Both the position numbers and the translations under genes were made by a program. Positions 1-64,000 of a stretch of 64,000 nt of DNA are shown here, piece by piece. Where the stretch lies: the NCBI RefSeq assembly GCF_024346975.1, contig NZ_AP024886.1:1030536-1094535 (forward strand), written 5' to 3'. The stretch comes from Vibrio neonatus. GTDB lineage: Bacteria > Pseudomonadota > Gammaproteobacteria > Enterobacterales > Vibrionaceae. Within the stretch, counting starts at the first letter, position 1. The number at the start of each line of letters is the position of its first letter. The notes under the pieces were generated by a model. It was not told the DNA's origin and made no database searches. It saw only the letters and a program-made list of their open reading frames with translations.

Positions 1-39
1 TAAAACCGAACAACTTCCCATCTCAGTAAGGATGCAAAG

Positions 40-645
40 ATGAGTAGAAATTGGGTACTGACCCTAATTATCGCCGCCGCACTCGGTTTTGGCGTAAAAA
101 GCTACCTTGATGCGCAAACTCAAAAACAGCAACAGCTCATTCGCGAGCAAGCCAATAACCCGATAGTCACCGGAAAAGACAATCAGCAAATGCCATTGTT
201 TAATCCCAATGATCCGCGCATCAACGTGGTGTATTTTGGTTTTACTCGCTGCCCTGACGTTTGCCCTACTTCATTGGCTATGCTCAGCGCCGCGCTGAAT
301 CAAGTTTCCGAAGAAACGCGCCACAAAATTCGCCCTATTTTAATTACCTTAGATCCTGATCGTGATTCTGGTGATGACGTGGCTCAATACGCCCAATATT
401 TCCATAACAGCTTTGAAGGCTATCGAGCTGAACCGGACATCCTTGATGCTTTAGCCATAAAATATGGCGTAATCCATATCAAAACAGAACTAGAAAACTC
501 AGCGTTAGAATACACCGTAGACCACAGCTCTTATTTTTACTTTCTGGCTCCTGACGGCACAGAAATACTCAAGGTTCCGCACACTCTTACCCCTGCGCCA
601 CTGATTAAAGCTATCAACGATATCACTACGGAGACACCAGCATGA
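40..645 (+). CDS. Sco1/SenC-family copper chaperone
   Basis: Sco proteins are membrane-anchored thioredoxin-fold proteins that deliver copper to, or reduce, the CuA site of cytochrome oxidase on the outer face of the inner membrane. The 201-residue product has one N-terminal membrane anchor (about residues 5-20) and the copper motif CPDVCP with Cys71 and Cys75. A downstream His162, in the VDHSS context, is the expected third ligand. The length is normal for the family. An AAGGA Shine-Dalgarno seven bases before ATG supports this start. Its stop overlaps the start of the PCuAC-type gene by 4 bp, so the two copper proteins are probably co-translated. No oxidase subunit is visible in the window; the upstream neighbour lies outside it. 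Confidence 0.9.
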   Translation: MSRNWVLTLIIAAALGFGVKSYLDAQTQKQQQLIREQANNPIVTGKDNQQMPLFNPNDPRINVVYFGFTRCPDVCPTSLAMLSAALNQVSEETRHKIRPILITLDPDRDSGDDVAQYAQYFHNSFEGYRAEPDILDALAIKYGVIHIKTELENSALEYTVDHSSYFYFLAPDGTEILKVPHTLTPAPLIKAINDITTETPA

Positions 646-1079
646 TCGCACGAATTTCGACCCTTATTTTGTTACTACTTTCGCCACTGGTTTACGCGCA
701 CAATGCAATTACCGTTTCCGATGCATTTGTTAAAGAAACGCCGCCAACGTCAACCACCAGCGCAATTTTCTTAAAAATTGACAACCCGAGCAGTGAAGAT
801 CGCGCCTTAGTTTCTGCCAGCACTCCTGCGGCTAAGATCACTGAACTGCACACCCATGCGATGCAAGATGGAGTAATGAAAATGCGCCAACTAGAACGCA
901 TTGCATTACCTGCTAAAACTGAAACGGTATTAAAGCCGCACAGCTTGCACATTATGCTATTTGATATCACTGAGCCTTTAAAAGAAGGTATGGTGATCCC
1001 TCTTACATTAACCTTTGATAGCGGACGTACTTTGAACCTATCTGTACCGGTTAAAAAAATGAAAATGATGAAACACTAA
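642..1079 (+). CDS. Periplasmic copper chaperone, PCu(A)C family
   Basis: This 145-residue secreted protein has a signal peptide (about residues 1-19, cleavage near VYA-H). It carries the PCuAC copper-binding pattern of spaced His and Met: His-Thr-His-Ala-Met near residue 70, a Met-Lys-Met a few residues later, and HSLHIM near residue 103. PCuAC proteins bind Cu(I) in the periplasm and cooperate with Sco proteins in CuA assembly, which matches the overlapping upstream gene. A Met/Lys/His-rich tail (KKMKMMKH) adds possible copper ligands. The stop codon overlaps the next start (TAATG), placing it in a three-gene translationally coupled unit with an rsgA-type gene. Confidence 0.88.
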
Positions 1080-2107
1080 TGAATTTACAACATCTTGGCT
1101 GGCAACCCTTTTTCCAGCAACAATTAACGCTGGATGATTATGAACAGGCTATTGTTGCCAGAGTTAGCGCGCACCACCGCTCCGGTTATCAACTATTAAC
1201 CGAGAGTGAAGAAGTCTCACTGCCTATGCACGACTCACTGCCCGCTATGACAGTGGGTGATTGGGTGCTCCTTGATCATCAAATGCAGTTTCAGCGCTGT
1301 CTTGAGCGAAGCTCGCTGTTTTCTCGTAAAGCAGCAGGCTCGAAATTAGCAGAGCAAAAAATTGCCGCGAACATCGACACCGTTTTTATCGTCATGTCAC
1401 TTAACGATGATTTTAATTTGAGCCGAGTGGAGCGTTATTTAGCTCTTACCAACGAAGCGCAAGTTGAAGCTGTGATTGTATTGACTAAAGCCGATCTTTG
1501 CCCTGATGCGCAGAACTTAAAACAGCAAGTGCAGTCGCTCGATCCTATGCTGCTCATCGAAACGGTAAATGCGCTCGATTACGACAGCGTTAAAGCCCTC
1601 ACCCCTTGGTGTAAGACGGGCAAAACCGTTGCGTTTTTGGGCTCATCAGGGGTAGGTAAATCAACACTGGTGAATACACTGCTGCAAGAGCAGACGCAAC
1701 AAACAGGCGCAATTCGAGAGGATGACAGTAAGGGACGCCATACCACCACAGGGCGTACGATCCACACTATGCCTAGTGGCGGCGTGTTATTAGACACCCC
1801 AGGGATGCGTGAGTTGCAACTGGCGAACGTCAGTCAAGGGCTCAGTGAAACCTTTGCTGAAATTGAAGAGCTTGCAACGCAATGCCGTTTTTCTGACTGC
1901 TCTCATCAAAATGAACCCGGTTGCGCCATTCAAAAAGCGCTACAAGCGGATCAATTAGACGAAAGGCGACTTAATAACTACTTAAAGCTGCAACGTGAAC
2001 AAGCGCGCAACAGTGCTTCTCTGGCTCAGCTTCGCTCGCAAGATAAGCAGTTGGGCAAAATGATTCGCTCTGTACAAAATGAGAATCGATCACGCAAGAA
2101 TAAGTAA
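1079..2107 (+). CDS. rsgA: Ribosome small-subunit-dependent GTPase RsgA
   Basis: RsgA is a circularly permuted GTPase that checks late 30S ribosome maturation. The order G4 (TKAD, about 136-139), G1 (GSSGVGKST, 188-196), G3 (DTPG, 239-242) shows the permuted fold. An OB-like N-terminal region precedes it, and a zinc knuckle (Cys269, Cys274, His276, Cys282) follows with a basic helical C-terminus. At 342 residues it is close to the E. coli enzyme. It overlaps the copper chaperone gene by one base and is followed by a strong terminator. The linkage to copper genes is not the classic rsgA-psd linkage, so this could be a second RsgA-type paralogue; that cannot be settled within the window. Confidence 0.88.
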
Positions 2108-2139
2108 AGTATGTGGAGTGCATAATTTCAGATCAACGG

Positions 2140-2175
2140 ATGCGGGTGAATAGATGCTATTCACCCGCATTTTTT
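2140..2175 (+). terminator. Rho-independent terminator after rsgA
   Basis: A perfect 14-bp stem (2140-2153 with 2157-2170) with a 3-nt loop is followed by a T run (2171-2175). It ends the Sco/PCuAC/rsgA unit. The T run overlaps the stop codon of the convergent amylase gene. The minus-strand side has no T tract. Confidence 0.9.
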
Positions 2176-3559
2176 ATTCCACACCATCACCGACTAAACA
2201 GCGATAGCCTTTTGCCGGCACCGTAAATTCAAGCCTGCCGTCGTCCGGGTAAAGCGCTTGTTGCTCGACTAAATCAAACATCGCTTTCTGCCAACGAATC
2301 CGCACGTTAATCGCAACATCTGACTTATTAATTGCCACTAAACCATTTTCTGCGCGGCTAAACACAATATGTTCGTCGCTGACCTCTAGCACTGTCATCG
2401 GTAAGCTGTGCACATGATTGTGAAAATCAATCAGGGTTTTCATTCTCGGATCTTGCCATGCATTCATCCAGCGCGGATGACCACTGCTATCATTTATTCC
2501 GCTGGTATCAAGGTCGGTATACACCAAAGGCACTCCGCCATCGCGGCACAATATGTAGCAATACCCTAGCCACTCATATTCCTCAGTCATGATCAGCCCT
2601 TGAAACACATCGTTGTTCGGGATGTCATGGGTGATCACAAAAGTGATGGCGCGCTGACGTTTTAACGCTTCACCCACGTTATACGGGTCAATTAACGCTG
2701 ACATGCGCCCTTGCCCCTGTAAGGCTTGATGAACGGTATTAAACAGCGGAAAATCATATGCCCCTAAACGAGTCTTATTTAAATAAGGCTTGAGAAAAAG
2801 CTCATACTCTTGTTTAGTTGCACCGCCATCGGTGATGATTTCACCAAAAATGTGCACCCCTTCGGTGATTTCTTTAGTCCACACCTTGCGCAATTGATCA
2901 ATAGAAATGTGTTTGGCGGCATCAATGCGAAAGCCTTTTACGCCCATCTCTTTCATAGCCAGTAAATAGGCGCGCTGCTGCTCAATCACATGCTCGCAAT
3001 CGCGCAGCGTTGGCAAGCCTGCATCGTGCGGCCCTCCAGTGATGCGGCCATTTTGCACTTGCCATTTGTCGCGCCAATCTTTTATGCCAAACGCTTCTAC
3101 AAAGTCGTTTTCCGTAAACAGCGGACGGCTAAGATCGCCAAACAATCTTAACGATTCATAATATTCAGGATCATCGGCATACGCTTGCAACTCTTGCTGA
3201 CTCGGATATTGTAAATCCGATCGTAGATAAGCCTCATTGGCCATGTGATTAAACACCACATCCACATACACGCGAATACCGTGTTCATTTAAGCAAGTCA
3301 TCATCGAGCGAAAATCTAGAGTATTGCCCAGTTCGTTATCAATGATTCGATAATCTTGTGGCTGATAGCGTTGCCACCATGCCGTACCTGTTTTGTGCTT
3401 CAAGGATTTCATCGGTGGAGACACTAACACCGTTTTGTAGCCAAGCTGACTAATGTGCTCGGCACGCTCTGCAATCGTTTTATAAGGCCAATCAAACGCA
3501 TGTAAGATAACATCCGTCGCCTGCGCAGAGTTCTGATTCAAAGTAATTGGGTTCAACAT
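2174..3559 (-). CDS. Alpha-amylase family (GH13) protein, cytoplasmic
   Basis: GH13 enzymes hydrolyse or transfer alpha-glucan chains. The 461-residue protein has no signal peptide, so it should act on internal maltodextrin or glycogen. Conserved GH13 regions appear in order: DVVFNH (100-105), GFRIDAAKH (209-217, nucleophile Asp213), FGEI with acid/base Glu240, and THD with transition-state Asp312. The remainder forms the (beta/alpha)8 barrel and a C-terminal beta domain. It is the short, single-domain type of amylase. It stands alone, convergent with rsgA. Its upstream region carries a TAGGATGA motif shared with the mal/glg genes further along, suggesting MalT control by inference. Exact specificity (amylase or maltogenic) is not determinable. 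Confidence 0.85.
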   Translation of the reverse strand: MLNPITLNQNSAQATDVILHAFDWPYKTIAERAEHISQLGYKTVLVSPPMKSLKHKTGTAWWQRYQPQDYRIIDNELGNTLDFRSMMTCLNEHGIRVYVDVVFNHMANEAYLRSDLQYPSQQELQAYADDPEYYESLRLFGDLSRPLFTENDFVEAFGIKDWRDKWQVQNGRITGGPHDAGLPTLRDCEHVIEQQRAYLLAMKEMGVKGFRIDAAKHISIDQLRKVWTKEITEGVHIFGEIITDGGATKQEYELFLKPYLNKTRLGAYDFPLFNTVHQALQGQGRMSALIDPYNVGEALKRQRAITFVITHDIPNNDVFQGLIMTEEYEWLGYCYILCRDGGVPLVYTDLDTSGINDSSGHPRWMNAWQDPRMKTLIDFHNHVHSLPMTVLEVSDEHIVFSRAENGLVAINKSDVAINVRIRWQKAMFDLVEQQALYPDDGRLEFTVPAKGYRCLVGDGVE

Positions 3560-3910
3560 AAAACACCTTTTACAACTTAAGCTGTTTTCAGCCAGTTACT
3601 ATACCCTACAAGATGCATGCCATAGCGAAAATCATCCTAAATTCATTATTCATAGGGTGGATGAATGATTGTATAGGGTGGAAATGGCTCATTCGTTTTT
3701 ATCGATAAAGTATGAGAAGAGGGCTTAGTTAGCACATTTATCTTTATATTATCTCATCTATAGTGATACTGTGCATAGCAACACCTACAATTCAGATAAT
3801 AATGTCATAGGTTAAATTCTCTCTATCTACCAAAAAACTAAACTATCACCGCACTTATTCTCTGAATTCGAATTTTAAAGACCGGTGAGAGATAACTCAA
3901 AGTGTGTTTA
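3560..3910. promoter_or_regulatory. Intergenic region upstream of the amylase gene, with MalT-box-like motifs
   Basis: No gene was found in these 351 bases. The minus-strand octamer TAGGATGA lies at 3632-3639, about 75 bp before the amylase start. It contains the GGATGA core of the enterobacterial MalT box and recurs near glgB and malQ. A plus-strand GGATGA is at 3659-3664. The decamer ATAGGGTGGA occurs twice, at 3652-3661 and 3673-3682, 21 bp apart. These look like an activator-binding array, but the assignment to MalT is inference. Confidence 0.45.
3652..3682 (+). repeat. 21-bp-spaced direct repeat of ATAGGGTGGA
   Basis: Two exact copies of a 10-bp motif (3652-3661, 3673-3682) are placed two helical turns apart, upstream of the amylase gene. 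The phasing suggests a transcription-factor array on one face of the DNA. Confidence 0.6.
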
Positions 3911-4330
3911 TTAACGCCACGGCGCTTTTAACCTTGGTTTTTGATTTCTGGGATCGCTGGCAGGTTTGCCTCCCAACTTTAAACCTAAATAATACATATG
4001 CGCGGTAAACTCATTTACGCCGTCATTAATACATAACTGCTCAAATATTTTATCCGCCGTATCTTTGGCAGTTGCTGGCAAATATTCACAGCGTAACAAC
4101 TGATAAAGCGCGTCATGCACTAATGATGCTCGCATATTTTGCGTGGTATCAACTACAGGCCCAGACGGACCATCCCAAGCATATCCTGAACGAATAGTTA
4201 GCCATCCATCTAGGTTTAAACTAATAAATTCCATCTCTATGGCTTGCGGCGGAAATACCTCTAATTTAATCACAAACTGCTCGGCTAATTGATACTTATA
4301 ACCTGCGCGATACAAAATATGTTCGGACAT
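3911..4330 (-). CDS. DUF1353 family protein
   Basis: This 139-residue soluble protein resembles the DUF1353 family, small proteins of unknown function found in phages and in bacterial chromosomes. Family-like features are the aromatic strand stretch SGYAWDGPSGP (around residue 69) and the helix ASLVHDALYQLL (about 88-99) with its conserved His-Asp. No signal peptide or membrane segment is seen. Neighbours give no functional hint, since it stands alone between the amylase gene and a divergent M15 peptidase. No other phage gene is present nearby, so a prophage origin is not supported. Confidence 0.7.
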   Translation of the reverse strand: MSEHILYRAGYKYQLAEQFVIKLEVFPPQAIEMEFISLNLDGWLTIRSGYAWDGPSGPVVDTTQNMRASLVHDALYQLLRCEYLPATAKDTADKIFEQLCINDGVNEFTAHMYYLGLKLGGKPASDPRNQKPRLKAPWR

Positions 4331-4518
4331 TGAATTTGCCTTTATTGATAAATGCTTAAGTCAATACATCGATAAATACATTAGTAAATCTAGTGCATTC
4401 TGTTTTAAATCCCCTGCTGTTATTTAAGCAATTTGTAGTGCGTTATTTAATTCGTGAGTTAGATCAAAATTCTTATTTCCGTCTATACTCCAAACACTAG
4501 ATACAAAGGAGAAGTATC

Positions 4519-5157
4519 ATGATTCGTCTTGTTTGCCTGTTATTTTGTGCCCTTAGTTTTAGTGTTTATTCCAATGATTATCTTAAGCTGTACGAATCGG
4601 AAAATGAACTAGAATACAATGACTTAGTCATCAGTGTGAAAGGCTATAAAGTGCCCACTCGCGCCGCCTTTAGAGGCTGGATGTTAATGAATCGCGCCGA
4701 AGATAGGGTAAAAGAAATTGCCCAACAACTTAAAGACGCGGGCATTACCGAAGTCCCACTAAAAACCATGCCCATGCACCTTATTCTGTTACAAGGCACC
4801 AACTGGGCCATGAACGGAACCGCCGTCTTTAACATCCCAGATCGTAAGCTAGTACCGAATATGGTGCGCACTGTGAAGTTTATCCAGCAACATGTCGAGC
4901 CTGTATTGGGGCCTCTGGTGCCGGTTTCTGGTGATAGAACTCAGTATTATAACCAAACCTCTGGCGGGGCGACCAAAAGTAAGCACTTAAGCTTCTGCGC
5001 TCTCGATCTGGTGCCGATCAACGATATCAGTCGTGAAGAGCTACATAAAAAGTTGTGGGGGATCTACAAAAGTGAAGGCAAAAAGAATGATATGGGAATG
5101 GGACTCTATTCTGGGGTACGTTTTCACATAGATACTTGCGGATATAGAAATTGGTAA
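4519..5157 (+). CDS. Secreted M15-type peptidase (YcbK-like murein peptidase)
   Basis: The 212-residue protein has a signal peptide (about 1-18). Its C-terminal part matches the M15 zinc peptidase pattern: SGDR (137-140), YNQTSGGATKSKH with His156, a following Asp163 (CALDL), and a final RFHID with His203. His/Asp/His is the usual zinc triad of D-Ala-D-Ala carboxypeptidase-like murein hydrolases. It probably trims peptidoglycan cross-links or side chains in the periplasm. The N-terminal 110 residues are less conserved and may bind substrate. GGAG about ten bases before ATG supports the start. It is monocistronic and closed by the shared terminator downstream. Confidence 0.75.
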   Translation: MIRLVCLLFCALSFSVYSNDYLKLYESENELEYNDLVISVKGYKVPTRAAFRGWMLMNRAEDRVKEIAQQLKDAGITEVPLKTMPMHLILLQGTNWAMNGTAVFNIPDRKLVPNMVRTVKFIQQHVEPVLGPLVPVSGDRTQYYNQTSGGATKSKHLSFCALDLVPINDISREELHKKLWGIYKSEGKKNDMGMGLYSGVRFHIDTCGYRNW

Positions 5158-5187
5158 GCGTGACACTGTATTGGATACATTGAAAAC

Positions 5188-5228
5188 AAAAACAGGGTTC
5201 TAAACCTTAGCTTAGGACCCTGTTTCTT
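5188..5228. terminator. Bidirectional terminator between the M15 peptidase gene and queE
   Basis: A 13-bp stem (5191-5203 with 5212-5224, one G-T wobble) is flanked by A-rich sequence on the left and T-rich sequence on the right. It serves the plus-strand peptidase gene and the convergent minus-strand queDE unit. Confidence 0.85.
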
Positions 5229-5255
5229 TGTCTACTTGACGACTCTCAGCTTTAA

Positions 5256-5921
5256 CTAAGCGATATTCAAATACTTATGCGTTTGTACCGATAAACGCCA
5301 ATTATTGGCAATACAAGTATCAATGCACAGCTTGGTTGCTCTCGGCTTTTGGCTAATTGGTTGCAACAAAATCTCAGTATTAGGCTGTAACTGACTGCTT
5401 GCCAATAGCGCTTTTAAATCTTCAATATCCGATTGCGTGCCCACTGGGTGTTTTACTTCATTGGCTCTCGCCATCGCACTAGCTTGAATAGGTAATTTAC
5501 CTTTCATGCCAATTTTTGGCGAAACCGTCACCCAAGTATTTGCAGTTGCTTGAATGGCAAAGGTGCCACTGGTTTCAATTTGGCAACGAAACCCGTGTTT
5601 TTCTAACAGAGTCGTAAGTGGCAACAAGTCATACTGACACGGCTCGCCACCGGTAATGACCACATGTTTGGCACTATAATGTGCTAAACAATAAGTCACT
5701 AAATCTTGTTCTGACTGCTGGCACCAAAACTCATCATCGCCCGATTTAGCAATAATGGTTCCAAAATCAGTTTGTTTCTCTTCCAACACATCCCAAGTTT
5801 GCTTAGTGTCACACCAAGCACAGCCTACAGGGCAACCTTGCAAGCGAATAAAAATAGACGGCACACCGGTAAAGAAGCCTTCACCTTGGATAGTTTCAAA
5901 GATCTCGTTAATTTTTAACAC
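5256..5921 (-). CDS. queE: 7-carboxy-7-deazaguanine synthase QueE
   Basis: QueE is the radical-SAM enzyme that rearranges 6-carboxytetrahydropterin to 7-carboxy-7-deazaguanine in queuosine synthesis. The N-terminal part has the shortened cluster-binding motif with Cys30, Cys34 and Cys37 (GCPVGCAWCDTK). TGGEP (SAM-binding GGE motif) lies about 60 residues later. The length of 221 residues matches the E. coli-type protein. It begins 1 bp after the queD stop, so queD-queE is an operon in pathway order. queC, the next enzyme, lies 56 kb away in this window. Confidence 0.95.
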   Translation of the reverse strand: MLKINEIFETIQGEGFFTGVPSIFIRLQGCPVGCAWCDTKQTWDVLEEKQTDFGTIIAKSGDDEFWCQQSEQDLVTYCLAHYSAKHVVITGGEPCQYDLLPLTTLLEKHGFRCQIETSGTFAIQATANTWVTVSPKIGMKGKLPIQASAMARANEVKHPVGTQSDIEDLKALLASSQLQPNTEILLQPISQKPRATKLCIDTCIANNWRLSVQTHKYLNIA

Positions 5922-5922
5922 G

Positions 5923-6285
5923 TTATTCGCCCGTGTAAATGCAACCAGCAGTGCACGTTTCTTTGATTTCTACTTTGCTCAAAAGCGGCAATAATGGTTT
6001 AGTTTGCTCAAAGACCCATTTTGCCAGCACTTCACTGGTTGGGTTTTCTAACCCTTCGATGTCATTTAGGTAATGATGATCAAGGCGGTCATAAATCGGT
6101 TTAAAGCTCTGTTTTACATCCCCAAAATCAATGATCCAACCGGTGTGTTGATCCACTTCCCCTTTTAAATAAAGGCGAACTAAAAATGAATGTCCGTGTA
6201 AACGTCCACATTTGTGCCCATCAGGTACGTGAGGTAATTTGTGGGCCGCTTCAAACATAAATTCTTTGTAGATTTCAGTAGTCAT
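5923..6285 (-). CDS. queD: 6-carboxy-5,6,7,8-tetrahydropterin synthase QueD
   Basis: QueD converts dihydroneopterin triphosphate to 6-carboxytetrahydropterin, the first committed queuosine step. Zinc ligands His15, His30 and His32 (AAHK and LHGHS) are present, with the catalytic Cys26 (HKCGRLHG). The His-His pair (LDHHYL) and a C-terminal Glu (IKETCTAGC) complete the site. The 120-residue length is typical. It is the first gene of queD-queE. I saw no preQ1 aptamer in the short leader. Confidence 0.95.
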
Positions 6286-6400
6286 TGGGGTCTTCTGTAA
6301 GTTGAGTCAATTTGAACAAAAAGATAAGGGCACGAATTGTAGCAAGTTTACACAAAACCCCCAATCAAAATTGGCTGTCTGCCCAGCGAATTATTGGTAT

Positions 6401-6434
6401 CAAATAGAAAAGCAGAGCTAATAATAGCTCTGCT
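6401..6434 (-). terminator. Rho-independent terminator of the porin gene
   Basis: Reading the minus strand, a perfect 10-bp stem (6425-6434 with 6411-6420, 4-nt loop) is followed by TTTCTATTT. It lies about 38 bp after the porin stop. Confidence 0.85.
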
Positions 6435-6471
6435 TTGATGGGGGTGACAAAAGATGTTCTAAGAAAAAGAA

Positions 6472-7464
6472 TTATAGATAGTAACGAACACCTAGTGCGT
6501 AGCGATCATCATCGCTTGAGATATCATCGCCCAAATCAATTTGATAAGCAGCGTAGCCGACAAATGTTGGCGTAAAGTCATATTCAACCTGCAACGCCAT
6601 CTGACTCAACTGAGTTTCGTTGTTGTCGTCATCTTCAATGCTCTCATAGTTAACAGAGAAGTTGAGGCTGTTTGCCAATGCATAAGCAACGATGGCTTCG
6701 ATATTGGTTGTATCAAAATCACCATAAAACTTACTGCCCATTTCATATACACCCGCTACGTACAGACCGTCGCCGTAGCTGCCATATTTAGCCGATAAAA
6801 GGTTTGCCATTGCATCATCATTTTGGCCTGTTTTAGAGCCAGTGGTAAAACCATAACCGACCATAAACTTGCTGAAATTAGCCGACACCGTTACCTGAGC
6901 ACGATCGCCGTAGTTGCCATTTTGCCCCTGCCAACCTAAACCAAAGTCTAAGCCAAATGAATCAAAGTCTAAGCCTTTACGATACGAGAGCATTCTTTCA
7001 GCACGAGCCGTACCTAGATTACCGCCATCAACATATAAGAAGTCATTGGCAAACGCGATTGGCAAATCCGCAATACCACCCACATCATAGTAAGGTGACC
7101 ATTGCGTTCCACCTACCACTCGACCCCACATGTCGTGTGTAACACCGATGTAGCCCAAACGAGTTTTAAATGATTCTCCACCGCCTTCAAGCATATTCAA
7201 CTGCCACTCACCCTTTGCGTCAGCGGTAAAGCCTCCACCAAGGTCTTGAGTTGCATTAAAGTTGATACGAGGTGACAAAGACTCAATGACTAAATCATCA
7301 TCGGTAATATATGCGTCATCATTTGAATCTGGATTACCTAAACCAACAGAAACGTGTCCGCCTAAGGAGAAAGTAGTACCGCCATTATTATACAACTCTA
7401 CAGCGAAAGCCTGACCGCTAAATGCGATACCTGCAATTACACTTGCTAATACTGTCTTTTTCAT
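6472..7464 (-). CDS. Gram-negative outer-membrane porin (OmpU-like)
   Basis: This 330-residue trimeric-porin-type protein has a signal peptide (about 1-22, ending QAFA) and a mature start VELYNNGG, typical of Vibrio porins. Alternating short beta strands follow, with acidic loops (for example EDDDNNET). The C-terminal strand ends YALGVRYYL. A terminal Leu instead of the common Phe is slightly unusual but keeps the beta-signal pattern. It should form a 16-stranded general diffusion channel for small hydrophilic solutes. It is monocistronic with its own terminator and a long upstream region containing short tandem repeats. Confidence 0.9.
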   Translation of the reverse strand: MKKTVLASVIAGIAFSGQAFAVELYNNGGTTFSLGGHVSVGLGNPDSNDDAYITDDDLVIESLSPRINFNATQDLGGGFTADAKGEWQLNMLEGGGESFKTRLGYIGVTHDMWGRVVGGTQWSPYYDVGGIADLPIAFANDFLYVDGGNLGTARAERMLSYRKGLDFDSFGLDFGLGWQGQNGNYGDRAQVTVSANFSKFMVGYGFTTGSKTGQNDDAMANLLSAKYGSYGDGLYVAGVYEMGSKFYGDFDTTNIEAIVAYALANSLNFSVNYESIEDDDNNETQLSQMALQVEYDFTPTFVGYAAYQIDLGDDISSDDDRYALGVRYYL

Positions 7465-8122
7465 AATGTCTTTCCGTTTACCTATGTGTATAAAGATATG
7501 TGTATAAAAGTATGTATAGTTTTGTAAGCTGTTTTAAAACACTGTTAATATCGAAAATCTTAATCGATTTATTTATGATTATATGAAAATTGCTAACCGC
7601 TCATTTGCTTTCAGCAATTTACTGCAGAAGATAAATACCCTTTCACCTCCTTTGATTTTTAGTCAATATATAAAACAATGCGCTATATAATGGCCAGAAT
7701 TACAGATTGCCTTTTGTAAAAGCGTAGTAACGTTTCTTTAATAAACCAAATAAAAAGCGTGCATAGATCACACATTATGTATGTTATGCAGCATTTGTTA
7801 CTTTAATTATTAAAGCAGTTACCTTTATTAAGCGGATTAATAGAAGTAATGGAAAATCAGGAAAATGATTTTAAGATAGAAATCAGTCGCTATTATCTAG
7901 AATAAGGTTGCAATATTTCGGCTAGAAATAACAAGAATAATCGCGATAAAAAGTTAACTTTAATTGAGCGAAAATAGGTATTTTGAAGTAGGATATTGGT
8001 ATATACGATATACATAATCACCGTATATAAATTGAATAATTCAAAAGAAGATCGAATGCTTGGTTAAACCCTTAGGACTTGCTCTTTTTTAATGAAAAGA
8101 TACAAGCCCTAAAGTTATCTGG
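7465..8122. other. Long AT-rich intergenic region upstream of the porin
   Basis: No credible gene occurs in these 658 bases. The first part is the porin leader with a tandem motif at 7483-7519. A CRP-like half-site (AGATCACA, about 7765-7772) lies further up; its other half is poor. An imperfect hairpin near 8065-8112 follows the methyltransferase stop but has no clear T tract. No promoter could be called with confidence. Confidence 0.5.
7483..7519. repeat. Short tandem repeat in the porin leader
   Basis: The motif TATGTGTATAAA occurs twice with a 14-bp period, and a shortened third copy (TATGTATAG) follows. The array is about 20-55 bp upstream of the porin start, overlapping the likely promoter or 5' untranslated region. 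Confidence 0.6.
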
Positions 8123-8701
8123 TTACTTATACGCCACACCCATTAATACTGGTTTTGATGTGCCGTCAGCCAATGTAATCTCAAATGGGATTGAAATTTC
8201 GATATCGTTGAAGCCTGCGCTATGCAGCATAGTGTGCGCCGATTCTTGAGTTAAACCGTCGCTACCATCCTCACTTAACCAGTCCCAATGAACAAAAATA
8301 CCCTGCTCATCTAATAGGGAATGAATAATGGTTGCCGTTTCTTGAAAACTTGCCACAAAACCACACACGGATGAGGCCACAACAAGATCAAATTGTTTTC
8401 TAAAGGCTGGATGCTGTGCCACTAAACCACGAGTTAAGTAATCAACCACTGGCTCTACATTAGCCAAGGTCTTTTTATCCAACTCCTCAATCATCGCTTC
8501 TGAAGCATCAAGAGCAACGATGCTGCGCACCAAAGGAGCCATTTGTTGACTCAATAAGCCAGTACCACAACCAAAATCTAATACGTTAGCGCCTTGCAAT
8601 GAATGAAGCGCTTGCAGTTCAGCAAATACTAGGTCTGAAAATTGAGTGGTTGCTGGGTTTGCTTCCCACTCAGTAGCATAATCATCCCAATTGTGCACCA
8701 T
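8123..8701 (-). CDS. Class I SAM-dependent methyltransferase
   Basis: The protein carries the SAM-binding motif I VLDFGCGTG and an acidic residue ending the next strand (VALDASEAMI). The motif-II-like stretch FDLVVASSVCGF follows, all in Rossmann order. The substrate is unknown. I chose ATG at 8701, giving 192 residues, because AAGGA sits about 11-12 bases before it. The in-frame ATG at 8713 directly abuts that Shine-Dalgarno. It is divergent from a LysR-type regulator, and such pairs are commonly regulator and target. No neighbouring pathway gene helps identify the substrate. Confidence 0.78.
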   Translation of the reverse strand: MVHNWDDYATEWEANPATTQFSDLVFAELQALHSLQGANVLDFGCGTGLLSQQMAPLVRSIVALDASEAMIEELDKKTLANVEPVVDYLTRGLVAQHPAFRKQFDLVVASSVCGFVASFQETATIIHSLLDEQGIFVHWDWLSEDGSDGLTQESAHTMLHSAGFNDIEISIPFEITLADGTSKPVLMGVAYK

Positions 8702-8874
8702 GTGACTATCCATCCTTAAAACTGTTTCTTAAGCTGAGTAAAGCAAATCTTGATAAAAAAAGATACCAAATTACCTTTAATACAAGGAGATATCAGCTTT
8801 AGATCATGCCTTGCTTGATTTTTCAGCATCCAATCAGGTAGTTTGGATATTTACATATTTGCAAAAGAGATCCA

Positions 8875-9753
8875 ATGAATCTTTCTCATATTGATGCCTT
8901 TGTTCAGGTCGCGCAACACGGCTCCGTATCCGAAGCCGCCAGACAATTAAACTGTAACCGTACTAAGCTCAGTATGGCAATCAAAGCCTTAGAGAAAGAG
9001 CTAGCGACTGCGCTATTTATCCGCAGTGGCAATAACCTTGAGCTATCTGAAGCCGGCAAGGCGATATTCAAAGATTGCGAAGCGATGTTAGTGACCGCCT
9101 CACGCATTAAACAAACCTGCCAACATATTCGCGGAGATTTTACCGCCGAGGTTTGGATTGCTAGAGATGACGCTATACCCGATGCCACATGGCAAGAGTT
9201 ATCACACCGTTTAAATAACAAATACCCTGCCACCACCTTCAATACGGTGTTAGCCTCTAGTGGCGATCTATCAAACTTGGTTGAAACCAAACAGGTCGAT
9301 TTTGCCTTTGGTATCGATTATGAACGTGTCGATGACCCCAGAATCGAATTTACTCCGATTGGCAAGATACGCATGATGTCGGTGTGTAATGCGGATCACC
9401 CTTTAGGTCAGTTGCGCCGAGTGTCCGATGAACAACTGCGCAATGCCATGCAAGTGACCTTGGCCTACCTAAACGAGAAAGATAACCCCGAATTACTGCC
9501 GTTTTCCCTTAAACACATTGGCTTTTCTAGCTTTGACTACATTCTAAGCACGATACGCACCGAAGCGGCATGGGGCGTATTACCTGAACCGTTAATTCGT
9601 CATCTACTTAGAAACGAAACCTTATCCGTTATTAAACACACTTACGGCCTCACCCAAGAAGAATTTTGCATGTTTACCTCATCTGGCATGGAAGCTCACC
9701 CAGGTATGGTATGGCTGTGCGATAAACTCAGTGATTATCTGTTTGATTTCTAA
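8875..9753 (+). CDS. LysR-type transcriptional regulator
   Basis: The 292-residue protein has the LysR N-terminal winged helix (about 1-60, with SVSEAARQLNCNRTKLSMAI and a following ALEKELATALFIR). A periplasmic-binding-like effector domain follows. The length and order are typical. AGAGA before the ATG supports the start. It is divergently transcribed from the methyltransferase gene with a 161-173 bp intergenic space, where autoregulation and control of the neighbour would be expected. The effector is unknown. Confidence 0.88.
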   Translation: MNLSHIDAFVQVAQHGSVSEAARQLNCNRTKLSMAIKALEKELATALFIRSGNNLELSEAGKAIFKDCEAMLVTASRIKQTCQHIRGDFTAEVWIARDDAIPDATWQELSHRLNNKYPATTFNTVLASSGDLSNLVETKQVDFAFGIDYERVDDPRIEFTPIGKIRMMSVCNADHPLGQLRRVSDEQLRNAMQVTLAYLNEKDNPELLPFSLKHIGFSSFDYILSTIRTEAAWGVLPEPLIRHLLRNETLSVIKHTYGLTQEEFCMFTSSGMEAHPGMVWLCDKLSDYLFDF

Positions 9754-9760
9754 CTACAGC

Positions 9761-9789
9761 AGTGAGTGTCAATATTATTGACACTCACT
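9761..9789. terminator. Strong hairpin after the LysR gene
   Basis: A perfect 12-bp inverted repeat (9761-9772 with 9778-9789) with a 5-nt loop lies 8 bp after the LysR stop. No T tract follows, so it may be a weak terminator or a 3'-end stabiliser. Confidence 0.6.
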
Positions 9790-9926
9790 AGGTGTAATAA
9801 CACTTTGATATTTAACAGGTTATTTTATTGCCAGCCTCTTTCAATGCTGTTAAACAGTATTCGTGCGTTGAAAAACTCAGCATGCTAACGAACAATGCAA
9901 ATAACTAATTTGTAGAAAGGTTTGTT

Positions 9927-10823
9927 ATGAGTGGTAGGGAAACGTCCTCTGAGCGTGATATTTTAATCTATTCAGCCTTGTTAACTCTAGGGTTTGCCAT
10001 TGGTGGCATTGCTCTTGGTAGTTGGGTTGGCTCAATGGTTATCATCTTTGATGGGGCTTATTCTTTAATTAGCCTAGTGTTAACTTTATTGTCACTGCTT
10101 GCCGCCACCTTAATCGCTCGCCCTTCATCAACACGTTTTCCGCACGGTCTAGCCGCTCTTGAACCTATTGTTATTGCCATTAAAGCCACCGTCATTTTGG
10201 CGTTAGTGTGTATTTCTATCTATTCCGCTATTGACGATCTATTAAGTGGCGGCCATGAAATCAATACTTTTGTCGCAACCCTATTTGGCCTTATCAACGT
10301 GATTGGTTGCGCCTTTGGTTGGGCGCTTATTGCTCGCAAGAATGAGCGCATTGGCTCAGGACTTATTGCCGCTGAAGTAAAACAATGGCAAATGGACACC
10401 TTAATCAGTATTGCAGTGTTAGTCGGCTTTATTAGTGCTTGGCTATTGCTCAAAACACCTTTTGCGGCCTATGCGGTGTATGCCGACCCTGCAATGATGC
10501 TGTTAATGGCCGGCTATTTTTTAAAAGTTCCGGCTATGATGCTCAAACAAGCCCTATCTGAACTGCTAAATATGACCGCTGACCATAAATTATGTTCGCA
10601 AGTGCATCAGTGCGTGACGGATTTACCCGCCGATGGCGATGTTGATCTTACGGTTGCCGCAGTCACCAAAGTCGGTGGGGAGCTACGCATTGATATCGAT
10701 ATGCACCTAGACCAGCAACAGTCTATCGCGCCAAAGGACATTGCCAAGACCCGCTCTGCGCTTAATAAAAAGTTCGATCACCTACCCTATAAATGCCAAT
10801 TGCACCTGAGTTTGATTGCGTGA
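9927..10823 (+). CDS. Cation diffusion facilitator (CDF) family transporter
   Basis: CDF proteins export divalent metals (Zn, Fe, Mn, Co) in exchange for protons at the inner membrane. The 298-residue protein shows about five or six hydrophobic segments, with the first-half signature FDGAYSLISL (metal-site Asp in TM2). A later helix has KQWQMDTLIS (Asp in TM5). A C-terminal cytoplasmic domain of about 80 residues follows. The usual His partners of the zinc site are not obvious, so metal specificity is open. AAAGG six bases before ATG fixes the start. It appears monocistronic. Confidence 0.82.
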   Translation: MSGRETSSERDILIYSALLTLGFAIGGIALGSWVGSMVIIFDGAYSLISLVLTLLSLLAATLIARPSSTRFPHGLAALEPIVIAIKATVILALVCISIYSAIDDLLSGGHEINTFVATLFGLINVIGCAFGWALIARKNERIGSGLIAAEVKQWQMDTLISIAVLVGFISAWLLLKTPFAAYAVYADPAMMLLMAGYFLKVPAMMLKQALSELLNMTADHKLCSQVHQCVTDLPADGDVDLTVAAVTKVGGELRIDIDMHLDQQQSIAPKDIAKTRSALNKKFDHLPYKCQLHLSLIA

Positions 10824-11039
10824 GGAAAATGAGTGCAATTGGTTGAATTTATGGAAACATACATTTCTTCGGCGGTTGCATATAATAGGAAAAACTAACC
10901 AATTTAAAGTAACACATTGTTTTTATGATAATAAAACAATATCCCGACGAGTTTAACGCTCAATAGACACTGCCCTTTCTTATAAAACACCTCTCAGATA
11001 AAACCTAACTATACTTGCATTATCAGCCTCTGTATTTTA

Positions 11040-11062
11040 AAGTTGCATCTAATTTACATCTT
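11040..11062. promoter_or_regulatory. Probable NsrR operator upstream of nnrS
   Basis: The 23-bp palindrome-like site has half-sites TTGCAT and ACATCTT. It matches the known NsrR consensus (AAGATGCATTT / AAATGCATCTT) at 18 of 23 positions by hand alignment. It ends 12 bp before the nnrS ATG, immediately ahead of the Shine-Dalgarno. NsrR is the nitric-oxide-sensing repressor, and nnrS is a known NsrR target in vibrios and neisseriae. Confidence 0.72.
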
Positions 11063-11074
11063 TAAGGTTTTAGC

Positions 11075-12259
11075 ATGTTAAACATTACCGACAAAGCAAA
11101 AGAAGAAGCAATCACACCATTGCTAAGACTAGGGTTTCGTCCATTTTTTCTATTAGGCGCGTTATACGCTTTTATTGCCATCCCAGTTTGGATCTACGCC
11201 TATCAAAATGGTCAACCTAACGCACTAGCCGCTCCTGCCCTTTGGTGGCACGCTCATGAAATGCTATTCGGATTCTCAATGGCAATCGTAGCGGGCTTTG
11301 TGCTGACAGCAGTACAAAACTGGACTGGAGTAAACGGCACTAAAGGTTCACGTTTAGGCTTGATTGTGGCTTTGTGGTTGGCGCCGCGCATCCTATTTTG
11401 GACTGCAACACCACTGTGGGTGATCTCTATTATTGAGAGCCTGTTCTTATTGGCTGTGGCTTACGAAGTGGCTATTCGCGTATTTAAATCAAAAGGTTGG
11501 AGAAACCTATTTTTTGTACCGCTATTTCTACTGGCTATCGTGGCAAACTTTGCCAGCTACGCAACCATTAAAGGTGTAGCACCATTTACCTCTAGCGCAG
11601 TATGGCAAGCCATGTTGTGGTGGTTTATGTTACTGCTATCAGTAATGGGTGGACGTGTAATTCCGTTCTTTACTTCACTTCGTATGAAGTTTGAAAAACC
11701 TACCCCTATTCTATGGGTTGAATTAGCCGGTAACCTGCCGCTTGTTCTGCTCTTTGTATTGAGTTTCTTCCCACTGACATTGAGCCAATTAGAAACGCCA
11801 TTGTTTATCTGGGCGGGTGTATTCCAACTGATTAAAGTATTGCGTTGGAAACCATGGACCACCTTTGGTGAGCCTCTAGTATGGTCTCTGCACGCCTCTT
11901 ATGCTTGTATTCCAGCTTACTTGCTACTTAAAGGCTTGACCACAAACGCGTGGTTGGCACACACCTCACTGCACTTATTTGCCATTGGCGCTTTAGCGGG
12001 TTTGATCTTAGCTATGATCACTCGTGTAACTATGGGCCATACTGGACGTAATATTTATGAAGGCCCACAAATGCGCATTGCCTTTATCTCTTTGATTTTA
12101 TCAGCGCTAGTAAGAAGTGTTGGCGTGGGTCTATTCCCACAATACATGATGCAACTGCTTGATGTGGCGACTGTGTTATGGATGATTAGCTTTGGTATGT
12201 ATCTATTAAAATTCGCTAAAATGCTAGCGACGCCAAGAAAAGACGGTCATCCGGGTTAA
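11075..12259 (+). CDS. nnrS: NnrS family membrane protein
   Basis: NnrS proteins are haem- and copper-containing polytopic inner-membrane proteins that relieve nitric-oxide stress. The 394-residue product is almost entirely hydrophobic, with about 12 membrane segments. It shows family-like features: the N-terminal LLRLGFRPFFLLGALYA, WWHAHEMLFGF with conserved His, and a late MITRVTMGHTGR. TAAGG seven bases before ATG supports the start. An NsrR-like operator lies just upstream. It is monocistronic and ends in a strong bidirectional terminator. Confidence 0.92.
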   Translation: MLNITDKAKEEAITPLLRLGFRPFFLLGALYAFIAIPVWIYAYQNGQPNALAAPALWWHAHEMLFGFSMAIVAGFVLTAVQNWTGVNGTKGSRLGLIVALWLAPRILFWTATPLWVISIIESLFLLAVAYEVAIRVFKSKGWRNLFFVPLFLLAIVANFASYATIKGVAPFTSSAVWQAMLWWFMLLLSVMGGRVIPFFTSLRMKFEKPTPILWVELAGNLPLVLLFVLSFFPLTLSQLETPLFIWAGVFQLIKVLRWKPWTTFGEPLVWSLHASYACIPAYLLLKGLTTNAWLAHTSLHLFAIGALAGLILAMITRVTMGHTGRNIYEGPQMRIAFISLILSALVRSVGVGLFPQYMMQLLDVATVLWMISFGMYLLKFAKMLATPRKDGHPG

Positions 12260-12327
12260 CCCTTATATCGACTCATAGTTAGGCGTTATACCAATCACAC
12301 TAAGTAAGTGAGCAGAACTAGCGCAGG

Positions 12328-12368
12328 AAAAAGCACCGAATCAGCATTTAGCTCATTCGGTGCTTTTT
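12328..12368. terminator. Bidirectional terminator between nnrS and the hydrolase gene
   Basis: A 14-bp perfect stem (12328-12341 with 12355-12368) has an A run on the left and a T run on the right. It serves both convergent genes. Confidence 0.9.
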
Positions 12369-12382
12369 TAATATCATCTATA

Positions 12383-13234
12383 TTAGCGATTCGATAACTG
12401 TAAAAAAGCCTCTTGCACAGGCTCACTTTTCATTATTCGGCCATGCCCCAAACCTGTGGTGGCGATCAAAGTGACCTTTTCTGCTTGTTGCGAAACACGC
12501 TGCGACACATCAAAACGAGTAAATCGGTCGCCTTCATCGTGCACGATCAAGGTGGGTGTTTGCCTTAGTTTCAACTTGCCGTAAGGATCAATAGTCGCAA
12601 TTGGGTAATGATATTCGGCACTCACCTCAGCAACCACCTCTTCAAACAATTTCATTGAATACCCAGAACGCTTCACGCTAGTAAATAGGTTATCCAAATA
12701 CTCAAGTACCGGCGCAATCAGCAACAAAGGACACTGGTTTGCTTTAACATGTTTACACTCAATCGTCGAAGCGGTGCCCATGCTGTGCGCAATAATGCCA
12801 GCCACCTCATCAACACTGTCTAAAATGGCTTCTAAGCCTTCTACAAATGCAGGAATATGCCCATAGGCCCCGCCACTACTGCCATGCGCAGGTTGGTCAT
12901 ACGCAAGTGCGGTGAAACCAGACTTAGCTATAAATTCCATTAACGGGAAAAACTGATTGGCGGTACCCGACCAGCCGTGGTTTAACACCCATAACGGGCC
13001 TTCACCTAACGTATAAGTGGTTAAATCGCCATGCGCTGATTTCACCTTCCCCTGAAGCATCGCCTCGGGTTGCGGATTCTTCGGCGCACTACGCACCGGA
13101 GTGAGTAAAAGTTGTCTTGCTAACTTGCGCGCATGACTAGGAGCAACGCGGTGATGAATACGAGTTCCCGCATTGACCAAAGAGCGACGCAAGTTAAATT
13201 TCTGAGAGGTATTAAAGTAGATTTTGTCGCTCAT
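12383..13234 (-). CDS. Alpha/beta hydrolase
   Basis: This 283-residue alpha/beta-hydrolase-fold protein has the nucleophile elbow AHSMG (Ser near residue 150) and an oxyanion-region NHGWSG (about 88-93). A late Asp (VHDEGD) and His (GLGHGRI) complete the likely triad. No signal peptide is seen, so it should be cytoplasmic. The N-terminal 70 residues are basic and outside the core fold. Substrate cannot be inferred; esterase or lipase activity is possible. It converges on nnrS and has no operon partner. Confidence 0.8.
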   Translation of the reverse strand: MSDKIYFNTSQKFNLRRSLVNAGTRIHHRVAPSHARKLARQLLLTPVRSAPKNPQPEAMLQGKVKSAHGDLTTYTLGEGPLWVLNHGWSGTANQFFPLMEFIAKSGFTALAYDQPAHGSSGGAYGHIPAFVEGLEAILDSVDEVAGIIAHSMGTASTIECKHVKANQCPLLLIAPVLEYLDNLFTSVKRSGYSMKLFEEVVAEVSAEYHYPIATIDPYGKLKLRQTPTLIVHDEGDRFTRFDVSQRVSQQAEKVTLIATTGLGHGRIMKSEPVQEAFLQLSNR

Positions 13235-13369
13235 ATTGACTCATGATGAACTGATGTGGATGGGCTATTAAAGCATAGAAAATAGTAACGCATCTATAGC
13301 GTCTAAAGGATCTGTATCAGAGCCATTTATCTCTTTAACTAAATTAAGCAAAAGCCCCAAACAAAAGCG

Positions 13370-13744
13370 TTAGCTAAACACTTGCAATACGTTCAGCACA
13401 GCAAGTACCACAATGGTTGCAAATGTGGCAATCATGCCATATTTACGACCTTGCATTGTGCCGTTTAGCACCGCAAAACCGTGCGCAGCACGCCCAACGA
13501 TAAACACCACACCCAACAAATGAATCAGCCACAGTGATGCGCCATTAAACTCGGCAAGCATCAATAATAATACGCCAATGGGAATGTATTCAGTGGCGTT
13601 GCTGTGCGCGCTCCTAGCAATAGCCAGTTCTTTTACTTGTCCGTCAGAGTGGGAAACCTGATGCTTGCGACGCTGTTTAATTACCTGTATCGATAAGTAA
13701 CAGATCCAAACAGCTAATACAGCGGCGTAAAGGGAAGTGATCAT
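13370..13744 (-). CDS. MAPEG-family membrane protein
   Basis: The 124-residue protein has four hydrophobic segments and the MAPEG arrangement. A polar first loop (RRKHQVSHSDG) precedes a helix with ARSAHSNATEYIP (around residues 47-59), where the Asn-x-x-Glu pattern is typical of the family. A third helix contains the GRAAHGF motif. Eukaryotic members are glutathione transferases or eicosanoid enzymes, and bacterial members are mostly uncharacterised. It appears monocistronic. Confidence 0.85.
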   Translation of the reverse strand: MITSLYAAVLAVWICYLSIQVIKQRRKHQVSHSDGQVKELAIARSAHSNATEYIPIGVLLLMLAEFNGASLWLIHLLGVVFIVGRAAHGFAVLNGTMQGRKYGMIATFATIVVLAVLNVLQVFS

Positions 13745-14100
13745 AAGACTCCATTCTCAAAAAACACTAAAGGTGATGCGTCATTGTTAAACCCTACAGC
13801 GGAACTCTCAAGTGAATATTGAGCAATTTTGTAACAAACTCAATCATACACTACTTGATAAACGCTTTGGGTTAACAAATTATTTACCTAATAGTATCCT
13901 TTAAGAAACAACAAAATCAACCGTATAATCATCAACAAATAGAAAAATCTTCGGCTTTATACTTACTATAGACGTAAAAAATCTCGGACATTCATAATGA
14001 TTGCCCGAGATTATAAATTGACCTTTCATACACTCGTTACTGCGCTATTCTTACCGCTCTTTACCGCAGTCACAAGTGATTTAAAGGTTCACTTGCCCTT
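13745..14100. other. Intergenic region between the MAPEG gene and glgB
   Basis: No gene was found. The left part is the upstream region of the minus-strand MAPEG gene. The right part holds the glgB terminator (13976-14012). Nothing else was recognised. Confidence 0.5.
13976..14012 (-). terminator. Probable terminator of glgB
   Basis: On the minus strand an 8-bp stem (14005-14012 with 13980-13987, long loop) is followed by a T run (TTTTTACG). It lies about 90 bp after the glgB stop and closes the mal/glg transcription unit. Confidence 0.65.
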
Positions 14101-16281
14101 TTATAACGCTTTCTTTTTATAGAATACAGTCGCTAATGGTGGCAATACCATATGAATAGATTGCTCTAGACCTTGGCTTTCCACCTTCTCTGTTTTCAAG
14201 CTCGTCGGCACTTCAACATTGGCGCCATGGTACTTGGCGTCATCTGTGTTTAGTAGCAGCTCGTAGCTAGATTCATTTGGGATACCTAAACGGAAATCAT
14301 GATGCGGTACAGGCGTGAAGTTAGTCACCACCAGCACACGTTCACCGTTTTCATCAATGCGCTCATGCGCTAGCACACTGGCTTCCGCCTCATCTTGCAA
14401 GCGCCACTCAAAACCTTTTGGATCATAGTCTAACGCGTGCAGAGCTGTTTCTTGCTGATATAACTTATTCAAGTCACGGGTGAGGTTAAGTACCCCTTGG
14501 TGACGTTCATAATCAAGCAAGAACCACTGTAATTGATCGTCATGGTTCCACTCGGCGGTTTGACCAAATTCAGCGCCCATAAAATTCAGTTTTTTACCTG
14601 GCTGTGCGTACATGTAGCCCATATAAGCACGTAAATTGGCGGTTTTTTGCCACTCATCACCCGGCATTTTATCGTGAATTGCGCCTTTGCCGTACACCAC
14701 TTCATCATGCGACAAAGATAATACGTAGTTCTCACTGTGTGCGTACATCAATGGGAAAGTTAGCGTGTTGTGATGGTATTTACGGTGGATAGGATCTTGC
14801 TGAATATAAGACAAGCTATCGTGCATCCAGCCCATATTCCACTTAAAGCCGAAGCCTAAACCGCCCAAGAAGGTCGGTGCCGATACACCAGGGAAAGCCG
14901 TTGATTCTTCAGCGATTGTCATGGCATTCGGGAAGTGTTTGTACACTTCTTCGTTCATCCACTTCAAGGTCGCAATCGCATCGTAGTTCTCATTGCCACC
15001 ATCTTGGTTAGGTAACCATTGATCGTGACTGCGTGAATAATCTAAGTACAACATTGAAGCCACCGCATCCACACGGATACCATCAATATGGTAATGCTCA
15101 AACCAAAACAGTGCGTTTGACACCATAAAGCGGCGCACATGCTCACGACCTAAATCATAAATATACGAATTCCAATCTTGGTGCCAACCACGACGCGGAT
15201 CAGGATCGTGATACAAAGGCGTCCCATCAAAGTTTGCCAAGCCATGATCATCTGACGGGAAGTGCGCAGGAACCCAGTCTAGCACCACGCCTAAGCCTGC
15301 TTGGTGACACTGGTCTACAAAGTATTTGAAATCATCTGGCGTACCAAAACGACTGGTCGGCGCAAATAAACCGATAGGTTGATAACCCCAAGAACCGTAG
15401 AACGGATGCTCAGAAATCGGCATTAATTCAACATGTGAATAGCCCAGATCAACCAGATATGGGATCAGCTGTTCAGCCAACTCACGATAATTTAAAAACT
15501 CACCATCAGCGTTGCGTTTCCAAGAGCCTGCGTGCAGTTCGTAGAAAGAAAGCGCTTGTTTGCGTTTTTCGGTCACAGGGCGTGTTTGCCATGCGTCATC
15601 TTGCCATTGGTACTTAGTTTGATCGTAAGTTACAGAAGCAAACGATGGATGTTGTTCGTGCTGGAATCCCCATGGGTCTTGCTTGTGTGGCAAACTCTCA
15701 CCATTGGGGCCTTTTATCTCAAATTTATATTGAGAGCCTTCTGGCAATTCAGGAACAAATAAGCCCCAAATACCATAGTCTAGACGTTGCATCGGATGAC
15801 GACGTCCATCCCATTGGTTAAAACCACCAATAAGACTGACTGCTTGAGCGTGAGGTGCATAAACTAAGAAACGAGTACCAGAAATTGTCTTTCCATCACG
15901 CTCTAGAGTGATGAATTGAGAACCCATGTATTTGTACATCTCTTTTGGAGTATGTAAATTCTCAAACTCTTCATACAATGCATGGTACTGGTACGGATCA
16001 TCGATGATCTGCTCAGCGTCGCCCCAGTCAATTGCCAGTTTATAGTGAGTAAAGGTAAGATCTCGCTCTTGTGTCAACACAAACGCATCCATTTCGTCAC
16101 GAACTAATTCAATACGTTCGTCACCAATAATCACTTCGACTCGATGAGCGCCCGGCATCCAAACCGTTAGGTAACGACCTTCTTCTCGAATAAACGGGCC
16201 CAATATTGAAAATGGGTCAGTTAATGCCGCCTGACTCAATTTCTGATAAGCACTTTTGATTTTATCTTGAGGCTTGTCCAC
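14101..16281 (-). CDS. glgB: 1,4-alpha-glucan branching enzyme GlgB
   Basis: GlgB cuts alpha-1,4 chains and rejoins them as alpha-1,6 branches in glycogen. I place the start at GTG 16281 (726 residues) because AAGGAGA sits seven bases upstream. With this start the catalytic residues fall at Asp405 (GIRVDAVAS), Glu458 (TIAEEST) and Asp526 (SLSHDE), exactly the E. coli numbers. A longer reading frame exists from TTG at 16338. The order is N-terminal CBM48-like domains, a central GH13 barrel and a C-terminal beta domain. It lies downstream of malQ, but a terminator and a TAGGATGA motif between them suggest its own promoter. Confidence 0.95.
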
Positions 16282-16341
16282 GCCCAATCTCCTTCGATAT
16301 TTAATTCTATTTATAATTTTTTTGGTGAAAGCAGCCAACTC

Positions 16342-16351
16342 TCATCCTAGC
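16342..16351 (-). promoter_or_regulatory. MalT-box-like motif upstream of glgB
   Basis: The minus-strand decamer GCTAGGATGA lies about 61-70 bp before the glgB GTG. The same decamer forms both arms of the inverted repeat upstream of malQ. Its GGATGA core matches the enterobacterial MalT box. Assignment to MalT is inference. Confidence 0.45.
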
Positions 16352-16526
16352 CATTTTTTATCCATCTTAACGATACTATTGCCACTAAGCTATATTCTTA
16401 ACAAAAACATACACTTTAAAAACATTTGATTTGACATAATGACTTGCATATTTTGTGTCTATCGCCATCGACTCACTGCAACACCACTAACGATTATCAA
16501 ACTGAGCCGGTAAGTTCAAGAAAGTG

Positions 16527-16551
16527 CAAAATGCCCGCACGATGCGGGCAT
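16527..16551 (-). terminator. Terminator between malQ and glgB
   Basis: A perfect 9-bp GC-rich stem (16543-16551 with 16531-16539, 3-nt loop) is followed on the minus strand by TTTTGC. It lies about 135 bp after the malQ stop. Confidence 0.75.
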
Positions 16552-16685
16552 ATCAGTTCTATTGAAACTGTATCAAGATAGAAAAAGAACATTTGAGCAG
16601 CGTGTTTCTATATAGATAAAGCTATATATATGAAGCTATACATAACAAGCTAGATAACAAACCAAGCCGCCCAAATCTCTCATCA

Positions 16686-18872
16686 TTATTTTTCTGAAGC
16701 TTGCTGACGAACTTCGGTCAATCGTTTTGCTATATGATTTACATCATCGCGCCCAAACATTTCATCTAAATTAACCGATAACTTGCGTCGCCAGTTTGGA
16801 TACTCATCCACAGTGCCCGGAATGTTCACAGGCTTATCCATCTCTAGCCAATCTTCTAACTGCACACTAAGTAGCGAAGAGGCTCCCGCCGCCACATGCA
16901 GTTGTAAGCCTTCAGCAAGGAAGTTGTCCATAGGAACCCAAGCCGCATTATCACCAATACCTGGCGACAAAAACTGCGGGTTATTGTGACGAATGGTATT
17001 TAAAATGCCCTGCTTGCACTCAAGACGCTCATCAAATAAACGCGCTAATTGCTCTTCATTTGGGTACAAACCTAGCTCTTTACCTAACTTCAAATCATCA
17101 CAATGCCAGAAACCGCGCAAGGTTGGCATATCGTGCGTACACAAGGCAGCCATAGATTGCTCTGGATATTGCGTTGGCTCGATAAAGTGCCCAGCATCAT
17201 TATCTTCAAAGAAGAAAATCTTGTAAGAATGAACACCTGCATCACGCAAAATACCGACGATTTCATCAGGCACAGTTCCTAAATCTTCACCAATAACCGA
17301 ACATTGGTAACGATGAGATTCAAGTGCCAAAATAGCCAGCATGTCTTCTACCGGGTAGTAGACGTAAGCACCTTTGGTCGCGTTCTCACCCTTAGGGATC
17401 CACCATAGGCGTAGTAGACCCAATACATGATCAATACGCAGTGCGCCGCAATGTTTCATATTAGCGCGCAGCAACTTAATAAACGGTTCGTAAGCTGTTG
17501 TTTGTAATGTTTGTGGATTAAGAGGCGGTAGCCCCCAATTTTGTCCCAAAGGCCCTAAAATATCAGGCGGAGCACCAATACTCGCATCAAGAATGAGATT
17601 GCCATTATCAGCCCAAGTTTCAGAGCCAGAATCAGCAACGCCAACCGCTAAATCACGGTACAAACCTAAGGTCATGCCTTTTTCTTGGGCTAAAGCTTGT
17701 GCTTCATTAATTTGCGTATCCGCGATCCACTGTAAGTACATGTAAAGATCGACTAAGTCTTTATTATCTTTAATGAATCGTTGCGTACCTGCGCTATTAA
17801 AGCGGCGATATTTTTCAGGAAAAGCAGGCCAACCCCACATTTGATCGTCAGCGTCATGCAGCGTTTTATGCATCGCATCAAAGGCCGCTTGATGCATCAG
17901 GCTATCGCCACCCTCTGCGACAAAGCTCAAGAAAGCTTGCGCACGCTCAGTGTTTTTATCTAAATGACGGGCTTTAAATTCGGCAAACAATAGCGGCAGA
18001 ACTGCCATTTTAAGAGCGGAAACTTCGCTGTAATTCACATGTTGAATTTCACGCGCTTTTTGCAAACGCTGTTGAAACTCTGCACTGCCAACTTTTTGCT
18101 GTGCTTGTACGCTTAGCGCAAACTCAGGCACCGAGCTTACGTCGATGTACATGATGTTTAACCAGCGGCGCGAAGACGGACTGTATGGGCTAGCACCTTC
18201 TGGATTTGCTGGGAATAGAGAGTGAATTGGGTTTAAACCGACAAAATCACCACCGCGAGCGGCAATATCACCCACTAGCTGTTTTAAATCACCAAAATCA
18301 CCAATACCCCAGTTGTGCGGAGTGCGCAGGGTATAAAGCTGAATACTTGGGCCCCATAGCTTTTTGCCTTGCTCAATATCCGCCTGTTTAAAACACGCTT
18401 TTGGGGTAATGATTAAGGTCATTTCATACGGTGCTTTGCGACGTTTGCGCGTCACTAACAGTTTGTGATAACCCCAGTTTATATCTGCCGGCAAAGCAAA
18501 CACCAACGGCCCGCCCTGTTTGCGATCATCTCGGACAATTTGTGATTGCAAATAGCCTTCAAGAACTTCACCTTGTTCGGTTTCTAGACGCCACGCAAAC
18601 TCACTTTCGCGAGCGCTGACACCCAAATTTAGTTCCACTTCTACTGATTCGTCATCACGAACCACTAGCACTGGCGCCAAGACATCTTTCTTATGTTTTT
18701 TTTCTGCAGATTTAAGCAGTGCTTCGTCACTACTGGTATCGTAGCCAAGAGCAGCAAGTAAACGCTCAATAGTCTCATCTTCAACGTTGGCAGGTTCTCC
18801 CCACGCGCTGACATAGTTATCGGCAATACGAGCCATTTCGGCGACTTTTTTTAATGCGGATTGTGTTTTCAT
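16686..18872 (-). CDS. malQ: 4-alpha-glucanotransferase (amylomaltase) MalQ
   Basis: MalQ disproportionates maltose and maltodextrins, releasing glucose and longer chains for the phosphorylase. The 728-residue GH77 protein shows the catalytic nucleophile in ALRIDHVLG, the acid/base Glu in VIGEDLGTVPDE and the third acid in CTHDMPTLRGFW. An N-terminal extension of about 150 residues is typical of the MalQ subgroup. It lies between malP and glgB on the same strand. The upstream 172 bp contain a perfect inverted repeat with GGATGA in each arm, possibly MalT sites. Confidence 0.95.
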   Translation of the reverse strand: MKTQSALKKVAEMARIADNYVSAWGEPANVEDETIERLLAALGYDTSSDEALLKSAEKKHKKDVLAPVLVVRDDESVEVELNLGVSARESEFAWRLETEQGEVLEGYLQSQIVRDDRKQGGPLVFALPADINWGYHKLLVTRKRRKAPYEMTLIITPKACFKQADIEQGKKLWGPSIQLYTLRTPHNWGIGDFGDLKQLVGDIAARGGDFVGLNPIHSLFPANPEGASPYSPSSRRWLNIMYIDVSSVPEFALSVQAQQKVGSAEFQQRLQKAREIQHVNYSEVSALKMAVLPLLFAEFKARHLDKNTERAQAFLSFVAEGGDSLMHQAAFDAMHKTLHDADDQMWGWPAFPEKYRRFNSAGTQRFIKDNKDLVDLYMYLQWIADTQINEAQALAQEKGMTLGLYRDLAVGVADSGSETWADNGNLILDASIGAPPDILGPLGQNWGLPPLNPQTLQTTAYEPFIKLLRANMKHCGALRIDHVLGLLRLWWIPKGENATKGAYVYYPVEDMLAILALESHRYQCSVIGEDLGTVPDEIVGILRDAGVHSYKIFFFEDNDAGHFIEPTQYPEQSMAALCTHDMPTLRGFWHCDDLKLGKELGLYPNEEQLARLFDERLECKQGILNTIRHNNPQFLSPGIGDNAAWVPMDNFLAEGLQLHVAAGASSLLSVQLEDWLEMDKPVNIPGTVDEYPNWRRKLSVNLDEMFGRDDVNHIAKRLTEVRQQASEK

Positions 18873-19002
18873 CGCTCTCTCCGAAGACGAAACACGCCTT
18901 CAAACTTGTAAATTTGGTATCGGAAACGACGCGCTTAAATCAACAATAAGCGCTACTTTCCCTTACTTGACTCGCATGAGTCGTTATTCGTTTTTCAATT
19001 CA

Positions 19003-19035
19003 TCATCCTAGCCCTGCAATGCAGAGCTAGGATGA
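19003..19035. promoter_or_regulatory. Inverted repeat between malP and malQ
   Basis: Ten-base arms TCATCCTAGC (19003-19012) and GCTAGGATGA (19026-19035) enclose an inner CTGCA/TGCAG. It could be an mRNA hairpin closing malP, although no T run follows. It could equally be a pair of opposed MalT-like sites 131-163 bp before malQ. Confidence 0.55.
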
Positions 19036-19044
19036 ATAGCACTA

Positions 19045-21498
19045 TTAACGATGAACAGGCTCTAGTTTCCAGATGTTGTTCACGTAATCGCGAATTGAAC
19101 GGTCTGAACTGAACTTGCCGACTAATGCCGTGTTCAAAATGGCTTTCTTAGCCCAACCCGATTGGTCTTTATACTGCTCACCCATCTCTTCGTGCGCTTT
19201 CACGTAAGAGGCGAAATCAGCAAGACATAGGTAAGGGTCACCGCCATCGAGCAAGCTATCAAATGTCGCGCGAAGCTTGCCTGGTTCACCTGGGGTGAAC
19301 TCTTCACCTAGTAGAAGATCCATAGAGGCTTTTAGTAGATGATCAGCGTTGTAGTAATCAAATGGGTTGTAGCCACGAGCACGAATATCGTTCACGCCGT
19401 CAACATCTAGACCAAAGATATAGATGTTTTCATCACCCACTTCTTCACGGATTTCAACGTTTGCCCCATCCATAGTACCGATAGTCAGGGCACCGTTTAG
19501 CGCCATCTTCATGTTGCCAGTACCTGATGCTTCTTTACCTGCGGTAGAGATTTGCTCAGACACATCAGATGCAGGAATGATGATTTCTGCAAGGCTTACG
19601 CGGTAGTCCGGCATGAATACCACTTTCAGCTTGTTGCCAATGCGAGTGTCGTTGTTGATCTTCTCTGCAATCTTGTTGATCGCGTAGATGATTTCTTTCG
19701 CTAGGTGATAACCCGGCGCTGCTTTCGCTGCAAAGAACACCACGCGTGGAGCCATGTCAAAATCAGGTTCGTTCAGTAAACGATGGTACAAAGACAAGAT
19801 GTGCAGCATGTTTAGGTGCTGACGCTTGTATTCGTGTAGACGTTTGATTTGCACATCAAAGATTGCATTGGTATCAAGCTCGATATCCATGTTCTCTTTC
19901 ACCCAATTAGCAAGGCGCTGTTTGTTCTCTTTTTTCACTGCCATGTATTGCTTTTGGAACGCTTTGTCTTCTGCAAATGCAGAGATATCCGATAGCTGCT
20001 CCAAATGTGCTGGCCATTGGTCGCCAATTTTTTCAGTGATCAAAGCCGAAAGACCTGGGTTACAGAACTTCAACCAGCGACGAGGCGTCACACCGTTCGT
20101 TACGTTGTGTAGGCGTGTTGGATAAAGCTCATCAAACTCAGGGAATAGATCTTTCTTAACCAAGCTTGAGTGCAATGCCGCTACGCCGTTGACTGCGTAT
20201 GAACCCACAACACATAGGTTTGCCATACGCACCATGCGGTGGAAACCTTCTTGGATAATAGAAAGTTTACGTTGCTTATCGACATCGCCCGGCCATTTAG
20301 CACGTACTTCCATTAGGAAATCGTGGTTAATGCGGTAGATGATTTCCATGTGACGAGGAAGCAGACGTTGAATTAGCGATTCTGACCAAGTCTCCAATGC
20401 TTCTGGAAGCAAAGTATGGTTGGTGTAAGCAAATGTCTTAGTTGAGATAGACCATGCTTTTTCCCAGCCAAATCCTTTTTCATCCACCAAAATGCGCATC
20501 AATTCTGGGATAGCGATGGTTGGGTGAGTATCGTTTAGCTGTACGGTTTCGTATTTAGGAAGATCAACCAGTGCGTGACCGGCTGCTTCGTGACGACGTA
20601 AAATATCGCGAATAGACGCTGCCGAGTGGAAGTACTGCTGCATTAGACGCAGAGTTTTGCCTTTCTCGTGGTTGTCGTTCGGGTACAGCACTTTAGTAAT
20701 GTTGCCCGCATCGATAAGTGAGTGCTGAGCTTCAAAGTAATCGCCGTTGTTAAAGCTTTCTAGAGAGAAAGGTGCGATAGCCTGACATTCCCACAAGCGA
20801 AGTGGGTATACCGTATTTGATTCGTAACCGACGATTGGCAGATCCCAAGGCATCGCTTTCACTGTCATGCCCGGCACCCAGCGACGTTTTTCTTCCCCGT
20901 TTTCCATCACCACTTCTACGTAACCGTAAAAGCCAATCTCTTGTGCAATCTCAGGGCGAACCAACTCCCACGGATAACCTTCAATGCCGCGCCATGCATC
21001 AGGCGCTTCTTGCTGAGCACCCTCTTTGAATGATTGTTTAAATAGACCGTATTCATAGTGCAGACCGTAACCCACAGTTGGGAATTCTTGAGCTGCACAT
21101 GAATCCATGAAACAAGCTGCTAGACGACCTAGACCGCCATTACCCAGTGATGGGTCGCGCTCTTCTTCAAGAAGGTCTGTTAGGTTAAAGCCAAGCTCAC
21201 CCATAGCATCCGTTACTTGTTCGTACAGACCCATGCTGATCAAGTTATTACCCGTTAGACGGCCAATAAGAAATTCTAGTGATAAGTAGTTAACACTTTT
21301 TGCATCAGTGATTTTCTTATCGGTTTCGGTTTGCAGTAGATCAAGGGTTGTAAATTCAGCAAGGGCTTGGCCCATAGCCAAATACCATTGACGAGTAGAA
21401 GCGTTTTCTTCTGTTGTAGCGTAGGTCGCAGTAAGGTGTTTCTTAACGTTTGCTTGAAATTGCTTTTTATCAAATTTGTTTTGTTGAGCTGGTTTCAT
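19045..21498 (-). CDS. malP: Maltodextrin/glycogen phosphorylase
   Basis: This GT35 enzyme phosphorolyses alpha-1,4 glucans to glucose-1-phosphate. I chose ATG 21498 (817 residues); an in-frame TTG at 21561 would add 21 residues without family support. The PLP-lysine motif GTGNMKMALNG is present near residue 650, as are the N-terminal LGNGGLGRLAACF and the substrate-loop sequence NDTHP. It is the first gene of the malP-malQ-glgB block and divergent from malT, as in E. coli malPQ/malT. This arrangement and the GGATGA/GGAGGA-rich upstream region suggest MalT activation. Confidence 0.94.
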   Translation of the reverse strand: MKPAQQNKFDKKQFQANVKKHLTATYATTEENASTRQWYLAMGQALAEFTTLDLLQTETDKKITDAKSVNYLSLEFLIGRLTGNNLISMGLYEQVTDAMGELGFNLTDLLEEERDPSLGNGGLGRLAACFMDSCAAQEFPTVGYGLHYEYGLFKQSFKEGAQQEAPDAWRGIEGYPWELVRPEIAQEIGFYGYVEVVMENGEEKRRWVPGMTVKAMPWDLPIVGYESNTVYPLRLWECQAIAPFSLESFNNGDYFEAQHSLIDAGNITKVLYPNDNHEKGKTLRLMQQYFHSAASIRDILRRHEAAGHALVDLPKYETVQLNDTHPTIAIPELMRILVDEKGFGWEKAWSISTKTFAYTNHTLLPEALETWSESLIQRLLPRHMEIIYRINHDFLMEVRAKWPGDVDKQRKLSIIQEGFHRMVRMANLCVVGSYAVNGVAALHSSLVKKDLFPEFDELYPTRLHNVTNGVTPRRWLKFCNPGLSALITEKIGDQWPAHLEQLSDISAFAEDKAFQKQYMAVKKENKQRLANWVKENMDIELDTNAIFDVQIKRLHEYKRQHLNMLHILSLYHRLLNEPDFDMAPRVVFFAAKAAPGYHLAKEIIYAINKIAEKINNDTRIGNKLKVVFMPDYRVSLAEIIIPASDVSEQISTAGKEASGTGNMKMALNGALTIGTMDGANVEIREEVGDENIYIFGLDVDGVNDIRARGYNPFDYYNADHLLKASMDLLLGEEFTPGEPGKLRATFDSLLDGGDPYLCLADFASYVKAHEEMGEQYKDQSGWAKKAILNTALVGKFSSDRSIRDYVNNIWKLEPVHR

Positions 21499-22048
21499 AA
21501 AGGAACTCTCATCTTTTATTAGTAATTTCCGTCTGTACCCATCATCCTTTAACGCCCACAAGGCTTCATCCTCCTATAGCAAGGAGGAGAAGGAGGAGTA
21601 CTAGGGGCGTAGGGGGGGAGAGAAAAATGACTTATTGAGCAAAGTCTCACTATAGATGGCTAATCACGCGCTCAACGAGATATAAATCACACTACAAATG
21701 TAATACTGACAATTCATCAGCTATCAATATGAGATCTGACGCATTAAATTAATGATTTTAAATGAGACTTAGATCGTAATTATTTTTTAATAGTTGACGT
21801 TTTTTCTACAAAATTGTGCAAGCCTGAGAAATTGCCTTACTCAAAACAGGGACAGATTAGATCTCGGTCACAAATTTAAGGCGTAGAGTATAGAAATTGA
21901 GGAATAGTAGACAAATAAATAGCAGGATCAAAAGCATAAGGTTAATTTATTGGTATATAAGGTTATCACTCGCAGTAAAAATGTTATTTGTATTTAGCAC
22001 TGTGACGAAAGTTGACTATCCAATAGTAAAATAAATAGGTACGTAAAC
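21499..22048. promoter_or_regulatory. malP-malT divergent control region
   Basis: These 550 bases contain no credible gene. Near malP there are minus-strand GGATGA cores at 21542-21547 and 21566-21571 (the latter as AGGAGGATGA). Plus-strand GGAGGA cores lie at 21583-21588 and 21592-21597 in a purine-rich tract, and a G7 run at 21612-21618. MalT boxes in enterobacteria are GGGGA(T/G)GAGG, so this cluster is a reasonable activator region for malP. Towards malT a CRP-like half site (AATCACA near 21687) is seen, with a poor partner half. The malT ribosome binding site is weak. Confidence 0.5.
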
Positions 22049-24754
22049 ATGTGGATCCCTTCGAAGCTCACTCGCCCTGGTCGTTTACATAATGCAATTG
22101 TTCGCCCTCGTGTATTGGATTTACTGCAACAAGCCCCTTTTTATAAACTCGTCTTGCTTCGCTCCCCTGCTGGATACGGCAAAACCACCATGGCCGCACA
22201 ATGGTTGTCCGATAAAACCCATGTCGGTTGGTACAACCTTGATGAAAGCGATAACGACAGCAACCGCTTTATTAACTACTTCATCCTTGCCTTAAACAAA
22301 GCCACCGATAACGCCTGTAGCAATTCACAAGCCCTCATCGAAAAACGCCAATATTCATCGCTACATACCCTATTTGGCGAGATTTTTGCCGAATTGACCA
22401 ATAACGTACACGAATCGTATTTGGTCTTTGACGACTACCACTTAATCACCAACGAAGAGATCCATGAGGCTATGCGCTTTTTCATCAAGCACATGCCAGA
22501 TAACCTCACCGTTGTGGTCACCAGTCGCTCCAACCCGCCACTGGGCACCGCCAACCTGCGGGTGCGCGACTTAATGATTGAAATTAACGATGACTTGTTA
22601 GCCTTTGATTTAGAAGAGACGACTCGATTCTTTAATCTAAGAATGAAAGAAGAAATTGACGAATCTACCGCCAACGAAGTGCGCTCTTACGCCGAAGGTT
22701 GGCCGTCAGCCATGCAGTTAATTGCGGTGCAAGCACTGCAACAAAACAAACCCATTCAGCAATCATTGCGCAGTATTAACGACTTTAATCACACCCATTT
22801 ATGGGATTATCTTGCCGAAGAAGTGTTTGATTTTGTCGATAGTGCCACCAAAGAATTTTTAATGCAGTGCTCGGTGCTTAATCACTTTAACGATGAGTTA
22901 ATTATTGATGTCACCCAGCGTGATGATGCTCTAGCAATGCTAAATAGCCTGAATAAATTTGGCCTATTTTTAACTACCAGTTCCACCGAAAATAACTGGT
23001 ATCGCTTCCACAATTTGTTTAGCGAGTTTCTAACTAATCAACGCCTGACGCACATGCCGCAAAATGAAGTGCAGCTGCAAACTCTGGCCGCGCAATCATG
23101 GCTTAAATTAGGTCGCCCAACCGAAGCTTTAGTGCACGCTCAGCGAGCCAAAGATTCCACTTTGTGTTCTAACATCATGCAAGAGCACGGCTGGAGAATG
23201 TTCAACAATGGCGAGCTCACCACATTAGAAAAAGCCATCGCAGAGCTTGATACCGACCAGCTATATAAAACCGCCAAACTGCCCCTACTGCGCGCTTGGC
23301 TTGCACAAAGCCAGCACAGATTCGCCATTGTTGGGGATTTGCTCGCAGAAGCAAAAGACGAGCTAGCAAAACGAAACATCGAGCTATCAGTTAAAGATAA
23401 AGGACAAGTGAACGCCCTGCGCGCACAAGTCGCCATCAACAAAGGCAATCCAGAAGAAGCGCTGCAATTGGCCGAACTGGCGCTTAGCCAAATAGACAAT
23501 AACGACTTTAGAAGCCGCATCGTTGGCACTTCAGTAATTGGTGAGGTCAACCATGTATTAGGACGCTTAGACCGAGCGCTACCTATGATGCAACAAACCG
23601 AAAAGCTGGCACGTCAGTATCAAGTGTATCACCACGTATTATGGGCACTGATTCAGCAAAGCGAGATTTTAACCGCGCAAGGTTACATTCAAGCCTCATT
23701 CGAGCTTCAAGACCAAGCCTTTAAAGTGATTGAAGAGCATCACTTCCAACAAGTGCCATTACACGAACATTTGCTTAGAACCCGCGCCCATATTCTATGG
23801 TGCTGGAACCGCCTTGATGAAGCCGAATTAGCCGCCTACAAAGGTATCGAAGTGTTGGCGAATCAAGAAAGCCGACACCTACACAACTACGCTATCTTGA
23901 CCCGCATCGCACTAGGTCGCGGTGAGCTAGATAAAGCAGGACGCTTTGTAAAAAACATCGACGAGCTGCTTGCCGAGTCCAACTACCACGTAGATTGGTC
24001 AGCGAATGCGTCATTCTCGCAGCTGCTCTATTGGCAAGCCTGCAACGACATTGACGCCATTCACAACTGGCTAGCACAAACCGAACATCCAAAAGATGCC
24101 ACCAACCACTTTAACCAATTACAGCTGCGTAATATCGCCCGCGCTCAAATCGCCTGCGACCGCCTAGACGAAGCGAGCCAAACTATCGCCAAGCTACAGC
24201 AACAAACCCGCGAGCATCATTTAGTCACCGACACCAACCGCAATCTGATTGTAGAAGCCGTACTCAACATCAAACAAAACAACGAAGCGCAAGCCTGCGA
24301 AAACCTACAACAAGCCCTCAGCATGACCAACCAAACCGGCATGCTAGGCAACTTCATCGTAGACGGCGCATCCATCAATAAACTCTTAGAAAAACTGGTC
24401 AACAAAGGCCACCTAGCCGATTTAGAGCGCCACCGCGCCCTACAAATCCTAAAAGAGATCGGCAATAAACAGCGCAGCCGCGCCGTCCATTTCGACGAAG
24501 ACTTCGTCAACCAACTAGTCAACCACCCCAACATCCCAGAACTGATCCGCACCAGCCCCCTCACCCAACGCGAATGGCAAGTGCTAAACTTAATCTATTC
24601 AGGCTTCAGCAACGAACAAATCGCACAAGAACTGGACGTGGCAGGGACTACGATCAAGACGCATATTAGGAATTTGTATCAGAAGTTGAATATTGCCAAT
24701 AGGAAAGAAGCGATTGAGACAGCGGAGAATTTGTTGCGGTTGATGGGGTATTGA
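22049..24754 (+). CDS. malT: Maltose regulon transcriptional activator MalT
   Basis: MalT is an ATP-dependent STAND-family activator that oligomerises on maltotriose binding. The 901-residue protein has an N-terminal Walker A (SPAGYGKTT, 39-47) and a DDYH Walker-B-like site near residue 130. A winged-helix and superhelical TPR sensor region follow, and a C-terminal LuxR-type HTH (about 835-890, [18 protein letters not shown]) ends the protein. The length is the same as E. coli MalT. It is divergent from malP, its expected target. The 3' end of the gene is noticeably less GC-rich in its last 100 bases than the preceding stretch. Confidence 0.96.
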
Positions 24755-24935
24755 GTGGCTTCTAATCACACAGCCAAGTGAATATGAATCCATAGAATAG
24801 CCGCATAATATTCATGTAATCTTCGTCTTATAAGGGCTTGTCACATTCAAGCGATTGATAATTAACCGATGATCTGCAGACAACTGTAACGATAAACGTT
24901 AAGATAAACATTGGATTGTCATAAGATGCGCCTCA

Positions 24936-26837
24936 ATGTTCAAACTTAAAACTATTTGGGATTTACCACGAGTCACTAAACGCACCATTAGTGTCGTAGT
25001 TGACTCAATTTTCATTATCACTGCCTACTACGCCGCTCACTGGGCACGTTTGGGCGATTTGATGTGGCTTCCCAAATATGATAATCACAACGTACTGCTA
25101 GGCACGTTGGTCATTACTATTTTTGCATTTACTAAATTAGGATTGTACCGTGCTGTGCTAAGGTACCTAACCTTCCATGCTCTGTATGTCGTTAGTTTAG
25201 GAACGCTGATCTCTACCTTCTCTATAGGTTTACTTGCCTATTACTTCAATTCAGATGTACCACGTTCAGTCCCTGTTATTTATGGTGCATTCCTGGCGCT
25301 ATCATGTGGTGGTAGCCGATTAATTATTCGCGTACTAGTTAGTCAATCATTTGATAAAAACCGTAAAAATGTTCTTATTTACGGCGCAGGCTCTGCAGGC
25401 CGCCAACTAGCGCTTGCCCTTCGCACATCCGAAACTCATAAAGTAGTCGGCTTTATCGATCAAGATAAGACCCTAGACAACACTATTTTAATGGGGCTTA
25501 AAGTACTTAAAACCGCACAAATTGAAAAACATATTGATCGACACAACGTCAAACAAATCCTATTAGCGATACCTAGTGCTTCTCGATCTCGCCGCAAACA
25601 AATCATTGATGAGTTAGTTAACCTACCTGCCGAAGTCCTCACTATTCCTGATATGGGCGATATCGTTTCTGGTAAAGCGAAAATTGATGAATTTAAAGAC
25701 GTCGCAATTGAAGATTTACTCGGACGAGATCCAGTAGAACCGCAACAATCGTTAATGGAAGCTAACATTAAAGACAAGATTGTGATGGTTACCGGCGCTG
25801 GAGGTTCAATAGGCTCTGAACTGTGCCGTCAAATATTAAAGCAAAAACCCAAATCCATTGTTCTATTTGAACTCTCTGAATTTGGCCTTTATCAAATTGA
25901 TAGAGAGCTGCAACTACTTTGCGAAGAAAACGATTTAAATGTTGAGATAATCCCACTTTTAGGATCTGTGCAACGTATTAATCGCTTATCTGTGGTGATG
26001 AGAACCTTCAAAATCCAAACGGTCTATCACGCAGCAGCCTACAAGCACGTACCATTAGTGGAATACAATACGGTAGAAGGCGTAAGAAACAACGTTTTTG
26101 GTACATACAACACCGCAAAAGCCGCAATTAAAGCTAAAGTTGAATCATTTGTGTTGATCTCTACTGACAAAGCCGTGCGCCCAACTAATACCATGGGTGC
26201 GAGCAAACGAATGGCAGAACTCTCTTTACAAGCCTTAGCTGCAGAGCCCTCACATAACACCCGCTTCTGTATGGTGAGGTTTGGTAACGTACTTGGTTCG
26301 TCCGGCTCAGTAATCCCACTATTTAAAAAGCAAATTGCTGCAGGTGGTCCAGTAACAGTAACTCACCCAGATATCATCCGCTACTTTATGACCATTCCTG
26401 AAGCTGCACAGCTGGTAATTCAAGCCGGGTCAATGGGCAAAGGTGGTGACGTATTTGTTCTAGATATGGGTGAACCCGTACGTATTGCTGACTTAGCAGA
26501 GAATTTAATTAACCTATCAGGGTTAGAAGTTAAAAACGCAGAAAACCCACTGGGTGACATCGAAATTAATTACTCAGGCCTTAGACCTGGCGAAAAACTC
26601 TATGAAGAATTGCTCATTGGCGACAATGTAGGAAAAACCGCCCATGAAAGGATTATGACTGCAAACGAGGATTATTTAACCCTAACTGAATACGATTCGT
26701 TAGCGCAAATACTTGATAAGGCATGTCATGATTTTGACCACCAATCGATACGTCAAATTTTATTAGATGCACCTACGCAGTTTAATCCGACCGATGGTAT
26801 TGAAGATCTTGTTTGGAAATCCAAACAAATCAATTAG
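24936..26837 (+). CDS. Membrane UDP-N-acetylhexosamine 4,6-dehydratase (WbpM/CapD family)
   Basis: This family converts UDP-GlcNAc to the 4-keto-6-deoxy sugar used for QuiNAc, FucNAc or bacillosamine. The 633-residue protein has four N-terminal membrane segments (about 20-135) and a degenerate first Rossmann motif (YGAGSAGRQ, 149-157). A second catalytic SDR domain starts at TGAGGSIGSE (286-295). The catalytic tyrosine position is Met420 with Lys424 (TMGASK), the replacement expected in WbpM-type enzymes. It is the first gene of a plus-strand trio with a reductase and a sugar-phosphate transferase, convergent with the main minus-strand locus. Confidence 0.9.
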   Translation: MFKLKTIWDLPRVTKRTISVVVDSIFIITAYYAAHWARLGDLMWLPKYDNHNVLLGTLVITIFAFTKLGLYRAVLRYLTFHALYVVSLGTLISTFSIGLLAYYFNSDVPRSVPVIYGAFLALSCGGSRLIIRVLVSQSFDKNRKNVLIYGAGSAGRQLALALRTSETHKVVGFIDQDKTLDNTILMGLKVLKTAQIEKHIDRHNVKQILLAIPSASRSRRKQIIDELVNLPAEVLTIPDMGDIVSGKAKIDEFKDVAIEDLLGRDPVEPQQSLMEANIKDKIVMVTGAGGSIGSELCRQILKQKPKSIVLFELSEFGLYQIDRELQLLCEENDLNVEIIPLLGSVQRINRLSVVMRTFKIQTVYHAAAYKHVPLVEYNTVEGVRNNVFGTYNTAKAAIKAKVESFVLISTDKAVRPTNTMGASKRMAELSLQALAAEPSHNTRFCMVRFGNVLGSSGSVIPLFKKQIAAGGPVTVTHPDIIRYFMTIPEAAQLVIQAGSMGKGGDVFVLDMGEPVRIADLAENLINLSGLEVKNAENPLGDIEINYSGLRPGEKLYEELLIGDNVGKTAHERIMTANEDYLTLTEYDSLAQILDKACHDFDHQSIRQILLDAPTQFNPTDGIEDLVWKSKQIN

Positions 26838-26882
26838 CACTATATTGAAGTTAAAACCCGTTACACCAATAAAGGTATTCAA

Positions 26883-27791
26883 GTGTATAAATATTTAGTC
26901 ACTGGCGCTAACGGTTTTGTTGGTTCGGCGCTAATGGAGCGTCTATCTGATCAAGCAGTAGCGGCAGTTAGAACAACCAGCAATTCAACATTTATTAATA
27001 CTAAACACATAGATGATATAAACTCAAACACTGACTGGAGCGACTGCCTAGAAGGTATTGACGTCGTAGTTCATTTAGCGGGCATTGCTAGCAAAAGTGG
27101 TTATTCGAGCAATGAATACAACGAGATCAATAATCTAGGAACAGTTAAATTAGCAAAAGATGCTGCAGAGAACGGTGTAAAAAGATTTGTCTTTGTAAGT
27201 ACTATCGCTGTCATGGGCCTAACAGGCACATTTACTGAAGAATCTGAGGTAAAACCTCAAAATGACTACGCCAAGTCAAAATTAGCTGCGGAACAGGGGC
27301 TTCACCAATTAGCATCTGAAACTAACATGGAAATAGTCATTCTTAGACCCACCTTAGTTTATGGTGCCGGGGCAAAAGGTAATTTCGTTGTATTGCAAAA
27401 ACTAACGGAGCGCCTACCTGTCTTGCCTTTCGCAATGACTAATAATAAACGTAGCTTTATCTCACGTGAGAATCTCGTTGATTTAATCATAACCTGCGCG
27501 ACAAAAAATGAAGCTGCAGGACAAACATTTTTAGCCTCTGAAGGGCCAGCGCTCTCAACGAAAGAATTTACCAATGCAATCGCAAAAGGATTAAATTCTC
27601 GAGTGACTCAACTACCCTTCCCAGGATCTATTGCTAAAATCTTATTTAAACTGATTAATCGCCCAACAATGTACAGTCAGCTATTTGAAGATCTAGAAGT
27701 AAAATCAACCAAATTAAAAGACGTCCTTAACTGGACGGCACCAAAATCAATTGCGCAAAACATGGCAGAATTAAAAGAGACAAAACAATGA
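26883..27791 (+). CDS. NAD-dependent epimerase/4-reductase (WbpV/WreQ-like)
   Basis: The 302-residue extended SDR protein has the N-terminal GANGFVGS glycine motif and the catalytic YAKSK (near residues 133-137). The start is GTG with AAAGG six bases upstream. It lies between a 4,6-dehydratase and a phosphoglycosyltransferase. In analogous trios this enzyme reduces the 4-keto intermediate to UDP-D-QuiNAc or UDP-D-FucNAc. A plain UDP-sugar 4-epimerase is the alternative. Its stop overlaps the next gene's ATG by 4 bp. Confidence 0.75.
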   Translation: MYKYLVTGANGFVGSALMERLSDQAVAAVRTTSNSTFINTKHIDDINSNTDWSDCLEGIDVVVHLAGIASKSGYSSNEYNEINNLGTVKLAKDAAENGVKRFVFVSTIAVMGLTGTFTEESEVKPQNDYAKSKLAAEQGLHQLASETNMEIVILRPTLVYGAGAKGNFVVLQKLTERLPVLPFAMTNNKRSFISRENLVDLIITCATKNEAAGQTFLASEGPALSTKEFTNAIAKGLNSRVTQLPFPGSIAKILFKLINRPTMYSQLFEDLEVKSTKLKDVLNWTAPKSIAQNMAELKETKQ

Positions 27792-28336
27792 TAAGAATAT
27801 TCGACTTCCTATTTTCATTCTTTGGCCTGATATGCTTATCGCCAGTGCTAGTCATAGTGACTATCTCGGGTTACTTTGACACAGGTTCCCCTATTTTTAT
27901 GCAAACTAGAATGGGCAAAAACAAAAAGCCATTTACCCTAATAAAATTTCGCACCATGAATGTAGAGACGAAATCAGTCGCTAGCCATCTTGCAAGCAGC
28001 AGTTCCATTACAAAGTTTGGGCAGTTTTTAAGAAAAACTAAACTCGATGAACTACCGCAATTGATCAACGTATTGAAAGGTGAAATGAGCCTGGTTGGTC
28101 CAAGACCGAACCTTATGACACAAGACGACCTTATCCAAGAAAGAGAGTCTCGAGGTGTTTACTTAATACTGCCTGGCGTTACAGGGCTTGCTCAGGTTAA
28201 TAATATTGATATGTCTACGCCTCAACACTTAGCTGAGACGGACAAGAAAATGATTGAGGAAATGTCTGTAAATAATTACTTTAAGTTTATTATTATGACG
28301 GCTACGGGCAAAGGGACTGGTGATGCGATAAAATAA
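27788..28336 (+). CDS. Monotopic sugar-1-phosphate transferase (PglC/WreU-like)
   Basis: These small phosphoglycosyltransferases attach the first sugar phosphate to undecaprenyl phosphate. The 182-residue protein has one N-terminal re-entrant hydrophobic segment and the conserved core KFRTMN, the LRKTKLDELPQL helix (Asp-Glu pair), and SLVGPRPN followed by PGVTGLAQVNN. It lacks the large N-terminal membrane domain of WcaJ-type enzymes. The context with dehydratase and reductase suggests D-QuiNAc-1-P or D-FucNAc-1-P as donor. It is the second initiating enzyme in the window beside WecA. Confidence 0.85.
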   Translation: MIRIFDFLFSFFGLICLSPVLVIVTISGYFDTGSPIFMQTRMGKNKKPFTLIKFRTMNVETKSVASHLASSSSITKFGQFLRKTKLDELPQLINVLKGEMSLVGPRPNLMTQDDLIQERESRGVYLILPGVTGLAQVNNIDMSTPQHLAETDKKMIEEMSVNNYFKFIIMTATGKGTGDAIK

Positions 28337-28339
28337 GCC

Positions 28340-28364
28340 AAGAGTAATATGCAATATCACTCTT
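28340..28364. terminator. Hairpin between the convergent polysaccharide units
   Basis: An 11-bp stem with one mismatch (28340-28350 with 28354-28364) and a 3-nt loop separates the plus-strand trio from the last minus-strand glycosyltransferase gene. The flanking T and A content is modest. Confidence 0.55.
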
Positions 28365-28371
28365 TATTCAA

Positions 28372-29187
28372 TCAATTTCGTGGATCAAATTTCTTCATGA
28401 AGAAATATAACTTGTGCTGAACAACACTAGGTAAAAATGACCTAAAAAAAGGATAAAAACACATGATAGATTTAACAAAACCTAACCTCAATGACATAGT
28501 CCCTTTAAACCCAATTATGCCTTGCTGAAACGCAATCTTAGGATTTTGTCTTTTGTTCGTATCTCGGTCATATCGATAAGCAATCAACGGCTTATCAATA
28601 TTTTTAAAGGTACCACCTTGCTTTGCTACTCTAAACCAAAGTTCATAGTCTTGTCGGCGCTTCAAATTAGGGTTGTAAGCACCGACATTAACGATAATTA
28701 TTTTTCGATACATTACACTTGGGTGTAATAGTGGACAACACCAAAGTTCTTTATAAATATCGTTGTTATTTATGGGATTAGAACGAATCCCTTGGAAGTT
28801 TCCGCTGAAATCAATCAATTGTGCAAAACTACCAACAACATCTGCTTCAGGATTGTTTAAAAAATATTGTTCTTGTATTTCAAGCCGATCTGAACGGCAA
28901 TAATCATCTGTATCTAAACGAGCGATTAGCTCCCCCTTACAAACTTTTAAACCGGCGTTAAGAGCCTTAGCTAAGCCTACGTTTTGCTCTAATTTTACCA
29001 ATTTAATATTAAGTTTCTTTTCAAATCGATACACTAAATTTTCTAGCTTCTCAGGAATAAAGCCATCAAATACAATAACGACTTCATCCGCTAAGCGAGT
29101 TTGCTTTTGCAAACTCATCAAACATTCCTCAAGAAAGACGTCGGACTCTTTTTCGTAAAGTGACATTAATACAGATATAGAGGGCAT
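28372..29187 (-). CDS. Glycosyltransferase family 2
   Basis: This 271-residue GT-A fold enzyme shows the nucleotide-binding start SVLMSLYEKES, the metal motif DTDD (near residue 92) and a later KRRQDYELW acceptor-side motif. It should add one sugar to the lipid-linked repeat unit on the cytoplasmic face. It is the distal gene of the minus-strand locus, in the AT-rich block beside a wzx and a wzy. Donor sugar cannot be predicted. Confidence 0.85.
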   Translation of the reverse strand: MPSISVLMSLYEKESDVFLEECLMSLQKQTRLADEVVIVFDGFIPEKLENLVYRFEKKLNIKLVKLEQNVGLAKALNAGLKVCKGELIARLDTDDYCRSDRLEIQEQYFLNNPEADVVGSFAQLIDFSGNFQGIRSNPINNNDIYKELWCCPLLHPSVMYRKIIIVNVGAYNPNLKRRQDYELWFRVAKQGGTFKNIDKPLIAYRYDRDTNKRQNPKIAFQQGIIGFKGTMSLRLGFVKSIMCFYPFFRSFLPSVVQHKLYFFMKKFDPRN

Positions 29188-29214
29188 AGAATACTTAATC
29201 TCTTAATATAATTA

Positions 29215-30483
29215 CTAAATTTTTGACTTAATTCGATAAAGCTGACGTTTACCATTAAAAACAGAGTCAAAATAAACAAATCGACCATCAATTGACAGTC
29301 GCGGATGTAGGTCACAACGAGTTTCTCCCTTGTAACTAAACCCGTGGAAAAACTCACCCAAAATCCTTACCTCTTCAGTTTTCCAATTACAAAGTATCAA
29401 ATATTGCATTCGCGCTTTGTCTGGATAGGTATCTGTAATGAACCAATCACCGACCACATGCGGATGTCCATCTCCAAACTTGTCGAGTTTACCCTCTGCA
29501 AAATGACTAAATGCTCCTGAGCAAACATCGATTAACCAATAAGCATCCTTATCGTTAGGACCTCTCATAAAACCTAGAATCGTATTTTCATTAATCCAGA
29601 AACAATGACTAACCATGCCATGCTTCGCCAATGTTTTTATTTCGCTTCCATCATTTTTTGCAAGCATCAAACGATCAACACGGCGTTTCCCTACATAGTA
29701 TCTGTGTAAAAAAATGAACTGTTTACCAGATGGCGAAATCATAACGTGATTCAATTTATGAATCGTGTCATCGAAATCAGAAGCTTTCTCTATCTCTTTC
29801 ACATTATCTATGGTGATTAATAATTGACTACTTCCTGTATCTATATCTATCTTCCAAATACCATCATCGTGACAATTTTCGAGTTCATCTTTACTTAAGA
29901 CTTCTAGGTTCCGATATCCGTAGTCAGGTCTTAACGCCATGAGTCGGCGATAATTAATTGAAAGGAAATAATTAGCCATAAAACTATCTTGAACAGGATA
30001 TTCAAACCTACAAATTTGCATTTTCTTTGAAACAGAGTAAACACGACTTACATACTTCCCAGTTACTGTATCAAAATCATTAAATATAAATCGATCACCA
30101 TCTAACCAATGTGCACGTGTACCTTGTTGCCAATTATAAGCACAACTATCAACCTCTAGGATAAGTTCGTCAGACGCATTATAAACACAAAGTTTAATCG
30201 AAACGTCTGCTCTCGGTAAATTACTAGTATTGCCAGAGGCCTTATGAACTAAAGTATAACCGTTTGAGGATCTTGGAGACTTATCAAAATATCCAAAAAA
30301 GGTTTCTCCCTTGGTATCTTGGGCAATCCTTTCGATAATCATATCAGATTTATACTTATGACTTTTCTTATGCTTTAGATACATCAGTCTCGAATAACTA
30401 TCTTTGGCAAATTGCTTAATAAATGGAACTCGCGCAAGTACTCTCGCGATAGCACGCTCTAAAGGGTTATATGAATCACTCAT
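29215..30483 (-). CDS. Beta-propeller-like protein of unknown function in the polysaccharide locus
   Basis: The 422-residue protein has no signal peptide or membrane segments. After a basic N-terminus of about 45 residues it shows repeated beta-blade-like units with aromatic and Asp-rich turns: FFGYFDKSPRSSNGYTLV, HWLDGDRFIFND, MISPSGKQFIF and LHPRLSIDGRFVYFDSV. SPSGK-type and SIDGR-type turns are typical of TolB/WD-like propellers. Homologues in other surface loci are sometimes labelled glycosyltransferases, but no GT-A or GT-B motif is visible. It sits between a GT2 and a GT4 gene. A sugar-modifying lyase/epimerase-like or scaffold role is possible. Confidence 0.6.
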   Translation of the reverse strand: MSDSYNPLERAIARVLARVPFIKQFAKDSYSRLMYLKHKKSHKYKSDMIIERIAQDTKGETFFGYFDKSPRSSNGYTLVHKASGNTSNLPRADVSIKLCVYNASDELILEVDSCAYNWQQGTRAHWLDGDRFIFNDFDTVTGKYVSRVYSVSKKMQICRFEYPVQDSFMANYFLSINYRRLMALRPDYGYRNLEVLSKDELENCHDDGIWKIDIDTGSSQLLITIDNVKEIEKASDFDDTIHKLNHVMISPSGKQFIFLHRYYVGKRRVDRLMLAKNDGSEIKTLAKHGMVSHCFWINENTILGFMRGPNDKDAYWLIDVCSGAFSHFAEGKLDKFGDGHPHVVGDWFITDTYPDKARMQYLILCNWKTEEVRILGEFFHGFSYKGETRCDLHPRLSIDGRFVYFDSVFNGKRQLYRIKSKI

Positions 30484-30506
30484 TATTTATTCTTCTCTGA
30501 CTAAAG

Positions 30507-31613
30507 TTAATTTGATACCAGTTCTTTATATAATTTTTGATAATTTTCAGACATAGTTTTAGCTGAAAAAACTGTATTCGACAATTCCTTCGCATTTTCC
30601 CGGTATTCCTCAGGAAGAACAGTTTTGATTTCCGATAACAAAGATGAAAGTGCTATTGGTCCACTTGAAAGATCAAACACTGTTGCACATTTAGGCAACT
30701 CAACAGAAATTTCCTCATGTGAAGGAATATCTGATAATAGACTTGGTAGTCCAGCAGCTAACCCTTCTAATACGGTATTGGGAAGTCCTTCTGAAAGAGA
30801 GGACGATAAAAAGTAATCTGCACTACAAAGGTAGTCGCGTACGTTATTTACAGAGCCTTTAATATATATACGCTCAGATTTAGCTAGCATTTTTAATTTT
30901 TCTTCCTCGTCGCCACCTCCGAGGATAACTAAACTACCTTTGTTATCTTTTGCGTAATGATCAAATGCTTCTATCAGGAACGCCATATTTTTACGTGAAA
31001 TTAAACTACCTACGCTAATAAATAGTGGTTTCTCAAAATCACCAATCTGGCGATCAGAAGTCATATTAATAGCTTCAGGATGAACACCATTCTGAACAGG
31101 CTGAGCATCAACCCCATGCTTAGCAAGTTGAGCAGCAATTGTTTTTGAACACGCTACCACTGTTGAGCAATTTTGCATTGCTAAAAAGTGTGAACGTGCC
31201 ATTAAATTCCCTTTTAAATAACCAAATTTCATCGGGTAATCATCATAGGGATAATTTCTAGAAGTCAATAGCCAAGGTATATTTAAATTAAGTTTTGACA
31301 GTAATGAATCAGCCCTAATACCTTGCGTATGAATAACCGATGATTTATGCTTTTTTATAAAGTTAAAAAGCATTGACTTAGCATATAATAGCCCCTTTAA
31401 TCTTGATAGGCCTAAACTTTGAACTTCGATATTCAAATTATCATATTTAAATTTCAAGCTATCACTGGACTCAGGAGATAGAGTTAATACTGTTGGTTCA
31501 AAAATATCAAAATCTAAATTTCGGATAATATTGAGAAGTTGATTAGTTGGTCCTGATCTTGCGAGACTACTAACTATATATAATATTTTAATTTTATTCA
31601 ATTTTTTCTCCAA
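30507..31613 (-). CDS. Glycosyltransferase family 4
   Basis: The 368-residue GT-B protein has the N-terminal ILYIVSSLARSGPTNQLL and a mid-protein FISVGSLISRKN donor-domain start. The C-terminal EX7E-type segment is SLSEGLPNTVLEGLAAGLPSL. This is the usual retaining GT4 arrangement. Acceptor and donor are unknown. It lies just downstream of the Wzy-like gene and upstream of the propeller gene in the AT-rich block. Confidence 0.88.
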   Translation of the reverse strand: MEKKLNKIKILYIVSSLARSGPTNQLLNIIRNLDFDIFEPTVLTLSPESSDSLKFKYDNLNIEVQSLGLSRLKGLLYAKSMLFNFIKKHKSSVIHTQGIRADSLLSKLNLNIPWLLTSRNYPYDDYPMKFGYLKGNLMARSHFLAMQNCSTVVACSKTIAAQLAKHGVDAQPVQNGVHPEAINMTSDRQIGDFEKPLFISVGSLISRKNMAFLIEAFDHYAKDNKGSLVILGGGDEEEKLKMLAKSERIYIKGSVNNVRDYLCSADYFLSSSLSEGLPNTVLEGLAAGLPSLLSDIPSHEEISVELPKCATVFDLSSGPIALSSLLSEIKTVLPEEYRENAKELSNTVFSAKTMSENYQKLYKELVSN

Positions 31614-31645
31614 AAATCATAAGGTTACAGTAAAATGGAGCAAGT

Positions 31646-32872
31646 TTATGCGATCTTTTTTCTTATCAGAGTTTTTAGGTGAAATACTATATAAATACTA
31701 AACATTACAGTAAACACCATGAAGAATTCAAAATAACTCGTCCACGTTAAGTCATATACTAATTTTAAAGTTAATAAAACTGAAGCTAACTTCCACAAAT
31801 AATAATTATCATCACTCAACATCAGTACTTTTTTCTTATTTTTTAATAACCAAATTAGACTATAAATTATCGGAAAATAATATACTATGAATAATGGGAT
31901 TCCACCGCTAGTTAAAATATCCAAATAGGTATTATGCAAAAAAGTTCCAACTCCGCGATTTGGCCAAATAACAAAATTCTTAGCATTATTTAACCCCACA
32001 CCTACCCATTTATGTTGACTAAACAGGTCAAAACCATGCTGAAAAATGTATACACGAAGATAAGCACTTTCACTAACTCTCAATGAATCAATGTTCCCAG
32101 AAATAGCCATAAAAAACCGATCGATACGTGCACTTATTGGATTATCTATTAACAACAAAATTATTAATGTTATTACCAATGTAATACATATAATACAACG
32201 CTGCCTAAAAGGTAACTTTATTAATAAAAATAGACAAAGAACTAAAAGACCTAATAACCCTGTAATCGATTTAGAAATGAGAATCATTACCGCACATGAA
32301 ATTAGTCCAAAGTAAATAACCATCTTATAAAGTTTCTTTGGATTTATATGCATTTGAGCAATTGAAAATGCCATAACCAAACAAGTTGTAATCGAAAACA
32401 CATTTCGATCATGAAATACTCCAGAAAAATCACCTTTCATAGGTTTATATATACCTAAAAAGAATAATATTAATAAAACCAAGTTAACAAAGCACCAAAG
32501 AAAAAGCATCTGAACTGAATATTTTGTCATATTTACTCTGCTTTTAATGATAACTTCCGATATAAATATCGAAACCGTCATATAAAATGAGCTAATATAT
32601 AATATTTTCATGTGTTCAGATCTGTCATAAGCAAATACTGAAAGTAATATACATAAAATCACCCAAGCAATAACCAACGATAGGGATTTTATTAAGGAAC
32701 GAGTTAATTTACCGCGATATAACGTAACGCATACGAACAAACCAGTCGCCATTAAGCCCGAAATCCAACTAAGGTAAAACACATAATGAGTTTCAAAAGA
32801 TCTGTAGGTAAGTAAGACTATAAATAAGCATAGTCCCATCAAAGTACCTATTAAACGAGAATAAAGTATCAA
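31646..32872 (-). CDS. wzy: O-antigen polymerase/ligase family membrane protein (Wzy-like)
   Basis: The 408-residue protein has about 11-12 hydrophobic segments. A periplasmic loop carries the Wzy_C-type signature: VGVGLNNAKNF, then GTFLHNTYLDILTSGG. The family polymerises lipid-linked repeat units or ligates O-antigen to lipid A core. The context among flippase and transferases favours a Wzy polymerase. The neighbouring wzx is four genes upstream. It is one of two intact candidates in the window. Confidence 0.78.
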   Translation of the reverse strand: MILYSRLIGTLMGLCLFIVLLTYRSFETHYVFYLSWISGLMATGLFVCVTLYRGKLTRSLIKSLSLVIAWVILCILLSVFAYDRSEHMKILYISSFYMTVSIFISEVIIKSRVNMTKYSVQMLFLWCFVNLVLLILFFLGIYKPMKGDFSGVFHDRNVFSITTCLVMAFSIAQMHINPKKLYKMVIYFGLISCAVMILISKSITGLLGLLVLCLFLLIKLPFRQRCIICITLVITLIILLLIDNPISARIDRFFMAISGNIDSLRVSESAYLRVYIFQHGFDLFSQHKWVGVGLNNAKNFVIWPNRGVGTFLHNTYLDILTSGGIPLFIVYYFPIIYSLIWLLKNKKKVLMLSDDNYYLWKLASVLLTLKLVYDLTWTSYFEFFMVFTVMFSIYIVFHLKTLIRKKIA

Positions 32873-32934
32873 TCTTTCCTACCTGATTGTTTGAAATATC
32901 TAACTATTTTTTACCGAAAAATGATGCTTTAAGC

Positions 32935-34398
32935 TTACATCTTTCGTTTCAATGCTTCATGGTAAAGTCTAGTATGTATATAAGCTTTTGCCTGTGACAT
33001 TGAGTCTTTAAAGGTACGTGACGGTAAGTCTGTTTGACTTTGTTTGATATCGTATATATCCACAAACTGTGCAAGAGAAGCTAACCATGCCATCTTTTCA
33101 TCTAAACGATCTGCTTTAGCATAACTATTTTTAGACCAATACCTAATCCACATTTTAAGTGAAGAATTATTAAAGATACCTAAACTCTGCAAAGCACCAC
33201 TACTGATACTATCTATCACTTGAGAGCGAAGTTCAGTCCTTAACCATAGCCCGTAACGATTGTTAAGTGGAAGATTATTATCTTCAATTAAAGCACTTTT
33301 CTGATTATATTTTTTTCCAGTACGAGCCCATGGTATGCTTTGCAAAATATGAGGTAATTTATTTAGCAAATGCTCGTAAACATCATCGGTTCGACACTCT
33401 GAAGCTAAAGACCACATATAACCAAACGACTTAGGAGCAGTAAACATCTGATATAATGGGATCTCATCATCAATTACTTCCATACAAGAATTAAGCTGTC
33501 TGCGCATATAGTGCATCTGCATCTCGATCTCACGGTAAGCCATCTCACTTAGTGCAGGGAAACGAGCTCTAGACTCATTCAAGTCACATTGAATATTTGA
33601 AAGCGCAATACTTTCAACATCTTTAAGAAGAAAAGAAAAATGATGTAAGTGTTTTTCTAGAATACTGGGAAGTCTATCGGTACGTCTACCAGAATACTCT
33701 CCTCGCCCTATGCTATCACCGTAACTACCAGCAAGAATCCCATCAATGCCTTTGGTTTGAGATACCAATTCCATTGCATGTAAATGAACGGGGGAATACT
33801 CTGCACCACGTAACGCAGCAAGCTTAATATTTAAAGATAAAACCTCAGAATTTAACTCAAAATATCTAAAATCCCAATTAAATTCTGTAGCAATACGCTC
33901 GGCATATACCACATCGCGACTTTCTGGAATACCCCAAGTGAGAGCAGTAACTTTTCCGCTGTATTCACCTGACTCTTGAAGAAGCTTAACAATCCCTGCG
34001 ACGATACGACTATCCATACCACCGCTAAGTAGGATGCCAACATTATGTTTATCGCATATAAATTGTAGCACTTCTTCTTTTAATTTTTCATGTAACGTAT
34101 TTGCCGCCTTAGATGGGTCAACCCTATTGTGACCATGTACTGGCAATTCAGATTTAACCCAGCAACTGCCATCATCTGACAATCTTGACATCCAAGGTGT
34201 TCTTTCAATACCTTGAATCAAAGTTCTATCACCAATAGCATAATTTTTCATCAAAATGCTGAGTATTGCAGTCTCATCAACCTGATTTATAGAGCTAATA
34301 TTACCATTCAAAACATCACGAATTGATTTATGAGCTTCGAAGCTACCTGCTTTGTGATAATACGATCTCGAACCTAAGCAGTCATAGTATTCAAACAT
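32935..34398 (-). CDS. Asparagine-synthetase-like amidotransferase lacking the glutaminase domain
   Basis: The 487-residue protein contains the ATP-pyrophosphatase P-loop SGGMDS (125-130), followed by a synthetase-type domain (ESRDVVYAERIA, GSYGDSIGRG). Complete class-B asparagine synthetases start with a catalytic Cys2 and about 200 glutaminase residues. Here only the last part of that domain seems to remain (TAILSILMKNY, TLIQGIERTPW). Relatives in O-antigen loci such as WbpS amidate uronic acids. UDP-uronate genes lie 3-5 kb upstream in the same direction, so a uronamide-forming role is plausible but must use free ammonia or a partner. Confidence 0.7.
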   Translation of the reverse strand: MFEYYDCLGSRSYYHKAGSFEAHKSIRDVLNGNISSINQVDETAILSILMKNYAIGDRTLIQGIERTPWMSRLSDDGSCWVKSELPVHGHNRVDPSKAANTLHEKLKEEVLQFICDKHNVGILLSGGMDSRIVAGIVKLLQESGEYSGKVTALTWGIPESRDVVYAERIATEFNWDFRYFELNSEVLSLNIKLAALRGAEYSPVHLHAMELVSQTKGIDGILAGSYGDSIGRGEYSGRRTDRLPSILEKHLHHFSFLLKDVESIALSNIQCDLNESRARFPALSEMAYREIEMQMHYMRRQLNSCMEVIDDEIPLYQMFTAPKSFGYMWSLASECRTDDVYEHLLNKLPHILQSIPWARTGKKYNQKSALIEDNNLPLNNRYGLWLRTELRSQVIDSISSGALQSLGIFNNSSLKMWIRYWSKNSYAKADRLDEKMAWLASLAQFVDIYDIKQSQTDLPSRTFKDSMSQAKAYIHTRLYHEALKRKM

Positions 34399-34407
34399 TT
34401 ACGTTTC

Positions 34408-35508
34408 CTAACTTTCTTCGTTTACTAATTCTATATATTTGTCAACTACGGCTTGAACACTAAATTCTGTTGCCCTAACCAAAGTATCTTTCGATTGGTG
34501 TGATTCTAGTGTATTAAGAATGGCGAATGAAAGCCTTTTAATATCACTTGGTGGAACCAATTTACCCCATTTTCCATTTTCCAAAATCTCTGCTGGGCCA
34601 GAAGGACAATCGGTACTCACTACAGGAATATTAAGAGCTAATGCTTCTACAAGAACATTCCCAAAACCTTCAAATATTGAAGACAATACAAATAAATCTG
34701 CTTTTGCTAAGTATTTATACGGATTTAACTCAAAACCATGCAGTGATACGACCTCAGAAAGCCCTAAACTACTAATCAAACTCAGAAGATCTTCACGGAG
34801 TGGTCCCTCACCAAGAATAAATAACCTTGCGTTTATATTAACGTCATAAACAAACTTAAAAGCATGTATCAGAGTTTTATAGTCCTTTTGAATAGAGAGT
34901 CTACCCAAGGAAACGATAGTTTTATATCCTTTACCAAACCAAGGATGCTCAACTACTTCAATACCAAGTTTATGTATTTGTTCTGTATAAGCCGGATTAT
35001 ACATGACGTTTAAACTCTCTGGTTTAATAGAAAAGTTAGTTATCATATCATCCGCAACACCTTTTGAAACACAGGTAATTTTACCTACATTTCGTGATAA
35101 CAATGGATAACAAATCGGTAAAAGAGTCGATATAAAGCCCTTATTATTCTTCTTAGAATTTGAAAGGCTAATTACTACCCTCCAAAATATTGTAGTTTTT
35201 GTAAACGAAAGCATCTTTGCAATTGCCAGTACCCAGTTTGGCATATGTAATGTACTAAGAATGAACAAAGGCTTAGCCTGCCTCATATAACGAATTAATA
35301 CACTTATGTCGGCTAAATAAGTTTTATCTATTATAATCGAATTTACATTTTTAGAAACAAGACTTCTTAGTGGCCCGACATCTCTATGCACCAGCAAATC
35401 AACAGCATATCCTCTCCGGGAAAATTCATTAGCTAAATAGATCAACTCCCGTTCAGCACCACCGCCAGAATACGACACTAAGTATAATCCAACCCTTTTC
35501 GTTAACAA
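34408..35508 (-). CDS. Glycosyltransferase family 4
   Basis: This 366-residue GT-B enzyme has the start SYSGGGAERELIYLANEFSR, a glycine-rich acceptor-domain entry. The donor domain carries IVSLGRLSIQKDYKTL, and the C-terminal motif is SSIFEGFGNVLVEALALNIPVV. It lies 9 bp before the asparagine-synthetase-like gene start and follows the flippase gene. Its sugar specificity is unknown. Confidence 0.88.
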   Translation of the reverse strand: MLTKRVGLYLVSYSGGGAERELIYLANEFSRRGYAVDLLVHRDVGPLRSLVSKNVNSIIIDKTYLADISVLIRYMRQAKPLFILSTLHMPNWVLAIAKMLSFTKTTIFWRVVISLSNSKKNNKGFISTLLPICYPLLSRNVGKITCVSKGVADDMITNFSIKPESLNVMYNPAYTEQIHKLGIEVVEHPWFGKGYKTIVSLGRLSIQKDYKTLIHAFKFVYDVNINARLFILGEGPLREDLLSLISSLGLSEVVSLHGFELNPYKYLAKADLFVLSSIFEGFGNVLVEALALNIPVVSTDCPSGPAEILENGKWGKLVPPSDIKRLSFAILNTLESHQSKDTLVRATEFSVQAVVDKYIELVNEES

Positions 35509-35572
35509 GTGTTTCTCCTTGAGGTAACTTCACTATCTAAATTTTAAAACTAAAACATACAGCTTATTACCA

Positions 35573-36889
35573 CTATTTTAAAGACCTCAATGACTTTACT
35601 GTCCTAAGTGTAGTGGTAAAAAAGAGCGCTTTAGTTTGTAATAAAAACAGTTCTCTAGTATTTTTAGTTGTCATATTAAACAAATAAAGAGCAATAATTT
35701 GTGATACTACTGTTGCGATGGCTGCCCCCATGGCGCCCTGCCAAGGAATTAACCATAGGTTTAATAACACGTTAGCGACAACCCCAAGAAGGGAACGATA
35801 AAATGCATACTTCTGCAAGCCTTCCGCAATTAAATAGCGATAGCTAACACTGCTAAGAGCAATTACCACCCCACCCCATATATGTACAATAAGTATATTA
35901 ACTGACTCATGATATTGCTCGCCAAAAGCAATATTAATTAATGGGTTAGCGATAAGTCCTACTGCGATCGCAATTACTACACCTACAAAAACCATAAGAT
36001 TTAGAAGATCTTGTGTTCTTTCTATATATAAATCTCTGCTCTTCTTTCTTGCATTCAGTATCATAGGATATAATGACGTTGCAATCATCGTTGGCACAAA
36101 TGATGCGCCTTCACTAACTTTAACAGAAACTGCATATATACCTACAGCAGTGTTACCTATGATTTCACCAAGCATTATTTGATCTATCTTTGAAAAAATA
36201 ATATACAACGCAGTAGACAAAATTAGAGGCCAAGCGTTATTCAATAAATAAATAATTCTATTTGAATCTGGGCGTAGCTTGTTAATATCAACGTTAGAAT
36301 TAGATAAATATAGATATAATAACCCCAATGACATAATAACAAATTCAGATGCAACAGCAATTGAAAAATAAATAAGCGGAGCATTTAAAATTATCATTAC
36401 AACTTTTAAGATAATACTAAATGTGAACGCTATTAATTCCATACCCGCACTATATTTTGCTTGTACATGGGCTTCAAACCAATACCTAATAACTTCGAAT
36501 ACTTTAAATAGATATCCTGTTGATATAATTGCAACTAAACCGATAGTTGTTGTTTCACCGGGGCTCAACATAAGCACAACAACTGTAACACTTATAATAA
36601 AAATAACACAGCCTAAAGAACGTAAAGCAATGCTTGATGCAATTGTTTTCTCTTGCTCTTCTGGACAACTAAGTACCTCTTTAACGACCAAACTTTCAAG
36701 GCCTAAAGTAATCAGTACAGAAAACAAAGTTACAAGAGATAGCGCGTAGCTAAGTAACCCAAAATCTTCAGGTCCTAAATATCTTGCCATTAAAACTGTT
36801 AATAAAAGAGCAAGCCCCATTCTATAGATCTTACTAAATAGTAACCATGAGGTGTTTGACAAATACCTACGAAAACCTTTGCTTTTCAT
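35573..36889 (-). CDS. wzx: Wzx-type oligosaccharide flippase
   Basis: The 438-residue protein has 12 or so membrane segments and a polysaccharide-transporter N-terminus (SKIYRMGLALLLTVLMARYLGPEDFG). It belongs to the MOP superfamily that flips undecaprenyl-linked repeat units across the inner membrane. It is the first gene of the distal AT-rich block, after a strong terminator at 37.1 kb. A second Wzx-like gene lies at 54-55.3 kb. Confidence 0.88.
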   Translation of the reverse strand: MKSKGFRRYLSNTSWLLFSKIYRMGLALLLTVLMARYLGPEDFGLLSYALSLVTLFSVLITLGLESLVVKEVLSCPEEQEKTIASSIALRSLGCVIFIISVTVVVLMLSPGETTTIGLVAIISTGYLFKVFEVIRYWFEAHVQAKYSAGMELIAFTFSIILKVVMIILNAPLIYFSIAVASEFVIMSLGLLYLYLSNSNVDINKLRPDSNRIIYLLNNAWPLILSTALYIIFSKIDQIMLGEIIGNTAVGIYAVSVKVSEGASFVPTMIATSLYPMILNARKKSRDLYIERTQDLLNLMVFVGVVIAIAVGLIANPLINIAFGEQYHESVNILIVHIWGGVVIALSSVSYRYLIAEGLQKYAFYRSLLGVVANVLLNLWLIPWQGAMGAAIATVVSQIIALYLFNMTTKNTRELFLLQTKALFFTTTLRTVKSLRSLK

Positions 36890-37096
36890 TAACTACCTTC
36901 ATGCTTACAATAGAAAACAGCCAAAAGAGCTAAAAATACTAACCAAGGAAGTACAATTAACAATCGCATCGAATCTGTTGTCTAACAAAGTGTGACTAAC
37001 AACGGTTATTGTACACATAAAAAATACCTTTCACATTAGAAATTAATATACCCTTCATTATTACAGAAGGCCTATCCTATTCACTAACCCTCAAAC

Positions 37097-37134
37097 GAAA
37101 AAAGCCGGAATGCTCACTAGAACATTCCGGCTTT
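37097..37134. terminator. Strong terminator between the uronate genes and the distal wzx block
   Basis: A perfect 13-bp stem (37099-37111 with 37122-37134) has A and T runs on both sides. In the minus-strand direction it follows the UDP-uronate epimerase gene by about 50 bp. Distal genes need either their own promoter in 36890-37090 or RfaH-dependent read-through. Confidence 0.9.
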
Positions 37135-37182
37135 TACTACAATACAATCACTCTAACACCCTAAAGAGAGTCAGGCTAACGA

Positions 37183-38187
37183 TCACTTATCATAAAATTC
37201 TCGATACCAAGAAACAAACTCAGCCACACCCTCTTTCACCGTGACTTTAGGCGTGTAACCTGTGGCTTCAAACAAGTCTTGAGTATCTGCATAGGTTTGA
37301 TACACATCACCTGGTTGCATTTCTCGGAAGTTCTTCTTCGCTTCAATTCCGAGCTCATCCTCGATAGCTTTTACAAAGTCCATCAATTTGATTGGTGAGC
37401 CATGGCCTATGTTGTAAATAGAATAAGGTGCAGAGCTAGTAGCAGGAGAACCTTCTTCCACAGTCCAGTCATTAGTTCTTTCTGGAATGATATCTGCGAT
37501 ACGAATAATACCCTCAACGATGTCGTCTACGTGTGTGAAGTCACGCCACATGTCACCATTGTTATTAATGTCTATGGTATCGCCATCTAAGATCTTCTTA
37601 GTGAAAATAAATGGTGCCATATCAGGACGGCCCCAAGAACCATATACGGTGAAAAAACGAAGACCGGTAGTCGGGATATCATAAAGATGTGAGTAGCTGT
37701 GAGCCATCAACTCATTCGACTTCTTAGTCGCCGCATATAGTGATACAGGATGATCTACAGAGTCAGATGTTGAAAACGGCGTTTTCGCATTCAATCCGTA
37801 AACGCTGCTTGATGATGCATAAACTAGGTGTTTTACTTTGTTATGACGACATCCTTCAAGGATGTTCAAGTGCCCAACTAAGTTTGAGTCTGCATACGCG
37901 TGCGGATTTTGAATTGAATAGCGAACGCCCGCCTGTGCTGCCAAGTGAATCACTTGATCAAACTGTTCAGTTTCGAACAATTGCGCAATAGCTTCACGGT
38001 CTGCGATATCAAGCTCGATAAGTTTAAAGTTCGAGTGCTTAATTCGCTCCAAGCGCGCTAGCTTGAGATTTACATCATAGTAATCATTGATGTTATCTAT
38101 ACCAACAACCGTATGACCTTTCTCAGTTAGTTGCTCTACAACAGCACTACCAATAAAACCAGCTACGCCAGTTACTAAATATTTCAT
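37183..38187 (-). CDS. UDP-glucuronate 4-epimerase
   Basis: The 334-residue extended SDR has VTGVAGFIGSAV at the N-terminus, catalytic Ser-Ser (ASSSSVYG) and YAATKKSNE. The C-terminal half has LRFFTVYGSWGRPDMAPFIF, characteristic of the CapI/LspL UDP-GlcA epimerases. It should interconvert UDP-GlcA and UDP-GalA. The ugd gene is 9 bp upstream, so UDP-glucose can be turned into UDP-GalA by this pair. The start lies directly after the ugd stop with close spacing. Confidence 0.9.
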   Translation of the reverse strand: MKYLVTGVAGFIGSAVVEQLTEKGHTVVGIDNINDYYDVNLKLARLERIKHSNFKLIELDIADREAIAQLFETEQFDQVIHLAAQAGVRYSIQNPHAYADSNLVGHLNILEGCRHNKVKHLVYASSSSVYGLNAKTPFSTSDSVDHPVSLYAATKKSNELMAHSYSHLYDIPTTGLRFFTVYGSWGRPDMAPFIFTKKILDGDTIDINNNGDMWRDFTHVDDIVEGIIRIADIIPERTNDWTVEEGSPATSSAPYSIYNIGHGSPIKLMDFVKAIEDELGIEAKKNFREMQPGDVYQTYADTQDLFEATGYTPKVTVKEGVAEFVSWYREFYDK

Positions 38188-38196
38188 ATCATTCTC

Positions 38197-39363
38197 TTAA
38201 TCTGAACCAAATAGATCACGTGTGTACACTTTGCTTTCAACGTCTGCCAACTCTTCTACCATGCGATTTGATACGATCACATCAGACATGGCTTTAAACT
38301 CAGCCAAGTCTTTAATAACAGCAGAGTGGAAGAACTCTTTTTCTTCTAGAACAGGCTCGTATACCACTACCTCAATACCTTTGGCTTTTAGGCGCTTCAT
38401 AATACCTTGGATAGAAGAGGCACGGAAGTTGTCAGAGCCTGCTTTCATAATCAGGCGGTAGATACCGACTCGCTTTGGATTACGTTTCAATATCGAGTCA
38501 GCCACAAAATCTTTACGCGTGGTATTGGCATCAACAATCGCACCTATTATATTATTCGGTACTTCTGCGTAATTGGCACGAAGCTGTTTGGTATCTTTAG
38601 GTAGGCAATACCCTCCATAACCAAACGAAGGATTGTTGTAGTGACTGCCGATGCGAGGATCTAACCCTACGCCCTCAATGATCTGGCGAGCGTCTAGGCC
38701 ATGAGTTTCGGCGTAAGAATCCAGTTCGTTAAAGTAAGCGACGCGCAGTGCAAGGTAGGTATTCGAAAACAATTTAACTGCTTCGGCTTCGGTAGAGTCC
38801 GTAAACAGCACTTCGATGTTCTCTTTTACTGCACCTTCTACCAGCAAATTAGCAAATGTTTCAGCACGCTCAGAACGCTCACCCACGATAATGCGTGAAG
38901 GATGAAGGTTGTCGTACAGTGCACGCCCTTCTCTTAAGAATTCGGGTGAGAAGATCAGATTATCACAGCCTAACTCTTGCTTAATGCGAGCGGTATAACC
39001 CACAGGAACGGTGGATTTGATCACCATCACTGCATTTGGGTTAATCTTCATCACCAGTTTAATCACCGCCTCTACTGACGATGTATTAAAGTAGTTGGTT
39101 TCTACGTCGTAATCAGTTGGCGTTGCAATCACTACATAGTCGGCATCTTGGTATGCCTGTTTGGCATCGAGTGTAGCAGTGAAATTAAGGGGCTTATTAG
39201 CCAGAAAGTCTTCAATTTCAACATCGACTATCGGCGATTGTTTGTTGTTCAGTAGCTTGACTTTATCTTCAACAATATCAACCGCGATAACTTGATGGTG
39301 CTGCGCTAGCAACATCGCATTAGACAGGCCTACATAGCCTGTACCTGCAATAGCAATTTTCAT
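38197..39363 (-). CDS. ugd: UDP-glucose 6-dehydrogenase Ugd
   Basis: Ugd oxidises UDP-glucose to UDP-glucuronate with two NAD+. The 388-residue protein has the dinucleotide motif [10 protein letters not shown] (7-16), the catalytic cysteine in [12 protein letters not shown] (near residue 255) and the FSPEFLREG loop. The length matches the short bacterial form. It is the first gene of the ugd/epimerase pair. GalU, which supplies UDP-glucose, lies 2 kb upstream in the same direction, so the precursor pathway is contiguous. Confidence 0.95.
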
Positions 39364-39767
39364 TTTATTCTCGTTTTATTCTTTAATGTGCAAAGGACTC
39401 ACCTCACATTGATAGCAAGCCAATCCTTGTGTACAACACGATTTGTACTCATTCCACCAAGTAAAGTTGCTGTTAGGGATGCACAACCGCGTTATTCTCT
39501 TTCTTCAAATACTAGTTACTCCAGCTTATTCCACTTTCACGACACTTTTCCCATCTAAAAAGAGTGTGTCATCCAATACATGTGGAATAAGAAACACCCT
39601 ACAATGATGTAGAACATGCAGTATTCTGACACGTTTAACGCCTCACCAATGGAGACTAACCGCAGAGTACGTGACTTGAACCGAACAAATCACCACGAGT
39701 GATTCCCTTAGCATGATGTAATAGCGTTGCTCGCGGTCTAGGTAACCACTACCTACCAATCACAACC
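39364..39767. other. Spacer containing a wecA 3' remnant
   Basis: Between the ugd start and the repeat at the end of wecA there is no intact gene. About 39525-39650 is a decayed 3' end of a second wecA. The rest, including 39660-39767, shows no recognisable feature, although weak similarity to wecA may extend to about 39690. Confidence 0.7.
39525..39650 (-). pseudogene. wecA 3' remnant with in-frame stops
   Basis: The minus strand translates to segments such as NVSEYCMFYIIVGCFLFH and YWMTHSF. They align directly with the C-terminal end of the intact WecA (NVPEYVMFYTIVGCFLFH, YWMTHSF). The next codon is TAG where intact WecA has Gln, and a second stop follows before KWNK. A small deletion is also visible at its 5' side. 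It is the 3' end of a second, diverged wecA whose 5' end remains at 43.2-43.3 kb. Confidence 0.88.
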
Positions 39768-39791
39768 TGCAAATTTCAAGACCTGACCCCG
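39768..39791 (-). repeat. RAYT-associated repeat copy 1, at the 3' end of wecA
   Basis: This is one of three copies of a 24-25 bp sequence (plus-strand core CAAATTTCAAGACCTG). Here it provides the last codons and the TGA stop of wecA, so WecA ends SGVRS. The other copies are at 42107-42131 and 43154-43178. Confidence 0.9.
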
Positions 39792-40855
39792 CTTTTCCAC
39801 TTTCGAACTATCTTCGCCATCTGAAATGAGTGAGTCATCCAGTAGGTATGGAATAGGAAACAACCGACAATGGTGTAGAACATTACGTATTCTGGTACGT
39901 TGAAGTATTCACCTAGTAGGCCAATGGTTGAGTAAATGATTTGGGTTACGCAAATTACTACTAGTGCTTCGCGTGGGGTGAAGCCGATACGTTGCATAAT
40001 ATGGTGGAAGTGTTCTCGGTCAGGGTGAAAGGGTGAGTGTCCTTTGCGGACGCGGCGGATCATAATGGCCATCATATCAATCAAAGGCACAGCAATTAAC
40101 CAAAGTGCGGTTACCGGTCTAATGACGTAGTGTCCACCCTCGCCTTGTGTTCCGCCGATCAGAACCCAAATTACGGTAAAGCCGATCATCATGCTTCCTG
40201 CATCGCCCATAAATACCTTACGCACTTTACCGAAGTAACCTAGGTTAAATAAAATGAACGGAATTAAGATAACGATAAAGACGACAGTAAAATACGCGGC
40301 ATTAGGAAGATCGTGGCTATAAAAGACAATGCCGAGTGACGCAAACACTACCGTGGTTAATCCACCTAATAGACCATCAATACCATCAACCATATTAAAG
40401 GCATTGATTGCGCCGATTACGGCAAACATAGTAACAACGATGTCAACATAAGGAGGGAACTGCCAAACACCAAAGCCCAGTGCGTTACCGATATGCGACA
40501 GTGTGATACCTGTATAATGAATCATCACCAAAGTTAATAGTGCCTGAATTCCCATGCGTAATTTATAACTAATATCAAAGCGATCATCTAACACCCCGAT
40601 CGCCACCAAGATGGTTAAACAAGTGGCAAAAATTCCTGGGTGCTGCAGTTCGTCAGCATTGATATATAAGAAATACAGCACTGTAATACTAATCGACACT
40701 CCACCAACCAAAGGTACAACACCTTGATGAAGTTTACGTGCATTCGGTTTATCCACTAAGCCTATTGCATACCCTACTTTACGCATGCAATAAAGCACCG
40801 CAAGTGATAAGAAGAAAAACATCGATAGTTCGATGATATACTCAAAAACTGACAT
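39776..40855 (-). CDS. wecA: UDP-GlcNAc:undecaprenyl-phosphate GlcNAc-1-phosphate transferase WecA
   Basis: WecA starts repeat-unit synthesis by moving a HexNAc-1-phosphate to undecaprenyl phosphate. The 359-residue polytopic protein has family motifs LVDKPNARKLHQG, DDRFD, NMVDGIDGLLGG, VFMGDAGS and the HFHHIMQR His loop. I chose ATG 40855 because homology to E. coli WecA begins there; an in-frame start at 40939 adds 28 unconserved residues. The C-terminus is rewritten by a repeat element (ending SGVRS). A second, diverged wecA survives only as fragments on both sides, so this copy has probably replaced the resident allele. Confidence 0.93.
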   Translation of the reverse strand: MSVFEYIIELSMFFFLSLAVLYCMRKVGYAIGLVDKPNARKLHQGVVPLVGGVSISITVLYFLYINADELQHPGIFATCLTILVAIGVLDDRFDISYKLRMGIQALLTLVMIHYTGITLSHIGNALGFGVWQFPPYVDIVVTMFAVIGAINAFNMVDGIDGLLGGLTTVVFASLGIVFYSHDLPNAAYFTVVFIVILIPFILFNLGYFGKVRKVFMGDAGSMMIGFTVIWVLIGGTQGEGGHYVIRPVTALWLIAVPLIDMMAIMIRRVRKGHSPFHPDREHFHHIMQRIGFTPREALVVICVTQIIYSTIGLLGEYFNVPEYVMFYTIVGCFLFHTYWMTHSFQMAKIVRKWKSGVRS

Positions 40856-41165
40856 GACAGAAAACCTATCGTGAATGATTAAGAAAATGTAAAAAGAAAA
40901 TGTAAAAAGAAAATGTTTTGAAAATAAATGGTATAGCAATTTAAGCTTATGCTGTACCGAAGCACAGTACAGATTATTCCGTAGTTAGAGACAAAAAGTG
41001 GGGTAAACAGTAATTAAAATCAATATTGAATCAGCTACGATAGAGTATCAATCGTTAAAGAGTGGGTTATAGAATTCAAGGGAAAATCACCAATGAAACT
41101 AAGTAATCATTAAGGGCGTATGCAACAAGAATAAAGTGCTAAGCTCTTGCAACGAAAATCTTACT

Positions 41166-42032
41166 TTAAACTTTCTTGGTAGAAGAACGGTCAATTTTTA
41201 CTTTACTGCCTTTTAAGTAAACATTCTGGTAGCAATAGTTAGTCGCTTCGATATACCCTTCTACACTTCCACAATCAAAACGCTTACCTTTGAATTTATA
41301 CGCAATCACGCAACCACTTTTCGCTTGCTCTAACAATGCATCGGTGATTTGGATCTCCCCGCCTTTACCGGGCTTAGTATCTTGCAAAATATCAAAGATA
41401 TCAGGAGTTAAAATATAACGACCAATAATAGCTAGATTACTCGGCGCTGTACCTTGCTCTGGTTTTTCTACCATGTCGGTAATACGAATTAAGTCATCAC
41501 TTAAATGCTCACCCGCAATCACGCCATATTTATGCGTTTCCGATTCAGGCACTTCTTCAACCGCGACAATAGAACAGCGGAACTGACGATATAACGCAGC
41601 CATTTGCGCTAAAACACCTTCCTGCTCACTGATACACAAGTCATCTGCCAAAACCACCGCAAAAGGATTGTCGCCCACCAATTCTTTGCCGGTTAAGATT
41701 GCATGCCCTAACCCTTTCATCTCGCGTTGGCGGATAAATGTATACTGCGCAGAATCAATCAAAGAACGAATATCATCTAATAGAGGTTCTTTGTTGGTAC
41801 CTTGAATTTGATGCTCTAACTCATAGTTCTTATCAAAGTGATCCATAAGTGAGCTTTTACCACGGCCTGTAACAACAGCCATGCTAGACATACCCGCTTG
41901 AATAGCTTCATCAACACCGTATTCAATAAGGGGTTTATTGACTATAGGCATCATTTCTTTTGGCATTGATTTTGTGGCAGGTAAAAAACGCGTGCCATAG
42001 CCAGCAGCAGGGAATAGACAGTGTTTACTCAT
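41166..42032 (-). CDS. galU: UTP-glucose-1-phosphate uridylyltransferase GalU
   Basis: GalU makes UDP-glucose, the substrate of Ugd further along. The N-terminal nucleotide loop FPAAGYGTRFLPATKS is present, with KEMMPIVNKPLIEYGV and the metal-site LADDLC. ATG at 42032 (288 residues) matches the family. A start at 42074 would add 14 residues with no homology and lie close to the repeat. It is placed between the transposase gene and the intact wecA inside the repeat-bracketed segment. Confidence 0.94.
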   Translation of the reverse strand: MSKHCLFPAAGYGTRFLPATKSMPKEMMPIVNKPLIEYGVDEAIQAGMSSMAVVTGRGKSSLMDHFDKNYELEHQIQGTNKEPLLDDIRSLIDSAQYTFIRQREMKGLGHAILTGKELVGDNPFAVVLADDLCISEQEGVLAQMAALYRQFRCSIVAVEEVPESETHKYGVIAGEHLSDDLIRITDMVEKPEQGTAPSNLAIIGRYILTPDIFDILQDTKPGKGGEIQITDALLEQAKSGCVIAYKFKGKRFDCGSVEGYIEATNYCYQNVYLKGSKVKIDRSSTKKV

Positions 42033-42106
42033 TTTATTATCTTTAATTAATTGGAAATAAGGAGTATGTATCAATTGCCGGGGATTAACCCTAAGCTAAA
42101 ATTTGC

Positions 42107-42131
42107 GTGCAAATTTCAAGACCTGCCTCCG
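42107..42131 (-). repeat. RAYT-associated repeat copy 2, at the 3' end of the transposase gene
   Basis: This 25-bp copy differs at two positions from the other two. It supplies the last residues (GGRS) and the TGA stop of the transposase gene. On its left, ATTTGC/GCAAAT forms a short palindrome with the repeat end (about 42101-42116). Confidence 0.88.
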
Positions 42132-42952
42132 TGTTGATTTCGTACAATGCGACTTACTATTGAGCAATGCACATTAAAATAATTTGCTATTTGTTTGAGC
42201 GTGTAACCACCAGAACGATACGCAAGAGACATCGCTTCGGAACGATTAGACGCCAATGCTTCATAAGTGGGCAAGGGTTTTGGTTTAGATCGTCGTTGTT
42301 TTAATGGCACTTCTTGAAGGTCGCATTGTAATTTGTCATGCAGTGCTTGGTGCGTTTGCACAAAATGGTCACTGCCGAGAAAAACTTGATGTTGCAAGTG
42401 TTGCCAAATATTAACACCCCTACCATTAGCAACGAACTGTATATACTCTTTTATGGCGACCTTTCTATTTCTAGAAAAATGGCATAACAAAGCATCCGTT
42501 GCCAACCAATCCGGTGACTCTAAATTGCCAAGCATATGATGCCAACTAGACCACTGCCATTCATCTAAATTCTCAACCATTTTTGCCCGTAAAGGATTGA
42601 GAACAATATAACGACAGAGTTCGAGTAAATAGTTTTCTTTATCAACCAAGATTGCTTTGTAGCGCCCTTGAAACAAGTGTCCCACCCGTTTGTGCTTGCG
42701 ATTGATGGATTGAGTAAATACACCATTTAAGTGACGCATACCCTGACTTAAATTACCGTCTGGCGTTTCAAGCAAGAGATGATAATGGTTACTCATCAAA
42801 CAGTAAGCATGTACTACCCAGTTGTAATGCTCACAAACTTGCCCTAGAACATCCAAAAATAACTCAAAGTCCTCGTCGCTAGCATAAATACACTTTCGTT
42901 CATTACCTCGTGAGGTTATATGATACAACGCCCCTGAAAACTCTAATCGCAA
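42116..42952 (-). CDS. REP-associated tyrosine transposase (Y1 HUH nuclease), start codon region mutated
   Basis: The 278-residue protein carries the HUH motif in MSNHYHLLLE (His56, His58) and the catalytic-tyrosine segment ENYLLELCRYIVLNP (Tyr108 as likely nucleophile). A C-terminal HTH-like stretch (YTLKQIANYFNVHCSIVSRI) follows. Related proteins start M-x-R-P-L-R-x-E-F. Here ATG 42964 is followed by AGT and TGA, then CCA TTG CGA, so codon 3 has probably changed from CGA to TGA. Translation might restart at TTG 42952. The last residues and stop are encoded by the repeat. Activity is therefore uncertain. Confidence 0.82.
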   Translation of the reverse strand: MRLEFSGALYHITSRGNERKCIYASDEDFELFLDVLGQVCEHYNWVVHAYCLMSNHYHLLLETPDGNLSQGMRHLNGVFTQSINRKHKRVGHLFQGRYKAILVDKENYLLELCRYIVLNPLRAKMVENLDEWQWSSWHHMLGNLESPDWLATDALLCHFSRNRKVAIKEYIQFVANGRGVNIWQHLQHQVFLGSDHFVQTHQALHDKLQCDLQEVPLKQRRSKPKPLPTYEALASNRSEAMSLAYRSGGYTLKQIANYFNVHCSIVSRIVRNQHGGRS

Positions 42953-43153
42953 TGGTCAACTCATGATTCCATTCCAAGTGAAACAGCAAAACATGAAGTT
43001 AACTATTACTCAAAACAAAACGATATTAATCACAACATCACTCAATTACGACCAGCCTCGCACTAAATCAACCGAAAAACGACATAAAACCGATTACAAA
43101 AACCACACTAAATAAAAAAGACCAAACCTCGCTATTACCCACACTTATTACAC

Positions 43154-43178
43154 GTGCAAATTTCAAGACCTGACCCCG
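43154..43178 (-). repeat. RAYT-associated repeat copy 3, beside the wecA 5' remnant
   Basis: This 25-bp copy is identical to copy 1 over the shared 24 bases. It starts directly after the stop codon of the truncated wecA reading frame. Confidence 0.9.
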
Positions 43179-43325
43179 TTATTCCTTGCTACCCTGATGG
43201 AGCTTGCGCGCATTGGGTTTATCAACCAAACCTATTGCGTAGCCAACTTTACGCATGCAATACAGCACGGCAAGCGACAAAAAGAAGAACATGGACAGTT
43301 CTATTAGATAGTCAAAAAAAGACAT
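43179..43325 (-). pseudogene. wecA 5' remnant (48 codons)
   Basis: The minus-strand frame from ATG 43325 encodes 48 residues. They match the first 45 residues of intact WecA almost perfectly (for example CMRKVGYAIGLVDKPNARKL), then read GSKE and stop. Nucleotide identity with the intact copy is only about four in five by hand count over 115 bases, so this is a diverged allele rather than a recent duplicate. It is truncated exactly where the repeat begins. Confidence 0.92.
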
Positions 43326-43700
43326 GAATAAAGCCTAATACGAGTTGAATATGTACGTGTCTAGCCAACACGCTTAAATAGAATAAGGTTTATAGTTTTC
43401 TGCCAGCGTAATGATTTAAAGAACATTTGGCATTTAGAGTTTGAACGTTTATCGCTGAAGCCCCTAACTGAACAACTCTGCAGATTACCGTTGTTCTGTG
43501 TCACAGATATGACTATAGGGTTTAGAATAGCAATTAAAAAATGTGTCTCAGTTTGGTCTCACCCTGAGACACATATTGTTGTAAGCAAATGAATTATCGA
43601 ATTAAAAAAGGAACGCCAACGATCATCCCAATAGGGCACACGATTCAATGGCTTATACGAAAAGACAAGCTTTCTCTCTGTGAGTTTGCCGCGGCCTTGA
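43326..43700. other. Region between the glycosyltransferase gene and the wecA remnant
   Basis: No gene is seen in these 375 bases. They contain the strong terminator (43536-43574) and, on its distal side, what was presumably the promoter/leader of the broken wecA. Confidence 0.55.
43536..43574 (-). terminator. Rho-independent terminator after the L-sugar operon
   Basis: A perfect 11-bp stem (43564-43574 with 43541-43551) is followed on the minus strand by six Ts. It lies about 125 bp after the GT4 stop. Confidence 0.88.
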
Positions 43701-44933
43701 TTAGCGACTCTTTTGTTTGTGACTTAAGGCACTAACAATAGAGTTTGCGATATTTCCAACTGCAAATTCTTTTCCTAATAGCTCGTAGCCAGAAGCACCA
43801 ATACGTTTCCTTAACTCGGCATCACTTTGCAACTTGCTTGCATTTTCAAAGAAAGTATCATCGTCACCGTTAACGCTAATCAACCCAGCATGATTTTCAT
43901 TCACCAAATCCATTAGATCATTTCCTTTATTGACACTGCCTAAGATGGGGAGTGACTGAACCATATATCCTAATAACTTACCAGGAAAATTATGTGCACT
44001 ATGCTGAGATGACAGTGAGAATAATCCAACATCGACTTGAGCTAAAATATCTTTGAATTGATCTTGGGAAACAGAAGGCAGATAAGAGCAATTGTTCAAC
44101 TCCCAATCTTTAATCAAGTCATTCACTAACTTGACTTCATCACCCTGTCCTACAAAAAGGAAGTGCGCCTTGTCGAAGCATTGCATGGCTCTCGCTAAAC
44201 GCATTAGATTGGCCATATCCTGAGCATGACCAATATTCCCCCCGTAGAAGTAGATTACTTCATCGTCTATCCCTAATCGCTTTCTCAAGTGATCTTCTTT
44301 TCCAGAGAGCTTATGAGGTAACAGATTAGCCCAGTTGCGCAGTATCGCAGTTGGGTATTGCAACCCCGTATTGGAATTGAATATCTCTAGGTTTTTCTCG
44401 GACATAACACCAATAGTATCTGCTTGACGATAAGACACTGATTCAAAGAACCTAAAGTAACGTTCTATTAAAGAGCCTTCTTTCATCAAACCCGAATCAA
44501 TAGCCCATTGAGGAAAGAAATCACGCAAGACAAGGTAACTATTGCACTGGCAACGTTTTTTCAGTTTTGATACCAACGATCCAAAGAAAATTGATGGAGA
44601 ATAGTAAACAACCCCATCAAATGTATCTTTATCGATTTTTCCTTGAATTGCACTCCAAGATCTAAAAGACAGCAACGTTTCATTAATCGCTCGCTTAATC
44701 TTTGGAACATCCTTGATTTCGCCAGAAAAGAAACGCCAAACTACAATACCATCTAAATGATCTTCTATAAGTGCTGATTCATGTTTTTCGAAGTGAGGCG
44801 TGATAACTGTTACTTCATGTCCTTGACTTATTAACTCTAAACCAAGTTCATGAAACATTTTGGCTGCCACACGTGTGCTGTGTGGCAGGTAGTCATCAAT
44901 AATTAACGCTAGGTGCATTACTGTTTCTTCCAA
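43701..44933 (-). CDS. Glycosyltransferase family 4 (WbuB-like)
   Basis: The 410-residue GT-B protein starts near LALIIDDYLPHSTRVAAKM and has a donor-domain entry YFYGGNIGHAQDM. It resembles WbuB-type transferases, which add an L-6-deoxy-HexNAc from the UDP sugar made by the three upstream genes. It overlaps the C2-epimerase gene by 16 bp, so it belongs to the same operon. The likely donor is UDP-L-QuiNAc or UDP-L-FucNAc, depending on the pathway outcome. A strong terminator follows it. Confidence 0.8.
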   Translation of the reverse strand: MEETVMHLALIIDDYLPHSTRVAAKMFHELGLELISQGHEVTVITPHFEKHESALIEDHLDGIVVWRFFSGEIKDVPKIKRAINETLLSFRSWSAIQGKIDKDTFDGVVYYSPSIFFGSLVSKLKKRCQCNSYLVLRDFFPQWAIDSGLMKEGSLIERYFRFFESVSYRQADTIGVMSEKNLEIFNSNTGLQYPTAILRNWANLLPHKLSGKEDHLRKRLGIDDEVIYFYGGNIGHAQDMANLMRLARAMQCFDKAHFLFVGQGDEVKLVNDLIKDWELNNCSYLPSVSQDQFKDILAQVDVGLFSLSSQHSAHNFPGKLLGYMVQSLPILGSVNKGNDLMDLVNENHAGLISVNGDDDTFFENASKLQSDAELRKRIGASGYELLGKEFAVGNIANSIVSALSHKQKSR

Positions 44934-46048
44934 ACAACGCGGTTAACATAGTCGGTGTAGCTTAGAATTGTACGAAGTACCTTGTCAGAAACATTTGGTG
45001 CACTATAATCAGCGACTTTGTTCAACAAACGATCTTCGCCTCTTGGTTGATCCTCCAAGATTTCAATCGCTTGTAGAATTCGCTCTACACTCATCCCTGT
45101 AAACATCACAGCCCCCTCTTCAAACCCTTCAGGTCGTTCTTGAGCTTCGCGGATATTAATAGCAGGGAAGTTTAAAATCGAAGACTCTTCCGTAATCGTG
45201 CCACTATCACTTAAAACGACTTTCGCTTCTCTCTGCAGACGGATGTAATCACTGAAACCTAGCGGCTTCATCAAGCGAACTAAAGGATGGAACTCTAGAT
45301 TTAGTAGCTCAATCTTCTTACGCGTTCTTGGGTGAGTGGAAACAATAATAGGTAGATTATACTTTTCAGCAATCGTATTCAGCGCTAACACATAGTTGTT
45401 AATATTACGCTCAGAATCGACATTTTCTTCACGATGAACACTAACTAAAAAGTAACCTTCACTCTTAAGTTCTAGGCGCTCTAACACATCAGATTGTGAG
45501 ATTTTATTTTCGTAGTGAATCAAAACCTCATCCATTGGGCTACCTGTTTTTACGATGAAGTCAGGGCTAATACCCTCACGTAACAGATAGTCACGAGCAA
45601 TGTCGCTATATGGCATGTTTACATCAGAAGTATGATCGACAATCTTTCGGTTTATCTCTTCTGGAACACGTAAATCAAAACATCGGTTACCCGCTTCCAT
45701 ATGGAAAATAGGAATCTTCTTACGCTTAGCTGATATAGCAGAGAGCGCACTGTTAGTATCACCCAGAATCAACATAGCTTCAGGCTGAATTTCCTCAAAC
45801 ATCTTATCTGACTTACTAATAACCTGAGCCATAGTTTCAGCAGCAGTACCGCCAGCACACTCTAAAAATACATCAGGAGAACGGATACCAAGATCATCAA
45901 AAAAGATTTGGTTTAATTCATAGTCATAGTTTTGACCAGTGTGAACTAACGTATGGTCAGTGTATTCATCCAACTTAGCTATTATACGTGAAAGACGAAT
46001 GATTTCTGGGCGAGTGCCTACGACGGTTACTACTTTTAATTTACTCAT
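44918..46048 (-). CDS. Non-hydrolysing UDP-sugar C2-epimerase (FnlC/WbjD/WbvD type)
   Basis: The 376-residue WecB-fold enzyme has VVTVVGTRPEIIRLSR at the N-terminus, ILGDTNSALSA, the active-site HMEAGNRCFD and SDSGTITEES. WecB proper acts on UDP-GlcNAc. In an operon behind a WbjB-type dehydratase and a reductase, this form performs the last C2 epimerisation of the L-6-deoxy-HexNAc. It overlaps the reductase gene by 8 bp and the transferase gene by 16 bp, indicating tight coupling. Confidence 0.85.
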   Translation of the reverse strand: MSKLKVVTVVGTRPEIIRLSRIIAKLDEYTDHTLVHTGQNYDYELNQIFFDDLGIRSPDVFLECAGGTAAETMAQVISKSDKMFEEIQPEAMLILGDTNSALSAISAKRKKIPIFHMEAGNRCFDLRVPEEINRKIVDHTSDVNMPYSDIARDYLLREGISPDFIVKTGSPMDEVLIHYENKISQSDVLERLELKSEGYFLVSVHREENVDSERNINNYVLALNTIAEKYNLPIIVSTHPRTRKKIELLNLEFHPLVRLMKPLGFSDYIRLQREAKVVLSDSGTITEESSILNFPAINIREAQERPEGFEEGAVMFTGMSVERILQAIEILEDQPRGEDRLLNKVADYSAPNVSDKVLRTILSYTDYVNRVVWKKQ

Positions 46049-46913
46049 AGTTATATCTCTTAGTGTAATCGCTGTGCATGAATGCTACCAACTCATCCCA
46101 AGATGGTGGTACGAAGCCCGTTTCATCCCGAAATTTTGATGAATTAAGTGAGCGGTCAATGACAAAGTCTTCAAACTTCTCAATTTCAATCTGCTTATTG
46201 TAGACATCAGCAACTTTTGAGATCAAAGAGTACTTGTCGATAGGATCTACAGATAATTGATACAGGCCAGAGAGAGATGCATTAGGAAGTACATAATCTG
46301 CAAGAACTTTTGCAACATAGGCCGTTGGCAGGCCAGAGAATACTGCTTTGGAGAACCCTCTAACAGAATCGTTTTGACTTAAGAACCAGTCTACTAAGCT
46401 AACTGAAGATTTAAGCTCATGACCGATAATTGAAGTACGCAGAGTTACGTGCTCGCCGTAATCTACTTCACCAAGACATTTAGATTTACCATAAAGATCT
46501 GTTGCAGTTGGTAAATCAGACTCTAGATAATTACCCACTTTACCATCAAATACGCAGTCTGTTGAAAAGTGAATTAAGCGAGCGTCAATAGTATCGCAAA
46601 GGTGTGCAATTTTATGAGGAAATAGCGCATTGATCTCAATGGCTTCAACGTGCTGCTTAGAAACAACGTGCTGCTTGATAAGGCCAATACAGTTTATTAC
46701 AACGTCAGGTTTTATGTCTAAAGCCGCCATTTCCAAAGTAGCGAAATCTTTCACGTCAACATTAGTAATCAGTTTATCTGTTGATGGGAAGAAATGCTCC
46801 ACCCCATTAACGCTGCGAACTGTGCCATACACATCGAGATTTGATAATTCGGATAAATTGGAAAAGATGCTATAACCCAGCATCCCTGTCGTTCCAATAA
46901 CAAGAACTTTCAC
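46041..46913 (-). CDS. RmlD-type 4-keto-sugar reductase (WbvR-like)
   Basis: The 290-residue SDR has VLVIGTTGMLGYS at the start, HFSTDCVFDGK and catalytic YGKSK. I chose GTG 46913, which follows the dehydratase stop by one base and has GAGG about nine bases upstream. FnlB/WbjC of the L-FucNAc pathway is about 370 residues with a C-terminal cupin, which is absent here. The short RmlD-like form is that of the UDP-L-RhaNAc/L-QuiNAc pathway of V. cholerae O37 (WbvR). The sugar is therefore more likely L-QuiNAc or L-RhaNAc, by inference. Confidence 0.78.
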   Translation of the reverse strand: MKVLVIGTTGMLGYSIFSNLSELSNLDVYGTVRSVNGVEHFFPSTDKLITNVDVKDFATLEMAALDIKPDVVINCIGLIKQHVVSKQHVEAIEINALFPHKIAHLCDTIDARLIHFSTDCVFDGKVGNYLESDLPTATDLYGKSKCLGEVDYGEHVTLRTSIIGHELKSSVSLVDWFLSQNDSVRGFSKAVFSGLPTAYVAKVLADYVLPNASLSGLYQLSVDPIDKYSLISKVADVYNKQIEIEKFEDFVIDRSLNSSKFRDETGFVPPSWDELVAFMHSDYTKRYNYE

Positions 46914-46914
46914 G

Positions 46915-47952
46915 TTATACACCCTCTGGAACGATAATGTTACCCGCTTCAATTTCACGGATGAAGTCTAGCTTTCTTAGTAGCTGCTTCATGCCTTCAA
47001 CATCAAGACGGTCGGTATTGTCTGAGTTGTAATCCTCAACTTTTGAAAGACCTTTCTCACCTTCTTCAAAATACTTTGAATAGTTTAAGTCGCGATTATC
47101 GGCAGGAATGCGGAAATATTCACCTTGATCTTGCGCAACAAACATCTCTTCACGACTACACAATGCTTCAAATAGTTTTTCGCCATGACGCGTGCCAATA
47201 ACATTCACTTTATGCTCAGGTTTATCTATCATTTCAAGGATTGCTTGTGTGAGTACTTCAATCGTTGCGGCGGGTGCTTTCTGGACAAAAATATCGCCAT
47301 TTTGACCATAAGTAAATGCATGTAATACTAAATCAACGGCATCATCAAGCGTCATCATAAAACGCGTCATGGTCGGGTCTGTAAGGGTAATTGGTGTATC
47401 TTCGATAATTTGACGAATAAACAGCGGGATAACACTGCCGCGAGAAGCCATCACATTGCCATAACGCGTACCACAAATCACCGTGTTTGTGCCTTCTAAG
47501 TTGCGACTTTTAGCAACAACCACTTTTTCCATCATCGCTTTAGAGATACCCATTGCATTGATTGGGTAAACAGCCTTATCCGTGCTTAAACAAACAACCC
47601 GGCTAACACCATGAAAAATTGCAGACTCTAATACATTCTCAGTACCAAAAACATTCGTTTTAACGGCTTCTAGCGGATAAAATTCGCAAGATGGTACCTG
47701 TTTTAATGCTGCAGCATGGAACACATAATCCACACCGCGCATCGCAGTTGCGATACTCTGTGGGTCTCGAACATCACCGATGTAAAACTTTAGTTTGTCG
47801 TTGTTAAAAGCTTTACGCATATCGTCTTGCTTTTTCTCATCACGAGAAAAAATACGAATTTCTTGGATATCGGATTCTAAGAAGCGACGTAATACTGCGT
47901 TGCCAAAAGACCCAGTACCTCCAGTGATTAATAGAGTTTTACCTTTAAACAT
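46915..47952 (-). CDS. UDP-GlcNAc 4,6-dehydratase/epimerase (FnlA/WbjB/WbvB type)
   Basis: The 345-residue soluble SDR has ITGGTGSFGNAV (glycine motif), STDKAVYPINAMGISKAMMEK with Met/Lys in place of the classic Tyr/Lys, and RYGNVMASRGSVIPLF. This is the single-domain CapD family that makes the L-arabino-type 4-keto-6-deoxy intermediate. It starts the conversion of UDP-GlcNAc to an L-6-deoxy-HexNAc, followed by the reductase and C2-epimerase genes in pathway order. It is preceded by a GT4 gene one base away. Confidence 0.92.
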   Translation of the reverse strand: MFKGKTLLITGGTGSFGNAVLRRFLESDIQEIRIFSRDEKKQDDMRKAFNNDKLKFYIGDVRDPQSIATAMRGVDYVFHAAALKQVPSCEFYPLEAVKTNVFGTENVLESAIFHGVSRVVCLSTDKAVYPINAMGISKAMMEKVVVAKSRNLEGTNTVICGTRYGNVMASRGSVIPLFIRQIIEDTPITLTDPTMTRFMMTLDDAVDLVLHAFTYGQNGDIFVQKAPAATIEVLTQAILEMIDKPEHKVNVIGTRHGEKLFEALCSREEMFVAQDQGEYFRIPADNRDLNYSKYFEEGEKGLSKVEDYNSDNTDRLDVEGMKQLLRKLDFIREIEAGNIIVPEGV

Positions 47953-47953
47953 T

Positions 47954-49078
47954 TTATTGTCCTATAATATCATTTATTATTTTTAAGTACGACTTAACCT
48001 TCTGCTTATTATCAGGGAACCTTTTTATTCTCTTGCCTCCTTTAATCAACATCTTTCTGCGCACATCTTCATTTTCAATGATAATAGAGAGCTTATTCGA
48101 AATATCTTGAGGAGAAAAAGGGTCAAAATAAATGGCACAATCACCACAAATATCTCTAGCAAAGTCATAATCACTAGTAGCAATGCATAAGTTATTGGCC
48201 ATAGCTTCCAAATAACTAACTGAAAAGCACTCTATTAAAGTAGGTAAAAATAATGCGTCCGCATTTTTATACAAACTCTTGCAATCTTCAACAGACACTG
48301 GGCCCATATTGACCGTATATTTTTTAAATGTCAGTGACTGTTTATCGTATTCATCCTTAGGAAAGGTAACTATAAAGATCGCATTAATTCCTTTTAGTTC
48401 TAATAATTCAGCGACTTTTGAAATAACTCCTAAGTTTTTATGAGGGTAGTTATATGTAACTGAAATAAACTTGAAATAATCCTTATAGCTCTCTAATTTC
48501 TTTTGGAATTTTTGATTATCCGAATAATCAACAGTATATATATAGGGTAAAGTATTTGAAACAACACTTATTCTATCCGCTTTTCCTCCAAACTTATCAA
48601 TAAATAACTTTCTCACTGAATTGGTTTCTGTGATATAATATTTATTCGGAGAATATAATAATTTCCCCAGGACAAAGTTTTTGAATTTATAAAAGTATTT
48701 AGATGCAAATGAATATACTTTATATGCGTTCGTTTTATCGTTTACGAGCCAAGCATTTGCAAAACCTATAATATGTTTGCTTTTGGGGTTCCAAAATGTA
48801 GGCCCAAATATACTAAAGACACAATCAAAAGAACTGCTCATTTGTACAAGGGTTTTACTAGACTTATTAAAGGGCATCAGATTCATGATCCCAGTAGTGA
48901 TAACTATACTTTTAGACTTTAGAGTGTCAGATAATTGTGAGTAGAGTCTCTCGCTAACCAAATATGAAAAACAATAATTTTGAGAATGTGAACTTTCGAG
49001 CTCTGTAATAACAGATATTGCAACTTGAAGTCCACCACCTACTTTTATATTTGAGGCATCAACAAGAATTTTATTCAT
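47954..49078 (-). CDS. Glycosyltransferase family 4
   Basis: The 374-residue GT-B enzyme has KILVDASNIKVGGGLQVA at the N-terminus, a donor-side VTYNYPHKNLGVI and the C-terminal FLPTLIECFSVSYLEAMANNL motif with conserved Glu. It lies in the AT-rich proximal block, overlapping the GT2 gene by 4 bp and directly before the dehydratase gene. Donor sugar is unknown. Confidence 0.87.
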   Translation of the reverse strand: MNKILVDASNIKVGGGLQVAISVITELESSHSQNYCFSYLVSERLYSQLSDTLKSKSIVITTGIMNLMPFNKSSKTLVQMSSSFDCVFSIFGPTFWNPKSKHIIGFANAWLVNDKTNAYKVYSFASKYFYKFKNFVLGKLLYSPNKYYITETNSVRKLFIDKFGGKADRISVVSNTLPYIYTVDYSDNQKFQKKLESYKDYFKFISVTYNYPHKNLGVISKVAELLELKGINAIFIVTFPKDEYDKQSLTFKKYTVNMGPVSVEDCKSLYKNADALFLPTLIECFSVSYLEAMANNLCIATSDYDFARDICGDCAIYFDPFSPQDISNKLSIIIENEDVRRKMLIKGGKRIKRFPDNKQKVKSYLKIINDIIGQ

Positions 49079-49932
49079 GAACCAATTGCTCTTAGTATTT
49101 TTTTAATATGAACTGATATAGTGTTACGTAAGCCTCTTTTTTTAAATAATTTAAAAGCAAGTGCATAATCTAATTTAGCTTGAGGGTATGAGTAAAAATT
49201 TAGAGTTAAATTTTCTCTCATCAAATGGAAGTAAGGTTTATTACTATATTTCTTCAAAATTAATTTAAGCGCTAATTTAATCTTTTCATCTGACTTAGAA
49301 ATTCGCTCATGCTCGTGAGATACATCGATTACATATGTAGCATCAGGAATCCGTTTACCTGGACCATATTCCGAAATTAATCTAATCCAAACATCATGAT
49401 CTTGCCATGCTGGTAATTTGCTATCAAAACCACCAATCGCCAAAAAGTTAGTCCTCAATGTAAAAACCTGATTACCAACATTATTTTCCATAACAATATC
49501 ATTAATAGTAAAGCACCTATCATCCATTAATATATCCTTCACATTTTTTCTTGTCTTATATTTATAAGAGGAAGATAAAAATGAATATTTTTTTAGTAAA
49601 TTTGCATTATGAATAAATGCTTCAAGCCGATTATCTTCAAAATAATCATCATCATCTAACCCTGTAATATATTTTCCAGTACAGTTTTCTATCGCTTTAT
49701 TTCTAGCGGCACATGCCCCAGAGTTGGTTGGTAGTTTGTAGTATTTAATATTTGAAAATTCGTCAGTAAAATTTTTCATCAGTAAATCGGTACTATCTGT
49801 GCTATTGTCAGAACAAACGACAATTTCAAAACTCCCATACGATTGGGAAAGCACAGATTGGATTGCCCTTTTTAACAACTGAGCACGGTTGTATGTACAA
49901 ATGTACACACTAACGGTTGGTTTTGTGTTCAT
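49075..49932 (-). CDS. Glycosyltransferase family 2
   Basis: The 285-residue GT-A enzyme has VSVYICTYNRAQLLKRAI, the DDDD metal motif (near residue 96) and LPAWQDHDVWIRL in the acceptor half. Its ATG overlaps the stop of the EpsG-like remnant (ATGA), suggesting that the polymerase and this transferase were once translationally coupled. It should act on the cytoplasmic side. Confidence 0.87.
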   Translation of the reverse strand: MNTKPTVSVYICTYNRAQLLKRAIQSVLSQSYGSFEIVVCSDNSTDSTDLLMKNFTDEFSNIKYYKLPTNSGACAARNKAIENCTGKYITGLDDDDYFEDNRLEAFIHNANLLKKYSFLSSSYKYKTRKNVKDILMDDRCFTINDIVMENNVGNQVFTLRTNFLAIGGFDSKLPAWQDHDVWIRLISEYGPGKRIPDATYVIDVSHEHERISKSDEKIKLALKLILKKYSNKPYFHLMRENLTLNFYSYPQAKLDYALAFKLFKKRGLRNTISVHIKKILRAIGS

Positions 49933-50281
49933 AAATATACCCGAATATACTGCTGACCTAAATAATCCAAAATAGAATTAAGTACAGCACTAATATTACC
50001 AAATCGAAGAAATGAGAAAAATAAGAATGACAAAATTAAAATAGGAAATACCAGTATAATTACGTATCTAATTTTGCTTCTGATCCTTGGATGAATAAAC
50101 TTTTTGAAAAGAAAAAATTAAATACTAATGCAAGTGACAAGAAAACAAAACCATCACGGCCAAAATATGCAAGAACAAATATTGAGTATGATAAAGATGC
50201 AATTAGTAGCAATATGGCTATTTTAGAGGTGTATCCAGCACTAACATATACAAAAAGTAATAGAAAATAAACGTGCATTCA
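49929..50281 (-). pseudogene. EpsG-like Wzy polymerase remnant, truncated and frameshifted
   Basis: Two minus-strand frames together read as the C-terminal part of an EpsG-type polymerase. Frame 1 from 50278 includes VLAYFGRDGFVFLSLALVF and hydrophobic segments. After a shift in an A5 tract (plus-strand T run 50101-50105), frame 2 continues KKFIHPRIRSKIRYVIILV, then RFGNISAVLNSILDYLGQQ, and stops at 49929. Restoring one A joins them. About two thirds of a normal 350-residue protein is missing at the N-terminus, and a TGA lies directly before the apparent start. Confidence 0.72.
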
Positions 50282-50318
50282 GCATACCTATTATTAACTT
50301 AAGCTTAATAATAGATTT

Positions 50319-51191
50319 TTAGAAATTCCCTTCTGAATTTCTACTCCAATACTGTCCCCAAACAATATCAATATCCTTAGAGGTAAATTGTTGAAAACCG
50401 CTAGCTGGTAAAAATGTCATCTCCCCAAAATAAATATTATCTTCTATTAAATATAAATCGACTCTGACGTAATTAAAGTCACTAGCTAATTTTTTAGCAA
50501 TATCCACCATTTCATAAACCTTACCAGGGTCAGAAAGAGTATAATTTCCTGATTTATAATTTAAATTATAATCTAGTAAATTTAGTCTTTCATCATATAA
50601 ATTTCTTTTATGATCGCCAAATCGATCAAAATCTATTTGTAATATCCATCTAGTATTTCCGTTATCATTAAAGATATGAAATTTATAATCATCGGGAGCA
50701 TTATTATTATTTAGCATCAATTTTTCAACTAAAATCTTACGCTCGATTAAATCATAATGACTTTCACCAAGTCTTGAACCAACGTAACTTGAACTTATAG
50801 CCAAGTTGAATTTTTTTGTAACCTCTTTTGCACTTATAGCATTCTTGTCATGAACTATTTCGATATGTTCAGGTCCACTGCCATGATTTGTCTTTATGAC
50901 AAAACTATTAGGTAGAGATTCAATATCTTCTTCCCTAAGAAGATTAAATGTATTAATCAAGGGAATCAAAATCTCCTCTCCACATTTTATAGAAACATAA
51001 TCTCTAACTTTCACTTTATCTGCTAAGTTAGCATGTACTATAGATAAGTTGGTTTTTCTTGATTGGATTTTTTGATTAAATGTCACTGGATTTTTCCAGT
51101 TCATAATATATCCCTGTTTTTTCAAAAAAAATAATGATATTTTTAATTTAGCAGGGAGTTTCCAGAACATACTCTTAATGTAAGCTAACAT
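50319..51191 (-). CDS. TupA-like ATP-grasp protein
   Basis: The 290-residue protein shows the ATP-grasp-type nucleotide loop FVIKTNHGSG (about 105-114) and a C-terminal metal-binding segment YFGEMTFLPASGF. It matches the TupA-like ATP-grasp family of polysaccharide loci. TupA of Bacillus is needed for teichuronopeptide, so amide-bond formation between an amino acid and a carboxylated sugar is possible. AAGGTG before ATG fixes the start. It is downstream of wzy and CapA-like genes in the AT-rich block. Confidence 0.75.
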   Translation of the reverse strand: MLAYIKSMFWKLPAKLKISLFFLKKQGYIMNWKNPVTFNQKIQSRKTNLSIVHANLADKVKVRDYVSIKCGEEILIPLINTFNLLREEDIESLPNSFVIKTNHGSGPEHIEIVHDKNAISAKEVTKKFNLAISSSYVGSRLGESHYDLIERKILVEKLMLNNNNAPDDYKFHIFNDNGNTRWILQIDFDRFGDHKRNLYDERLNLLDYNLNYKSGNYTLSDPGKVYEMVDIAKKLASDFNYVRVDLYLIEDNIYFGEMTFLPASGFQQFTSKDIDIVWGQYWSRNSEGNF

Positions 51192-51521
51192 TTTTCACCT
51201 TGTTTTTAAATTTTATAATATTGAAATAAGTTTCGTTTCTTAACAAATGCTTCTTATGATTAAAATAGTAGCTATTATTAATTTTTTAGTTTTCTGGTGA
51301 AAACCGAAATCCACCCTTATAATAGATAAATTCAAGCTCACAACATAGCCAATTTTAAAATCAAATATTAAGAATTAGGTACAACCCCTTGATTACAAAT
51401 AAGATCATTACAAATTAATCGATTCAACTGTACCAGAGTTACATTTAATTCTTTATCCAAACACTTAATTTTATTCATAATTTAAACATGATTAAATGTT
51501 TTTAATTTTGACTGGCTATAT
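51192..51521. other. AT-rich spacer between wzy and the ATP-grasp gene
   Basis: These 330 bases contain no recognised gene. A 36-codon minus-strand frame (51369-51479) has no ribosome binding site and no recognised homology. The region may hold a promoter for the ATP-grasp gene, but none could be called. Confidence 0.5.
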
Positions 51522-52664
51522 CTAAGAATATTTTGATGGTTTATATCTAAGGATATATAGGTAGATAATATACATAAAAAATGTGTATAAATAATTAAAA
51601 TTTAACCATGTTGTTTCTGATGGAATTAAATATATTGAAAAAAATACAGCAGAGAGCGCGGTTTCATTAAAACTATCAAGATGAAGAATATAGTGATAGG
51701 AAAGTTTTAAAAACAGGATAATAAATGATATTAATCCAAAAAAACCTAAAACAAATAAAATAGCAATTATGTTATTTGCATCTCGAATAAATAGATCAGA
51801 CAAGTAACTGTAGTATTCTAAAGATCCAAAACCATAACCGAATAAATAAAATAATCCTCCATTATAATTTAAATATTCCAACAACACGCTATTTATGCCA
51901 TCCCTTCCGGTCATACCACGTTCTGCTGCAAAGATAATATACTCTTGAACGGCATCAACACTCAATAAAAAAGAAACTAAGAAACAAGTAGAAAGCAATA
52001 ACAAAATTCGCCCAAAAGGTGAATACGACCTTATAATGTACGGGCTTAAAAATAGTAAAAAAATTATTTGAGTGAGAAAGCCTATTCTTGACGTAGTTTC
52101 AATTATAAAATAGTTGCATCCTATAATGAGAGCAATTGAAAATGTTTTCATTATTTTATTATTAAACTTAGCAATATTTATAAAGTTTAAAATGGCCATA
52201 AACCCGTATAAAAAAGAAGAATTATGCCGATTTTCTGAAATTCCTATATATGCATTTTCCCAATCTCTAAGTGAACTCAATGTTAAATATGATAATACGA
52301 GGTATATCAAGCATACATATGAAAGAATCTTAATCAAATTAAAAAAATCATTTTCTGATACTAACTCACTAACTCTAATACCAATTATAAACACCAAAAC
52401 TAAAGAAACAACTTGTTTAATAGCATCAATTTTAGTTGGTGAATATATTATACTAAGAGTAGACAATATTATTAGTATATATATGGGGTAATTGACTCTT
52501 GTTAAGTGAAATTTCATTCGATAGCCAAATAATATTATATAACTTCCAAATAAAATATAGTTAATACTAACCGGAAATAATTCTCTCTGCATACTTGTCG
52601 GTAAAAGAAATGTCATAAAAAACAAAATAAGTACCACTAGCAATATGTTCTTTTCAATTTTCAT
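51522..52664 (-). CDS. wzy: Wzy-like polysaccharide polymerase
   Basis: The protein has about ten hydrophobic segments, with a larger periplasmic loop containing YGFGSLEYYSYLSDLF. This is the usual organisation of Wzy polymerases. I chose ATG 52664 (380 residues, MKIEKNILLV...), which directly opens the first membrane helix; an in-frame start at 52709 adds 15 residues. The start lies inside the end of the 81-residue gene, an 11-bp overlap. It is the second intact Wzy candidate. Confidence 0.75.
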   Translation of the reverse strand: MKIEKNILLVVLILFFMTFLLPTSMQRELFPVSINYILFGSYIILFGYRMKFHLTRVNYPIYILIILSTLSIIYSPTKIDAIKQVVSLVLVFIIGIRVSELVSENDFFNLIKILSYVCLIYLVLSYLTLSSLRDWENAYIGISENRHNSSFLYGFMAILNFINIAKFNNKIMKTFSIALIIGCNYFIIETTSRIGFLTQIIFLLFLSPYIIRSYSPFGRILLLLSTCFLVSFLLSVDAVQEYIIFAAERGMTGRDGINSVLLEYLNYNGGLFYLFGYGFGSLEYYSYLSDLFIRDANNIIAILFVLGFFGLISFIILFLKLSYHYILHLDSFNETALSAVFFSIYLIPSETTWLNFNYLYTFFMYIIYLYILRYKPSKYS

Positions 52665-52899
52665 AATTATAAAATGCTTTATCACGAAAATAGGGTACTG
52701 GACGTCCAATTACAGTAAATATATGAACTTCATTTTCATAGGGCTGGGAACCATTATAATAACTGTCACTACCATCTAAAGTCCCCCACTCCCCTTGGAA
52801 TTCACTTATCAAAGGAGGAAATACATCATAAATAGACTCGGTAGCTTTTGTTAATTTAGCTAATGGTTGGGGAGTCGTTGGAAGAATATAATCACTCAT
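52654..52899 (-). CDS. Small orphan protein of 81 residues
   Basis: I do not recognise this protein. It is soluble and acidic, rich in Pro, Tyr and Ser (for example FQGEWGTLDGSDSYYNG), with no signal peptide or membrane segment. Its ATG overlaps the CapA-like stop by 8 bp, and its 3' end overlaps the wzy start. This tight packing suggests it is really translated. It could be a truncated part of a larger enzyme or a small accessory protein of CapA/ATP-grasp. No function is proposed. Confidence 0.6.
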   Translation of the reverse strand: MSDYILPTTPQPLAKLTKATESIYDVFPPLISEFQGEWGTLDGSDSYYNGSQPYENEVHIFTVIGRPVPYFRDKAFYNYEN

Positions 52900-54031
52900 T
52901 CTTTTTTTTCTTTTGAACTTCTAATTCCATTGCATGCTTAGCTACAAAATAATATGATTCGTTCCTCATAAAATGCATACCTAAAATAGCTTTATTTAAC
53001 CCTTTACGCCTCCCAATAACTGCTCTAATTAACTCTTTTACAGTCCCTTTTAAAGTTGGTGTGATAGGTAAAGGAGATAAGGATTTTAATAAGTTATTCT
53101 TTACATTTTGATATGAATTTATAGCCATTTGGTCATGATGAATATAATATTCATCCCTCAATAGTCCACAAAGAGCTTCTAGGTTAATCTTCTTTTCGTC
53201 TTTTGATATATGGACTTTACCATTTGAGGTGTGGTGGAATACTGGTTTAAAAGTGATAGGTATGTCTTTTGACATAGTTAGCACTATAGAGAACGAATTA
53301 TTCTCAATGCCAGCCCAACGCCCACCATCAAAATAAAAATTACCTAAGCTATAAAAAATAAGAGAATCATTATGTTTTTCATGCCCCTGTGGCACATGTG
53401 GATGAGAACCAATAACAGCATCTGCACCTAAATCACACAGATGTTTATAACGCTCTCGCCATTCTTTTTGAGGAATATTATAATCCTCTAATCCGGCGTG
53501 AGAAAAAACCAAAATAAAATCACATTCCTCTTTTAATTTTAAAATAGTCCTATCTATCCGGGGATGATTAATCCAAGCATAACCAAATTGTTCATCTCGT
53601 TCGAAATGATCAATAACACCAAATTGAGCTTCTCCACCATTTAAAATGCCTATTTTTAAGCCATTGATTACCTTAATTAGTGGAGCATATGCTAACTCAT
53701 GAGTTGTTCCAGCCCCGAGTGTTTCTATATTTGATTTATTTGCTTCATCAATAGTAGCTTCCAATCCCTCTCGACCAAAATCCATAATATGGTTGTTTGC
53801 TAGCAAAGCTAAGTTAAACCCTTGAGCCTTTAAACCCGAAATTGTTTCTTCTCTTTGTGAGTGGTGGATTCCCGATTTAGTCTGAGGGCTACCATACCCA
53901 TGGATTGGAGCCTCAAAATTGCAAATAGAATAATCTGCATTTTTTACAATGGTAGCTAACTCTTCAGTAAGTAAAAAACCGTCGGCATTGTTGTAATTTA
54001 CAATATCACCACAAGCAAATAAGTTAACCAT
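52892..54031 (-). CDS. CapA-family metallophosphatase-like protein
   Basis: The 379-residue protein carries the CapA/PgsA calcineurin-like motifs in order: CGDIVN, NFEAPIHG, LANNHIMDFG, FSHAGLEDY, GSHPHVPQG and YSLGNFYF. CapA takes part in poly-gamma-glutamate capsule synthesis or export, and relatives are common in polysaccharide loci with unclear roles. No signal peptide is seen, so it is probably cytoplasmic here, unlike membrane-anchored Bacillus CapA. It overlaps the flippase gene by 8 bp and the 81-residue gene by 8 bp. Confidence 0.8.
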   Translation of the reverse strand: MVNLFACGDIVNYNNADGFLLTEELATIVKNADYSICNFEAPIHGYGSPQTKSGIHHSQREETISGLKAQGFNLALLANNHIMDFGREGLEATIDEANKSNIETLGAGTTHELAYAPLIKVINGLKIGILNGGEAQFGVIDHFERDEQFGYAWINHPRIDRTILKLKEECDFILVFSHAGLEDYNIPQKEWRERYKHLCDLGADAVIGSHPHVPQGHEKHNDSLIFYSLGNFYFDGGRWAGIENNSFSIVLTMSKDIPITFKPVFHHTSNGKVHISKDEKKINLEALCGLLRDEYYIHHDQMAINSYQNVKNNLLKSLSPLPITPTLKGTVKELIRAVIGRRKGLNKAILGMHFMRNESYYFVAKHAMELEVQKKKKNE

Positions 54032-55340
54032 TTTTTAATTTCCTTTTTCCATACTGACGACTATAAAGCAATACGATGCTTATGATTAAAATATTAGTAA
54101 TAGCACCTACCACACTAAAGGATGCGATTGAAATAATATCACTTTTGAAAAAATAGAAGCTCATAAAAAGCACTAGAAATCTGACCAATATAGTGAGAAA
54201 TGTAAAGAATAAGTAAAACCTCTGAATCCCCAAAACTGGAATGGCCTGATTACTTGGCGAATTTATAAACATAAAATACATCCATACAGCCATCCATCGA
54301 GCGTACTCCCCTGCTACAACCCATTCTGGGCCAAACACCATACTAAACAGCCAAGGTCCAAATACAATTATCAAAAAAAATGGAAGAAAACCTACAGCAG
54401 CGAGAGCTAACGTAGCTTTTATTATGAGGTTGAAAAGGTTCTCATTATTGTATGCAGCCGCTGCAATTCTTGGATAAAACACGTCCCCGACAGCCTTGCC
54501 TATAAGAGTTGACGGGATACCAAGCACTGTTCTGCCTATGGTATAAAAACCAGCCGTAGCAGGCCCAAAAAAGCTTACCAACAATAATACAGGCAAGCTT
54601 TGTGATAAAGCGTTAATAAATTGTTGTGGTGCTCTGTAAAAAGCAAAGTCGCGGTGCTTATATGCTAACTTTTGCATACTTACACTACTGGGCGGTGACT
54701 TACTTATTTTATCTTCTTCTACAGACCACTTATTCGCTCCCCAAAAAAGCTGTAAGAAGTATAAAGCATTCCCCAAAACTGCTACCAGAATCAATACCCA
54801 ACCTGTTGGATTAAGAACTCCAAAACCAGATTTTGCACTATTTACAATTAAAGCCTGACTGATTGCAATACGGGCAGTAATTTTGAATTGCTTTTTACGT
54901 ATTAACCACTGTTGCATTATTTGTTGCAAACCGATAAAAAAAACTGCAAAAGGGATTAATATTAAAAAGCTTGAAATAGACTCCAAATTAAACCAATTAA
55001 CCAAATACTTTTCAGTGAAAAATATGATGAGAAAAATAAGAAGAGAAATAATACCTGTTATGAACACACTTAACCTAGCAATACCTCTTGCATCATCATC
55101 ATTTCTTGGTAAGACAATAGCAATAGGATACGCAAGTGCAACAATGGGAGACAGAACTCCTAAAATAGCTAAAAATACCCCCAATAGACCAAACTGTTCC
55201 GCTCCATAAATACGCGTAATAATAGGTGTAAATAACATTGTAAGAGCTTGCGCACCAGCGGCTCCCGTTGCGACTACAGCCACATTTCGGATAAATTTGC
55301 TTTGAGTTAATTTCTTAATCAATCTGGGGGCCTTAATCAT
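54024..55340 (-). CDS. wzx: Wzx-like oligosaccharide flippase (second)
   Basis: The 438-residue MOP-family protein has 12 or more membrane segments, with the N-terminal AGAQALTMLFTPIITRIYGAEQFGLLG typical of lipopolysaccharide flippases, shown here in part: MLFTPIITRIYGAEQFG. It is the first gene after wzc in the minus-strand locus. A separate flippase lies at 35.6-36.9 kb, so two export systems appear to coexist. Confidence 0.86.
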   Translation of the reverse strand: MIKAPRLIKKLTQSKFIRNVAVVATGAAGAQALTMLFTPIITRIYGAEQFGLLGVFLAILGVLSPIVALAYPIAIVLPRNDDDARGIARLSVFITGIISLLIFLIIFFTEKYLVNWFNLESISSFLILIPFAVFFIGLQQIMQQWLIRKKQFKITARIAISQALIVNSAKSGFGVLNPTGWVLILVAVLGNALYFLQLFWGANKWSVEEDKISKSPPSSVSMQKLAYKHRDFAFYRAPQQFINALSQSLPVLLLVSFFGPATAGFYTIGRTVLGIPSTLIGKAVGDVFYPRIAAAAYNNENLFNLIIKATLALAAVGFLPFFLIIVFGPWLFSMVFGPEWVVAGEYARWMAVWMYFMFINSPSNQAIPVLGIQRFYLFFTFLTILVRFLVLFMSFYFFKSDIISIASFSVVGAITNILIISIVLLYSRQYGKRKLKNG

Positions 55341-55742
55341 ATTTACTAAACCTAGTTATAAAAAAATTCCATTTTACTTATAAATAAATGGTATAAAGTT
55401 ATTTTTAAAACTCAACCTAACGAGCAGTACTGAGACACTTTTATTTCATTTTGAGACAACCTGATTCAGCCAAACCCTTATAAACCCAAGGTTTCACTTA
55501 ATTTTTCAAAAAGGCCCCAATAGGTCCATGTAAATATCTATCTTGGTACGCATAAGTTTTCATTAGGCCAATAACTATCTAGCCAATTCAGTTACACGTC
55601 ACCTTCTTAAGGGATCGTTGCCATTAAGATCCCGGATAATTGCTACGCAATTTCCGGGATGACAGTTTCTATAGAGTCGAGCTTAAATACTTATACTGAC
55701 TAGAATACACTCTTACTATTACAAAGACTTCAATGGGTGATA
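55341..55742. other. wzc-wzx intergenic region with a palindromic repeat
   Basis: No gene was found in these 402 bases. The notable element is the inverted repeat at 55629-55660. Nothing else was recognised, although a secondary promoter for the AT-rich block is possible. Confidence 0.55.
55629..55660. repeat. Palindromic intergenic repeat
   Basis: Arms ATCCCGGA...TTGC and GCAATTTCCGGGAT pair over 14-15 bases with one bulge and a 2-3 nt loop. It lies after wzc and has the look of a dispersed intergenic repeat. As an RNA hairpin it would also act as a strong pause or terminator, which RfaH could override. Confidence 0.7.
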
Positions 55743-57950
55743 CTACGAATCACTTTTGTATGCGTAATTGTAGTAACCATATGTGTAGTAACTTGAAGCT
55801 GTTTTCTCTACGGCATTCAAAATAACGCCTTTAGTTTCTACACCAGCTTGTTCTAGGCGATCTGCAGCTACTTCAAGCTCTTTAGGCGACGTTATGCCGA
55901 ATCTAGATACCATCAGTGTTGTTCCACTATGGCGGCCAACGATTGCGGCATCGGTTACAGCTAGCACAGGTGGTGTATCGATAAGAACGATATCGTAGTT
56001 TTCACTTGCCCAATCCACCAATTCAGTAAATCTAGCGTGCATTAGGAGCTCTGAAGGATTTGGCGGTGTTTTACCTTTAGAAATAACATCTAGATTATCT
56101 GTGATACTAGTATGAATCACATCTTCGATACTGTGCGTATTTGCTAGACAGTCTGAAAGGCCGTGGGTATGAGCCAAAATAACGCCATGCCCTATATGGC
56201 CTTTGCGCATATCGGCGTCGATAACAAGCACCTTTTGACCACTACTAGCGATAACCGAGGCAAAGTTGGTAGAAACAAACGACTTACCGATACCTGGCGA
56301 CGGGCCCGTAATCATAATGACGTTGTTTTTCGCTTCCATCATCGCAAAGTGCAAGCTTGTTCGAAGCGAACGTAGTGCTTCAACCGCTAGGTCTGCAGGG
56401 TTAACTAGAGTCAACATCGCCTCTTGTGCAGGGCGTTTCTTACCCGACTTTCTAAGCTTCTGGTAAGATTTTTCAATCTTCTCTTGTTGTTCTGATTTTG
56501 GAATAGTCGCATATACAGACAAACCGATTTCTTCAATTTGGTCCGGGCTTTCCACTCCACGATGGAATGCAGCGCGAAGCAATACAAACGCTACGCTTAA
56601 CATACCGCCAAGAAGAGTGGCTAATACTGCAATGAGTGGTTTTTTCGGTTTAACCGCTAAGCCGTTTGAAGCGGCTTTATCAAGAATGCGTACGTTACCT
56701 ACAGTACTTGCCTTAACTATGGCAAGTTCTTGTGATTTGTTGAGCAATTGAACATAAATTTCTTGGTTTACTTGCACATCGCGAGTTAAACGCAGTACTT
56801 CACGTTGAGTTTTTGGAAGCTTTTTGATTTTTGCTTCTAGCTGATGTTTTTGTTTAAGTAACGTTTGACGTTTTTCTAGTACTGCAACATAAGCTGGGTG
56901 TTGTTTAGTGAAGCGCTGTGCTAGTTCACTTTCTTTGAATGTCAGTTCATTCAGTTGTGATTCGAGTTCAACCATCACTTTCAAGGTTGATTGCGCTTCT
57001 AAACCTAAATCTATAGATTCATTATCTTGGCGGTATTTATTCAGCGCATCTTCATTAATGGTTAGTTGCTGTTTAATTTCTGGTAGCTTGGTTTTTAAGA
57101 ACTTGAGGCTGTTTTCAGCTTCGGCTGCGTTTCTGTCTACGTTTTGTAGGAAGTAGTTAGTTGCAACATCATTTAGTAGGTCAATATTTTGTTGAGAGTC
57201 TGGTCCTTCGAAGCCAAAGGATAAAATACCGGACTGTTTACCACGTTCAGATACTGATAAGTTAGACGCTAACCAATTGATAGCGGTGAGTTTAGAGCGT
57301 TGTGATAAGTTGAAAACCTGTCCTTGTTTACCCGAAAGGTATGAAACAAAGATAGAGAATGCGGCTTGATCAGATGTTGCCGATACTTGAGACGATTTAG
57401 CTAACTCCCCTACTTTTCCTTTTAAAATCAGTTTTTCGTTAGCATCAACTAGTGAGTACTCACCCGTTTGTACGTTATCAAGGGTAAGTTCATAACCCTC
57501 TGTATCGGCATATTCAGGGATGTTAAATCGTTCTACTTTTATGTGGGCTTCTTTGCCTAAGCGCATGGCTAAGCCTTTACCGATAACTGGTAAGTAGTCA
57601 GGCGTTGCGACCGTAGTTAAGTTGAATTTATCTACTGTTTTGCTTAAAACCATGCGAGATTTAATAATCTCAATTTCAGTGGCAGCGTTAGACTCTTGAG
57701 CAAACATGTCGCTCAAGCCTTCGCTCAATGCTGGCATACCACTGTTTTTTTGTTCTACTTGAATTAGTGCATCTGCTTTATAAATTGGCGTTGCCAATAA
57801 TGCATAGGTCACACCTAATGCAGCAAAGATGAAAGTAGTAACAATGATGATCCACTTACCATCAAGCAACAGACCAAGCAATTTACCAAGATCGATTACG
57901 TCAGGTTGAGGGGTTTGTTGTGAACGATTTGCACGAGTGTTTTGGGTCAT
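55743..57950 (-). CDS. wzc: Wzc: polysaccharide co-polymerase and tyrosine autokinase
   Basis: Wzc controls chain length and export of Wzy-dependent polymers through cycles of tyrosine phosphorylation. The 735-residue protein has two membrane segments (about 33-53 and 438-459) flanking a periplasmic Wzz domain with coiled-coil stretches. The C-terminal BY-kinase has Walker A GPSPGIGKS (549-557), Walker A' VLVIDAD (574-580) and Walker B IVLIDTP (654-660). The tail is a tyrosine cluster (SSYYTYGYYNYAY). It follows wzb by 59 bp. It is the only co-polymerase in the window. Confidence 0.95.
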   Translation of the reverse strand: MTQNTRANRSQQTPQPDVIDLGKLLGLLLDGKWIIIVTTFIFAALGVTYALLATPIYKADALIQVEQKNSGMPALSEGLSDMFAQESNAATEIEIIKSRMVLSKTVDKFNLTTVATPDYLPVIGKGLAMRLGKEAHIKVERFNIPEYADTEGYELTLDNVQTGEYSLVDANEKLILKGKVGELAKSSQVSATSDQAAFSIFVSYLSGKQGQVFNLSQRSKLTAINWLASNLSVSERGKQSGILSFGFEGPDSQQNIDLLNDVATNYFLQNVDRNAAEAENSLKFLKTKLPEIKQQLTINEDALNKYRQDNESIDLGLEAQSTLKVMVELESQLNELTFKESELAQRFTKQHPAYVAVLEKRQTLLKQKHQLEAKIKKLPKTQREVLRLTRDVQVNQEIYVQLLNKSQELAIVKASTVGNVRILDKAASNGLAVKPKKPLIAVLATLLGGMLSVAFVLLRAAFHRGVESPDQIEEIGLSVYATIPKSEQQEKIEKSYQKLRKSGKKRPAQEAMLTLVNPADLAVEALRSLRTSLHFAMMEAKNNVIMITGPSPGIGKSFVSTNFASVIASSGQKVLVIDADMRKGHIGHGVILAHTHGLSDCLANTHSIEDVIHTSITDNLDVISKGKTPPNPSELLMHARFTELVDWASENYDIVLIDTPPVLAVTDAAIVGRHSGTTLMVSRFGITSPKELEVAADRLEQAGVETKGVILNAVEKTASSYYTYGYYNYAYKSDS

Positions 57951-58009
57951 GAGAAATAGGTTCTAGCTCAGGTAAGTAGATTAAATAAATTTGGAGTTGA
58001 GTGGAGCGC

Positions 58010-58435
58010 TTACAGGCGCTTTATCCACTCTTTTGCTGACTTATCAATTAAGCCATACACGTGTTCAAATGCTTCTAAGCTTTGCTTGTAAGGATCAGGG
58101 ATTTCTTTGTTTATCCAATGTCCATACAGCATGGTTTTTCCGCGAGCGGCTGGGGCTAACTTGGTAATCGCGTCAATGTGACCTTTTTCCATAACTAGAA
58201 TAAGGTCGTTCTCTGCAATCATTTTAGTCGTTATTTGTCGCGCAACATGGTTAGTTAAGTCTAAATCTTTGTTTGCTGATACTGTGATGGAGTTTTCATC
58301 AGTCGGTTTATCAACTAATGCGCCCAACCCCGCCGAAGTGACATTTTTTGCTGGCAATGCCTGCTTTAAAATCTCTTCCCCAATAGGGCTACGGCAAATA
58401 TTGCCAATGCACACTACCAATATGTTGTTGAACAT
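58010..58435 (-). CDS. wzb: Wzb: low-molecular-weight protein-tyrosine phosphatase
   Basis: Wzb dephosphorylates the Wzc tyrosine cluster. The 141-residue protein has the catalytic loop CIGNICRSP (Cys9 nucleophile, Arg15) and the general acid in EIPDPYKQS (near residue 115). Length and fold are typical. It lies 26 bp after the wza stop and 59 bp before wzc, in the standard wza-wzb-wzc order. Confidence 0.95.
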   Translation of the reverse strand: MFNNILVVCIGNICRSPIGEEILKQALPAKNVTSAGLGALVDKPTDENSITVSANKDLDLTNHVARQITTKMIAENDLILVMEKGHIDAITKLAPAARGKTMLYGHWINKEIPDPYKQSLEAFEHVYGLIDKSAKEWIKRL

Positions 58436-58461
58436 GAATGTAATCCTGTTGCGCTGCGTTA

Positions 58462-59739
58462 TTACCAGTTATGAATTCTTACTGCCATTTCAGTTAGGTC
58501 ATTTAAACCGCTGATGGTAGGCAAGATTTGGCTAACCACACGGTTGTATTGCACGATTGGCGCTGCGGTTACATACACTACATCATATGGCTCAAGTTCA
58601 AATTCTGTACCTGTAACCAATGCTGTTGCGTCACTAATATCCAGTTGATATACGTTTGCGACGATGTGTTCTGGTCTTGGTTGTTTACCTTGCTCAGCAA
58701 GTTGTTGATTTTTTGCTTCAAGGTCGCGCTTTTCTTCATCAGTTAACGATTGATCACGAACTTGCGCAAGATAGGCTTCGTGCGCTTTATCACGTTGGCC
58801 GCTACGTACTACAAATACGCCTGTTGCGTTTGCTGCTAACTCATTAATGCCACCCACTTCACTTAGTGCTTCAGTCAGTGTCATACCAGAACGATCAATT
58901 TTAAGCAATTTAGGTGACTTTACTTCACCAAGTATAAACACCTTCTGCGCATCGTTACGAGGCACATGGATGATATCACCTTTTTGTAGCAAACGATTTT
59001 GTGTTAGGTCGCCATTTTGCATTAGATCATGTAAGGATAAAGTTTCTGACTTACCTTGGCGAGTGAGAGTAACATTGCGCCAATCCGCGTCGGCGGTTAG
59101 ACCACCCGCTTGGTTGATAGCATCTAAAAAAGTAAGAGGGACATTGGTAAGAGGTTGATACCCTGGCTGGCGAATCTCACCCGTCACATAGGCTTTTTGT
59201 GAACGGAAACCAGCAATATTGACGTCAACTTGGGGACTTTCAATGTAACGAGCTAGGCGATCAGAGATCTCTTTACGTACTTGTTTAACTGTTTTACCAG
59301 CTACTTTAACAAATCCAATATATGGATAAAAAATAGTTCCATCGGCATGAACCCAGTGACCAGCTTCTTGAGCACTACGATAAGAACCGGCAGGGATAGT
59401 TAGTTCAGGGTGATCCCATATAGTTATGTTTAGTATATCGCCTTCACCAATAACATACTCATAGTTAGCCGCTTCTGCATCTAACACAGGGTTGCTAAGA
59501 GAATGTGCTTCCACAGCCGCAAACGACGCGTAACGGTTAACAAAAGAGGGAGATAAAGGGTATACGTTAACGACGTTGACTGGAGTTTGTGCCAGCTCTT
59601 GCTCAGACATTTTTGATTCGTCTGGCGTAGTGTTAATTACTTGCTTATTGTCTAAATCGACAGTTGAGCCCGGCATAGTACAGCCTGAGATGGCTAGCAA
59701 TGTTGCCAAAGGCAAGACTGTTTTAAAGATTGGTTTCAT
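58462..59739 (-). CDS. wza: Wza: outer-membrane polysaccharide export lipoprotein
   Basis: Wza forms the octameric outer-membrane channel of Wzy-dependent capsules. I chose ATG 59739 (425 residues) because it opens a lipoprotein signal (KPIFKTVLPLATLLAISGC, Cys20 as lipidation site). A longer frame reaching 59844 would run through the ops element side of the leader and give no signal peptide. The PES domain YVIGEGDILNITIWDHPEL and two SLBB-like domains (YVTGEIRQPG, FILGEVKSP) follow. It is longer than the E. coli protein because of an extra segment (about residues 300-370). It is the first gene of the locus. Confidence 0.93.
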   Translation of the reverse strand: MKPIFKTVLPLATLLAISGCTMPGSTVDLDNKQVINTTPDESKMSEQELAQTPVNVVNVYPLSPSFVNRYASFAAVEAHSLSNPVLDAEAANYEYVIGEGDILNITIWDHPELTIPAGSYRSAQEAGHWVHADGTIFYPYIGFVKVAGKTVKQVRKEISDRLARYIESPQVDVNIAGFRSQKAYVTGEIRQPGYQPLTNVPLTFLDAINQAGGLTADADWRNVTLTRQGKSETLSLHDLMQNGDLTQNRLLQKGDIIHVPRNDAQKVFILGEVKSPKLLKIDRSGMTLTEALSEVGGINELAANATGVFVVRSGQRDKAHEAYLAQVRDQSLTDEEKRDLEAKNQQLAEQGKQPRPEHIVANVYQLDISDATALVTGTEFELEPYDVVYVTAAPIVQYNRVVSQILPTISGLNDLTEMAVRIHNW

Positions 59740-60455
59740 AATTAATGGCTTACAGGCAGATAAGTCTATTTCGGGTTGCGATATAGTACAGGAAAAATGA
59801 CAGTTTGGGTACGCTACCGCCCAGAGGATTATTCGAAATTCCACGATTCGGTAGTGTTATTAAATTGTTGTATCTTTGATTTGCTGACTCTTGATTTTTA
59901 CAGATCGACAGGTGACTGAGCCACGCCAATTTGTAATACAAGTTAAATGCATACAATAAGATTTATATCTTGAGTATGTATTACGCCACAAAAACTAACT
60001 TAAAGTATTGATCTGAGGCAACAACTACTTTGTATGCTTTGAAAATGACTTTTTACCCATGGAATATACCAATAATAAAACTGAAATTCACTACCAATAC
60101 AATAACTTAAGCGACATAGCCATCATCAAATCAGCTTTATTAGACCTGACACCATAACTGCATAATTATGCAATAAGTGATGTTTGGTTCACGGCCCAAA
60201 TTTTATAGAAAATGTGTTTCATAAAGATGACACAGCTATAAATTGTAATACTTTATATGGGTCAGTGTACTCCCAAAGTACTATTTTTTTCAACATAACC
60301 TACAAAGTTTAAAAAATTAATACATCGAATTAAATCGTAGATCACAAAACGAAATATAATCTTCTGTCTACATGAGTATGCGCCCATACCAACTTGCTTT
60401 TTTCAACTCGATTTTTAATCCCAAAACCTACTTTTATATTTCAAAATGTAACTTA
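59740..60455. other. Leader and promoter region of the polysaccharide locus
   Basis: These 716 bases separate the SLC10-like gene from wza. They hold the ops element close to wza. The rest is AT-rich, and a promoter is expected between about 60000 and 60400 on the minus strand, but no hexamer pair could be called. A 68-codon frame at 59750-59956 has no support. Confidence 0.6.
59808..59821 (-). promoter_or_regulatory. ops element (RfaH recruitment site) in the wza leader
   Basis: The minus strand reads GGCGGTAGCGTACC about 70-80 bp before the wza ATG. It matches the ops core GGCGGTAGCGT, which pauses RNA polymerase and recruits RfaH to make it resistant to terminators over long polysaccharide operons. 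It predicts RfaH-dependent transcription of wza and downstream genes. Confidence 0.88.
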
Positions 60456-61439
60456 CTAGTGAGCTATATTTACCTTGGCATAACGGTTAGCCAATATCGC
60501 ACAATAAAAAATTTGAATAGGGTGATAAAGCATGATCGGCAGTAAAATCATGCCTAAATTAGGATTATGCGCAAAAATCACTTTTGCCATTGGGATACCT
60601 GCGGCTAGGGTCTTTTTCGAGCCACAAAACACAGCGGCCACTTCGTCTTGGTGGGCAAAGCCGACTTTTCTTGCGCCCCATTGAATGGCGTGCACCATGA
60701 CCACCAGCACTAGGAAGCAAATCACGATTGAGGCGATTAACAATGGCAGTGAGAAGTCGCTCCATATGCCGTGTTCAATAGAATCACAAAATGCGCTGTA
60801 AACAATAGTAAGGATGACGTACTTATCTAGCTTGTTGACCACGCTTTTGTGCTTTTGTGTCCACTCTAACAACCAAGGGCGTAGCAGTTGGCCTAACACC
60901 ATAGGCAATAGCAACATCTTAGAAATTGAGATGACAGAATCTAGTAGGTTTAGGTCGGCCCCTTCCATTCCCATAAACGCTTGAATAAGCAGTGGCGTGA
61001 TAAATACACCTAAGATACTGGATAACGAAGCGTTAAAGATGGCGCCAGGGAGATTGCCTTTGCCAATTGAGGTCATGGCAACTGAGGAAGAAATTGTGCT
61101 CGGTAGCACAAACAGATAACAGAAACCAAAAGCGAGCGCTGCGGGCATGTAGGCTAACATTCCCTTGCCGAACACTAGCCATAACAATGGATAGGCAACA
61201 AAGGTGGCGCACTGCACATAGATATGAAGTTTCCAGTTGGTTACACCATCGGAAATGGCTTTTGGCGATAAGCCTAAGCCATGCAAAAAGAATACTAACG
61301 CGATGCCTAGAACAGTGATGGTATCAAGGTGCAGCACTCCGCCGCTTTTACCCCAATCAGGAGTCAGTATGGCTAGCGCTATTGCCAGTACCATACCAAT
61401 TAGAAACCACTCTTTCTTAAGCTTGCTTTGAAAATCCAT
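60456..61439 (-). CDS. Bile acid:sodium symporter family transporter (SLC10A7/YfeH-like)
   Basis: The 327-residue membrane protein has about ten hydrophobic segments. Family-like features are LVFFLHGLGLSPKA in the second/third helix, LPSTISSSVAMTSIGKGN and VFCGSKKTLAAGIPMA. The last resembles the conserved crossover region of YfeH/SLC10A7 proteins. Its substrate is unknown. It starts 97 bp after the XRE-like gene on the same strand and has no clear terminator at its 3' end. Confidence 0.85.
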   Translation of the reverse strand: MDFQSKLKKEWFLIGMVLAIALAILTPDWGKSGGVLHLDTITVLGIALVFFLHGLGLSPKAISDGVTNWKLHIYVQCATFVAYPLLWLVFGKGMLAYMPAALAFGFCYLFVLPSTISSSVAMTSIGKGNLPGAIFNASLSSILGVFITPLLIQAFMGMEGADLNLLDSVISISKMLLLPMVLGQLLRPWLLEWTQKHKSVVNKLDKYVILTIVYSAFCDSIEHGIWSDFSLPLLIASIVICFLVLVVMVHAIQWGARKVGFAHQDEVAAVFCGSKKTLAAGIPMAKVIFAHNPNLGMILLPIMLYHPIQIFYCAILANRYAKVNIAH

Positions 61440-61536
61440 CTTGCACTTCTCAAGTTGTCCATTTTATGAAAACGCACACGATGTTAACTAGTTTCGTTTT
61501 TTTTAGCTACAAAAAAAGTTAAAATTATTGATTACA

Positions 61537-61887
61537 TTAGACGCCGACTCGATGTTCGTATTCCACCACCACTTGATTACCATCGACATACACATTACGA
61601 ATGTCGCCATCAACGGACATTCTTGAGCATAAGGTAATGACACTGTTTTCCACCGTTACATTCGCTCTCAATGACGGAATAGCGTAACTCGCATCCACCT
61701 TTAAATATTCGCAAAAGCGCGTCACAAACGGATAGGTCAGCGTTGCTCTGCCACGCAACAATTGCCCAAACTCGGCTTGCGATACACCTAGTTTTCTTGA
61801 GATATCCATTTGCGTTAAGCGCATTTTGGCTTTTTGTGACATCCAAGTGTCATAGAGGGCGGTTCGGTCTTGTTCGGTAAATTCCAT
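61537..61887 (-). CDS. XRE-type helix-turn-helix protein
   Basis: The 116-residue protein has an HTH of the Cro/CI type (about 20-60: LTQMDISRKLGVSQAEFGQLLRGR, shown in part as DISRKLGVSQAEFGQ). A C-terminal beta-rich region of about 50 residues follows. It is probably a small local regulator. The transporter gene directly downstream on the same strand could be its target or operon partner. The family and ligand are not recognised. Confidence 0.75.
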   Translation of the reverse strand: MEFTEQDRTALYDTWMSQKAKMRLTQMDISRKLGVSQAEFGQLLRGRATLTYPFVTRFCEYLKVDASYAIPSLRANVTVENSVITLCSRMSVDGDIRNVYVDGNQVVVEYEHRVGV

Positions 61888-61997
61888 TGTGCTGTTCAGA
61901 GTCTATTTCAGTTGCCAATAGTGTCGCTTATGCACAAAGTTGATTGTCAAATCAGCGTTAGCGGAGTGTAAGAGGAAGACAAGATGTGATGGGAAGC

Positions 61998-62023
61998 GGT
62001 TCTGGAATGACTATTCCAGAACC
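61998..62023. terminator. Hairpin after queC
   Basis: A perfect 11-bp stem (61998-62008 with 62013-62023) and 4-nt loop lies 13 bp after the queC stop. No T tract follows on the minus strand, so it may be a weak terminator or RNA stabiliser. Confidence 0.6.
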
Positions 62024-62035
62024 TTGTTTGAAGAA

Positions 62036-62728
62036 TTAGGCTTTGGCTGTTTTCTGTTGATAGGCCGCCATCACGTGTTCGGTGTTCTCTTGATATTCCG
62101 CCAGACCTTTTGCTCTAAGATCGCAGGCAGGGCAATCGCCACAACCTGAGCCAACAATGCCGTTGTAACAGGTTAAGGTGTGGTCTCGCACCATCTCAAG
62201 GGCGTTGTAGGTATCTGCCATCGCCCATGTTTCGGCTTTATTGAGCCACATAAGTGGAGTGTTGATCAGCAACGGATAATCCATGCCTTGCGCCAACGCT
62301 GAGTTCATGGTTTTGACAAATTCATCACGGCAATCTGGGTAGCCCGAAAAGTCAGTTTCGCAGACGCCAGTAATCAAGGTTTTTGCGCCGACTTGGTAAG
62401 CGTAAATCCCCGCTAGGGTCAAAAAGAGAATATTGCGCCCTGGCACAAATGAATTTGGTAGACCATTGTCGGCCAATTCATGGGATACAGGAATGTCATC
62501 ACGAGTTAAAGAGCTGACCGCCAATTCATTAAGAAGCGTAACATCCATGACTTTGTGCGCGGTTACGCCCAGTTGTTTTGCCAAGCTTTTAGCCACTTCA
62601 ATTTCTTGACGGTGGCGCTGACCGTAGTCATAAGTGATGGCATGTACTTCATCATATTGAGTTAAGGCTTGCACAAGGCATGTAGTTGAGTCTTGGCCTC
62701 CACTGAAAATAACGACGGCTTTATTCAT
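62036..62728 (-). CDS. queC: 7-cyano-7-deazaguanine synthase QueC
   Basis: QueC converts 7-carboxy-7-deazaguanine to preQ0 with ATP and ammonia. The 230-residue protein has the PP-loop FSGGQDSTT (near residues 8-16) and the zinc site [10 protein letters not shown] preceded by another Cys (CYNG...SGCGDC). It lies alone, 56 kb from queD-queE, which supply its substrate. It is divergent from mgsA with a 144-bp spacer. Confidence 0.95.
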
Positions 62729-62872
62729 GGTTTAGTCTTCCTGCTGATATTGAGTCGATCGCGCACAATCTAACAAATTTGTGTGATAAAACAAATTTAT
62801 ACTTCAAGTTCCCAAAGTCAATCCGACTAATGATAAACTCACTTAAAATAATAAACATTAGGTAAGTAAACC

Positions 62873-63328
62873 ATGGAAAAAACAACCCGCACCATGAACA
62901 AGCAAAAGCACGTCGCGCTTGTTGCCCACGACCATTACAAGCAAGAGTTATTGCAGTGGACGATTGAAAACAAAGAAAAACTGGCCAAGCATTCTCTGTA
63001 CGCTACTGGTACTACTGGTCACTTACTAAGCCGTGAAACTGGCCTAGAAATTAAAAGTTTGATGAGTGGCCCTATGGGTGGCGACCAGCAATTAGGCTCT
63101 TTAATTGCGGAAGGCAAAATTGATGTGATGATCTTTTTCTGGGACCCACTGAATGCCGCGCCGCATGACCCAGATGTGAAAGCCCTACTGCGTATTGCCA
63201 GCGTATGGAATATCCCAGTAGCGACTAACCGCGCGACCGCTCGCTTCTTGTTTGATTCACCGTTGATTGATGAAGAAGTCGAGATCAAAATCCCTGATTA
63301 TCAAAGCTATTTAGAAAAACGCATGTAA
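62873..63328 (+). CDS. mgsA: Methylglyoxal synthase MgsA
   Basis: MgsA converts dihydroxyacetone phosphate to methylglyoxal and phosphate, bypassing lower glycolysis. The 151-residue protein contains the conserved phosphate-site TGTTG (with Thr/Gly loop), [10 protein letters not shown] (catalytic Asp) and the [18 protein letters not shown] signature. It neighbours helD, as in E. coli. A terminator follows. Expression is expected to be independent because the flanking genes are on the other strand. Confidence 0.95.
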
Positions 63329-63360
63329 TCAGCCACTTTTCAAAGCGTTATAAACTCAAA

Positions 63361-63409
63361 AACCTCGGAAATAACTCCATTACGGAAGCTATTTTCGAGG
63401 TTCTTTTTT
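63361..63409 (+). terminator. Rho-independent terminator of mgsA
   Basis: A 13-bp stem (63361-63373 with 63390-63402, one G-T wobble) is followed by TTCTTTTTT. It lies 33 bp after the mgsA stop. Confidence 0.88.
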
Positions 63410-63442
63410 GCATGTTTGCTAATTACAGATAATCAGTGACAG

Positions 63443-63685
63443 TTACTCTACAAAGATATTGGCATCAATCTCTGTATCTTCTTCATAAGGCTCAGGCTGT
63501 GATTTCTTACGCTTCCTGTCATTACTGGTGCCAGCACGGTTTTCTGCAATGTCGACGGTTAAGTATTCGGAAAACGAGCCAATTACGAAACTTTTAAATG
63601 CATACAACGAAGACAGATGACCGCGATAGCCCAAGTAACTTGCGCCAAGTACTATCACCAGTAGTAGTATCACTTTGAAGTTCAT
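63443..63685 (-). CDS. Small single-pass membrane protein, unknown function
   Basis: I do not recognise a family. The frame from ATG 63685 encodes 80 residues with one N-terminal membrane segment (about 3-22), then a charged region ending in acidic EPYEEDTEIDANIF. AAGG eight bases before ATG 63685 favours this start; an in-frame ATG at 63724 would add 13 polar residues. It lies between mgsA (convergent) and the 3' end of helD, 38-77 bp after helD. It might be cotranscribed with helD. Confidence 0.6.
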   Translation of the reverse strand: MNFKVILLLVIVLGASYLGYRGHLSSLYAFKSFVIGSFSEYLTVDIAENRAGTSNDRKRKKSQPEPYEEDTEIDANIFVE

Positions 63686-63762
63686 CTTTGCCGCCTTGCT
63701 ACCTTGTTGTTGGTCTCCCTGCATACAGTGTAGTCATTAGCGGCAGTCATTTTAAAAAATGG

Positions 63763-64000
63763 TTACTTTTTCTTCACCGCATAATTGCCTTCTAGCAATT
63801 CGGTAGCAAAGACGGACGGCTGTAAGTCGTAGCTGACAATCACTTCTTGTTTAGCGCGAGTTAACGCCACATAAAATAGTCGTCTTTCTTCGGCAAACGG
63901 GAAGCTATCGCTATTGGATTTCAGCGCCACATCCAAATGCGGGGCGCGTTCTTTTTGCGGGAAGTTATTTTCATTCACACCCATCAATAGCACGATATCC
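63763..64000 (-). CDS. helD: DNA helicase IV (HelD), C-terminal part, runs off the window
   Basis: Only the last 79 or so codons are present. They carry the UvrD/Rep-type helicase motif VI AEERRLFYVALTRAKQE and the preceding FP-rich loop. HelD is an SF1 3'-5' helicase. The gene lies beside mgsA as in E. coli, which supports the assignment over other UvrD-like helicases. The frame is open to the end of the window, so the N-terminus is outside. Confidence 0.88.
   Translation of the reverse strand, partial: DIVLLMGVNENNFPQKERAPHLDVALKSNSDSFPFAEERRLFYVALTRAKQEVIVSYDLQPSVFATELLEGNYAVKKK

Follow-up and report, generated by a model that had tools for sequence, protein, structure and literature searches.

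How does an intact galU-wecA pair come to lie between the two ends of another, broken wecA gene, with short repeats beside both breaks? The question is raised by a surface-polysaccharide locus of Vibrio neonatus, analysed here in a stretch of 64,000 nucleotides of contig NZ_AP024886.1 (the window). On the minus strand, the initial annotation had read a wecA 5' stub, a repeat (R1), a RAYT-type transposase gene with a second repeat (R2), galU, an intact wecA ending in a third repeat (R3) and a wecA 3' remnant, and every part is present in that order. Specifically, the 5' remnant, the first ~140 nt of a second wecA (43188..43326), adjoins a glycosyltransferase gene (43701..44933; NF007640 match below cut-off) that we take to be wbuB-like and that is preceded on this strand by presumably fnl-like genes. 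It is followed by R1 (~43155..43177), the transposase frame (42116..42952), the degenerate R2 (42108..42130), which overlaps the end of that frame, and galU (41166..42032; TIGR01099, 396 bits; 99.7% amino-acid identity to Vibrio ezurae). The intact wecA (39776..40855; TIGR02380, 429 bits; 95% amino-acid identity to V. ezurae) takes its final residues and stop codon from R3 itself (39768..39790). Beyond R3 lie the 3' remnant (39492..39743), which corresponds to ~250 nt at the end of a second wecA and contains indels, ugd (38197..39363; TIGR03026 above cut-off) and an epimerase-like gene. At up to 5 mismatches, the 23-mer repeat has 3 copies in the window versus 0 in 20 shuffled windows.

The remnants correspond to opposite ends of wecA and flank the intact segment. 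Over 137 nt, the 5' remnant shares 81% identity with the intact wecA, and its alignments to five alleles stop at ~43188-43192. In the 3' remnant, a clean part (39529-39647) is 75% identical to the intact wecA ungapped and 78% by BLAST, and the alleles of V. ezurae and G091 can be aligned to it, with gaps, as far as 39743, 24 nt from R3; alignments to six other wecA alleles begin 13-38 nt later. Neither remnant is flush with its repeat, the gaps being ~10-14 nt at R1 and at least 24 nt at R3. The 3' remnant begins at ~nt 830 of wecA at the earliest, and the broken gene is without ~690 nt, roughly nt 140-830. A WecA protein search of the whole genome returned one intact wecA and only the two window remnants, and this middle part was not found anywhere in it. 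A carried-along V. ezurae flank was also considered as the origin of the junction 24 nt past R3, but an equally high score is reached by 483 of 2000 shuffles, which leaves the idea unsupported. When 227 Vibrio genomes were searched at the DNA level, with two candidates scored per genome, no other genome matched the whole arrangement among the matches listed, and the best of these was V. ezurae, over galU-wecA.

The comparison with V. ezurae bears directly on which wecA is inherited. The window and V. ezurae contig C49 (bases 1-139000 compared) correspond in chromosomal location, with close flanks at 90% (window 22031-28336) and 87% identity (55429-59873) and farther flanks at 76-93%. Between these conserved flanks lies a polysaccharide cluster of 27 kb that otherwise differs, its only DNA matches at E <=1e-15 being the galU-wecA block and the two remnants, which hit the same V. 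ezurae wecA. Conserved flanks around a replaced interior, the pattern expected of polysaccharide locus exchange, are thus what the two genomes display. The galU-wecA block up to R3 (39774..42044) agrees with its V. ezurae counterpart (C49 68049-70304) in site, order and strand, its 86% identity over 2280 bp falls within the 76-93% of the flanking backbone, and the V. ezurae wecA too runs into a repeat variant at the same codon (KWKSGVR). Because both the site and the fusion are common to the two species, galU-wecA-repeat is most simply regarded as inherited and the rest of the cluster as exchanged.

This outcome probably reverses the polarity proposed by the initial annotation, in which the remnants were the two ends of one resident gene and the intact copy was an imported allele carried or accompanied by the RAYT-repeat module. 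The flanking of the segment by opposite wecA ends stands, whereas resident status of the remnants is disfavoured when galU-wecA itself is syntenic in V. ezurae, and the same synteny, with its backbone-like identity and common wecA-repeat fusion, disfavours import of the intact pair. Carriage by the RAYT element is likewise unsupported: V. ezurae homology ends ~60 nt short of the repeat beside galU, and the remnants are not flush with the repeats. Instead, relatives with an intact wecA display both neighbourhoods of the remnants: wbuB is followed by intact wecA in G075 and G223, and intact wecA by ugd in V. superstes, G108 and G217. By their neighbours, the remnants look like parts of an incoming cluster. 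Since wbuB-wecA-ugd in one piece was seen in none of the 19 mapped loci, we only infer that both remnants belong to one wecA allele. Further wecA 3' pieces occur in sugar loci of G091 (L134 15669-15759) and G072 (L123 14666-14735).

The window repeats are 23-bp TIRs with the sequence GGGGTCAGGTCTTGAAATTTGCA. The 105 aligned copies, chosen at <=4 mismatches, have sharp edges, with conservation of 90-100% at each inside position and at most 60% outside, and their consensus contains GGGGTCAG, an instance of the GGGGWSAS motif. It has neither a GTAG nor a GTGG tag, and the window repeats do not fit GTAG-type REPs. At <=2 mismatches, the genome holds 106 copies versus 0 for a reversed control pattern, a genomic family as expected of a TIRYT/TIRtron, and 40 other genomes contain no copy at <=1 mismatch. 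The 14-base core is found in 26 of 227 Vibrio genomes, with 103 copies in this genome, 100 in G096, 7 in V. ezurae and at most 13 elsewhere. A function as DNA-uptake signal, considered because AAGTGCGG often lies 5' of the repeat, was rejected (3 copies in 64 kb). Convergent core pairs ~122-123 bp apart on G048 contigs C10 and C53 suggest a miniature element of constant length that belongs to this family. Two V. ezurae draft contigs, C13 and C33 (L151, L154), end near TIR sites of the present genome, and the repeats may break assembly there.

The transposase frame encodes 278 aa from a TTG and scores above the cut-offs of PF01797 (E 4e-14) and NF047646 (89 bits, cut-off 80). HYH and YIVLNP are visible in its translation, in agreement with the class 2 signature of a TIRYT Y1 core (HuH and a catalytic Tyr, Y---NP), and its C-terminus has only sub-threshold MarR/HTH_38/HTH_23-type matches. 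As far as the available text of PMC3733652 and PMC6006769 describes them, the protein type and the GGGGWSAS motif fit TIRYTs. An in-frame stop just after the ATG where its relative starts interrupts the window gene, so the L080 copy, an open frame, would be the likelier source of any recent transposase activity. R1 and R2 are direct copies around the window transposase, and inverted outer copies surround the relatives in L080 and G096. Among seven genomes searched, full-length close relatives occur in this genome (the window copy and one 66% alike) and G096 (one, 65%), pieces in V. superstes and G177, and only 28-29% matches in V. ezurae; G072 and G107 have none. In the few genomes compared, many repeats accompany the presence of the transposase. 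Broken relatives are also found in other polysaccharide clusters, at L002 4865-5652 (V. superstes) and L004 1610-1888 (Vibrio sp. UCD-FRSSP16_30), and in V. superstes a broken relative lies directly upstream of wecA.

Across the genome, TIRs favour the ends of genes. In 23 fetched loci, 38 of 102 TIRs have their GGGG end at most 15 nt away from a stop codon whose frame runs towards the repeat, while, strand considered, only 3.1% of the intergenic positions in these loci would qualify (mechanical frames of at least 80 aa). In 8 of these 38 the frame ends inside the repeat, and the other 30 sit just outside the gene. Gene junctions were in addition compared with V. ezurae in six of the 23 loci, picked for many TIRs and labelled by hand, with 70 junctions kept: 16 of 24 junctions with a TIR are broken, versus 9 of 46 without (p=1.7e-4). 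The excess shrinks as a minimum gap is imposed, from 16/24 versus 8/31 at >=20 bp (p=0.003) through 14/22 versus 7/26 at >=50 bp (p=0.019) and 14/21 versus 7/23 at >=70 bp (p=0.033) to 12/18 versus 7/20 at >=100 bp (p=0.10). Dropped from this count were L080 252aa-396aa, 396aa-293aa and 293aa-manA together with L091 343aa-259aa (without a counterpart in V. ezurae or at the end of a contig there), everything left of 4638 in L094, L090 302aa-84aa (inside an insertion) and 87aa-296aa, and two presumably spurious frames of 94 aa in L080. Among the 16 broken TIR junctions, at least 4 have the extra DNA on the V. ezurae side, so the breakage may have either polarity. As such, the association between TIRs and breakpoints is suggestive, not settled. 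Five aligned TIR-bearing junctions have neighbours conserved in V. ezurae, and clear replacement is seen in two only, L085 12516 and L093 15648, where a TIR stands in place of intergenic DNA and, at L085 12516, of the gene's last codons too. At L091 12251/12326 the repeats look added, and the V. ezurae site has, by eye, a TIR-like relic; L091 10707 and L090 3856-4144 are too poorly aligned to tell replacement from addition.

The repeats also recur at other disturbed loci, both at a deletion and at the edges of inserted genes. Near position 4045 of L094, a gene that we take to be GH92-like is cut to a signal-peptide stub, one TIR and a 3' remnant, where the open frames of G177 and G091 run to 868 and 870 codons. 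Three genes bounded by TIRs are missing at the matching place in V. ezurae: one without Pfam or NCBIfam match (L090 5587-7145), a chondroitinase-B-like gene (L091 5260-8974; 45-bp gap in V. ezurae) and a DUF4041/T5orf172 gene (L094 6607-8293), missing also in G177 (gaps of 207 bp in V. ezurae and 117 bp in G177), with relatives of the last located elsewhere in both genomes. By eye, the insert edges coincide almost exactly with TIRs on both sides in L090, where homology breaks off at the left-hand GGGG and starts again directly behind the right-hand repeat, on the right in L091 and on both sides in L094; in the window, neither the remnants nor the galU-wecA block are flush with the repeats. In turn, at least 10 TIR-bounded segments are ordinary, with their genes in place in V. 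ezurae (L085 4, L080 2, L091 2, L090 1, L094 1), which counts against a simple cargo model. The V. ezurae site of the L090 gene contains sequences that resemble decayed TIR halves by eye; with the relic at L091 12326, this means that TIRs may have preceded the genes.

L097 2743-3984 and 3987-5228 form a 1.24 kb tandem duplication at 94% identity, with TIR copies at the ends. Within L085 13081-18931, a mosaic block with TIRs at most gene junctions, identity to V. ezurae drops at TIRs, from ~94% to 75-77%, and is back at 95% at 18931. Finally, L094 5616-5779 is an unrelated ~160-bp intergenic repeat without Rfam match, present in many copies at ~75-78% here and in several other Vibrio genomes.

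The available data are compatible with a model, to which we give an even chance of being right, in which the locus is the scar of a surface-polysaccharide gene exchange with junctions near TIRs, the resident galU-wecA-TIR having been kept. The lineage's own galU-wecA, already fused to a TIR at its 3' end as in V. ezurae, would have stayed in place while the DNA on either side gave way to incoming genes, wbuB-wecA and wecA-ugd among them, as synteny and the relatives' gene neighbourhoods suggest. The incoming wecA would have been broken close to TIRs, leaving its first ~140 nt near R1 and its last ~250 nt beyond R3; this order of events and a single incoming allele are presumed. The proximity of TIRs to both junctions would most likely reflect, judging from several loci, TIR units that replace DNA beside gene ends, often at breakpoints, possibly through an HuH transposase that cuts at TIRs and joins them to new DNA. 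Synteny and the wecA-TIR fusion in V. ezurae, the wbuB-wecA and wecA-ugd pairs of relatives, the missing wecA middle, the excess of TIRs at stop codons, that of broken junctions at TIRs and the GH92 case all speak for such a scar, against which stand remnants and a resident block that are not flush with TIRs, the weak length-matched junction excess and the early stop in the window transposase. A role of the transposase in the exchange is unproven.

A rather unlikely but serious alternative is an ordinary exchange in which homologous or illegitimate recombination anchored on wecA left wecA debris, TIRs merely gather at permissive gene ends and the transposase is uninvolved. R3, being present in V. 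ezurae, predates the exchange, wecA 3' pieces also lie in the G091 and G072 sugar loci, a wecA-ended insertion is described for V. parahaemolyticus K3/K28 capsule loci in the available text of PMC7829505, and both the conserved TIR-bounded segments and the length-matched controls suit bystander repeats; such repeats account less readily for a TIR near both window junctions and at the GH92 deletion, or for the near-exact edges of three inserted genes. That a RAYT-repeat module instead brought an imported galU-wecA into resident remnants is improbable: the segment is indeed enclosed by a single broken wecA, with a repeat close to either end, and resident and insert would differ by ~19%, but galU-wecA-TIR stands at the same V. 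ezurae place with backbone-like identity, and the RAYT frame is damaged. Equally improbable is a composite unit moved whole from TIR to TIR by a TIRYT, here R1-RAYT-galU-wecA-R3. The TIR-bounded inserted genes in L090, L091 and L094 are the kind of cargo it calls for, yet the synteny of galU-wecA leaves no need for movement, most compared TIR-bounded segments are conserved in place, and the decayed TIR-like sequences in V. ezurae allow that TIRs came before the genes.

Beyond the exchange scar, a broader reading, which we consider unlikely and more so than that of bystander repeats, makes TIRYT and TIRs into breakpoint makers. TIR ends would be linked to host DNA at the 3' ends of genes and adjoining sequence lost, gene middles deleted (wecA, GH92) and whole genes captured between two TIRs (chondroitinase-B-like, DUF4041/T5orf172, unknown-family), so that they would reshape gene content, including surface-sugar loci, and not only spread repeats. 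Most descriptions of RAYT-like transposases present them as agents that spread tiny repeats. If TIR-type RAYTs do cut and rejoin host DNA, with genes lost or gained at repeat edges, they would constitute an overlooked cause of bacterial gene turnover. A testable contrast is offered by this genome and G096, which have the transposase together with ~100 TIR cores each, versus the V. ezurae draft genome, with no close relative and 7 cores.

Among known systems, the insertion IE1, bounded by wecA in V. parahaemolyticus K3/K28 capsule loci, is similar in that a Vibrio sugar cluster has wecA on both sides of inserted genes, and extra wecA pieces in such clusters are therefore not new; in the available text of PMC7829505, however, wecA lies at the insert ends and no transposase repeats are mentioned, whereas here an inherited galU-wecA sits between pieces of another wecA. 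The meningococcal capsule island, where galE1 is intact and galE2 truncated, likewise pairs an intact gene and a truncated copy beside an exchanged capsule locus, but concerns another gene and comes with no mention of TIRYT repeats in the available text of PMC5349592. Less expected are the dense TIR family, its placement at stop codons and its presence at the edges of deleted and inserted genes, a combination for which a limited look at the literature returned no report. Among the titles and abstract openings listed, there was likewise no clear precedent for REPs or RAYTs that act at breakpoints or bound genes, and a literature text search found the term TIRYT in two papers and no occurrence of GGGGTCAGGTCTTG. 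REPs lie mostly downstream of genes according to the available text of PMC3733652. In RAYT/REP and REPIN systems, as outlined in the available parts of PMC6006769 and PMC8266576, short repeats, often inverted pairs, accompany one or two transposase genes, as here; the 23-bp repeat differs from their GTAG-tagged hairpins in having no GTAG or GTGG tag. The closest likeness is to TIRtrons/TIRYTs, described in the available text of PMC3733652 and, as subclass 2.1, PMC6006769 (neither of which has the word Vibrio in its main text) as a RAYT-like HuH-Y transposase with flanking GGGGWSAS repeats and a genomic repeat family often present as dimers. The present system has such a transposase, such repeats and such a family, and departs from the description in its direct rather than inverted R1 and R2, its ~105 nearly identical copies, their strong sense-stop placement and their presence at gene deletions and around inserted genes.
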